Origin: Ferrithrix thermotolerans DSM 19514
Lineage (GTDB): Bacteria > Actinomycetota > Acidimicrobiia > Acidimicrobiales > Ilumatobacteraceae
Reading direction: 5' to 3'
NCBI GenBank assembly: GCA_945862025.1
Contig: CAMAWU010000009.1
Span: 1-34,598 of the forward strand
Length of the DNA stretch: 34,598 nt
Made by a program: the position numbers and the translations under genes. Every line of letters starts with the position of its first letter. Position 1 is the stretch's first letter. The notes under the pieces were generated by a model that saw only the letters and a program-made list of their open reading frames with translations, was not told the origin of the DNA and ran no database searches. Below are positions 1 through 34,598 of the stretch, piece by piece.

Positions 1-405
1 GCCACCGGGCCCATCTGTAATTGAAGTTTCAACATGGATAGCGATTTTTGTTCGTGAATCGATTTGCAACTCTTCACCGTGAACAGTTTTTAGGAAATTT
101 TTGAATCCAAGATCGGTTAATCGACGCTCAAGTTCATTACTTGGGAAATCGGGAAGCAAGACGACAACATCCCGACTTACATTTTCTCTTAAAAAGGCTT
201 CGTCGAAATGGTCACCGTGAATATGCGATATGTATAGGTGAGTCGGCGATTCAATTTCGATATGAAGGTTGGCAGACAGTTTATCATTTCTTGGAAAAAC
301 GAACCACGAGCCAAAAAACGCTGGGACAAACCACGGGTCGCAAAGAATTCTCGACTTTCCAGAATCGATCAGAATCCCGGCGTGTCCAAGCGAGACTGCT
401 CGCAT
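1..405 (-). CDS. MBL-fold metallo-hydrolase, N-terminal 135 aa (cut by window edge)
   Basis: Reading leftwards from an ATG at 403-405, the frame stays open for 135 codons to the window edge, so the C-terminal part is missing. The protein opens with MRAVSLGHAGILIDSG and ILCDPWF, then has SHIHGDHFD near residue 64, which carries the HxHxDH metal-binding signature of the metallo-beta-lactamase fold. The opening and the CDPWF segment resemble the actinobacterial UlaG-like proteins that often carry a Rieske [2Fe-2S] domain further on; that part lies outside the window, so the Rieske domain is only a guess. The start is 6 bp after the stop of the DUF2510 gene, so the two are probably cotranscribed. 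The substrate is unknown. Family assignment is firm, function is not. Confidence 0.85.
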   Translation of the reverse strand, partial: MRAVSLGHAGILIDSGKSRILCDPWFVPAFFGSWFVFPRNDKLSANLHIEIESPTHLYISHIHGDHFDEAFLRENVSRDVVVLLPDFPSNELERRLTDLGFKNFLKTVHGEELQIDSRTKIAIHVETSITDGPGG

Positions 406-411
406 ATTTAT

Positions 412-762
412 TTACGCAACTGGCGGATCAGTAAATTGCTGGCCAGCTCGGGCCACATGCTCCGTCCACTCTTTGCCATTCCAGTATCTCAATTCAAAAC
501 GGCTAGACGGATCGGCATACCAAGCAGCAGGGACTTCGTGATTATTAGTGCCACTAGAAATTGCATTTGAAGTCATATCAGTATTCGTGTTTTGCGAAAC
601 AGTTGAGGTGTTCGTTGCGCGGCGCAGGAATGCGCAATATCGCCCGTCAGTCGTCGGCACGATTGAAACAACTTCCCAACCTTCTGCTGATTTTTTTGTG
701 AGCTCTCCTGCCAGTGCTTCTGGGCTGGAGTTGTATGGGTTAAACGCGGCGTACTCAAACAT
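412..762 (-). CDS. DUF2510 domain protein (116 aa)
   Basis: A small protein with a C-terminal DUF2510 motif at about residues 80-103 (AAWYADPSSRFELRYWNGKE, followed by WTEHV), a short Trp-rich module common in Actinobacteria and usually placed next to membrane segments. The N-terminal half (MFEYAAFNPYNSSPEALAGE and a KSAEGWEVVSIVP segment) looks like the small fold often annotated DUF4177, in which a 'GWE(V/L)V' core is typical. No signal peptide or membrane helix is visible. It lies upstream of the MBL-fold gene in a likely two-gene operon, divergent from pheA with only 33 bp between the start codons, so the promoters must overlap. The function is unknown. Confidence 0.85.
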   Translation of the reverse strand: MFEYAAFNPYNSSPEALAGELTKKSAEGWEVVSIVPTTDGRYCAFLRRATNTSTVSQNTNTDMTSNAISSGTNNHEVPAAWYADPSSRFELRYWNGKEWTEHVARAGQQFTDPPVA

Positions 763-795
763 AAAAACAGGCTAGTGCGAAAGGTGGTTCATTAA

Positions 796-1779
796 ATGAC
801 CATGAATACGAAATCTGTGCAACGTAACCTTGTATCAGTCATGAAAAATCGTTCAAAGCGCATTGGGTACTTTGGTCCAGCAGGCACTTTCACTGAGCAA
901 GCACTGCTGACACAAAAAGATCTTGCTACTTGTGAACTTGTTGCATTTCGTACTGTGCCAGATGTCTTAGACGCAGTTGAGTCGGGTGAAGTTGAGCAAG
1001 GTTTTGTACCAATTGAAAATTCAATTGAGGGCACAGTTAATTTCACCCAAGACGCACTTGTATTCGATCACAATTTATTAATTCAGCGCGAGGTGGTGTT
1101 AGACATTGAGCATTGCCTGGTTGCCCGCAAAGGGGTATCCATCACCGAGATTATTGGCATAATGTCGATTCCGGTTGCGGCTGCTCAATGTCATAGTTAT
1201 TTACGAAAGCAGTTTCCAAAACTTGATGTTCGAGCAGCAAACTCAACTGCAGAGGCTGCACAATTAGTTGCCGCAAACACCGAAGACAAACTTGCAGCCG
1301 TTGCGCCGAGAAACGCGGCAAAGGTTTACGGTCTTGAAGTTATCGCTACTGATATTGCTGATCATCAAGGAAACCAAACTCGTTTCGTCCTGGTTGGCAA
1401 AAACACCGTGCCACAAGCAACGGGCCACGACAAAACTGCGATCGTTGTTTTTCAACGGGCTGACGAACCAGGAAGTTTGATTTCTATTTTGCAAGAGTTC
1501 GCAGCGCGACGAATTAATTTATCTGTGCTACTTTCGCGACCAACCAAGCGTGGCGGCCTCGGAGATTATTGTTTTATTATGTATGCAGACGGACACATTC
1601 AAGATGAGTTAATGGCAGATGCGCTGCGTGACCTGCATGCCAAACAAGGTGATGTTAAATTTCTTGGTTCATATCCAGCAAGTGGTGATCATGCTCATAC
1701 TGCTCGAGAGCATGCCGACAGCCGCTGGCGCGAAGCAGATGATTGGATGCAAGAACTGAGAAGTCGCATCATCAGATAG
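796..1779 (+). CDS. pheA: Prephenate dehydratase (327 aa)
   Basis: Converts prephenate to phenylpyruvate in phenylalanine synthesis. The catalytic PDT domain starts at about residue 23 (IGYFGPAGTFTEQALL), includes PIENSIEGTV near residue 75, and ends with GNQTRFVLVG, which holds the essential Thr-Arg-Phe motif. An ACT regulatory domain follows (EPGSLISILQEFAARRIN to about residue 278). There is no chorismate mutase domain, so this is a monofunctional enzyme as in other Actinobacteria. The ACT motifs are altered: the usual GALV reads GSLI and the usual ESRP reads LSRP. The start at 796 is favoured by AAGGTGG at 781-787. ATG 802 and ATG 841 (just before the conserved domain) are alternatives. 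The two tRNA-Ser genes follow. Confidence 0.93.
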   Translation: MTMNTKSVQRNLVSVMKNRSKRIGYFGPAGTFTEQALLTQKDLATCELVAFRTVPDVLDAVESGEVEQGFVPIENSIEGTVNFTQDALVFDHNLLIQREVVLDIEHCLVARKGVSITEIIGIMSIPVAAAQCHSYLRKQFPKLDVRAANSTAEAAQLVAANTEDKLAAVAPRNAAKVYGLEVIATDIADHQGNQTRFVLVGKNTVPQATGHDKTAIVVFQRADEPGSLISILQEFAARRINLSVLLSRPTKRGGLGDYCFIMYADGHIQDELMADALRDLHAKQGDVKFLGSYPASGDHAHTAREHADSRWREADDWMQELRSRIIR

Positions 1780-1790
1780 CGTCTACGAAC

Positions 1791-1878
1791 GGAACGGTGG
1801 CAGAGTGGACAAACGCATCCGCCTTGAAAGCGGACGGCTGTAAAAGGCCCGGGGGTTCGAATCCCTCCCGTTCCGCCA
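1791..1878 (+). tRNA. tRNA-Ser(UGA), CCA encoded
   Basis: A class II tRNA. The acceptor stem GGAACGG (1791-1797) pairs with CCGTTCC (1868-1874), followed by discriminator G1875 and an encoded CCA at 1876-1878. The anticodon stem TCCGC/GCGGA encloses the loop CTTGAAA with anticodon TGA at 1825-1827. A long variable arm and the T-arm GGTTCGAATCC follow, as expected for serine tRNA. It starts 11 bp after the pheA stop. Confidence 0.97.
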
Positions 1879-1981
1879 ACAATTACGCAAGAATTTGACC
1901 GTACACTAAGGACACGCTTGTTAAATCAACTCGTTAAAAAGCTTGTTAGAAAACCAACTAATAAGTTAGTTAACAAATTTT

Positions 1982-2072
1982 GGAGAGGTGCCAGAGCGGC
2001 CGAATGGGGCGCCCTGCTAAGGCGTTGTCCGGGTAAACCGGACCGTGGGTTCAAATCCCACCCTCTCCGCCA
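1982..2072 (+). tRNA. tRNA-Ser(GCU), CCA encoded
   Basis: The acceptor stem GGAGAGG (1982-1988) pairs with CCTCTCC (2062-2068); discriminator G2069 and encoded CCA at 2070-2072 follow. The anticodon arm GCGCC-CTGCTAA-GGCGT gives anticodon GCT at 2016-2018. The long variable arm (TTGTCCGGGTAAACCGGAC) forms its own hairpin, typical of serine tRNAs. The transglycosylase gene begins within one or two bases of the CCA, so the two are probably cotranscribed. About 100 bp of AT-rich sequence separates it from tRNA-Ser(UGA). Confidence 0.97.
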
Positions 2073-2073
2073 A

Positions 2074-2661
2074 TTGGTTTTGTTGTGCACGATGTGTTCT
2101 GTGTTGTCAATAAATGTATTTTTGCCGACTTCAGTACAGGCAGATGCATGCAGTTCTTTTCACAAAGCCAAAGCCAATGATTCGTGGACTCGCATTGCAG
2201 CGCGCTTTGATGTTTCGCTGAAAAAAGTACTTACTTTAAATAATGCGCGTCAATCCACAAAAATAATGATCGGCGACCAAATCTGTATTTCTGATGCGCC
2301 GCCGCCAACAACGACAACAACTAGCCAACCACCGATTGTCGTGCCAAAAACGACTACGAAACGAAACGAAGTAATCGCAATTATCCGCGAGATCTGGCCA
2401 GACGAGTATGAAGAAAATGCGTTATTTGTTGCTCAACGCGAAAGTAACTTGCTTCCAAATGTCATCGGTGGCACAAATAATTGTTGCATCGGGTTATTCC
2501 AAATGTTTTATTCGGTGCATAAAGCGTGGCTTGTTGATATTGGAATAACCGAGTCATCACAACTTTTGGATGCGCGGTTAAACACGCTTGCGGCTTTCAC
2601 GCTGTTTAAGCGAAACGGTAAATCATGGAAACCATGGTGGACAAGCTCATGGAGACCATAA
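2074..2661 (+). CDS. Secreted LysM + lytic transglycosylase-like protein (about 190-195 aa)
   Basis: A predicted exported cell-wall enzyme. It has a hydrophobic N-terminus ending in SVQADA (signal peptidase I-like), a LysM peptidoglycan-binding module (about residues 25-73: KANDSWTRIAARFDVSLKKV, then TLNNARQ and GDQICI), a Pro/Thr linker (PPPTTTTTSQPP), and an SLT-like domain with the catalytic-type Glu in AQRESNLLP, then GGTNNCCIGLFQ (the GLFQ motif), ending in KSWKPWWTSSWRP. The frame is also open through the tRNA gene, but that part cannot be coding. Possible starts are TTG 2074, TTG 2080, TTG 2083 or ATG 2092, none with a Shine-Dalgarno sequence. The last 112 codons are repeated at 17630-17965 and the last 38 at 15865-15980. 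The start is uncertain; the domains are clear. Confidence 0.85.
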   Translation: MVLLCTMCSVLSINVFLPTSVQADACSSFHKAKANDSWTRIAARFDVSLKKVLTLNNARQSTKIMIGDQICISDAPPPTTTTTSQPPIVVPKTTTKRNEVIAIIREIWPDEYEENALFVAQRESNLLPNVIGGTNNCCIGLFQMFYSVHKAWLVDIGITESSQLLDARLNTLAAFTLFKRNGKSWKPWWTSSWRP

Positions 2662-2671
2662 GGCAGTAGGC
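2326..2671 (+). repeat. Left copy (copy 1) of transglycosylase-tail direct repeat
   Basis: This stretch, covering the transglycosylase domain and 10 bp past its stop, aligns without a gap to 17630-17975 at a constant offset of 15304 bp. The encoded proteins match at 98 of 106 residues from the shared Val-Pro-Lys onward. The last 52 bp (2620-2671) are identical in the two copies, and the first 43 of these also occur at 15939-15981. Homology stops at 2671, and only 6 bp later comes the stop codon of the first island gene, so this is a sharp junction. Confidence 0.9.
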
Positions 2672-2677
2672 CACTTG

Positions 2678-3853
2678 CTAAAAATCAAATGTAGTCGTAA
2701 TAGCCTGAGTAATTTTTGTTTCAGATGCTTTATATCCGCTTTCAATTATGTCAATCACGTGTCGAGCGTGCTCGGCTGTAACTAGAGATTGCTTTCCAGT
2801 TTGAATCCAATCAACAAGTTGCATTATGTCTTCAAATACGTGCGCCTCTGGAATTGCGCGGTGATTATCTATTACATGAGGTAGTACCCGCATTTGTGCA
2901 TCCCAATCCTCTACCGGATAATCAAGAGTTTCTTCGTCGCCAGGAAAATCAAAACGTGTTCCATTCAAAAGCGTCCCTTCGATTTTGCCACGAGTTCCGA
3001 AATATATTCCTGCCCCAAACTGGTCTGATACTGAGCCGGCTGCTGTTCCGTATACCACTGCAAATCTGCTACCACCAAAATCTAAAAGAAGGATTGTGTT
3101 ATCGTCTGCCTCCGTCTTTATCGTTTCACTCAAGAATGTTCGCTCGTTGATGCGAATGCCTGACATAGCCGTCACCGCTAGTACCGGTCCAAGGATGCTT
3201 GTGAGTTGATGCAGGGCGTAAACAGTAATGTCGAACATTGGACCACCACCAGGTTTTTTAAAGTACCATGACGGATTTATAACAGACGCACCCGGTGCAT
3301 TTACACGCTCTGTTTCATCACCTTCGTGGTATTTCTCAAATGCTCCACCACAAATTGCCCAAGACAAATCACCAATCGCTCCTGCTTCTATTAATTCCCG
3401 AGTTCGTTGAATTTGTGGTCGGAGAACTTCACCTGGGGATGCAACAATACGAAGATGATTGATTTGTGCTAATCGGATAAGTTCGTCTGCTTCAGAAACT
3501 TTTGTGCAGAGCGTCTTATTGACATGTACGTGTTTTCCTGAATTAAGTGCAAGGCGACAATGTTCAAAATGTAAACCGATTGGAGATGCAATAGTTACTA
3601 CATCAATATTGTCATCTGCTAAAAGTTCCTCAATTGTTTGATACGCCATGGCGATTTTGAATTCACTTGCGACAGCTCGTGCGCGATCAATGGCGGGGTC
3701 ACAGACTGCATGGAGTCTTACTTTCATTTGCACATCATCTTGAGACATGTGGGGGATTATCCCACGCAATGCGAGGGCACCCACTCCGATGACCCCCAGA
3801 CCTAAAGGCTTATCCGATTTATATTCTTGTTTACTCTTAAGTGGCATCTTCAT
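2678..3853 (-). CDS. Gfo/Idh/MocA family oxidoreductase (391 aa)
   Basis: A probable NAD(P)-dependent sugar or sugar-acid dehydrogenase. The Rossmann fold is near the N-terminus (GLGVIGVGALALRGIIPHM, about residues 18-36), followed by DVVTIASPIGLHFEHC and KHVHVNKTLCTK, the position where family members have the catalytic-Lys 'EKP' motif; here it reads NKT, keeping the Lys. The larger C-terminal alpha/beta domain follows (PSWYFKKPGGGPMFDITVYA with the His of LHQLTSILG). The length is typical or slightly long. The start ATG at 3851-3853 overlaps the SDR stop (ATGA), so it is the last gene of the leftward catabolic operon. Its stop lies 6 bp from the repeat end at 2671. The substrate is unknown. 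Confidence 0.9.
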   Translation of the reverse strand: MKMPLKSKQEYKSDKPLGLGVIGVGALALRGIIPHMSQDDVQMKVRLHAVCDPAIDRARAVASEFKIAMAYQTIEELLADDNIDVVTIASPIGLHFEHCRLALNSGKHVHVNKTLCTKVSEADELIRLAQINHLRIVASPGEVLRPQIQRTRELIEAGAIGDLSWAICGGAFEKYHEGDETERVNAPGASVINPSWYFKKPGGGPMFDITVYALHQLTSILGPVLAVTAMSGIRINERTFLSETIKTEADDNTILLLDFGGSRFAVVYGTAAGSVSDQFGAGIYFGTRGKIEGTLLNGTRFDFPGDEETLDYPVEDWDAQMRVLPHVIDNHRAIPEAHVFEDIMQLVDWIQTGKQSLVTAEHARHVIDIIESGYKASETKITQAITTTFDF

Positions 3854-4626
3854 CCGCCTGCCAGGCTTCCGCCGTCAGCCACAAGGGCTGAACCTGTCAC
3901 GAAACTTGACTCATCAGACGCGAGAAACAAGACGCAGTTTGCGATCTCGACAGGTGATGCTATTCGTCCGAGTGGATTTGACAATGCGTATTCTGACCTT
4001 AAGATTTCAGGATCTGCAGATTTATTAAGAAAGAGATCTGTTAGCGGAGTATCAATTACTCCAGGACAAACACAATTTGCACGAATGGCACGATCTGCTA
4101 ACTCGAGCGCCAGCGATCTAGTGAACTGTAGAACGGCGGCTTTTGAGGCACAATATGCAGCAGCGTTTCGTCTTGGAACTATTGAATTGGCTGAACCAAT
4201 ATTTATAATTGTTCCGCGATTTCGGATATAGGGAATTGAAGCTCGACAAATACGAAAAACTCCACCAACATTTATATCAAATGTTTTTGCCCATAAAGAA
4301 TCATCTGTGTTGGCGATTGGAGTCTCATCTGGATCGTCAAATCCAGCGTTGTTAGAAAGAATATCTATAGCCCCTAAACCGGTCATGATTTTTTCTAACT
4401 GTGTTTTGATTGATTCAGAATCGGCTTGATCAAATATAAATGTTTTTGGCATTGAGCCAGTTACTTTTTTGACTAAGGTCGCAGTCTCTTCAAGATTTTC
4501 TGGTGAGCGAGACGCCAGAGTAACGAGCGCACCTTCTTCAGCCAACCTGACTGCAACGGCTCGCCCTATTCCAGTTCCTGATCCAGTGACTAGGGCTACT
4601 TTCCCTTCGATGCGTCCTCTTGTCAT
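3850..4626 (-). CDS. Short-chain dehydrogenase/reductase (258 aa)
   Basis: A classical SDR. It has the cofactor motif TGSGTGIG near residues 13-20, SNNAGF, a catalytic Ser in NIGSANSIV, and YCASK (the Tyr-xxx-Lys pair); the C-terminal region GRIASPVEIANCVLFLASDE and GSALVADGG is typical. The length matches the family. An upstream extension of the frame (to 4755) is not needed: ATG 4624-4626 has a good AAGGAG ribosome site ten bases before it. It probably oxidises a sugar hydroxyl or sugar lactol, or a later ketoacid intermediate, in the same pathway as the dehydratase at 14611. It sits 16 bp after gntR and overlaps the next gene by 4 bp. Confidence 0.93.
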   Translation of the reverse strand: MTRGRIEGKVALVTGSGTGIGRAVAVRLAEEGALVTLASRSPENLEETATLVKKVTGSMPKTFIFDQADSESIKTQLEKIMTGLGAIDILSNNAGFDDPDETPIANTDDSLWAKTFDINVGGVFRICRASIPYIRNRGTIINIGSANSIVPRRNAAAYCASKAAVLQFTRSLALELADRAIRANCVCPGVIDTPLTDLFLNKSADPEILRSEYALSNPLGRIASPVEIANCVLFLASDESSFVTGSALVADGGSLAGG

Positions 4627-4642
4627 ACTTTTTGTTCTCCTT

Positions 4643-5392
4643 TTAGAATGGTCTGCGTAAAGTAGTGTGAATTTGATAACGGTCAGCCCGATATGAAATA
4701 TTTCCGAGTTCAATCGGGTTTTGTAAACTGTCAAATGAGATACTTGTACAAACAATTAGCGGGTCCCCAACGTTGATCTCTAAGTGCAGAGCATCTTGTT
4801 CGGTGGCCAATGCTGCGCTCACAACTACTTCGGCATAAGTGGGTGCGTGACCACCCGATGTGAGTGCTTCGTAAATAGATTCACGCGAAAAATCTCTTTT
4901 CTCAAATCCAATTGCGAGAGTTTCAGGTATTCGGGTTTTATCAATCGCGATCGGCTGGTTGTCAAGCAAACGAACTCGAATCAGTTCAAACACAAAAGAT
5001 CGCATCTTTATTTCTAGAATCGAGATCTCTTCTGGTGATGCTGGACGTAATCCAGTTTGAATTACGCGAGCAGAAGGCTCTAAGCCACGTTCTTTAGCTA
5101 GTTCTGTGAAACTAATCAAAGAATTGAGTGGTTCCTCTAGTCCGGTTGTTTGAACAAATGAACCGCGTCCGACGGTTGCGACTACAACTCCGTCCTCAGT
5201 GAGTTGTCTTAGTGCATGTCTAACTGTTGCTCGGCTAACACCGAACTTGGCTGATAAGTCGCGTTCGGTTGGAAGCTTGTCTCCGTTCTGCAACTCACCA
5301 GATCGGATAGCGTCGGAAATCGCTAAGTAAATTTGGGAGTAAAGCGGAACTAGGCCCGCTTGTATAACAACTTTTTGGTCTGCTTTTGACAT
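4643..5392 (-). CDS. GntR/HutC-family transcriptional regulator (249 aa)
   Basis: The N-terminal winged helix-turn-helix is clear at about residues 15-80 (YSQIYLAISDAIRSGELQNG, then KLPTERDLSAKFGVSRATVR, HALRQLTEDGVV and GRGSFV). The C-terminal part (residues 95-245, with LRPASPEEISILEI and IRVRLLDNQPIAIDKT) matches the UTRA ligand-binding domain of the HutC subfamily. It sits in the middle of the leftward catabolic operon, 1 bp after the ROK gene, and probably senses a pathway intermediate and controls both divergent operons. The nested palindrome at 7131-7168 is the best candidate operator. GntR subfamily assignment is firm, target and ligand are inferred. Confidence 0.93.
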   Translation of the reverse strand: MSKADQKVVIQAGLVPLYSQIYLAISDAIRSGELQNGDKLPTERDLSAKFGVSRATVRHALRQLTEDGVVVATVGRGSFVQTTGLEEPLNSLISFTELAKERGLEPSARVIQTGLRPASPEEISILEIKMRSFVFELIRVRLLDNQPIAIDKTRIPETLAIGFEKRDFSRESIYEALTSGGHAPTYAEVVVSAALATEQDALHLEINVGDPLIVCTSISFDSLQNPIELGNISYRADRYQIHTTLRRPF

Positions 5393-5393
5393 C

Positions 5394-6245
5394 TTAAAAC
5401 GCTCTCACCTTTACGCGATCTAAAGAAATAAGTGCTGCTCCAATGACTGCTGAATCAGCACTCAATTGTGTATTTAAAAGTTTTACATTACGCGCATCTT
5501 CCGACCAGATAGAGACGCGCATCTGATCTTCAAGGGCCTGACGGTATATCGGAACATTTAAAACTAAACCCCCACCGAGTACGACGAACTGAGGGTCAAG
5601 AAGATTTACTGCAAAAGCGATTGCGTCGCCAGCAAATTTCGCTGCGGAAACAAACAGGTTTGAAGCATTGACGTCACCTTCTAAAGCTGCCTTCGCCACG
5701 ACTCGAGAATTAGAAACACCAAATTGTCTCGCAATTGCTAAACCACTTCCTTTTGATTCGGCATGAATTGGCCCTGCACCTAACAAAATTGCAGCGCCAT
5801 TCTCGCCGCCCCACACTTTTCCTCTGATAACGAATGCAGAGCTGATGCCGCTGCCAATATTTACATAAAGAAAACTTTCCGATGTAATGCCAGCACCATA
5901 GGTTGCTTCAGCGAGTGCCGCAGCACGAACATCAGATTCAACTTTTACGGAGTGAAAGTTTTTGAACGCAGAGGCGATGTCTAATGCTCGCCAGTCAATA
6001 GATTGATTTGAGCGAATAACTCCATTTGAGTCGATGATTTCGCACAAACTAATTCCGACCGAAGCGATACTTGTTTCAGCAACAAGATTTTTGGCGAGTT
6101 CTACACATTGATCAAGGATCACATCTCCAGTTAAATTCAGATCCGTTTTTATCGCTGACCGTGCTTTAATAGTTCCGGTAGATACGTCTACTATTGCCGC
6201 TAGAATTTTGGAAGCACCGACATCAATCCCGAGCGCAAGAGTCAT
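5394..6245 (-). CDS. ROK family protein, probable sugar (acid) kinase (283 aa)
   Basis: The ATP-binding phosphate-1 motif LALGIDVGASKILAAIVD is at the N-terminus. VESDVRAAALAEATYGAGI carries the Asp expected as catalytic base, and NIGSGISSAFVIRGKVWGG is the second glycine-rich phosphate loop. A further LGGGLVLN segment follows near residue 225. The zinc-binding cysteine cluster of most ROK kinases (CxCGxxGCxE) is absent; after ENGAA the chain runs LLGAGPIHAESKGSGLAIAR with no Cys. It could be a kinase of a less common ROK branch or a non-catalytic relative. No DNA-binding domain is present, so it is not a ROK repressor. Its start overlaps the cupin stop by 4 bp. Confidence 0.85.
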   Translation of the reverse strand: MTLALGIDVGASKILAAIVDVSTGTIKARSAIKTDLNLTGDVILDQCVELAKNLVAETSIASVGISLCEIIDSNGVIRSNQSIDWRALDIASAFKNFHSVKVESDVRAAALAEATYGAGITSESFLYVNIGSGISSAFVIRGKVWGGENGAAILLGAGPIHAESKGSGLAIARQFGVSNSRVVAKAALEGDVNASNLFVSAAKFAGDAIAFAVNLLDPQFVVLGGGLVLNVPIYRQALEDQMRVSIWSEDARNVKLLNTQLSADSAVIGAALISLDRVKVRAF

Positions 6246-7093
6246 TCAGCAGACCAATTTGGCGCAACACCAACTACTGCCTTAGCCATATCACTTCCAT
6301 AGTTGTAGTACTGGTGCAAAGTTCCGCGCGGGCAGTAATAGCCATCCCCAGGATTTAATTCAACCCAGATTACGCCATTGTCTGACTCTGATAGAACATG
6401 AAGTACGCCCTCAAGAACATAGAGGGTTTCATCGCCACCACGGATCTCTTTTGTGCTTTTGCCACCTGGAAGAATGCTGAGCGTAGCAACAGTCAAATGT
6501 TCGGTGCTAACCACAATTCCGATTAGTGCATCGCCCTCACGCCTCCAAAGATAGTCGCGCTCGGTTCTTAAATGCAGGGTTTTTTCTTTTTCTTGCTCTG
6601 GCCAAATTCCTAGTTGAGAGTTATCGGTATACCGAATTTGGTCAAGGTATGGACGCGTTTTGGCGTAAGCACGTGATGCGCCCGTTGATGGTGGTGGTGC
6701 GAAGAATTCTAGAACTCTTAGTTGTTTGGTGCTGTGTGAGAAAATATGGTGCCAAGTATCTTTTCGAAATAAAATAGCCTCCCCTGAATTTGCGATTTCG
6801 ATTTCTCCTTTTTCTGGGTTGGCTAATAAAAGGCAACCGTCGAGGACGAAGTAGACAACATCGGCTCCAAAAATTGTTCGGTGCTCGTTTGAGTGTAAAC
6901 ATTGACCTGCTGGTGGAATTGCATACACAAGCATGTGTATTAAATCAGTTGACGCATAGATCCAGTCAGCTACATGTCCAGATTCGTCGTCGCCCCAAAG
7001 AAATTTGGTCACATTTTGGTAGGGAATTGCCGCTGGTCCGGCGTAAGTTGGGCGCGGAGAACCACTGATTTTGGGTGTGGATTCATTATTCAT
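6242..7093 (-). CDS. Bicupin-domain protein (283 aa)
   Basis: Two cupin modules are visible. The first (about residues 50-130) has AGQCLHSNEHRTIFG and KDTWHHIF. The second (about 195-275) has PGGKSTKEIRGGDETLYVLE and GDGYYCPRGTLHQYYN, which fits the cupin motif 2 pattern G-x5-P-x-G-x2-H-x3-N exactly, whereas its motif 1 has lost the usual His pair. ATG 7091-7093 is chosen over a TTG at 7115-7117. A -10-like TACAGC six bases before this ATG suggests a leaderless message. The role may be an isomerase or lactonase-like step, or a sugar-binding sensor; I cannot choose. It is the first gene of the leftward operon. Confidence 0.85.
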   Translation of the reverse strand: MNNESTPKISGSPRPTYAGPAAIPYQNVTKFLWGDDESGHVADWIYASTDLIHMLVYAIPPAGQCLHSNEHRTIFGADVVYFVLDGCLLLANPEKGEIEIANSGEAILFRKDTWHHIFSHSTKQLRVLEFFAPPPSTGASRAYAKTRPYLDQIRYTDNSQLGIWPEQEKEKTLHLRTERDYLWRREGDALIGIVVSTEHLTVATLSILPGGKSTKEIRGGDETLYVLEGVLHVLSESDNGVIWVELNPGDGYYCPRGTLHQYYNYGSDMAKAVVGVAPNWSAE

Positions 7094-7130
7094 AACTCTG
7101 CTGTAGCGTAGTACCAATGAGAACCAAAAT

Positions 7131-7168
7131 AACTACTAGACAGTCCAAATTAGACCAACTTAGTAGTT
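7131..7168. promoter_or_regulatory. Nested palindrome, candidate operator of the divergent catabolic operons
   Basis: In the region between the divergent cupin and Ldh genes, AACTACTA (7131-7138) and TAGTAGTT (7161-7168) form a perfect 8-bp inverted repeat. Inside it, 7143-7155 reads GTCCAAATTAGAC, a 13-bp pseudo-palindrome with a single mismatched pair. Its centre (7149) nearly coincides with that of the outer arms (7149.5). GntR/HutC regulators bind short palindromes of this size, and the locus encodes one, so this is the best operator candidate. The palindromes are seen; the binding is inferred. Confidence 0.5.
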
Positions 7169-7196
7169 TTTGTTAATGACGTATTTGCCATAAGTG

Positions 7197-8207
7197 ATGG
7201 ATGAAGTTTCTAATCAGCTTATTTCTATAGATGTTGCGACTGCATTCTCGCTTGCTCGGGATGCAATTTGCTCATCCGGAGGCGTATCTCAAATTGCAGA
7301 GTGTGTTGCTAAATATGTAGTTGATGCCGAACTCTCTGGTCATCCAAGTCACGGGCTACGCCAAATTAGCAGTTACTGCGATCAAGCGGGAACCCCTGGA
7401 TTTCGGCTTGATGTTGAGCCAAATTTTTATTATAAAAGTGTTGGACGTGGAGTAGTTGATGCGCGAGAAGGCCTTGGCTACCGTGCTATGGAAATCGCCG
7501 TTGACGAAACAGCTAGAGCAGCACTCTCTTCAGGAATTGCGATGTGTGCAGTCATTCGTTGCGGCCATGCTGGCAGAGCAGGCGCCTGGGTTGAGCGCGG
7601 TCTCTCTAATGGTTGTATCACTTTTCTTGCATTAGGTGGCAGTGAGCCTCCGTTCGTACTCGCTGCTGCCCCTGATTGCGAACCAGCACTTCATACAAAT
7701 CCGATTGCAATTGGTGTTCCAGGATTTAGGGATCCGATGTTGATTGATATGGCAACAAGTCTCGTAGCCCAGGGGAAAGTTGCTGTTGCTCTGTCACGCG
7801 GAAATAAATTGCCAGACTTTGCAATTTTGGATAGTGATCGTCAGCCGAGTACAGATCCTGCAGATTTCTACGAAGGCGGTGCTCTTCTTCCTTTTGGTGG
7901 GCACAAAGGGTTTGGACTCTCTGCAATTATTGAAGCCCTTTCTGTTTCGTTTACGGGGGCTGACCAAGAAGGTAATTCTCCTCAGGAAGGTGCGCTTCTA
8001 ATTTGCATAGATGCTTCGTCATACCGTTCTGAAGGAGATCTGCATAAATCTGTCGAAAAGATTCGGGCACGGATACATCAATCGGGGAATAAACAATCTA
8101 TTCTTGCACCAGGTGACCCAGAAGTATTCGCGCGAAAAAATGCAGAAATACACATAGAAAAGATAGTTTTTGACGACTTGATGACTCGCGCTGGAAGTAA
8201 ATCTTAA
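7197..8207 (+). CDS. Ldh2/malate-lactate dehydrogenase family oxidoreductase (336 aa)
   Basis: A member of the NAD(P)-dependent Ldh_2 family (lactate/malate dehydrogenase type 2, YiaK, ureidoglycolate dehydrogenase), unrelated to classical LDH. The signature is SGHPSHGLRQISSY near residue 50, where family members have G-H-x-S-H-G with a catalytic His. Later come AVIRCGHAGRAGAW, LHTNPIAIGVPG and PFGGHKGFGLSAIIE, all well conserved. The length is typical. A GTG at 7194 directly precedes the chosen ATG at 7197. No Shine-Dalgarno sequence is seen. It heads the rightward operon and probably interconverts a 2-hydroxy and a 2-oxo acid formed from the sugar acid. Confidence 0.9.
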   Translation: MDEVSNQLISIDVATAFSLARDAICSSGGVSQIAECVAKYVVDAELSGHPSHGLRQISSYCDQAGTPGFRLDVEPNFYYKSVGRGVVDAREGLGYRAMEIAVDETARAALSSGIAMCAVIRCGHAGRAGAWVERGLSNGCITFLALGGSEPPFVLAAAPDCEPALHTNPIAIGVPGFRDPMLIDMATSLVAQGKVAVALSRGNKLPDFAILDSDRQPSTDPADFYEGGALLPFGGHKGFGLSAIIEALSVSFTGADQEGNSPQEGALLICIDASSYRSEGDLHKSVEKIRARIHQSGNKQSILAPGDPEVFARKNAEIHIEKIVFDDLMTRAGSKS

Positions 8208-8237
8208 AATCATGGCATTATTGAACCGCAAAATCTG

Positions 8238-9137
8238 ATGAATCACGGAATTTGGGTAACGCCGAGTAATCAAAGTCTTGAGAATGCGGTTAAGAAAGCT
8301 GGTGGAAAACTAACTTCTTGTGCTGATGCGTCGGCAATAATTTGTACCCATGATGATCTAACAGATCTTTCTAGGTCACTTCATCCAAATATACGCTGGG
8401 TTCAGTTAGGTGCAGCCGGAATTGAAACATGGTTTGATGCCGGAGTTATGAAACCAGAAATTTTGTGGACTGCAGCCAAAGGAGTTTACGCTAAGCCGAT
8501 TGCCGAACATATTCTTGCGATGATGCTTGCTGCATGTCGTGAATTACCAACGAGACTTCGTGCCAAGTCTTGGGGTGAGTCAGGTGGTCGAATGTTTGCC
8601 GGATCAACCGTAGGAGTTATAGGAGCGGGCGGAATTGGCATGGAGCTTTTTTCTTTGCTCAAGCCTTTTGACGTTCACACATTAAGCATCAACCGCCGAG
8701 GATCTTTCGTCGGTGCGGACATAAGTCTCGCCCCTGAAAATCTCAACGAGTTGCTCGTTGCTAGTGATTTTGTAGTACTTGCAGCACCCCTAACATCCGA
8801 AACACGAGGGATGATCTCCACAGAGCAGTTTCGTCAAATGCGTTCGTCAAGTTGGTTAATAAATATCGCTCGGGGACAAATAGTGAATACAGAAGATCTC
8901 TTGCAGGCCTTGATAGATAAAGACATTGCAGGCGCATCTCTTGATGTAACCGAGCCTGAACCATTGCCGATCGGGCATCCATTTTGGGAGATGGAAAATG
9001 TCATCGTAACTCCACACGTTTCTGGCACTTTCAGCATGGGATTGCCATTTTTGGCTATCAGAGTTGAAGAAAACGTACGACGATTCATCGCTCATAAACC
9101 ACTTCTTGGGTTGGTTGACCTTGAAGCTAGTTATTAA
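8238..9137 (+). CDS. D-isomer specific 2-hydroxyacid dehydrogenase (299 aa)
   Basis: A NAD(P)-dependent reductase of 2-oxo acids such as glyoxylate, hydroxypyruvate or 2-ketogluconate. The nucleotide-binding motif is GVIGAGGIGMELFSLL near residue 131. The catalytic triad is in place: Arg in INIARGQIVNTEDLLQ, Glu in DVTEPEPLPIGHPF, His in VIVTPHVSGT. At 299 aa it is a compact member. It starts 30 bp after the Ldh2 gene with no clear ribosome site. Having both an Ldh2-type and a D-2-hydroxyacid dehydrogenase side by side suggests that an alpha-hydroxy acid is epimerised through its keto form, or that two different keto acids are handled. Confidence 0.92.
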   Translation: MNHGIWVTPSNQSLENAVKKAGGKLTSCADASAIICTHDDLTDLSRSLHPNIRWVQLGAAGIETWFDAGVMKPEILWTAAKGVYAKPIAEHILAMMLAACRELPTRLRAKSWGESGGRMFAGSTVGVIGAGGIGMELFSLLKPFDVHTLSINRRGSFVGADISLAPENLNELLVASDFVVLAAPLTSETRGMISTEQFRQMRSSSWLINIARGQIVNTEDLLQALIDKDIAGASLDVTEPEPLPIGHPFWEMENVIVTPHVSGTFSMGLPFLAIRVEENVRRFIAHKPLLGLVDLEASY

Positions 9138-9184
9138 AAAGCGAGAATTACACACTGCATTGGTTTGTTTTGGTATATGTTGGC

Positions 9185-9213
9185 TTGACAATGGGCTAAA
9201 TAGGTACTATCGT
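9185..9213 (+). promoter_or_regulatory. Sigma70-type promoter before the ABC importer operon
   Basis: TTGACA at 9185-9190 is followed, after exactly 17 bp, by TATCGT at 9208-9213. This is a near-consensus housekeeping promoter in the 133-bp gap before the binding-protein gene. It gives a leader of about 50 nt that includes the purine-rich AAAAGGGGA ribosome site shortly before ATG 9271. The importer can thus be made independently of the two upstream dehydrogenases. Confidence 0.6.
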
Positions 9214-9270
9214 GAAGTAAATAATATACGCTGATCTTTGGGGGCGTAATTAAAAAAGGGGATCAAAGCT

Positions 9271-10857
9271 ATGGATTTCAATACTGAAAATACTGTTTCA
9301 AGACGAGATCTGATTCGACGGGGTGGCATTATCGCCGCTTCAGTTGCGGTGGCTGGGGCACTAGATGTTAATCCTGCACTGGGGTCAGTATCAGCGAGTC
9401 CGCGTCGGGGTGGCAATCTTCGTATTGGTGTACCCGGAGGACCAGCCGGTTCGGACATTCTTGACCCCCATGCAGAGGGAGTTGCAGGTTTCGGTCAGGC
9501 CTTTAGACAAAATGTTTACTCAAAACTTACTGACATGATGCCCGATGGAACGTTTGAGAACCAACTAGCGGAATCTATGAGACCTAATCCAAAAGCAACG
9601 GTTTGGAAAATCAAACTTAAGCAAGGTATCAAATTTCATGATGGCTCTGAGCTGACTGCTGATGATGTTATTTACACGTTTAATCGAATTCTTAATCCCT
9701 CAAATGTCTTGAAGCAGGCCCGAGGAAATATCGACATGATAGATCCAAAGGGCATCGTGAAAGATGGCAAATATGATCTAACAGTTAATTTGCTTAAGCC
9801 TTGGTCGGACTTTCGTGCCGCAGTGGGTCAGCGATATATAAGCATCATCAAAGATGGTGCTAAGGGACCATGGACTGTTGCAAATGCAAATGGTACAGGA
9901 GCATTCAAGTTAGAGTCTTGGACGCCTGGAACTAGTTATAAGTACGTCGCGAATAAGAATTATTTTGAAACAGGAAAGCCTTATGTCGCCAGCGTTACCG
10001 TAATCGGCATTTCTGATTCGGTTGCTCGCGTGAACGCGTTACTTTCAAAGCAAGTTGATGCAATTAGCGATGCTCCGGTTAATCAAGTTCCGATGATACG
10101 AAGTGCAGGTGCAAAAATTATTGTAAACCCTGGTGGAAGTTGGACACCACTTGTAATGAACACAAATGTTGCGCCATATAACGATGTGCGTGTTCGCCAG
10201 GCTATGAAACTTTTAATTGATCGAGATAAGGCCGTAAAAATCGCTCTTGCAGGATATGGGACTGTCGGTAACGATCTTTTCGCTAAGTACGACGCGTTGT
10301 ACGCAGCGGATATTCCTCAACGAACATTTGATCCAAAGAAAGCACGCGAACTCTTGAAAGCTGCGGGTCATCTCAACACCAATTTTGTGTTGAGCACATC
10401 TGAAGCTGAATCAGACTTTGTACCGCTCGCTCTTGTATTTGAGCAAGGCGCAAAAGAAGCTGGAATCAAAATCACAATCAAAAAAGATCCCGCGGACACC
10501 TTTTGGGATAATACCTGGGGTGTTGCTCCATTTACTTTTAGTTCATGGGGTTATCGAGGATTTTTCACGCAATGGAATCAGTCATTTGTGTCCTATAACA
10601 AGGAAGAAACTCAATGGATAAATCCTAAAGCGGTCAAGGCATCAGCTTTAGTTGCCAAGGCAGCCGCAACAGGTAACTTTGAGAATAGTAAAGCACTTGC
10701 AGTCGCAGCCCAGCAGTTACTTTGGGATGATGGGGGTTACATAATTCCTTACTTCAAGAAAAAACTTGATGCTGCTCAGCCGAATGTCAAAGGGATTGAG
10801 CCACATGTGTTCCCAGCTCTTAGCTGGTATCGATTTTGGAACTTTTGGCTCGAATAA
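9271..10857 (+). CDS. ABC transporter substrate-binding protein, family 5, Tat-exported (528 aa)
   Basis: The solute receptor of a PepT-family (dipeptide/oligopeptide/nickel, also glycoside) importer. The N-terminus has a twin-arginine signal (SRRDLIRRGG, then the hydrophobic IIAASVAVAGAL) ending near residue 45. Family 5 landmarks follow: SKLTDMMPDGTFENQLAESM, WKIKLKQGIKFHDGSELTAD, DVIYTFNRIL, and NDVRVRQAMKLLIDRD near residue 310. No lipobox Cys is present, so the mature protein is presumably folded in the cytoplasm, exported by Tat, and held or released outside the membrane. It has its own promoter (9185-9213) and ribosome site. Although family 5 is usually labelled peptide-binding, the catabolic neighbours point to a sugar or sugar-acid ligand. 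Confidence 0.93.
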   Translation: MDFNTENTVSRRDLIRRGGIIAASVAVAGALDVNPALGSVSASPRRGGNLRIGVPGGPAGSDILDPHAEGVAGFGQAFRQNVYSKLTDMMPDGTFENQLAESMRPNPKATVWKIKLKQGIKFHDGSELTADDVIYTFNRILNPSNVLKQARGNIDMIDPKGIVKDGKYDLTVNLLKPWSDFRAAVGQRYISIIKDGAKGPWTVANANGTGAFKLESWTPGTSYKYVANKNYFETGKPYVASVTVIGISDSVARVNALLSKQVDAISDAPVNQVPMIRSAGAKIIVNPGGSWTPLVMNTNVAPYNDVRVRQAMKLLIDRDKAVKIALAGYGTVGNDLFAKYDALYAADIPQRTFDPKKARELLKAAGHLNTNFVLSTSEAESDFVPLALVFEQGAKEAGIKITIKKDPADTFWDNTWGVAPFTFSSWGYRGFFTQWNQSFVSYNKEETQWINPKAVKASALVAKAAATGNFENSKALAVAAQQLLWDDGGYIIPYFKKKLDAAQPNVKGIEPHVFPALSWYRFWNFWLE

Positions 10858-10887
10858 TTAATTAAGTTTCTTAAACAAGTGTTCTAA

Positions 10888-11841
10888 ATGGAAGTTAACG
10901 CAGTGCTTCGTGTCGTAGTAGTTCGAATCTTTAGCGGATTTGTAACGGTTTTATTCGCATCGCTGTTGATATTTATGACAGTTGAATTATTGCCAGGAGA
11001 TGCCGCAACAGTTTATTTAGGGCGTGACGCTAAATCTGATCCAGTTGCTCTCGAACAACTTAGAAACGAATATGGCTTAAATAGAAATTTATCGATTCGT
11101 TACTGCGATTGGGTAGTGGGAGCATTGCATTTTGATTTTGGGCGTTCATTTGTAAGTCAGCAAAGCGTCAGTTCTCTAATAAGCCCACGCCTAAATCGCA
11201 CAGCGTTGTTGCTTGGCATTTCTTTGGCATTCATGTTTCCATTATCCGTTCTAGTTGGCGCAGTATCAGCACTAAAACGGGGAACCCTCGTTGACTCTGC
11301 GATTCAGACAGGAAATTTAATTTCTGCGTCACTTCCAACATTTGTTTCTGGAATCGCTCTGATTTTTTTGTTCTCATTTATTTGGCCGATATTTCCTGCA
11401 GTATCTTTAGTTCTTACGCCAAAAAGTTTGGTGCTTCCAGTATTGGTTCTTATTCTTGGGTGGATGCCGTTTACTGTGAGAATGGTGAGATCAGGAATTG
11501 TGAATGTGATGGATTCAAATTATGTGGAGCTAGCTCGACTGAAAGGGTTGCCTAGCGCTCGAGTGTTTCGTTCTCATATTCTTCCAAATGCGATGGTGCC
11601 GGCGATTCAAGCTTTTGCGCTCACAGCTGCATCGATGCCTGCAGGAATTGTTGTAGTTGAATATCTCTTTGGTTTTCAAGGAATTGGGGTTTTTTTAATC
11701 GATGCAGTGAGGGCGCGAGATACTCCTACAGTTCAAGCCGTCACTCTTATTCTTGTGGCGCTTTATATTGTGGCCAATTTAATATCAGATTTGCTGGCGA
11801 TAATACTTACGCCACGCCTTCGAACTGAAGTTATGGGATAA
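10888..11841 (+). CDS. ABC transporter permease, DppB/OppB type (317 aa)
   Basis: An inner-membrane subunit with about six helices. The N-terminus shows the DppB pattern: a first helix (IFSGFVTVLFASLLIFMTVE) followed by LPGDAATVYLG and LRNEYGLNRNLSIRY. The EAA loop that contacts the ATPase is NYVELARLKGLPSARVF near residue 213, followed by RSHILPNAMVPAIQ. The ending VANLISDLLAIILTPRLR is characteristic of the family. It starts 30 bp after the binding-protein gene and 2 bp before the second permease, so it is part of the same operon. Confidence 0.93.
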   Translation: MEVNAVLRVVVVRIFSGFVTVLFASLLIFMTVELLPGDAATVYLGRDAKSDPVALEQLRNEYGLNRNLSIRYCDWVVGALHFDFGRSFVSQQSVSSLISPRLNRTALLLGISLAFMFPLSVLVGAVSALKRGTLVDSAIQTGNLISASLPTFVSGIALIFLFSFIWPIFPAVSLVLTPKSLVLPVLVLILGWMPFTVRMVRSGIVNVMDSNYVELARLKGLPSARVFRSHILPNAMVPAIQAFALTAASMPAGIVVVEYLFGFQGIGVFLIDAVRARDTPTVQAVTLILVALYIVANLISDLLAIILTPRLRTEVMG

Positions 11842-11843
11842 CG

Positions 11844-12704
11844 ATGCTGTTGAGCAGAGTGAAGCTTTGGCTAAGTCAGGAAAAATCTGTATCAGAAATT
11901 ATTGGTTTTGTACTTTTGATTACTGCTATTGCAATCGGTTTATTTGGTCGTTTCGTCGCCCCATATCCTCCTGATGAAATGTTTGGGTCGCCATTTGAAG
12001 CGTCGTCATCGGCTCATATTTTTGGTCTTGATTATGTTGGTCGAGATGTCCTGAGCAGATTTCTTTGTGGCGGCCAGACGTCGATAGCGATTGCACTCGT
12101 CGGTACTGTTGTTGGTGAAGCTATTGGTATTGCAACTGGTCTTATCTCGGCATTTCGAGGTGGTTGGTTTGATTCGATTCTCGGACGATTCACAGATTTG
12201 ATTCTTGCGTTTCCAGCCTTAATTATGTCGTTACTTCTCCTTGCAACTTTTGGCACGAGTATGTTTCTTGTAGTCGTAGCTATCGTCATCACAACAGCTC
12301 CAGGGGCGGCGCGAGTTACGCGATCAGCCGCTCAAGAACACGTAAAAATTCCGTATGTCGAAGCTGCTCGTGCTCGCGGTGAGAGTGATTCATTCATAAT
12401 GGCCATTGAGATTCTTCCGAATATTAAAAGCGTGCTGCTTGTTGATATCGGTTTTCGAGTCTCAAGTTCCCTAGTCCTTGTTTCTGCATTGAGTTTCGTA
12501 GGACTTGGATTACAACCGCCGGCAGCTGACTGGGGACTTATGATCGGTGAAAATCGGCTTGGTTTAACCATGCAACCATGGCCGGTTCTCGTACCAGCAT
12601 GCGCAATTATGTTTTTGACTATTGGTCTGAATTTAATTATTGATAGCAGACAACTATCAGCCTTGAAGAAAAGCGTCGCAACAGAATTAAGTTCTCGTGT
12701 CTGA
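11844..12704 (+). CDS. ABC transporter permease, DppC/OppC type (286 aa)
   Basis: The partner permease. The N-terminal helix (IIGFVLLITAIAIGLFGRFV) is followed by APYPPDEMFG and HIFGLDYVGRDVLSRFL, the typical 'H-x-x-G-T-D-x-x-G-R-D' segment of DppC proteins. The EAA loop is PYVEAARARGESDSFIMAIE, and the ending SFVGLGLQPPAADWGLMI is diagnostic. Its stop overlaps the start of the ATPase gene by 8 bp, so translation is probably coupled. Confidence 0.94.
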   Translation: MLLSRVKLWLSQEKSVSEIIGFVLLITAIAIGLFGRFVAPYPPDEMFGSPFEASSSAHIFGLDYVGRDVLSRFLCGGQTSIAIALVGTVVGEAIGIATGLISAFRGGWFDSILGRFTDLILAFPALIMSLLLLATFGTSMFLVVVAIVITTAPGAARVTRSAAQEHVKIPYVEAARARGESDSFIMAIEILPNIKSVLLVDIGFRVSSSLVLVSALSFVGLGLQPPAADWGLMIGENRLGLTMQPWPVLVPACAIMFLTIGLNLIIDSRQLSALKKSVATELSSRV

Positions 12705-14532
12705 CCAAGACTGTTTTTCAGTCGCCGATCTTTCGGTCACAATTAATAATTCAAATTGCTACATTGTGAACGATATCTCTCTTAAAATTTCCCCAAGAAA
12801 AGTTATTGGGATCGTTGGTGAATCAGGTTGTGGAAAAACAACGGTTGCTATGGCGCTCCTAGGATATTCGAGACCCGGAACAAAGATTGTTTCTGGGAAA
12901 ATCACATTACATGGGACGAACATACTTGAACTTGACGCTGTAGCCCTCCAAAAGATGCGGGGCAGTGTGATTAGTTTTGTCCCACAAAATCCCTCTGGAT
13001 CGCTGTCACCAGGTATGCCAGTTGGGCAACAATTACGTGAAATGGTTGAAGTTCATCAACCAGATTCAGAGACCGATGCTGTAGTTAAAGTCGCCTGGGA
13101 ATCGGCTCAGTTGCCTTACATTGAAAATATTCTTCGTAAGTTTCCACACCAATTGAGCGGTGGTCAGCAACAAAGAGTAACTATTGCTATGGCGCTGATA
13201 TGTAAACCAAGTGTGATTGTTATGGATGAACCAACGACTGGATTAGATGTTCTTACTCAGGCTCGATTACTCAATACGATCTCGATGCTTCGCGATTCAA
13301 TTGATGTTTCAATTGTTTATGTGAGTCATGATTTAGCCGTTGTCCGTCACATTGTTGATTCAGTAGCGGTGATGTACGGCGGAAATATAATTGAGACGGG
13401 AAGTGTTGACGAGATTTATAAAGATCCGACCCATCCCTATACGAGAAGACTGCTTGAAGCTGTTCCTCGTGTCAAAAACGAGCGCAGTTATTTGCGTGGA
13501 ATTGATGGAAATTCTGTAGGACCATTTATGCGTCCAAGTGGTTGCCAGTTTGCTCCTCGTTGTGATTATCGAGTGCCCGATTGCGAAATCAAAATTCCTC
13601 CAATTCAGAGTTTTGGGGAAAGCCTAAAGATGGTGCGATGTTTTAAGGCCGCCGAAGTCACCAAAATTCCTTTTGGGAGGCAACAAAATATTGCTAATGA
13701 CAGAAATGATAATTTAAGTGATCGGACAAATGTTCTTGAAGTAAATAATCTTTCTGCTGGCTATTATGGCCGCCGAAAGTCGCTAGTTGGCATACGACCA
13801 ATCGACATCGTTCTTCATGATATTTCGTTTGATATTAAGAGTGGTACGTGTCTTGCAGTTGTTGGAGAAAGTGGAAGTGGTAAGTCAACACTTGGACGCT
13901 GTGTCGCCGGTTTACATTTTTGGAATCAAGGCATTGTCAATCTCCAAAGCAAGCCTCTTAGCCAAGGTTCTAAGGATCGATCAATTGATCAACTACGTGG
14001 AGTCCAACTAATTTTTCAAGATGCTGATAGTTCGCTCAATCCGAGCATGACAGTCGAGAAAATTATCGGTCGACCTATTCGCCAGTTCTTTGATTTGGCG
14101 CCATCGGAAGTGTCTCTTCGTATCGCAGAATTGGTTAAGCGAGTTAAACTTCCGGTTGATGTAATTAATAGATATCCACGAGAATTAAGTGGTGGCGAAC
14201 GGCAACGAGTGGCTATCGCTAGAGCATTGGCAACGAAGCCCGATCTTTTAATTTGTGACGAAATTACTTCTGCTCTTGATGTCGCGGTGCAGGCAAGTAT
14301 TTTAGAGCTACTAAATGAATTGAGGCGAGATCAGTCTTTAGCCATTATGTTTATTTCGCATGATTTGGCTGTAGTGCATTCGGTGAGTGACGAGGTTCTT
14401 GTTTTGCAAAAAGGTTCTATTGTTGAGATCGGTCCTACAGCAAACCTTTTCTCTAATCCTAAAACGAATTATACAAAAGAGCTCATTAGCGCGGCACATG
14501 ATTTGTTGCCAACTGACTATCCAGTTTTTTGA
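12697..14532 (+). CDS. Double-ATPase ABC transporter protein, DppD-DppF fusion (611 aa)
   Basis: Two complete nucleotide-binding domains in one chain energise the importer. The first has Walker A GESGCGKTT (about residue 43), signature LSGGQQQR and Walker B VIVMDEPTTG. It ends in the oligopeptide-transporter C-terminal region (DPTHPYTRRLLEAVPRV) with a four-Cys pattern between GCQFAPRC and MVRC, as in OppD-type subunits that bind an Fe-S cluster. The second has GESGSGKST (about 389), LSGGERQR and LLICDEITSALD. Such fusions are common for PepT-family glycoside importers. The GTG start at 12697 lies inside the end of the permease gene. Confidence 0.95.
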   Translation: MSDQDCFSVADLSVTINNSNCYIVNDISLKISPRKVIGIVGESGCGKTTVAMALLGYSRPGTKIVSGKITLHGTNILELDAVALQKMRGSVISFVPQNPSGSLSPGMPVGQQLREMVEVHQPDSETDAVVKVAWESAQLPYIENILRKFPHQLSGGQQQRVTIAMALICKPSVIVMDEPTTGLDVLTQARLLNTISMLRDSIDVSIVYVSHDLAVVRHIVDSVAVMYGGNIIETGSVDEIYKDPTHPYTRRLLEAVPRVKNERSYLRGIDGNSVGPFMRPSGCQFAPRCDYRVPDCEIKIPPIQSFGESLKMVRCFKAAEVTKIPFGRQQNIANDRNDNLSDRTNVLEVNNLSAGYYGRRKSLVGIRPIDIVLHDISFDIKSGTCLAVVGESGSGKSTLGRCVAGLHFWNQGIVNLQSKPLSQGSKDRSIDQLRGVQLIFQDADSSLNPSMTVEKIIGRPIRQFFDLAPSEVSLRIAELVKRVKLPVDVINRYPRELSGGERQRVAIARALATKPDLLICDEITSALDVAVQASILELLNELRRDQSLAIMFISHDLAVVHSVSDEVLVLQKGSIVEIGPTANLFSNPKTNYTKELISAAHDLLPTDYPVF

Positions 14533-14610
14533 TATGAATAAAAAACTAATAGAGATAATCATCAGCTATGGAAAGTTAAGTCAAAGTTCAATTTATAGTG
14601 AGGTATGTAG

Positions 14611-15759
14611 ATGAAGATCACAACCATTGAAGCCTTTTTAGCACCTCCAGAATGGACATTTGTTCGCGTCGAAACTGATGAAGGCATCACAGGATGGGGA
14701 GAAGCTGGCATGAGTTTCAGAGCTCGTGCTGTTCGAGAAGCAATTCACGATATGCGTGAGATTTTAATCGGACAAGATCCAACGAAAATTGAATTTCATT
14801 GGCAAGTTATGCGTAAATCAAGTTTTTTCAGAGGTGGACCGGTGCTTTCTAGTGCGCTGGCCGCAATTGACATTGCACTTTGGGATATTCTCGGAAAGTC
14901 GCTCGGCGTTCCAGTTCATGTTTTATTGGGAGGACCTGTGCGAGAAACTGCTCGCGCTTACGCTTGGATAGGCGGTGACGATCTTTGTGCGATTTCTAGC
15001 GAAGAGTTAGTCGATGAAACGCTTGGTTTGGTTGATCAGGGTTTTACGGCGTTTAAATTGACTCCTCCCAAGACATCTGCAATTGACGTTCCTTCCTATG
15101 GCTCGAAATTAATGGGGCATCTTTCGGCACTTCGCAATAGCATTGGGCCAGATCGAGATATTGCGCTTGACGTTCATGGCAGATGGTCTAAGACAATGGC
15201 ACGACGTTTACTTCCAATTCTTGAGCCGCTTGATCTAATTTTCGTTGAAGAACCTATCCTCGCAGAGAACCTTCACATGGTTGGAGAGTTGACGTCCACG
15301 ACGAAACTCCCAATCGCTACTGGAGAGCGTCTCTTTTCACGTTGGGACTTTCTTGATGTGGTGAAGTCCGGAGTAGCAGTAATTCAACCAGATGTGGCAT
15401 TGGCCGGGGGTATTTCTGAGACTCGTCGAATAGCGGCGCAAGCGGAACCATATGATGTTGTCGTTGCGCCGCATTGCCCATTTGGCCCAATAACACTTGC
15501 CGCTTCTTTGCAAATTGATTTCGCAACTCCAAATTTTTTAATTCAGGAGCAGAGCATTACTTTCTTTGGTGACCAGTTTCTTCGTTATTTGAAAGATCCT
15601 TCAGTTTTTAATTTCAAAGATGGAAGTTTTGTACAAACAACGGCTCCCGGGTTAGGTATAGAAATTGATGAGTCAATGGTTTTGAGAATGGCTGCGATTG
15701 GCCATAATCACAAGCAACCCCTTTGGTGGCATAGTGATGGATCTTATGCAGAGTTTTGA
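14611..15759 (+). CDS. dgoD: Galactonate dehydratase-type enolase superfamily enzyme (382 aa)
   Basis: A mandelate racemase/enolase superfamily enzyme that probably dehydrates an aldonate to a 2-keto-3-deoxy acid. The N-terminal capping domain has MKITTIEAFL and DEGITGWGEAG. The barrel shows LDVHGRW (metal-binding Asp plus the Asp-x-His acid/base pair of DgoD), DLIFVEEPI (metal Glu), IATGERLFSR (metal Glu) and VAPHCPFGPITLAASLQIDF with the second catalytic His. It ends with the DgoD-like NFLIQEQS. Length and motifs match DgoD well, but close relatives act on other aldonates (gluconate, arabinonate, rhamnonate), so the symbol is provisional. GAGG seven bases before ATG 14611 is a reasonable ribosome site. 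It is the last gene of the importer operon. Confidence 0.8.
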   Translation: MKITTIEAFLAPPEWTFVRVETDEGITGWGEAGMSFRARAVREAIHDMREILIGQDPTKIEFHWQVMRKSSFFRGGPVLSSALAAIDIALWDILGKSLGVPVHVLLGGPVRETARAYAWIGGDDLCAISSEELVDETLGLVDQGFTAFKLTPPKTSAIDVPSYGSKLMGHLSALRNSIGPDRDIALDVHGRWSKTMARRLLPILEPLDLIFVEEPILAENLHMVGELTSTTKLPIATGERLFSRWDFLDVVKSGVAVIQPDVALAGGISETRRIAAQAEPYDVVVAPHCPFGPITLAASLQIDFATPNFLIQEQSITFFGDQFLRYLKDPSVFNFKDGSFVQTTAPGLGIEIDESMVLRMAAIGHNHKQPLWWHSDGSYAEF

Positions 15760-15788
15760 AAACCATAATCCAATAGGCTCGGACTTAA

Positions 15789-15818
15789 TGGTGGTTGTTA
15801 ATCGCCTTAACTACACCA
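15789..15818. terminator. Hairpin after the dehydratase gene, possible terminator
   Basis: TGGTG at 15789-15793 pairs with CACCA at 15814-15818, and TTAA at 15798-15801 pairs with TTAA at 15807-15810 around a short loop, giving an imperfect stem with one bulge. It lies 30 bp past the dehydratase stop and before the truncated repeat. There is no proper T-run after it, so it may end transcription only weakly or by another route. Confidence 0.3.
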
Positions 15819-15864
15819 ATGGTTTATTCAAATCCCAATGACACATCGGACTTTTTGTCGTGGT

Positions 15865-15981
15865 TCACAGAGCCGACACAGCTTTTTGATGCGCGGTTAA
15901 ACACACTTGCGGCCTTCACTTTGTTTAAGAGGAATGGCAAATCATGGAAACCATGGTGGACAAGCTCATGGAGACCATAAG
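15865..15981 (+). pseudogene. Transglycosylase-tail fragment (middle copy, copy 2)
   Basis: This 117-bp stretch is identical, base for base, to 17850-17966. It encodes the last 38 residues of the transglycosylase (TEPTQLFDARLNTLAA to SWKPWWTSSWRP) and the stop codon plus one base. It has no domain core, no catalytic Glu and no export signal; the frame upstream is unrelated, so no working protein is expected. It shares its last 43 bp (15939-15981) with the left copy at 2620-2662. It separates the catabolic module from the orphan gene and may be the scar of a second insertion. Confidence 0.85.
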
Positions 15982-16018
15982 AAAGTGAAATAATAAGTGA
16001 GTTAGGCATTACGAATGT

Positions 16019-17512
16019 CTAGAAGGAATGCTCTCCAGTACAGTGATTTGACACTCGGTGTCGTGTTATTGAAAAACCGGACAAAAAATGGTTAGTAGAT
16101 TCAAACATGTACCAAACAAATTCATCCTGTGGCTTTGTGATGGTTTCTGCAAAGAACTTTGTGGCGTTAATGGTTATCGCACCATGAGAAGAGACATCAA
16201 GCAATTTGGTAGCAAATATTCCATTATCTGAGTAAAACTTGATGTTAACCGTAGAGGATAAATCTTCATTGCTGTCATTCGTGATACTTAACCATGTATC
16301 ACAATTATCTAAATTAATTAATTGTCCCCAAAACGTACGTGTATGAGTTGCTGAGTGCAGAACATGGTTATTAAATAATGAAACATTTATCGAACTCTCA
16401 ATCGCATCTTTTTTATAAACGACTTGATGGTTGATTCGACATGGTGTATGTCCGGATTCTGGACGAGCATAAACAGTAAATGATGTTGCTTGCAGAAGGT
16501 CAATTCCTTTTGATTCAGCAATCGTCCTGACATCAATTTCAAGTGAGTCACCACGCGGAGACTTTATTATCAGTTCATTTGTTGCGCCGATAACAGAGCC
16601 ATCATTTCTATTAAATACTAGATGTATAACGATAAAAGACGGAGACATTATTGGATATATACGAACGAGAATATCTAAACCGTCAATGATCGGATATGTT
16701 CTCATCGAAGGGGTGCTGTCTGACCAATACTCTCCAGCAACATTAGAGTTGTCGTAGTAAGAATGATTTCCGACAAACGAACCGTTTGAAGCAATTTGGC
16801 CTACGAAAAGTCGACCGTAGAACAGTTGCTGTCTTGGTTGATCAATTAATAGTGTGCCACCGGTTTTTGGCCAAGATGGAACTAAGTCATTGATCAAAAA
16901 CATCTGCTGTGTAAGTCTTGGAATTTCGACGGAGAAAACATGATTAAGTTCGATCTCTGAATTAATAAATTTCAGTGCCACTTCGCCGCAAAGACCAAAC
17001 GGGCCTGAGGAAATTACAAAAAACTCTGAAAGATCTGGATTGTCTACCAGATCAATCGCCGCCTCCGAAACATTTATTGAGTTAATTTCCTCGTCTTCAA
17101 AGAGATCATTGAGCACTCGATTAAAAGAGTGAACAGAACTTATTGAGTCAACACACTTATGATTAACCATTACCGCTGGGAAGGGAATAACAAGATTTTT
17201 TGACGAGAAAAACTCAACTAAGAAGCATGCCGCACTTCGATCAAAATAATCTTGCGGGTAAATCGTATATACATGCGGCTCATTAATCTCAAGCAAACGT
17301 GAAGAAATTTTCATGCCTTCTTCACTTATGGCTGTAATCTTGCATGCAACTGATGAAATATCACGCTTGATTAAGAAGTGATTTAGAAAACTAATTGATA
17401 CTTCACTATTTGCCATCACCGGAACCAACAACGAAGATCGATGGTTTGAATTAACAAGATTGCTGGAGTATTGCTCCTGTCTCTTTTTTTCAATTTCAAC
17501 AAATTTTTTCAT
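16019..17512 (-). CDS. Unrecognised 497-aa protein, orphan gene of the island
   Basis: I do not recognise this protein. It has no signal peptide, no transmembrane helix and no obvious nucleotide or metal motif. The N-terminus is charged (MKKFVEIEKKRQEQ), followed by SSLLVPVMANSEVSISFLNH. The rest alternates short hydrophobic and polar stretches, as in a beta-rich protein, with a Trp/Tyr/Asn-rich middle (GNHSYYDNSNVAGEYW) and a C-terminal part that repeats beta-sandwich-like strands (WLSITNDSNEDLSSTVNIKF, FVWYMFESTNHFLSGFSITR). The ATG at 17510-17512 lacks a ribosome site. The gene points against its neighbours and stands alone between two identical 117-bp repeats, which suggests independent acquisition. 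A coding role is supported by the long open frame and conventional composition. Confidence 0.75.
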   Translation of the reverse strand: MKKFVEIEKKRQEQYSSNLVNSNHRSSLLVPVMANSEVSISFLNHFLIKRDISSVACKITAISEEGMKISSRLLEINEPHVYTIYPQDYFDRSAACFLVEFFSSKNLVIPFPAVMVNHKCVDSISSVHSFNRVLNDLFEDEEINSINVSEAAIDLVDNPDLSEFFVISSGPFGLCGEVALKFINSEIELNHVFSVEIPRLTQQMFLINDLVPSWPKTGGTLLIDQPRQQLFYGRLFVGQIASNGSFVGNHSYYDNSNVAGEYWSDSTPSMRTYPIIDGLDILVRIYPIMSPSFIVIHLVFNRNDGSVIGATNELIIKSPRGDSLEIDVRTIAESKGIDLLQATSFTVYARPESGHTPCRINHQVVYKKDAIESSINVSLFNNHVLHSATHTRTFWGQLINLDNCDTWLSITNDSNEDLSSTVNIKFYSDNGIFATKLLDVSSHGAITINATKFFAETITKPQDEFVWYMFESTNHFLSGFSITRHRVSNHCTGEHSF

Positions 17513-17629
17513 ATCTACAGTCTAATTAAGACCGCCAATTAGAATTCGGCTCGCTATTTGACTAATTTGTAGACGAGGTTCTTTGCACAATTTCTTCTTA
17601 GGCACAGGTTTAATGCGATTACAAGTTTT

Positions 17630-17965
17630 CAGCCTGCCATCGCCGTGCCAAAAACAACTATTAAGCGCAATGAAGTTATCGCGATAATTCGTGAGATCTG
17701 GCCGGCCGAGTATGAAGAAAATGCGTTATTTGTTGCTCAACGCGAAAGCAACATGCTTCCAAATGTCATCGGTGGCACAAATAATTGTTGCATCGGATTA
17801 TTTCAGATTTACTATTCGGTGCATAAAGCATGGCTTGTCGATATTGGGATCACAGAGCCGACACAGCTTTTTGATGCGCGGTTAAACACACTTGCGGCCT
17901 TCACTTTGTTTAAGAGGAATGGCAAATCATGGAAACCATGGTGGACAAGCTCATGGAGACCATAA
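17630..17965 (+). pseudogene. Transglycosylase domain fragment lacking signal and LysM (right copy, copy 3)
   Basis: From CAG 17630 the frame reads QPAIAVPKTTIKRNEV, matching QPPIVVPKTTTKRNEV of the full gene, then continues with the whole SLT-like domain including AQRESNMLP and GLFQIYYSVHKAW, to the same C-terminus and stop. The signal peptide and LysM module are missing: the frame upstream is short, unrelated and closed by a stop at 17570-17572. A GTG at 17645 could start a 106-aa protein, but without export it could not reach the cell wall. The changes from the full copy are conservative (8 in 106), so the domain was under selection until recently. It lies 25 bp upstream of tRNA-Arg. Confidence 0.8.
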
Positions 17966-17975
17966 GGCAGTAGGC
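17924..17975 (+). repeat. Right 52-bp perfect core of the direct repeat
   Basis: Identical to 2620-2671. It covers the last codons (Lys-Ser-Trp-Lys-Pro-Trp-Trp-Thr-Ser-Ser-Trp-Arg-Pro), the stop and 10 bp of non-coding DNA. The identity past the stop codon, where protein selection does not act, and the abrupt divergence after base 2671/17975, mark a recombination boundary like an attL/attR pair. Confidence 0.75.
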
Positions 17976-17990
17976 TTGCGAGTGAATTTT

Positions 17991-18066
17991 GCGCTCGTAG
18001 CTTAATGGATAGAGCATCTGATTACGGATCAGAAGGTTGGCGGTTCAAGTCCGTCCGAGCGCGCCA
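17991..18066 (+). tRNA. tRNA-Arg(ACG), CCA encoded
   Basis: The acceptor stem GCGCTCG (17991-17997) pairs with CGAGCGC (18056-18062); discriminator G18063 and encoded CCA 18064-18066 follow. The anticodon stem TCTGA/TCAGA holds the loop TTACGGA with anticodon ACG at 18024-18026 (inosine-modified in bacteria, reading CGN). It has a normal short variable loop and T-arm. It marks the right flank of the island and is convergent with the membrane-protein gene that ends at 18070. Confidence 0.97.
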
Positions 18067-18069
18067 AAA

Positions 18070-19260
18070 TCACTTCTTGATAACTTGCGAGCATTCGACG
18101 ATCGCAGAACTATTTGGGCTAACAAATAACTCAATTTCTGATTCGAGTTGAGTTGCACAGATCTCTCTGCCTCGGTCTACTTCCGATGTCCAAGTAGGGC
18201 CAGTAGTCAAGAACCAGCCGGCCTCAAACCATTTGGCGACCGGCACAACAACAAATATCAGTGAAATCGCCAACGCATATATTTTGAGTTTATTGAAAAC
18301 GATTATGAAATCATGCAGTAGCAGTAGTCCACAAATCCATGCAAGAGTCATCGGCGCGACAAAATAACGGTCGGCGATTCCGCCCAAAATATAACTTGAA
18401 GCCGATAATGCAATTGTTGAAGCACAGAGCATGAATCGCAATTCGTTGTATTTTGAGTTTCGAAATGGGCTCAAACTATTGACAATAATTATTATTAAGC
18501 AAAAAAGAATTGGAAAAAATATCCCTGAATACCAAAATAAGCCCATGCCTGGCCAAAGTGACATGACGCGTGACCCACTGCGACCTCTTGCAGCAGCGCT
18601 AACTCCAACTTTGAGAACTTGAATAATTAAAGTCGCAAAAACAACTGTTAATAAAGTCGTTACTTTGTGGCGCAAGTCACGATCTTGTGACCGGAAAAAC
18701 CAAATCAACGGCAAAGCGGTTACAAAAAGAATTGGTTGACTTAGCCCTGCTAACAGCGCTACAACTGTAATTAACTTGGAATATTTAATAATTGCCCGAC
18801 TTGAACAAAAAGCGATTGCTACGGCAGCAGTTAACGGAAATTTAATCATTCCGATATTGCCGAGCGAACTTTCCATTGCGTGTGGGATCACGATCAGCAC
18901 AAGCCCAGCTCCAGAAGCTAAAACCCGATTATTAGTTTCTTGATAGATCATTGCGAAGATAAATAATGCCAGTGCGACCCAAGTTAAGTTGACGACAGAT
19001 GATGACGCTATGGCGTGATATCGAATTGGAAATAGCGCGACTATTTCGGCAGTCGCGCGACCAGATATTTCGAAATACTCAGGAAACGGTTTTAAAAGAA
19101 CCGATAAATTTCCATTAACAGCATCGGGCACATATGTGTAACCAGTGTCTGCTCCGATGCGATTTATTGCTTTCCAATCTCTCGCAAAAATTATCAGTAG
19201 ATATAAAAAACTTGATACAAAAACCCAAACCCGGTTGCTGATTGATTTTTCGATGGGCAC
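18070..19260 (-). CDS. Polytopic membrane protein, envelope cluster (396 aa)
   Basis: An integral membrane protein with roughly eight to ten hydrophobic helices, for example VFVSSFLYLLIIFA near the N-terminus, LTWVALALFIFAMIY, GIFFPILFCLIIIIVNSL and IYALAISLIFVVVPVA. The large first outer loop (DTGYTYVPDAVNG to AEIVALFPIRY) lacks a clear acidic GT-C motif, so a glycosyltransferase role is possible but not shown. The C-terminal 60 residues are soluble and contain two Cys (REICATQLES, SAIVECSQ), perhaps a disulfide outside the membrane. The start is GTG 19258-19260. It is the last gene of a leftward cluster with a YdcF protein, a GT2 and a GT-C-like protein. The function is unknown. Confidence 0.75.
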   Translation of the reverse strand: MPIEKSISNRVWVFVSSFLYLLIIFARDWKAINRIGADTGYTYVPDAVNGNLSVLLKPFPEYFEISGRATAEIVALFPIRYHAIASSSVVNLTWVALALFIFAMIYQETNNRVLASGAGLVLIVIPHAMESSLGNIGMIKFPLTAAVAIAFCSSRAIIKYSKLITVVALLAGLSQPILFVTALPLIWFFRSQDRDLRHKVTTLLTVVFATLIIQVLKVGVSAAARGRSGSRVMSLWPGMGLFWYSGIFFPILFCLIIIIVNSLSPFRNSKYNELRFMLCASTIALSASSYILGGIADRYFVAPMTLAWICGLLLLHDFIIVFNKLKIYALAISLIFVVVPVAKWFEAGWFLTTGPTWTSEVDRGREICATQLESEIELFVSPNSSAIVECSQVIKK

Positions 19261-19283
19261 TACAAAAGATCTTAATCAGTTGC

Positions 19284-20024
19284 TTAACTAGTCAATTGAT
19301 ACGAAATGATCCCGACAAATTCTTTAATTCGATATGTATTGTCGTCAAGACTAGAAGTAAAGGGAACAAAACTGAATAGTGAAATACCAAAACTATTTTC
19401 CTCGGTTCCAAATGAGTAGACATTGGAAAAGTAGCGGTGAAATTCGCGCAGTGCTCGGCGCAGGTGAAAGTTTGAGGTGACAATTGCGATTGGTGTGTCT
19501 GATGTAATTCCTGGTAGGGCTTTAGCCTGAACTGGGTGCTCCCGTGTGTTTGATGAAATTGACTCAATAATGATTCGAGACTGTGTCAAGCCAAGTGAAA
19601 TCGCATGTTCGGCAGCAAGTTCACCGTGTCGGGTCGGTAGTCGATCATCCTGCGTGCCTGGTTCTTGACCTGAAAAAACGACTTTTGCCGATGGATATTT
19701 TCGCCATAACACTGACGCAGCATTAATTCGTCGAGTACTTTCTGTACCTAGAAAATCTTCTGGTGGGGTGGCACCAACTTCAAAACCGCCACCTAACACG
19801 AAGATATATTTTGGTGACCAATCGGACTTTGTCTCGTGCTCAGTGTCAAGCAGTGTGTCAAAAATTGAAGTGGCAAAGCCAGTTGAGAGAAATGTCAAAA
19901 CAACCAGCGAAGAGATGCAAAATTGTTTAAGTAACTTATTGATTTGAATCGAATCGGTCTTAAAAAAAGCCGTAAAAGCGATTGCCAATAACAAAGCCCA
20001 CAGCGGATCGACTAACGCTCGCAT
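19284..20024 (-). CDS. YdcF-like (DUF218) membrane-anchored protein (246 aa)
   Basis: N-terminal hydrophobic segments (LWALLLAIAFTAFF and FCISSLVVLTFLSTGFA) anchor the protein. The DUF218/YdcF domain follows: YIFVLGGGFEVGATPPED, a STRRINAASVLWRKYPSAKV segment, VFSGQEPG, ESISSNTREHPVQAKAL and IAIVTSNFHLRRALREFHRY. This order (GGG, sugar-phosphate-like pocket, SxNTxE, TSxxHxxRA) is diagnostic of the family, which is linked to cell-envelope and lipid-carrier metabolism although few members are characterised. It starts 8 bp after the GT2 gene, so it is likely to be translated in the same operon. Confidence 0.85.
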   Translation of the reverse strand: MRALVDPLWALLLAIAFTAFFKTDSIQINKLLKQFCISSLVVLTFLSTGFATSIFDTLLDTEHETKSDWSPKYIFVLGGGFEVGATPPEDFLGTESTRRINAASVLWRKYPSAKVVFSGQEPGTQDDRLPTRHGELAAEHAISLGLTQSRIIIESISSNTREHPVQAKALPGITSDTPIAIVTSNFHLRRALREFHRYFSNVYSFGTEENSFGISLFSFVPFTSSLDDNTYRIKEFVGIISYQLTS

Positions 20025-20032
20025 GCGAAAAT

Positions 20033-20764
20033 TTAGTTCTGCTTCTTGTTGCGAGTGAACCTGAATTTAAGGGTGTGGACAAGAATCTGCAGACCATATT
20101 TGATGCCGTTAACTCGTGAAATTTCATCACCATAAAAAGTTGGAATCTCTATTTCAGTGATTCGTTGTTTTGCACCGATCATTTGCAAAATAATTTGCGA
20201 ATCAAAGTCAAAATAGTCCGAGTTTTTCAGAAACTCAACTTTGTGCAAAGCAGCAACGCTGTATGCGCGATATCCGCTGTGCCATTCGGTTAGAGAAACA
20301 CTGGCAAGACGATTCTGTAAAAATGTCAGAATTTTGTTGCCAACAAATTTGTAAAGTGGCATTCCTCCCTTGCGGGCGCCACCGCTGGTCATCATCCGAG
20401 AGCCAAAAACAACATCGGCATTTCCAGAAATTATTGGTTCGACCATCTGCGGCAAATATTCTGGGGCGTATTGTCCATCGCCATGCAGCAATACGACAAG
20501 ATCTAGCGAATTTTCAATCGCCCACTGATATCCAGTTTTTTGATTTCCGCCGTAGCCGAGGTTTTTTGGATGTCTGATAATCGTTAGTGGCAGTTCGGAA
20601 CTATTTTTATAGGAGATGCCTACTTGGTGAGTGTCGTCGGTGCTGGCGTCATCACAAACAAGAATCGCTTCAATTTGTTCAACAAAGTTGCTCGGTATGC
20701 GGTCTAGTACTTGGGCAAGGGTATTTTCGGCGTTATAGGCAACTACTAATATTCCGATTTTCAT
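20033..20764 (-). CDS. GT2 family glycosyltransferase, dolichyl-phosphate-sugar synthase type (243 aa)
   Basis: A GT-A fold enzyme that probably loads a sugar onto polyprenyl phosphate. It starts with IGILVVAYNAENTLAQVLDR, then the nucleotide-binding CDDASTDDTHQV, NLGYGGNQKTGYQWAIE, LLHGDGQYAPEYLPQMVEPI (the DxD-type metal site reads DGQ), FGSRMMTSGGARKGGMPLYK and TEWHSGYRAYS. This last set matches bacterial DPM1-like enzymes. There are no C-terminal membrane helices. ATG 20762-20764 is preferred to an in-frame TTG at 20773. In context it may supply lipid-linked sugars to the neighbouring GT-C-like proteins. Confidence 0.9.
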   Translation of the reverse strand: MKIGILVVAYNAENTLAQVLDRIPSNFVEQIEAILVCDDASTDDTHQVGISYKNSSELPLTIIRHPKNLGYGGNQKTGYQWAIENSLDLVVLLHGDGQYAPEYLPQMVEPIISGNADVVFGSRMMTSGGARKGGMPLYKFVGNKILTFLQNRLASVSLTEWHSGYRAYSVAALHKVEFLKNSDYFDFDSQIILQMIGAKQRITEIEIPTFYGDEISRVNGIKYGLQILVHTLKFRFTRNKKQN

Positions 20765-20779
20765 ATTGAGCAAACTTTA

Positions 20780-22327
20780 CTACGGCCAAAAATAATTTAT
20801 GTCTTCACTACATAAACCTAAATCAAATACTGTTCCCCAGGTATCTGCAAACATAACTACGGCACCTACTGGCATCCCTTCGATATTTGGTGTGCCGTCG
20901 TGATACAAACTGTTGTACCACACGAAATATCTGTGACTGCAGCGTCTATTTTGCGCAGCATCTAGTTGATATTGGTTGAACACGGGTGGCCGTTTTGAAA
21001 CCGAGAATAGTTGTTGTTGTTGATTGCTCATCAGCAAACTTCTTGGCGCTAGTGATTTAACGAATTTATGGATTGGTAAATCCTGAAAACCTCTACCCGA
21101 CCAGTGCCGCCCGTCTGCACCAAACGCGAGCGCATCTTTAGTCGCTGAAGTTAGATGAAAACTCAGAAGTAAAACAAAACACGCACCAAGGATTTTTTTA
21201 ATATTTCTTTGCTTTGAAATTGTCTTCTCAATCGCAATTGCGATAAGAACGATGATCGGCACATAGATCGGGATCATCATTCGGTTGTCGAGTGGACCTA
21301 ACTCCCAGTGAACAAATCGATATGCAGAAAAACAAATATATGAAATCACAACGGCAGCACACGCAAGTAAGACATCAGAGTTATTTTCATTATGCTGAGC
21401 CACTTTGAGTTTTTTGACACCGATGATCAGAGTGAGTGTCACGATAATTATCACAACTAATGATCCTGCAAACTTGGCGGTTGCTGGATAATCAAGCCAC
21501 GACATGTAGATGCCACCCTCAAATGGTTTGGCGAGAATCCATGTGCCCAAAGTTCCTGTGAGAGTTTTAAGTGGATCAAGTAATGACCCGCCACCGGGCG
21601 CACGAGCACCAGTCAAAGTGCCGTCGATTCTCTTGTTGCGCGCAAGCCATAGCCAACATGGAAGAAACGAGACAGCAAAACCGGCTGTGTTAATTGCTGC
21701 TGATTTGAGTAACCCAATCTGTTTACGATTTATCAAAATTGAGGCTGCAGTTAACGCAACTGCAAAAACAGGACCCACATAACGAATAAAAAACAATCCT
21801 GTCATCAGCAGTGGCAATAGTGCCGCTTTCGAATAAGACATTTTCTGAACTGCGACAAATATTGCGATAACTAGAACAGCTAGAAATGGTGGTTCTGACC
21901 AGGCCATTGAGTACTGCCACAACAATGCCGGGCTGAACGCGACAAAGGCTGTACCGATAATTATTGTTTTGCGATCAGACATGGCACGCATTAACAGCGC
22001 ATAAGTCGTTGCAACGACTATCAGTGAGCAGATTGCGTTCAATAACAACAGAAATAAATTGGCACTGATGCCGAGCGAAATTCCAACTGCGATTAATGCC
22101 GAAAGTCCTGGCGGTCTAACAGTCATTGGTAATCCAGTTACATCTAGTAACCCGCGACCATTTGCAATATTGATTCCGACCGCAACATAATCGGTTGAAT
22201 CCCAACTCCAGCCAACACCTGAACGATTCGAGATGATTGACAAAATTGCACCCGTTATAGATAGCCCGAATGCCCAAAGGTTTGCTTTGATCCAGTCACG
22301 AATGCCGAATATGACCGAAGCAAACAC
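20780..22327 (-). CDS. GT-C-like membrane glycosyltransferase (515 aa)
   Basis: A large membrane protein with about ten helices and, after the first, an extracytoplasmic loop GWSWDSTDYVAVGINIANGR with LPMTVRPPGLSALI: an acidic residue before an 'RPPG' segment is the pattern of the PMT/ArnT-like GT-C family, which uses lipid-linked sugars. The C-terminal soluble part (about 90 residues, with DGRHWSGRGFQDLPI) is likely to be outside the membrane. The start is GTG 22325-22327, divergent from the nucleotide-sugar dehydrogenase with 59 bp between. The acceptor and sugar are unknown. Confidence 0.82.
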   Translation of the reverse strand: MFASVIFGIRDWIKANLWAFGLSITGAILSIISNRSGVGWSWDSTDYVAVGINIANGRGLLDVTGLPMTVRPPGLSALIAVGISLGISANLFLLLLNAICSLIVVATTYALLMRAMSDRKTIIIGTAFVAFSPALLWQYSMAWSEPPFLAVLVIAIFVAVQKMSYSKAALLPLLMTGLFFIRYVGPVFAVALTAASILINRKQIGLLKSAAINTAGFAVSFLPCWLWLARNKRIDGTLTGARAPGGGSLLDPLKTLTGTLGTWILAKPFEGGIYMSWLDYPATAKFAGSLVVIIIVTLTLIIGVKKLKVAQHNENNSDVLLACAAVVISYICFSAYRFVHWELGPLDNRMMIPIYVPIIVLIAIAIEKTISKQRNIKKILGACFVLLLSFHLTSATKDALAFGADGRHWSGRGFQDLPIHKFVKSLAPRSLLMSNQQQQLFSVSKRPPVFNQYQLDAAQNRRCSHRYFVWYNSLYHDGTPNIEGMPVGAVVMFADTWGTVFDLGLCSEDINYFWP

Positions 22328-22335
22328 GATTGAAC

Positions 22336-22366
22336 TCTAGGCGTTTAATAGTGTTGTGAACCTAGA
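22336..22366. promoter_or_regulatory. Inverted repeat between divergent envelope genes
   Basis: TCTAGG at 22336-22341 and CCTAGA at 22361-22366 form an inverted repeat in the 59-bp gap between the GT-C-like gene and the nucleotide-sugar dehydrogenase. The flanks extend the match (8 of 9 positions per arm), and ATTGAAC occurs in the same orientation beside both arms. It could be a regulator site shared by the two operons. No regulator is encoded nearby. Confidence 0.3.
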
Positions 22367-22386
22367 ATTGAACGAATGGTTATCAA

Positions 22387-23580
22387 ATGAAATTTTCACA
22401 AGATGTTGTTGTTGTCGGTGGCTGCGGTCATGTTGGGCTTCCACTTGCGATTATCTTGGCGTCAAAGTCGTTAAAGGTTGTTGCATTTGACACGAATTCT
22501 CAAGTTGTTGAGAAAGTTAACAGTGGCCAGATGCCGTTTGATGAACCTGGTGCGCCTGAAGTTCTGAAACGAGTTTTAGCCGCGAAGTCGTTTTTTGCAA
22601 CAAGCGATAAGCAAAGCGTTGCCAGCGCCGAACATGTCGTCGTCGTAATCGGCACACCCGTTGATGAACATTTGAATCCAGACCCTGAGGCAGTGCCAAA
22701 TGCGGTGACTTGGTTGCTCGATGTGCTGCAAGACGGTCAGCATCTTGTGTTGCGTAGCACGGTTTACCCGGGAGTGACAAAACTTGTCGAAAAAGTCATC
22801 GCCAAAAGTGGCAAGAAAATTGATGTCAGTTTTTGTCCTGAGCGCATCGCCGAAGGCAAAGCAGTCGAAGAATTGATTGCATTACCGCAAATAATTTCGG
22901 CAAGAACGCCAGCGGCAGTTGAACGCGCTAAGAAACTATTTAGTTGTCTCACTCAAAACATGATTGTGGTTAGCCCTGAAGAAGCAGAACTCGCAAAGTT
23001 GTTTACAAATACTTGGCGTTACATCAAATTTGCGGCTGCGAATCAGTTATACACAATCGCCAATGACTTTGGTGTCGACTTTGAGCGAGTCCGTCATGCA
23101 ATCACCCATGATTACCCTCGAGCAGCAGATATGCCGGGCGCAGGATTCGCCGCTGGTCCGTGTCTATTTAAAGACACGATGCAACTCGCAGCGTTTAACA
23201 ACAATAATTTTACACTCGGCCACTCAAGCATGATGATCAATGAAGGACTACCGCTGTATCTTGTTTCGCGAATTGAAAAAAACTATGACCTGGCAAAAAT
23301 GACCGTCGGAATATTAGGCATGGCGTTCAAGGGTGAGAGCGACGACATTCGCTCAAGTTTGTCTTACAAGTTGAAGCGAATTTTACGGTTTAAAGCAGAA
23401 TCGGTTCTGTGCGCCGATTCGCTGGTGCACGATGACGCGTCGCTAGTTTCGGAAGATGAACTTCTCAAGCAAGTTGATTTAGTTGTGATTGGCGCGCCTC
23501 ATCGTCGGTATGCATCTTTAAAGATTTCTCAACCAGTTATTGACATCTGGAACATACGCAAGCAAGGCGTTTTGATCTGA
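22387..23580 (+). CDS. Nucleotide-sugar (UDP-Glc/UDP-ManNAc type) dehydrogenase (397 aa)
   Basis: Oxidises the C6 alcohol of an NDP-hexose to the uronic acid with NAD. The NAD motif is VVVGGCGHVGLPLAIIL near residue 8, followed by VVVIGTPVDEHLNPDPEAV and VLRSTVYPGVT. The central helix region has PEEAELAKLFTNTWRYIKFA. The catalytic Cys is in MPGAGFAAGPCLFKDTMQL near residue 260. The C-terminal UDP-binding domain follows (LGMAFKGESDDIRSS). The pattern is closer to WecC-type UDP-N-acetylmannosamine dehydrogenases than to Ugd, but the substrate is not certain. The next gene starts inside its stop codon. Confidence 0.92.
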   Translation: MKFSQDVVVVGGCGHVGLPLAIILASKSLKVVAFDTNSQVVEKVNSGQMPFDEPGAPEVLKRVLAAKSFFATSDKQSVASAEHVVVVIGTPVDEHLNPDPEAVPNAVTWLLDVLQDGQHLVLRSTVYPGVTKLVEKVIAKSGKKIDVSFCPERIAEGKAVEELIALPQIISARTPAAVERAKKLFSCLTQNMIVVSPEEAELAKLFTNTWRYIKFAAANQLYTIANDFGVDFERVRHAITHDYPRAADMPGAGFAAGPCLFKDTMQLAAFNNNNFTLGHSSMMINEGLPLYLVSRIEKNYDLAKMTVGILGMAFKGESDDIRSSLSYKLKRILRFKAESVLCADSLVHDDASLVSEDELLKQVDLVVIGAPHRRYASLKISQPVIDIWNIRKQGVLI

Positions 23581-24290
23581 CACCACGAGTATCTATTGTC
23601 ATTCCTGTCTATAACGAGGGCGAAAATGTTGAGCCTGTACTGCGACGATTGTTTGAAGCCGTTGATATTGAGGCTGAAGTTTTAGTTGTTTATGACGAGG
23701 CAGAAGACACAACTATCCCAGCATTAATAAAATTGCAGCACGAATTCAAAAATCTGCGACCTGTGCAAAATACTTATGGTCGTGGTCCGGCTAATGCGAT
23801 TAGATACGGCATCGATCAAGCCAAAGCGAAAGTGGCAGTAGTGACAATGGCTGATGGGTGCGATGATGCATCACAAATTGCAATCTTGACTCGATTAGTC
23901 GAGCGCGGAGTCGTTGTTGCGTGTGCAAGTCGATACGCAAAAACCGGTCAACAAGTCGGTGGCCCGTTCTGGAAGGGTGTGATGTCAAAAGTTGCTGGAT
24001 TAAGTCTCTACTACGGTGCAAGAGTTGGCACCCGCGACGCGACCAACTCGTTCAAGGCGTATTCAACAGACTTTGTGCGTCGCGTTGGTATTGAAAGCGA
24101 CAAAGGTTTTGAGATTGGCATTGAACTTGTTGCTAAGGCGCGGCGATTTCGCCAGCCAATTGCTGAGATTCCCACGATTTGGCTAGACCGATCTTTTGGT
24201 GTGTCAAATTTCAAGATCGCAACTTGGCTACCGCGTTATTTGAAATGGTATTGTTATGCGTTCGGTACAAAGAAAGTGTTGTCTAGATAA
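23577..24290 (+). CDS. GT2 family glycosyltransferase with CTG start (237 aa)
   Basis: A GT-A glycosyltransferase. The frame continues upstream of the first usual start codon (TTG 23649) and encodes TPRVSIVIPVYNEGENVEPV, the classic N-terminal strand of GT2 enzymes, so the gene must begin earlier. The only start-like codon there is CTG 23577, which overlaps the previous stop (CTGA) and has AAGG at 23564-23567 at suitable distance. It follows with VLVVYDEAEDTTIPAL (in place of the usual DDGS), NTYGRGPANAIRYGI, TMADGCDD and CASRYAKTGQQVGGPFWKGV. It has no transmembrane helix. A start at 23649 would cut off the nucleotide-binding strand. Confidence 0.85.
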   Translation: MTPRVSIVIPVYNEGENVEPVLRRLFEAVDIEAEVLVVYDEAEDTTIPALIKLQHEFKNLRPVQNTYGRGPANAIRYGIDQAKAKVAVVTMADGCDDASQIAILTRLVERGVVVACASRYAKTGQQVGGPFWKGVMSKVAGLSLYYGARVGTRDATNSFKAYSTDFVRRVGIESDKGFEIGIELVAKARRFRQPIAEIPTIWLDRSFGVSNFKIATWLPRYLKWYCYAFGTKKVLSR

Positions 24291-24291
24291 A

Positions 24292-25317
24292 ATGTCAAAA
24301 GTTCTGCTTACTGGTGCGTCTGGTTTTATTGGTGGCTATGTAGTTGAAGAGTTGCTAAGTCGGGGTCACAATGTGATTGGCCTTGACAATTATTCGAAAT
24401 ACGGGCGAGTCACAAGAAGTTATGACAATCACCCAAACTACAAACTGGTCGAGGGTGATGCTTGTGATGTAGATCTGATGACGAAGTTGCTGATGGATTG
24501 TGATCACCTAATTGCTGGTGCAGCGCTTATCGGTGGCATTTCTTATTTTCATGCGTATGCATATGACTTGTTAGCAACAAATGAACGGATCATGGCCTCA
24601 ACTTGCGATGCGGCGATTCGAGCCCACCGTCAGGGCAAGTTGCAAAAAGTCACCTATTTAAGTTCGTCGATGGTCTTTGAAAGTTCGCAACATTGGCCGA
24701 GTGTCGAGGGCGACCAACGCAAGATTCCACCACCGTTGTCGTCGTATGGTTTTCAAAAACTTGCCGTTGAGTATTTCGCACAAGCGGCTTTTGATCAATA
24801 CAAACTGCCGTTTACTATCATTCGTCCGTTTAATTGTGTTGGCGTGGGCGAGGGTCGAGCACTTGGAGAAATTGAGGTTCTTTCAGGCAATGTCTCATTG
24901 GCGATGAGTCATGTTGTGCCAGATCTTGTGCAGAAAATCTTGAAAGGTCAAGACCCGCTTCATATTCTTGGGACTGGTGAGCAGATTCGTCACTACACGT
25001 ATGGTGGCGATTTGGCCAAAGGCATCGTCACATGCATGGAAAGCCCGAAAGCGCTGAATGAAGATTTCAATATCTCAACTGCAGAATCGACTTCTGTATT
25101 ACAACTTGCTGAAATAATTTGGAACAAGATTCACAAATCATCAAAGCCGTTTAAATATGTAAGCGATGAAGCATACGAGTATGACGTTCAGCGTCGCGTA
25201 CCCTCAGTAGAAAAGACGAAAACTGTTTTAAACTTTGAATGCACGACTTCTTTAGACACAATGCTCGACGAAGTTATTCCATGGATTCAGATGGCGATCA
25301 ATGAAGGCAAAATTTAA
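24292..25317 (+). CDS. NAD-dependent epimerase/dehydratase (341 aa)
   Basis: An extended SDR acting on a nucleotide sugar. MSKVLLTGASGFIGGYVVEE has the GxxGxxG dinucleotide motif; the catalytic site is YLSSSMVFES plus SYGFQKLAVEYF (Tyr-xxx-Lys). GTGEQIRHYTYGGDLAKGIV is the conserved substrate-binding stretch. ATG 24292 directly after the upstream stop is chosen. A longer frame from 24256 would overlap the glycosyltransferase and adds nothing conserved. Together with the dehydrogenase and the GT2 it makes up a three-gene operon for synthesis and transfer of an NDP-uronic acid or its epimer. Its stop overlaps the stop of the convergent gene (TTAA). Confidence 0.92.
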   Translation: MSKVLLTGASGFIGGYVVEELLSRGHNVIGLDNYSKYGRVTRSYDNHPNYKLVEGDACDVDLMTKLLMDCDHLIAGAALIGGISYFHAYAYDLLATNERIMASTCDAAIRAHRQGKLQKVTYLSSSMVFESSQHWPSVEGDQRKIPPPLSSYGFQKLAVEYFAQAAFDQYKLPFTIIRPFNCVGVGEGRALGEIEVLSGNVSLAMSHVVPDLVQKILKGQDPLHILGTGEQIRHYTYGGDLAKGIVTCMESPKALNEDFNISTAESTSVLQLAEIIWNKIHKSSKPFKYVSDEAYEYDVQRRVPSVEKTKTVLNFECTTSLDTMLDEVIPWIQMAINEGKI

Positions 25318-26906
25318 TCGAGATCAGGTGCAAGACAGACTCGCTTATTTGGCGTAAGCGAAGTAACGATCCACATATCTTGGTTGAGTGACGACGAAGT
25401 AGTAACTGTTACCTGAGATCCGCCGGGGATCAAAGTTTTTAATACAGAACTCGGTGAGTCTCCAAAGTTTCTAAAGCCAATCTCAATGTCTCCATCGGGC
25501 GAAGCAATTGCAGTGCTCGTACCCGCAAGAGTTAGAAAGTCAGACGCGCTGACTCCTGCTTTACAGAAGGAAGATGACTCTTCGGGTTGAGTGATGGTGA
25601 GTACATCGGTTTCAAGCAGAACTCGATCAACTTCAGTACGAGTCGCCGCAGAGGATGTTCGAAGTTCGGCCATGTCAAGTGCAGGGGAGGACTTAAGTTC
25701 GCGCAGTGCTGCAAAATATTTGTTGGTAATGATATCCGGGGCCCGAATTGGGTCGGGTTGATAATCGCGATCAACAAAATGGCGACGTGACTCAAGAACA
25801 CTCAGTTCCGCACGGACATCAGATGACCAGTCTCTTAGCCAAGTTGCGTGTGATTCAAAGTGCGCCCATCCTGCTGTAATTGACCAAATTGAAATAATAA
25901 CTACAGCAACATTTAGTTGTGGCCGTGGCAGACTTTTTGAAAGTTCGACGCAAATCAAAAAAATTATCGGTATCGATATATATAAATATCTGCTTGATTG
26001 CGGAACCCAATTTTGTGCTCTGGATAGTGCAGTGAAACACCAATTAACGAACAACATGGTCAGCAAACCAACTAATCTCGGTGTAACTATTTTTTTAAAG
26101 AAAGTAAAATAAATAATTGTTGAAACAAATAATATTTCGAAAATAAATCCCCAACCAATTGAGAGCCCAAAGATTTCACTTAAAGTACCAGCAAAAGATT
26201 CGTTGACATAGCGCAAAGCGACACTGAAATTGTTGGATCTAATATCACTTACTCCGTATTGCGAATACCAAATTAGCCATATGGCGGTTGGTGCAACCAC
26301 GACCCACCACGACTTACGGACTCGTTGCGAAATCAGGATTTCGATTGCTACTGCGGCTACTGCGGCGACACCTAGGCCAGCGCTACCGAGCGAAAGCATC
26401 AAAGCCAGCATTGCCAAAAGTTGATTTTTATTTATGCTGCTTTCAAGAAAATAAATTGCTAATAAATAGCCGGCAAGACTCGACATGACGCCGATCTGAA
26501 AGGGCCAAAGAATGTTCTCGATGCCGGCTCCCAAAAATAATATTGCAGTTCCGAGGGCGATTGCAGAAGTTTCGCCAAGACGAGTTTTTATGAGAACTAC
26601 AAACACTGATGCAACTAAAATGTGTGAGAGATAACCAATCATTTGGTAGACGCCATAGTGACTTAACCCGACAATGTGAAAAAGTGCCCAATAGATTGTC
26701 GCGGGAAACAGCGAAAGGTGCGAGTTGTGTGGTTGCAAAAAAGTGTCCGGGTTGAACTGCCACCGATTCATAACGAAGTTCCATTCGTCATATTGAAACG
26801 TGCGATCTCGAGAAATTGAAGCAAATTTAAGGATGGCTAGTAAACATAAAATACCCCAAATAAGACCTGCCGAAGGTCGGATTTTTTTAGTGAGGTCTAG
26901 AGTCAT
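25314..26906 (-). CDS. GT-C-like membrane protein (530 aa)
   Basis: A membrane protein with about ten helices (for example LIWGILCLLAILKFASI, LAMLALMLSLGSAGLGVAAV and VAVVIISIWSITAGWAHF) and a first outer loop RTFQYDEWNFVMNRWQFN with an Asp-Glu pair placed as in GT-C glycosyltransferases, then LQPHNSHLSLFPATIYW. The C-terminal 150 residues are soluble and end in a Ser/Thr-rich part with two Cys. The start ATG at 26904-26906 overlaps the GNAT stop. It may attach sugars to the same surface polymer as the neighbouring genes. Confidence 0.78.
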   Translation of the reverse strand: MTLDLTKKIRPSAGLIWGILCLLAILKFASISRDRTFQYDEWNFVMNRWQFNPDTFLQPHNSHLSLFPATIYWALFHIVGLSHYGVYQMIGYLSHILVASVFVVLIKTRLGETSAIALGTAILFLGAGIENILWPFQIGVMSSLAGYLLAIYFLESSINKNQLLAMLALMLSLGSAGLGVAAVAAVAIEILISQRVRKSWWVVVAPTAIWLIWYSQYGVSDIRSNNFSVALRYVNESFAGTLSEIFGLSIGWGFIFEILFVSTIIYFTFFKKIVTPRLVGLLTMLFVNWCFTALSRAQNWVPQSSRYLYISIPIIFLICVELSKSLPRPQLNVAVVIISIWSITAGWAHFESHATWLRDWSSDVRAELSVLESRRHFVDRDYQPDPIRAPDIITNKYFAALRELKSSPALDMAELRTSSAATRTEVDRVLLETDVLTITQPEESSSFCKAGVSASDFLTLAGTSTAIASPDGDIEIGFRNFGDSPSSVLKTLIPGGSQVTVTTSSSLNQDMWIVTSLTPNKRVCLAPDLD

Positions 26907-27403
26907 GAAATTTGTTTCGACAGCAGGCTAACCGTGAGCCCTGGTTTAGATTCTTGTTGTCCAACTTCATGAAATCCGATGCGGTTATGAAATCTAATTG
27001 AGCCATGATTTGGGGGGTTTAAGTTGACTTCGCAAGTGAGAATTGGTGCACAGCGATCTTTAATCATCCGCTGTTCAACGGCCAAATAAAGTTTTTCACC
27101 AAGTGTTTGATTGCGCATGATCTCGCTGACGACGATTCTGTCGAGATAAACAAAATTAGTATATTTCTTCGAAAACCATTGATAGTTGACGCTGGTGTAC
27201 GGTGCGCCAGGCGCGAAAGTTATACAAAATGCGTGCAACGTATCGGCGCCAATTGCAAAAGAATAGAGTGAATGGTCAATTAGAAATTGAAGTTGTACGT
27301 GATCAAGTTCTCCGACAGCCGGTGTATTGAGATTATTTAACTCAAGCGCGGCATCGATATCGGATTCTAAAAATAATCGGGGTTCAAGTTCATTTAGCGA
27401 CAT
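26903..27403 (-). CDS. GNAT family N-acetyltransferase (166 aa)
   Basis: A small acetyltransferase. VYLDRIVVSEIMRNQTLGEK contains the V-x-x-x-x-R-x-x-G-x-G/A-type acetyl-CoA loop in degenerate form (MRNQTLG), followed by LTCEVNLNPPNHGSIRFHNR and IGFHEVGQQ, which match the last GNAT strands. The length is normal. It could acetylate a sugar amine, a protein or a small molecule. It is coupled to the GT-C-like gene by a 4-bp overlap, and diverges from msrA with only 22 bp between. Confidence 0.85.
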   Translation of the reverse strand: MSLNELEPRLFLESDIDAALELNNLNTPAVGELDHVQLQFLIDHSLYSFAIGADTLHAFCITFAPGAPYTSVNYQWFSKKYTNFVYLDRIVVSEIMRNQTLGEKLYLAVEQRMIKDRCAPILTCEVNLNPPNHGSIRFHNRIGFHEVGQQESKPGLTVSLLSKQIS

Positions 27404-27409
27404 AAGTAT

Positions 27410-27419
27410 CTAATATCAT
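27410..27419. promoter_or_regulatory. Overlapping divergent -10 boxes (GNAT/msrA), probably leaderless
   Basis: Only 22 bp separate the divergent ATGs. TATCAT at 27414-27419 (plus strand) lies six bases before the msrA ATG. TATTAG at 27410-27415 (minus strand) lies six bases before the GNAT ATG. Both distances put the transcription start at the A of the ATG, and the boxes share two bases. No Shine-Dalgarno sequence fits for either gene. Confidence 0.45.
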
Positions 27420-27425
27420 TACGTT

Positions 27426-27998
27426 ATGAGCACTTCGCACTTTGTCCTTGGTAATTCGATGGTTGCGCCGTGGCCAGACTCAATGCAAACAGCTGTTTTT
27501 GGTTTGGGATGTTTTTGGGGTGCTGAGCGCAAGTTTTGGCAATTAGACGGTGTTTACTCGACCGCTGTTGGTTATAGCGGAGGCGCGACGCAAGATCCGA
27601 ATTACCGCGAAGTTTGCAATGGCGACACGATGCACGCCGAAGTTGTGCTAGTGGTGTTTGACCCGGCAAAAATTTCGTACGAAAAGTTGTTACAAGTTTT
27701 TTGGGAGTCGCATGATCCGACACAAGGCATGCGTCAAGGCAATGACATTGGCACGCAATATCGCAGTGCAATTTATTTGACGAGTGATGACCAACAAGCG
27801 CTTGTGCTTGCTACACATGATATTTTTCAGAAAGGATTGACCGAGGCCGGCTTTGGTAAAATCACCACCGAAATTAAGACATCACCTGAGTTTTTTTATG
27901 CCGAGGAGTATCACCAGCAATATTTAGCCAAAAATCCAAGTGGGTATTGCGGCATCGGCGGCACTGGCGTGACTTGCCCAGTTGGTGTGGCGAAGTAA
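27426..27998 (+). CDS. msrA: Peptide-methionine (S)-S-oxide reductase MsrA (190 aa)
   Basis: Repairs methionine-S-sulfoxide in proteins using thioredoxin. [19 protein letters not shown] holds the catalytic Cys of the GCFWG motif (residue 28). [50 protein letters not shown] and EEYHQQYL are all conserved. The C-terminus [15 protein letters not shown] carries the two resolving Cys. It is a standalone MsrA, not fused to MsrB, in the cytoplasm (no signal peptide). Confidence 0.97.
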
Positions 27999-28036
27999 AA
28001 AGCAGTTTTACAAGTTGATGGCGCTACTGCGCTGAA

Positions 28037-29428
28037 TTAAATCGCTTGGGCAAGTTGTTCAGCGGTCGGCTTTCGGTAAAGAGTGATCATCGTGATTCCT
28101 GAGAGCAAAATTACGGCACTCATCAAATACCATGCATGATGAAAACCAGATATTGGATCGTCGGTTTTCGCTGCCGAAACAAGCATCGAACTAACTAACG
28201 CAACTCCAAGTGCTGCACCTATCTGTCCGGCAGTATTGCTTAGCGCAGATCCCATTGCCAATCTTGGCTGTGGCAAATATGCTGTGGCCGAACTTGTGAG
28301 TGTCGAAATACACAAACCCACTCCAATACCGACAAAAACAATGGTCGGAAAAAACATATCCCAGTAATGAATTTCTGGTTTGATATGGAGATTCATCCAC
28401 AAGATTCCGATGCTCATAATTAACGCACCAGATGCGACTACTTTGCCATGACCAATTCGGCTACCAAGTTTTCCGGCTGGTGCGGCAACTATTGCTGCGG
28501 CGAACGGCCCAGGTGAACCAGCCAAACCCGAAAGTGACGGACTGTAATGCCACACTGTTTGTAGCCATTGTGTGTTGATGAAAATCATTGAGAAGAATCC
28601 CATTCTAAAAACCAAGCCACTAATTGCTGCCGCGGTAACGAAGGGTAATTTAAATAATCGTAAGTCAAGCACAGGGTGAGCAACTCGGTTACAACGGATC
28701 GCGAAAGATGCAAGCAAAATAAATGATGCCGCAAAAATCATGGACGAGCGATTTGAAATCCAACCCCACTCGTCGCTTTGCACGATCATCAAAGTGAGTA
28801 ATCCGACACCGAATACGACAAGTAGTGCGCCGAAATAATCAACCGTCCGCGGCGCAGTTTCGTCGCGCAATTCACGAAGCAACTTCAATCCGACAAAAAG
28901 CGCCACCAAGCAAATCGGCACATTGATTAGAAATACCGAGTGCCATCCAAAGTTGTCAACCAAAACTCCACCGATCATCGGACCACTGGCCGCTGACAAA
29001 CCACCAACTGCACCCCATATACCGATCGCTGCTGAGCGTTTCTCAACTGCGAACTCTGGTAACACGAGTGCCAATGAAGCAGGTGTGAGGATTGCTCCAC
29101 CGATTGCCTGAATTATTCTCGCAATAACCATGAAGAGCGCGGTTGGAGAGGCAGCACAAAGAATTGAGCCGAGCATAAAAATCAATAAGCCACCAAGAAA
29201 CGCACGCTTACGACCGAATGCATCGGCGAGGCGACCTGCAGTTAACAAACCGGCTGCATATGCAATGTTGTAGGCCGAAAAAACCCAAGTCAAAGTTCGA
29301 CGACTCTCAGGCCACTCAGCGACAAACGAGCCAAACGCAACATTGACGATACTGATATCTAGCGAAACCAACATCACGCCAACGGATGTGAGTGCTAAAA
29401 CTTTTGCGCCTCGTGACCAAGGTTTCAT
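28037..29428 (-). CDS. MFS transporter, DHA2 (EmrB/QacA-like) drug exporter (463 aa)
   Basis: A proton-driven exporter with 12-14 helices. The first helices have VGVMLVSLDISIVNVAFGSF, where the D in 'LDxxIVNVA' is motif D1 of the DHA2 family; AGRLADAFGRKRAFLGGLL is motif A; ARIIQAIGGAILTPASLALV is motif B; GAVGGLSAASGPMIGGVLVD is motif C, typical of drug:H+ antiporters. It stands alone, convergent with msrA, 16 bp after the CoA-transferase gene. The substrate is unknown. Confidence 0.92.
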   Translation of the reverse strand: MKPWSRGAKVLALTSVGVMLVSLDISIVNVAFGSFVAEWPESRRTLTWVFSAYNIAYAAGLLTAGRLADAFGRKRAFLGGLLIFMLGSILCAASPTALFMVIARIIQAIGGAILTPASLALVLPEFAVEKRSAAIGIWGAVGGLSAASGPMIGGVLVDNFGWHSVFLINVPICLVALFVGLKLLRELRDETAPRTVDYFGALLVVFGVGLLTLMIVQSDEWGWISNRSSMIFAASFILLASFAIRCNRVAHPVLDLRLFKLPFVTAAAISGLVFRMGFFSMIFINTQWLQTVWHYSPSLSGLAGSPGPFAAAIVAAPAGKLGSRIGHGKVVASGALIMSIGILWMNLHIKPEIHYWDMFFPTIVFVGIGVGLCISTLTSSATAYLPQPRLAMGSALSNTAGQIGAALGVALVSSMLVSAAKTDDPISGFHHAWYLMSAVILLSGITMITLYRKPTAEQLAQAI

Positions 29429-29444
29429 TTACTGACCGTTCTTT

Positions 29445-30569
29445 CTAGTTATTAGAGCCCCAAAGATTTTTTCGAATCTCCGCACCGTCAGCATCAAGTG
29501 TTCGGCCTTCCCACCGTAGTTCACCAGGTGTACCCGATAACGAAGCAAGCAAGCCTTGCATCGGTGTTGTGCCAACTATGGCGATCGCTTGACGCGCTGC
29601 AAAATGTGGATCGCTTGATATTTCGGCCATTGATAAGACTGGCCCAATTGCGGCTTGGGCATCGGTGAATATTTGCAACACAGTTTGGCTATCGCGCTGA
29701 GCGCAAAACTTGATCATCATGTCATTTAACGCTTCACGATTTTCTACTCGGCTTGCAAAAGTTGTAAATCGCTGATCGCCGGCACACCCAAGAACTTCAA
29801 CAACTCGCGCTGCAACTGTGTCCGAACTTGCAGAGACCCCAACCCATTTATTGTCGCTGCATTGATAAACACCGCGCGGCACCGTATACGGCAACTGCGA
29901 ACCGAGTCGAGGTTGTTGTTCACCGGTCAGCATGAATAGTGAAATTAATGGTCCCATTATTTGAAACATTGTCTCTAACAAGTTGACATCAACGACTTGC
30001 CCGACTTTGCTGTGCAGTGCAACCATCGTTGCGAAAGCAGCCACAACACCAGTGACTTCGTCGGTCAATGCAATTGGCGGCAACATTGGCGGCCCGTCGG
30101 GTTCGCCGCTGATTGCCGCCAGCCCAGACATTGATTCGGCGATCGATGCAAAACCTGGTCGGTCTCTGTAGGGGCCTGTTTGTCCAAAACCCGAAACACG
30201 TGTGATCACCAAACTTGCGTTGCGCTTTAATAAAACTTCTGGACCGATGCCGAGTCGTTCAAGTGTGCCTGGGCGAAAGTTTTCAACTAAAACATTGGCA
30301 TCATCGATTAGTTTTAAAAATAGTTCTCGGTCTGTATCAAGTTTCAGATCGAGTGCGATATTTCGTTTGTTACGGTTGACAAGTTTCCACCATAAGCCAG
30401 TACCATCGCGCGGATCACGCCATGCCATGCCACGTAAACTGTCACCAGACCCAGGCTTCTCGATCTTGATTACATCGGCACCGAAATCAGCAAAATACCT
30501 CGCGCAGTTTGGTCCGGCTAAAACCGTTGATAAATCAATAACCCGCAAATCTTTTAGCGGTGCCGACAT
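29445..30569 (-). CDS. CaiB/BaiF family (class III) CoA-transferase (374 aa)
   Basis: Moves CoA between carboxylic acids. It starts MSAPLKDLRVIDLSTVLAGP, then DFGADVIKIEKPGSGDSLRG and NRNKRNIALDLK, all family landmarks. VENFRPGTLERLGIG follows, and the Asp in PPIALTDEVTGVVAAFA fits the catalytic Asp that forms the acyl anhydride. The length is a little below the 400 aa of characterised members. It lies 12 bp downstream of the carboxylase epsilon gene, so it is probably in the same operon and may activate or recycle a branched or dicarboxylic acid. The exact substrate is unknown; racemase activity (as in AMACR) is also possible for this family. Confidence 0.92.
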   Translation of the reverse strand: MSAPLKDLRVIDLSTVLAGPNCARYFADFGADVIKIEKPGSGDSLRGMAWRDPRDGTGLWWKLVNRNKRNIALDLKLDTDRELFLKLIDDANVLVENFRPGTLERLGIGPEVLLKRNASLVITRVSGFGQTGPYRDRPGFASIAESMSGLAAISGEPDGPPMLPPIALTDEVTGVVAAFATMVALHSKVGQVVDVNLLETMFQIMGPLISLFMLTGEQQPRLGSQLPYTVPRGVYQCSDNKWVGVSASSDTVAARVVEVLGCAGDQRFTTFASRVENREALNDMMIKFCAQRDSQTVLQIFTDAQAAIGPVLSMAEISSDPHFAARQAIAIVGTTPMQGLLASLSGTPGELRWEGRTLDADGAEIRKNLWGSNN

Positions 30570-30581
30570 TTCTAGGTTTAA

Positions 30582-30761
30582 TTAGTTTGGTCGACTACGA
30601 CGGGTGATTGCTGAGTTTGTCCATGAGCGACCGCTGAATCGCCAAGATGTTTGCACTGTTGTCGAAGCAATTGGCTGAGGTTTCGGCCACAGCAATTCGA
30701 GAGCGGTACTAATTGCGACAGCCTCATCTGCAGAAGGTGAGGGCGTAACTGAATTTTGCAT
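30582..30761 (-). CDS. Acyl-CoA carboxylase epsilon-like subunit (59 aa)
   Basis: A tiny gene between the carboxyltransferase and the CoA-transferase. The protein reads SADEAVAISTALELLWPKPQ in its first half and SWRFSGRSWTNSAITRRSRP at the end. Known actinobacterial AccE/PccE epsilon subunits share this layout: an 'EAAAL..AL..LW' helix, a variable linker, and 'W..SGR...' plus a basic tail. They bind the beta subunit and raise its activity. It starts 2 bp after the beta subunit's stop, the usual place for this subunit. It is easily missed because of its length. Assignment rests on motif and position. Confidence 0.85.
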   Translation of the reverse strand: MQNSVTPSPSADEAVAISTALELLWPKPQPIASTTVQTSWRFSGRSWTNSAITRRSRPN

Positions 30762-30763
30762 TT

Positions 30764-32320
30764 TTATAGTGGCATGTTGCCATGTTTGCGGCGTGGTAAT
30801 TCTTCGCGTTTTGATTGCAACATTTTTAAGCCAGCAATTAATTTGCTGCGAGTTTCTGCTGGGTCAATTACATCGTCGATGTATCCACGTTCGGCGGCAG
30901 CATAAGGGTTTGCATATTTTGCGCCGTATTCGGCAACAAGTTCTTTACGACGCTCGGCCGGGTTTGCGGCTTGTTGCAACTCTCGGCGATAAACAATTTC
31001 AACTGCGCCTTGCGGGCCCATCACGGCCAGTTCGGCAGTCGGCCATGCATATGCAAGATCTGCGCCAATTGATTTTGAATTCATAACGACATAGGCGCCA
31101 CCGTAAGCTTTGCGGGTGATTACTTGTATCCGTGGCACGGTTGCTTCGCAATATGCGTAAAGCAGTTTCGCACCATGGCGAATAATGCCGCCATATTCTT
31201 GGTCAACACCTGGCAAGAAACCCGGTACATCAACAAAAGTAATTAATGGAATATTAAATGCGTCGCAAGTTCGCACAAACCGTGCTGCTTTTTCGCTGGA
31301 CTCGATATCAAGTACGCCTGCCAAAATCATTGGCTGATTGCCGACAATGCCAACGGTCTTGCCATCTAGTCGCGAGAAACCGCAAACGATACTTTTTGCC
31401 CAGTGCGGAAAGTACTCGAAAAACTCTCCATCGTCAACAACTTCTGAAATCACTTTTTTCATGTCGTATGGTTGGTTCGCCGATTCAGGCAAAATCGTGC
31501 GCAATGATTCGCACTGACGAAGTGGGTCATCTGTTGGCGCAATAGATGGCGCTTCGGCCATATTGTTCTGCGGTAAAAAAGAAAGTAGATAGCGAACATC
31601 TTCGAGACATGCTTTTTCGTCTGAAGAAACGAATGTTGCAACACCACTCTTGGAAGCATGACTCATTGCGCCACCAAGCTCTTCAAGAGTCACATCTTCG
31701 CCAGTAACTGTTTTAACAACATCTGGTCCAGTGATAAACATGTGGCTGGTCTCGCGCACCATGAAAATAAAGTCGGTCATTGCTGGTGAGTAAACCGCAC
31801 CACCGGCACATGGCCCAAGCACAACACTGATTTGTGGGATCACCCCAGACGACTGCACATTACGATGAAAAATACCGCCGTAACTCGCCAACGAAACAAC
31901 GCCCTCTTGAATACGCGCACCAGCACCGTCGTTGAGACCAATTAACGGAGCGCCAACTTTCAGCGCAAGATCCATCAGTTTGTGAATTTTTTCGGCGAAG
32001 ACTTCACCGAGCGCACCGCCAAAAACTGTGAAGTCCTGGCTGAATACAAAAATTTTCCGACCATCAATTGTTCCCCATCCGGTGATTACACCATCCGTGT
32101 ACGGGTGCTCCTCTAGACCAGCAGCCTGTGCTCGGTGGCGAGCGAGAAGATCAAGTTCATGAAAACTTCCTTCGTCAAGCAAAATCTCTATTCGCTCACG
32201 CGCGAGCAACTTGCCCTTTTCATGTTGGCGTTCGATTGAACGCTCTGAGCCGGCAGAGAATGCCGCAAGTTTGCGAGCCTTGAGGTCGGCAAGTTTGTCA
32301 TCCATTGAGTTTCTGACCAT
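30764..32320 (-). CDS. pccB: Acyl-CoA (propionyl-CoA type) carboxylase, carboxyltransferase beta subunit (518 aa)
   Basis: Transfers carboxyl from biotin to propionyl- or acetyl-CoA. The N-terminal half has [40 protein letters not shown] and [40 protein letters not shown]. The C-terminal half has [39 protein letters not shown] and [20 protein letters not shown]. Both crotonase-fold oxyanion-hole regions are intact. ATG 32318-32320 is preferred; the upstream TTG at 32344 and ATG 32305 are alternatives. The biotinylated alpha subunit is not in the window. The epsilon gene follows. Choice between propionyl- and acetyl-CoA cannot be made from motif alone. Confidence 0.92.
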
Positions 32321-32372
32321 TAGATAAACGATACTGCCCGACAAGCGAGTCGCTGAGCGGTTATTTTATATT

Positions 32373-34280
32373 TCAACCGCCACTGGTTGTGGGCACCGAA
32401 ATCACGGTCGGCACGGTGGCTGTTGTTGGCACTGCTGTCGGCACGGTGATTACGGTCGGTAGCGATGTTGCACTCGGAATTATTGCAGTGCCGGGCAAAG
32501 TTGTAACAGTCGTTGCTTCTGATGCTTGAGTGACCGCGATGGATGTTGAAAGTGGTGTGAGTTCGCCAGTGGTAGTTGTGCCAGAGATCAAGATATTCCA
32601 GATGCCCGGAGTATTGAGAACCAGTGTGCCGTCACCAGCAATAATTGCTGCGCCTCGTTGTGTTAAAGGAACATTGATTTGGATACCGCTGTAACCAACT
32701 GCTTGAGGGATTAATTTGACTGCGAAATTATTTATTCGATTGGGCTCAATTAATTCAATCCGCATCGCATTGATGCCTGTAAGCCCAGGTGTCAAGGAAA
32801 TTACAACACGGAATCTTTCATTTTTTAGTTCTTCGCGGAATGCATAATTCGCAGTTGGTGCACTGACCTGTGCGACAGCTTTTGGCGGCTGAGTGGAAAC
32901 CATCCAAGAAGTAATCATCAACGCGATAACAGCAAAACCAAGTTCAAATGAAATTGCCCGACGAAGTCGCACTGCTATGCGGCCAGTAAGTTGAGTAGGT
33001 TCAGCGAAATGTTGTTGAGCAAACATTTTAAAACCGATTGTGATAAACAGCATGCCGATGGTTGCCACAATTTTCAGAACTCCGAGTCGTCCGTGACCAC
33101 TCGTAAGGATTGATGAGCTATCAAGCAAATAAATTTGCAACAGTCCAGTAAACATAGTGACACCAAAGGCAAGAACCGTATGTTTCGAAAATGCATACAT
33201 CGCATTGACAAGATCTTCTTCTCCTGGACCGATCAGGATTACTCGTAAAAGTAGAATCAAACCGCCAACCCAATAAGCCACTGCGAGTGCATGTACTGCT
33301 CCGAGTACATACGTGAAAATTGCAACATCTTGTCCAAGTCGACTGAATCCGAGAGTGGCAATCATTGTTACGAGCAAAGTAACGGCAGCAAACTGGTGCG
33401 CAGGATCGTTTGCGCGACTTGGAAATAGTGCAACCCAACCGCACGACACAACAAGTGCGAAACGAAGAATTAATACAATTCCGCTTCCAGAGGTCAGTGA
33501 ACCTAACCATGAAAGTGGACTAAGTGACGCGGTGAAACCTTTAGACGCCTCTTGCATTGTGCTTAGAGTGAGAATTAAATAAAGTGTGACGACGCAAGCG
33601 ATCCAAGAATTTCTGAGGTGACGAATCGTGGCTTCATAAGTTATGCCTTCTGGCCACGCCGTAATTACAAGTGCGAGCCCTCCAAATATTGAAGCCATCA
33701 ATAGATATTCAAGAATTCTTAATAATCCGATTATTCCACCGACGCGCGGCCGAGATACTTGTTGACCAATTGTTTCACCGATTAATGGAACAGCCGTTGT
33801 GTTAACCGTGATCGGTACACCATCAGTGCTGACGAGAGTTGTTTGTGTTTCAACATTTGAAGTGAAAGTAAACGAACCGGTGCTGTTGTCGGGTGGTGGC
33901 AGTGACCAACTGACAACACATTGTCCAGCCGGTGGAATTTGAGTTAGGGCGGCCGAGACAGTTTTAAAATCGTTGCCGAGTTGCGGCACTCCTAAACCGA
34001 CAACATTTCCACCGCATGCAAGTGATAATCCCATTTGCGAAGCGGTATCGGCAGATGCAAGTGGATCTCTAAATACGAGCTGCAATTGTGTGATCGACCC
34101 CGAGACAACTTGATTTGCCGCAGGGTTAGAAGAGGTCAAGACATTTGTACCCGGGACTGCATTTGGTTTAGTCGTCGCCCCGGCATTAGTGGTGCCAAAA
34201 CCAGCAACTGCGCAGATCACCACAAAAATAAGAGCGAAAATCCGATTGCGAGCGGAAGAGTGGATCAAATTTTTAGCCAT
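32373..34280 (-). CDS. CopC-CopD-like fusion membrane protein with Thr/Val-Pro tail (635 aa)
   Basis: A signal peptide (FALIFVVICAVAGFGTTNAG) is followed by a CopC-like beta domain (about residues 45-145: LTSSNPAANQVVSGSITQLQ, LVFRDPLA, SLPPPDNSTGSFTFTSN). Then comes a CopD-like bundle of about eight helices, with YWVGGLILLLRVILIG and HTVLAFGVTMFTGLLQIYLL, then an outer beta domain (about 480-590) and a tail with repeated Val-Pro-Thr (AVPTTATVPTVISVPTTSGG). In copper-binding CopC the first residue of the mature domain is a His, and a second His lies in the 'DGHxxxG' loop; here these positions read Asn-Val-Leu and DNSTG, so copper binding is doubtful. Similar actinobacterial fusions are annotated copper resistance proteins. 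It has no copper neighbours. Confidence 0.88.
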   Translation of the reverse strand: MAKNLIHSSARNRIFALIFVVICAVAGFGTTNAGATTKPNAVPGTNVLTSSNPAANQVVSGSITQLQLVFRDPLASADTASQMGLSLACGGNVVGLGVPQLGNDFKTVSAALTQIPPAGQCVVSWSLPPPDNSTGSFTFTSNVETQTTLVSTDGVPITVNTTAVPLIGETIGQQVSRPRVGGIIGLLRILEYLLMASIFGGLALVITAWPEGITYEATIRHLRNSWIACVVTLYLILTLSTMQEASKGFTASLSPLSWLGSLTSGSGIVLILRFALVVSCGWVALFPSRANDPAHQFAAVTLLVTMIATLGFSRLGQDVAIFTYVLGAVHALAVAYWVGGLILLLRVILIGPGEEDLVNAMYAFSKHTVLAFGVTMFTGLLQIYLLDSSSILTSGHGRLGVLKIVATIGMLFITIGFKMFAQQHFAEPTQLTGRIAVRLRRAISFELGFAVIALMITSWMVSTQPPKAVAQVSAPTANYAFREELKNERFRVVISLTPGLTGINAMRIELIEPNRINNFAVKLIPQAVGYSGIQINVPLTQRGAAIIAGDGTLVLNTPGIWNILISGTTTTGELTPLSTSIAVTQASEATTVTTLPGTAIIPSATSLPTVITVPTAVPTTATVPTVISVPTTSGG

Positions 34281-34400
34281 GCCTAACTATCAGGTCTAAA
34301 CGGTTAAAACGGTGTGTGACATCTATAAGAACTGTATCTAGATTACTAATTTGAGCCCCTGTTCATGCATCAACCACCCCATAGATAGGCTCGCTACGAA

Positions 34401-34598
34401 ATGGCAACTCAGTCTCTATACCGCCGATATCGCCCAAGACGCTTTGATGAGTTGAAGGGTCAAGACCATGTGGTGCGAGCACTGCGCAATGCGGTGATCA
34501 ATAATCGTGAAGGTCAGGCATATTTGTTCTCTGGTCCTCGTGGAACGGGTAAAACTTCTACCGCAAGAATTTTGGCAAAGGTTTTGAATTGCGAGAAG
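34401..34598 (+). CDS. dnaX: DNA polymerase III gamma/tau subunit, N-terminal 66 aa (cut by window edge)
   Basis: The clamp-loader ATPase. From ATG 34401 the frame reads [20 protein letters not shown], the almost invariant DnaX N-terminus, then [15 protein letters not shown] and [18 protein letters not shown] with the Walker A GxxGxGKT/S motif, then NCEK at the window edge. The zinc-binding Cys cluster and all further domains are outside. The gap before it (34281-34400) shows only weak -10-like sequences, and I do not see the SRP RNA gene that precedes dnaX in some Actinobacteria. Confidence 0.96.

Follow-up and report, generated by a model that had tools for sequence, protein, structure and literature searches.

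Three copies of the 3' end of a transglycosylase gene border a metabolic module and an orphan gene at a tRNA-flanked hotspot of an actinobacterial draft genome

The window, that is, the whole stretch of 34,598 bp that was analysed, is contig C9 (CAMAWU010000009.1) of a draft genome of 1.73 Mb in 128 contigs, which is about 84% complete. The majority of 14 related records in another collection were uncultured actinobacteria, and two of the records carried the freshwater label acIV, which we take to denote a freshwater group. Between 1791 and 18066 of the window, tRNA genes flank an intact transglycosylase gene (LT), a metabolic module, an orphan gene and two further copies of the 3' end of LT. 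The features are as follows (G024 is a related genome).

1791–1878, + strand: tRNA-Ser(TGA), left flank of the hotspot (ARAGORN)
1982–2072, + strand: tRNA-Ser(GCT), directly 5' of LT (ARAGORN)
2092–2661, + strand: copy L, the intact LysM-SLT transglycosylase gene LT (Pfam LysM and SLT; start at 2092 read from the sequence)
2300–17965, boundaries approximate, no strand assigned: block of apparently foreign ancestry against host-like flanks (identity profile and tests against G024; moderately supported for the first 214 bp of R)
2678–15759, no strand assigned: catabolic/transport module of 12 genes (Pfam)
15865–15981, + strand: middle tail M, 3' end of LT, identical to 17850–17966
16019–17512, − strand: 497-aa orphan gene, with no match of its protein in Pfam, NCBIfam or PHROGs; under purifying selection
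17629–17965, + strand: right tail R, truncated 3' part of LT with the SLT domain, LysM part missing (left edge by eye)
17850–17966, + strand: 117-bp block within R identical to M
17991–18066, + strand: tRNA-Arg(ACG), right flank of the hotspot, 25 bp from the LT stop of R, the same spacing as in relatives (ARAGORN)

The catabolic/transport module contains genes for Gfo/Idh, SDR, GntR, ROK, cupin, Ldh_2, 2-hydroxyacid dehydrogenase and SBP_bac_5 proteins, two permeases, a double ABC ATPase and an MR_MLE enolase, which by Pfam amounts to an ABC uptake system, dehydrogenases, an enolase-superfamily enzyme, a GntR regulator and an ROK protein. Among the other 28 genus members, nothing matched the module enolase at E 1e-60, and in 100 genomes it had a single other match, which was 40% identical and came from another family. 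The solute-binding protein was matched in 12 of 100 genomes at E 1e-60, all but its own at just 32–35% identity, so no donor was indicated.

Sequence similar to that of the relatives G024 and G008 extends for kilobases on both sides of the island in the contig. A glycosyltransferase/sugar-nucleotide cluster (18070–25317) adjoins tRNA-Arg, with two family-2 glycosyltransferases, a UDP-glucose/GDP-mannose dehydrogenase and an NAD-dependent epimerase among its genes. Homologues of parts of this cluster were found after tRNA-Arg in G024, G008, G004, G025, G006, G015 and G001, and none was found next to tRNA-Arg in the short stretches of G026, G011 and G012. The latter two have a C-rich stretch, CCGGGTGTCT.CCGAGCCACCCC, in common 3' of tRNA-Arg (L052 and L054). 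Fragments of tRNA-Arg and tRNA-Ser(TGA) had no exact match of at least 12 bp elsewhere in the window, also none for tRNA-Arg between M and the orphan gene, and the single 12-bp match of tRNA-Ser(GCT) lay outside the island. Repeats of tRNA fragments as marks of cassettes were rejected, as none of at least 12 bp occurs within the island.

M and the 117-bp block of R are exactly identical, as a preliminary description of this DNA had reported. Their starts are 1,985 bp apart, and the 1,868 bp in between hold one reverse-strand ORF of 497 aa, in agreement with the 1.87 kb and the single reverse-facing gene given there. M consists of the last 37 codons of LT plus two bases, the stop codon and one base more. 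The right copy is longer than the 117 bp described, since LT homology reaches back to about 17629 and runs for about 337 bp to the stop at 17965, with a Pfam match to SLT. M and R thus do not share a left edge, M beginning 117 bp and R about 337 bp before the end of LT. The differences from the left copy noted earlier were also recovered, L and R differing at 15 of 117 positions in this stretch (the register of this comparison was shifted by one base). Past the stop codon, 10 bases are common to L and R, and M shares just one. A core of 43 bp, ending one base after the stop, is identical in L, M and R; it is a conserved coding stretch, so its sharing is expected anyway. Copies of the 3' end of the target gene are present at every module border, and no further copy of the LT tail was found in the draft genome at a meaningful E-value (next match 24 bp, E 0.006). 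We judge that an exact 117-bp repeat within 34.6 kb is not due to chance. The pair formed by M and R could still recombine, which would delete 1,985 bp.

Comparisons with relatives show that this site is empty in all those whose contig reaches tRNA-Arg. LT was compared in 13 relatives, namely 12 of the 28 other genus members (one genome per species) and G036 of the same family, whose LT was 58% identical; nine weaker LT matches were found in more distant genomes. The contigs of two of the 13 end before tRNA-Arg; in the 11 that reach it, the spacing between the LT stop and tRNA-Arg is always 25 bp. The 15.3 kb that separate the ends of L and R are therefore additional in this genome. None of the other relatives examined carried cargo between LT and tRNA-Arg, none of the 12 LT-bearing genus relatives had an extra LT tail, and no intermediates (LT with the orphan gene and R, or LT with the module and one tail) were observed among the 28 other genus genomes, 12 of them with LT. 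The same location is thus empty in close relatives, as in additive islands. Different cargo in a relative, also a mark of such islands, was found in one clear example, G026, to the right of tRNA-Arg, where G026 carries the orphan gene and the window, G024, G008, G004, G025 and G006 have another gene in common.

The homologue in G026 was the sole strong foreign match of the orphan protein in 199 genomes, its own included, with 79% identity over 259 residues up to the end of the contig. It is located on the reverse strand just past tRNA-Arg, LT and tRNA-Arg being contiguous with no catabolic module between them; it therefore lies on the opposite side of tRNA-Arg from the orphan gene of the window, and it has no tail repeat. 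This showed that the two cargoes are separable. Between the orphan gene and its G026 homologue, dN was 0.116 and dS 0.751 (259 codons), and pheA of the same genomes had a dS of about 2.0, near saturation. Thus selection has kept the gene, and it has passed between the lineages since their split.

The neighbourhood of pheA is often interrupted in the relatives. Among 18 pheA-bearing relatives, the contig ended at most 2,000 bp downstream of pheA in 13, versus upstream in 5 (p 0.018; thresholds chosen afterwards), and all seven contigs of relatives with pheA and without LT stopped within 285 bp of the pheA match. The breaks just 3' of pheA fall at the tRNA-Ser genes (window 1779–2072). These breaks hint at strain-level variation at the locus; tRNA sequences that are identical between species could be an alternative cause.

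To better understand the ancestry of the island, the tails were compared with the flanks. Against G024, 70 of 1,482 positions differed in the left flank (tRNAs left out) and 24 of 591 in the right flank, compared with 52 of 334 in the tail of L (p 1e-10), 20 of 214 in the first part of R (Fisher p 0.007–0.008) and 17 of 116 in the block of R identical to M (p < 1e-4). The ancestry of L switches inside LT near 2300: the 5' part is G024-like and host-like, and the last 335 bp or so belong to another lineage, nearest to the alleles of G025 and G006. In AU tests, whose groups were picked after a first tree had been seen, a clade of L and R was rejected (p 0.045 for the whole tail, 0.011 for the first part and 0.0036 for the second part), as was a clade of L and G024 (0.0009, 0.002 and 0.02, respectively). 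For a clade of R and G024, the first part gave a weak rejection (p 0.035), and neither the second part (0.12) nor the whole tail (0.098) gave any. The first part of R was placed beside G024 and G008 (88/85), and its second, M-identical part in a set with L, G004, G025 and G006 (94/94). The two parts group differently, so R is a mosaic. In the pheA tree, the window grouped with G024 (90/93), and a clade of G024 and G008 was rejected (0.015).

Synonymous divergence pointed in the same direction. The dS was 0.70 between L and R and 0.55 between R and G024, compared with 0.16 between the window and G024 at pheA, which is a different gene and only a rough yardstick. The changes between R and G024 were mostly silent (dN 0.036), and pseudogene decay was not favoured as the cause of their divergence. 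By the trees of the tails and the dS values, L and R are alleles that stem from different lineages, and 2300–17965 is mostly or all foreign to the chromosome, the foreign origin of the first 214 bp of R being moderately supported. The tails trace back to two source lineages or more.

The reading that we prefer, and that we hold at about even confidence, is a composite additive island at a tRNA-flanked hotspot, formed by LT-anchored recombination that left displaced tails behind and probably inherited as one allele. The 117-bp pair would be the 3' end of LT kept twice beside cargo that was inserted between LT and tRNA-Arg. At each addition, imported DNA carrying an LT 3' end of its own would recombine with the resident LT; a full LT would be restored on the left, and the previous tail would be displaced to the right of the newly added cargo. 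Repeated additions, in which the orphan gene and the catabolic module came in separately, would then give one full gene and two tails of unequal length. The composite allele would probably have entered the chromosome by ordinary homologous exchange, the final crossovers lying inside LT at about 2300 and close to the LT stop or tRNA-Arg. What we infer in this scheme is that recombination was one-sided, how many additions there were and in which order, and that a single final import took place. The missing intermediates, the position of the G026 homologue beyond tRNA-Arg with no tail, and the finding of no tRNA-Arg remnant between M and the orphan gene count against it. A homologous crossover in the constant part of the anchor gene, as in known cases of displacement, is seen in the switch of L near 2300, where the grouping of L with G024 was rejected. 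At the other end, where the displacement model expects illegitimate joins at varying positions, the starts of M and R within LT do not coincide, which may reflect such joins. Homology-anchored joins are favoured over an integrase because the tail starts are unequal, no recombinase was found in the island and only two of XerC/D size elsewhere in the draft genome, and the ancestry of L changes within LT; judged from these sequence features, they seem to fit better than a fixed att site.

Site-specific accretion, which we consider unlikely, would make the island a series of decayed CIME-like elements inserted at an att core in the LT 3' end, with L as attL, M as an internal att site and R as attR, and with the integrase lost or acting in trans. 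Such an anatomy is seen in the Streptomyces PAISt (PMC4057263) and in CIME-ICE/IME tandems (PMC5704250). The 43-bp core fits as well, but as conserved coding sequence it would be shared anyway, and the different left edges of M and R speak against a fixed site. Moreover, Pfam found no recombinase among the 13 island genes (12 catabolic genes plus the orphan). Elsewhere in the draft genome, PF00589 matched just two XerC/D-sized tyrosine recombinases, on other contigs, and PF00239 and PF07508 detected no serine recombinase (control matches in 10 and 3 of 14 genomes). Viral contigs yielded no LT tail, whether searched with an LT-tail pattern or by alignment of LT. An integrase, present in the element or the genome of CIME/ICE systems, was thus not found here, although a CIME by definition has none of its own and the gene could be missing from so incomplete and fragmented a draft.

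It may also be that there is no second insertion unit, and that one composite block arrived, within which local duplication or gene conversion later produced M from R or R from M. Copying of a foreign block predicts just what was observed, namely that M equals the block of R and that this block departs from G024, and most of 2300–17965 is foreign-looking against its flanks. However, local copying leaves the position of the orphan gene exactly between the tails unexplained, and this gene exists separately at the tRNA-Arg of G026, so that we regard this possibility as quite unlikely. An assembly artefact, in which strain variants were joined through the shared 117-bp stretch, a length near the usual word lengths of assemblers, is very improbable: the assembly is a draft in 128 contigs and the frequent contig breaks of the relatives mark the locus as hard to assemble, but the contig runs on for kilobases, host-like on both sides, and the block contains whole genes in one linear path.

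Returning to the preferred reading of displaced tails, the order of the insertions needs to be considered. The preliminary description had concluded from the identity of M and R that their duplication was younger than the left/right pair. This did not hold, as the tests rejected L and R as sisters and the two do not form a duplicated pair. Given the dS comparison with pheA and the empty site of G024, the divergence of L and R predates any insertion and provides no clock; it represents how far apart the donor alleles were. The use of tail divergence to date the insertions was accordingly rejected, both by the AU tests on L and R and by the dS comparison. The identity of M and R can reflect recent common descent of the block or gene conversion between repeats 2 kb apart. 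In the displaced-tail model, the insert nearest the intact gene would be the youngest, i.e. the catabolic module, which reverses the order proposed earlier; alternatively, the orphan gene would be younger if it had entered by a single crossover through M. Of the stepwise growth proposed in that description, with a transglycosylase tail left by each step, the separable loads and the LT tails remain and the age order does not. Its second insertion unit is likewise borne out in part: G026 is a relative that has the orphan gene but no catabolic module beside it, a combination that it had suggested to look for, but there the gene lies beyond tRNA-Arg and has no tail.

Several known systems resemble this locus. 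In PAISt of Streptomyces turgidiscabies, attL is at the 3' end of bacA, and attR and an internal att site lie within two further copies of the bacA 3' end (PMC4057263). Accretion involving elements without an integrase has been described for CIME-ICE/IME tandems (PMC5704250). As here, PAISt and CIME/ICE accretion show an intact gene at one end, internal and terminal copies of its 3' end and two modules, with direct repeats that permit modular loss. PAISt, however, has an integrase and an 8-bp att core, whereas here no integrase was found, the tails are unequal, and L and R are from different lineages. In the sequential displacement model for T6SS immunity arrays, for which homology-facilitated illegitimate recombination has been proposed, an anchor on the upstream side combines with an illegitimate join at the other end, so that old 3' ends stay behind, and entire composite arrays are exchanged afterwards (PMC5361080). 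Our proposed process resembles this model. The effector-immunity arrays of Vibrio and orphan Rhs ends share with this locus a constant upstream anchor, displaced 3' ends downstream and array exchange by homologous recombination; the displaced gene in those arrays is a variable effector, whereas here a conserved gene for a cell-wall enzyme serves as the anchor, and the cargo has a metabolic or an unknown role. In fGI1 of the marine Ca. Actinomarinales, tRNAs in a sugar-decoration island are targeted by cassettes that leave tRNA repeats (PMC7771536), and the repeats of fGI-2 of Methylophilaceae include the last 20 bp of tRNA-Lys (PMC10872708). Those islands similarly have tRNAs beside a sugar-coat type cluster, cassettes added at the edge and direct repeats at cassette ends, but their repeats are tRNA fragments, whereas here the 3' end of a neighbouring protein gene is repeated and no tRNA fragment is.

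Signatures of 3' tails, hotspots at tRNAs and islands of the additive type have all been described before; within the limits of our literature search, what is new lies in the details, namely this gene, this host and tails tagged by lineage. The island is a concrete case of an uncultured freshwater actinobacterium, small in genome, acquiring genes for transport and catabolism at a hotspot between tRNAs where no integrase is visible. LT tails used as lineage tags would show which kind of relative was behind successive imports, and the order of additions is testable in wild populations; the divergence between tail copies should not be taken as a clock. More generally, the conserved LT between tRNA-Ser and tRNA-Arg may be a standing homology anchor at which cargo is stacked and swapped in these freshwater actinobacteria without an integrase and each addition leaves a lineage-marked tail. 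We offer this as a tentative idea, possible rather than probable; if it is true, the source of each addition could be read from its tail.

Further searches were made for relatives of the orphan protein. A profile search brought up no additional homologue, neither among 149 relatives nor among 396 genomes of the phylum (its own included in each), and a weak match in G080 (E 9.5e-4) was dropped, as it was not recovered among the 149 genomes. Pattern scans gave one stretch in viral contigs and 18 in genome contigs, none of which is a relative. A phage or plasmid origin was set aside, the protein having no match in phage or plasmid records, and YoeB was disregarded as a relative, this sole PDB sequence match reaching E 0.63. 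The predicted structure was poor (mean pLDDT 47.5; best fold match E 1.5e-3, TM 0.17), and from this model the fold can be called beta-rich and nothing finer. A distant relative of 509 aa, 21% identical, is encoded at another chromosomal place in G026 (contig C24, locus L057:9064-10593), where its gene adjoins a gene for a TRAM-domain RNA-methyltransferase-like protein, with the L19 ribosomal protein gene some kilobases away. By eye, the orphan protein and this 509-aa protein have a similar HSF/HGF motif at their C-terminal ends.
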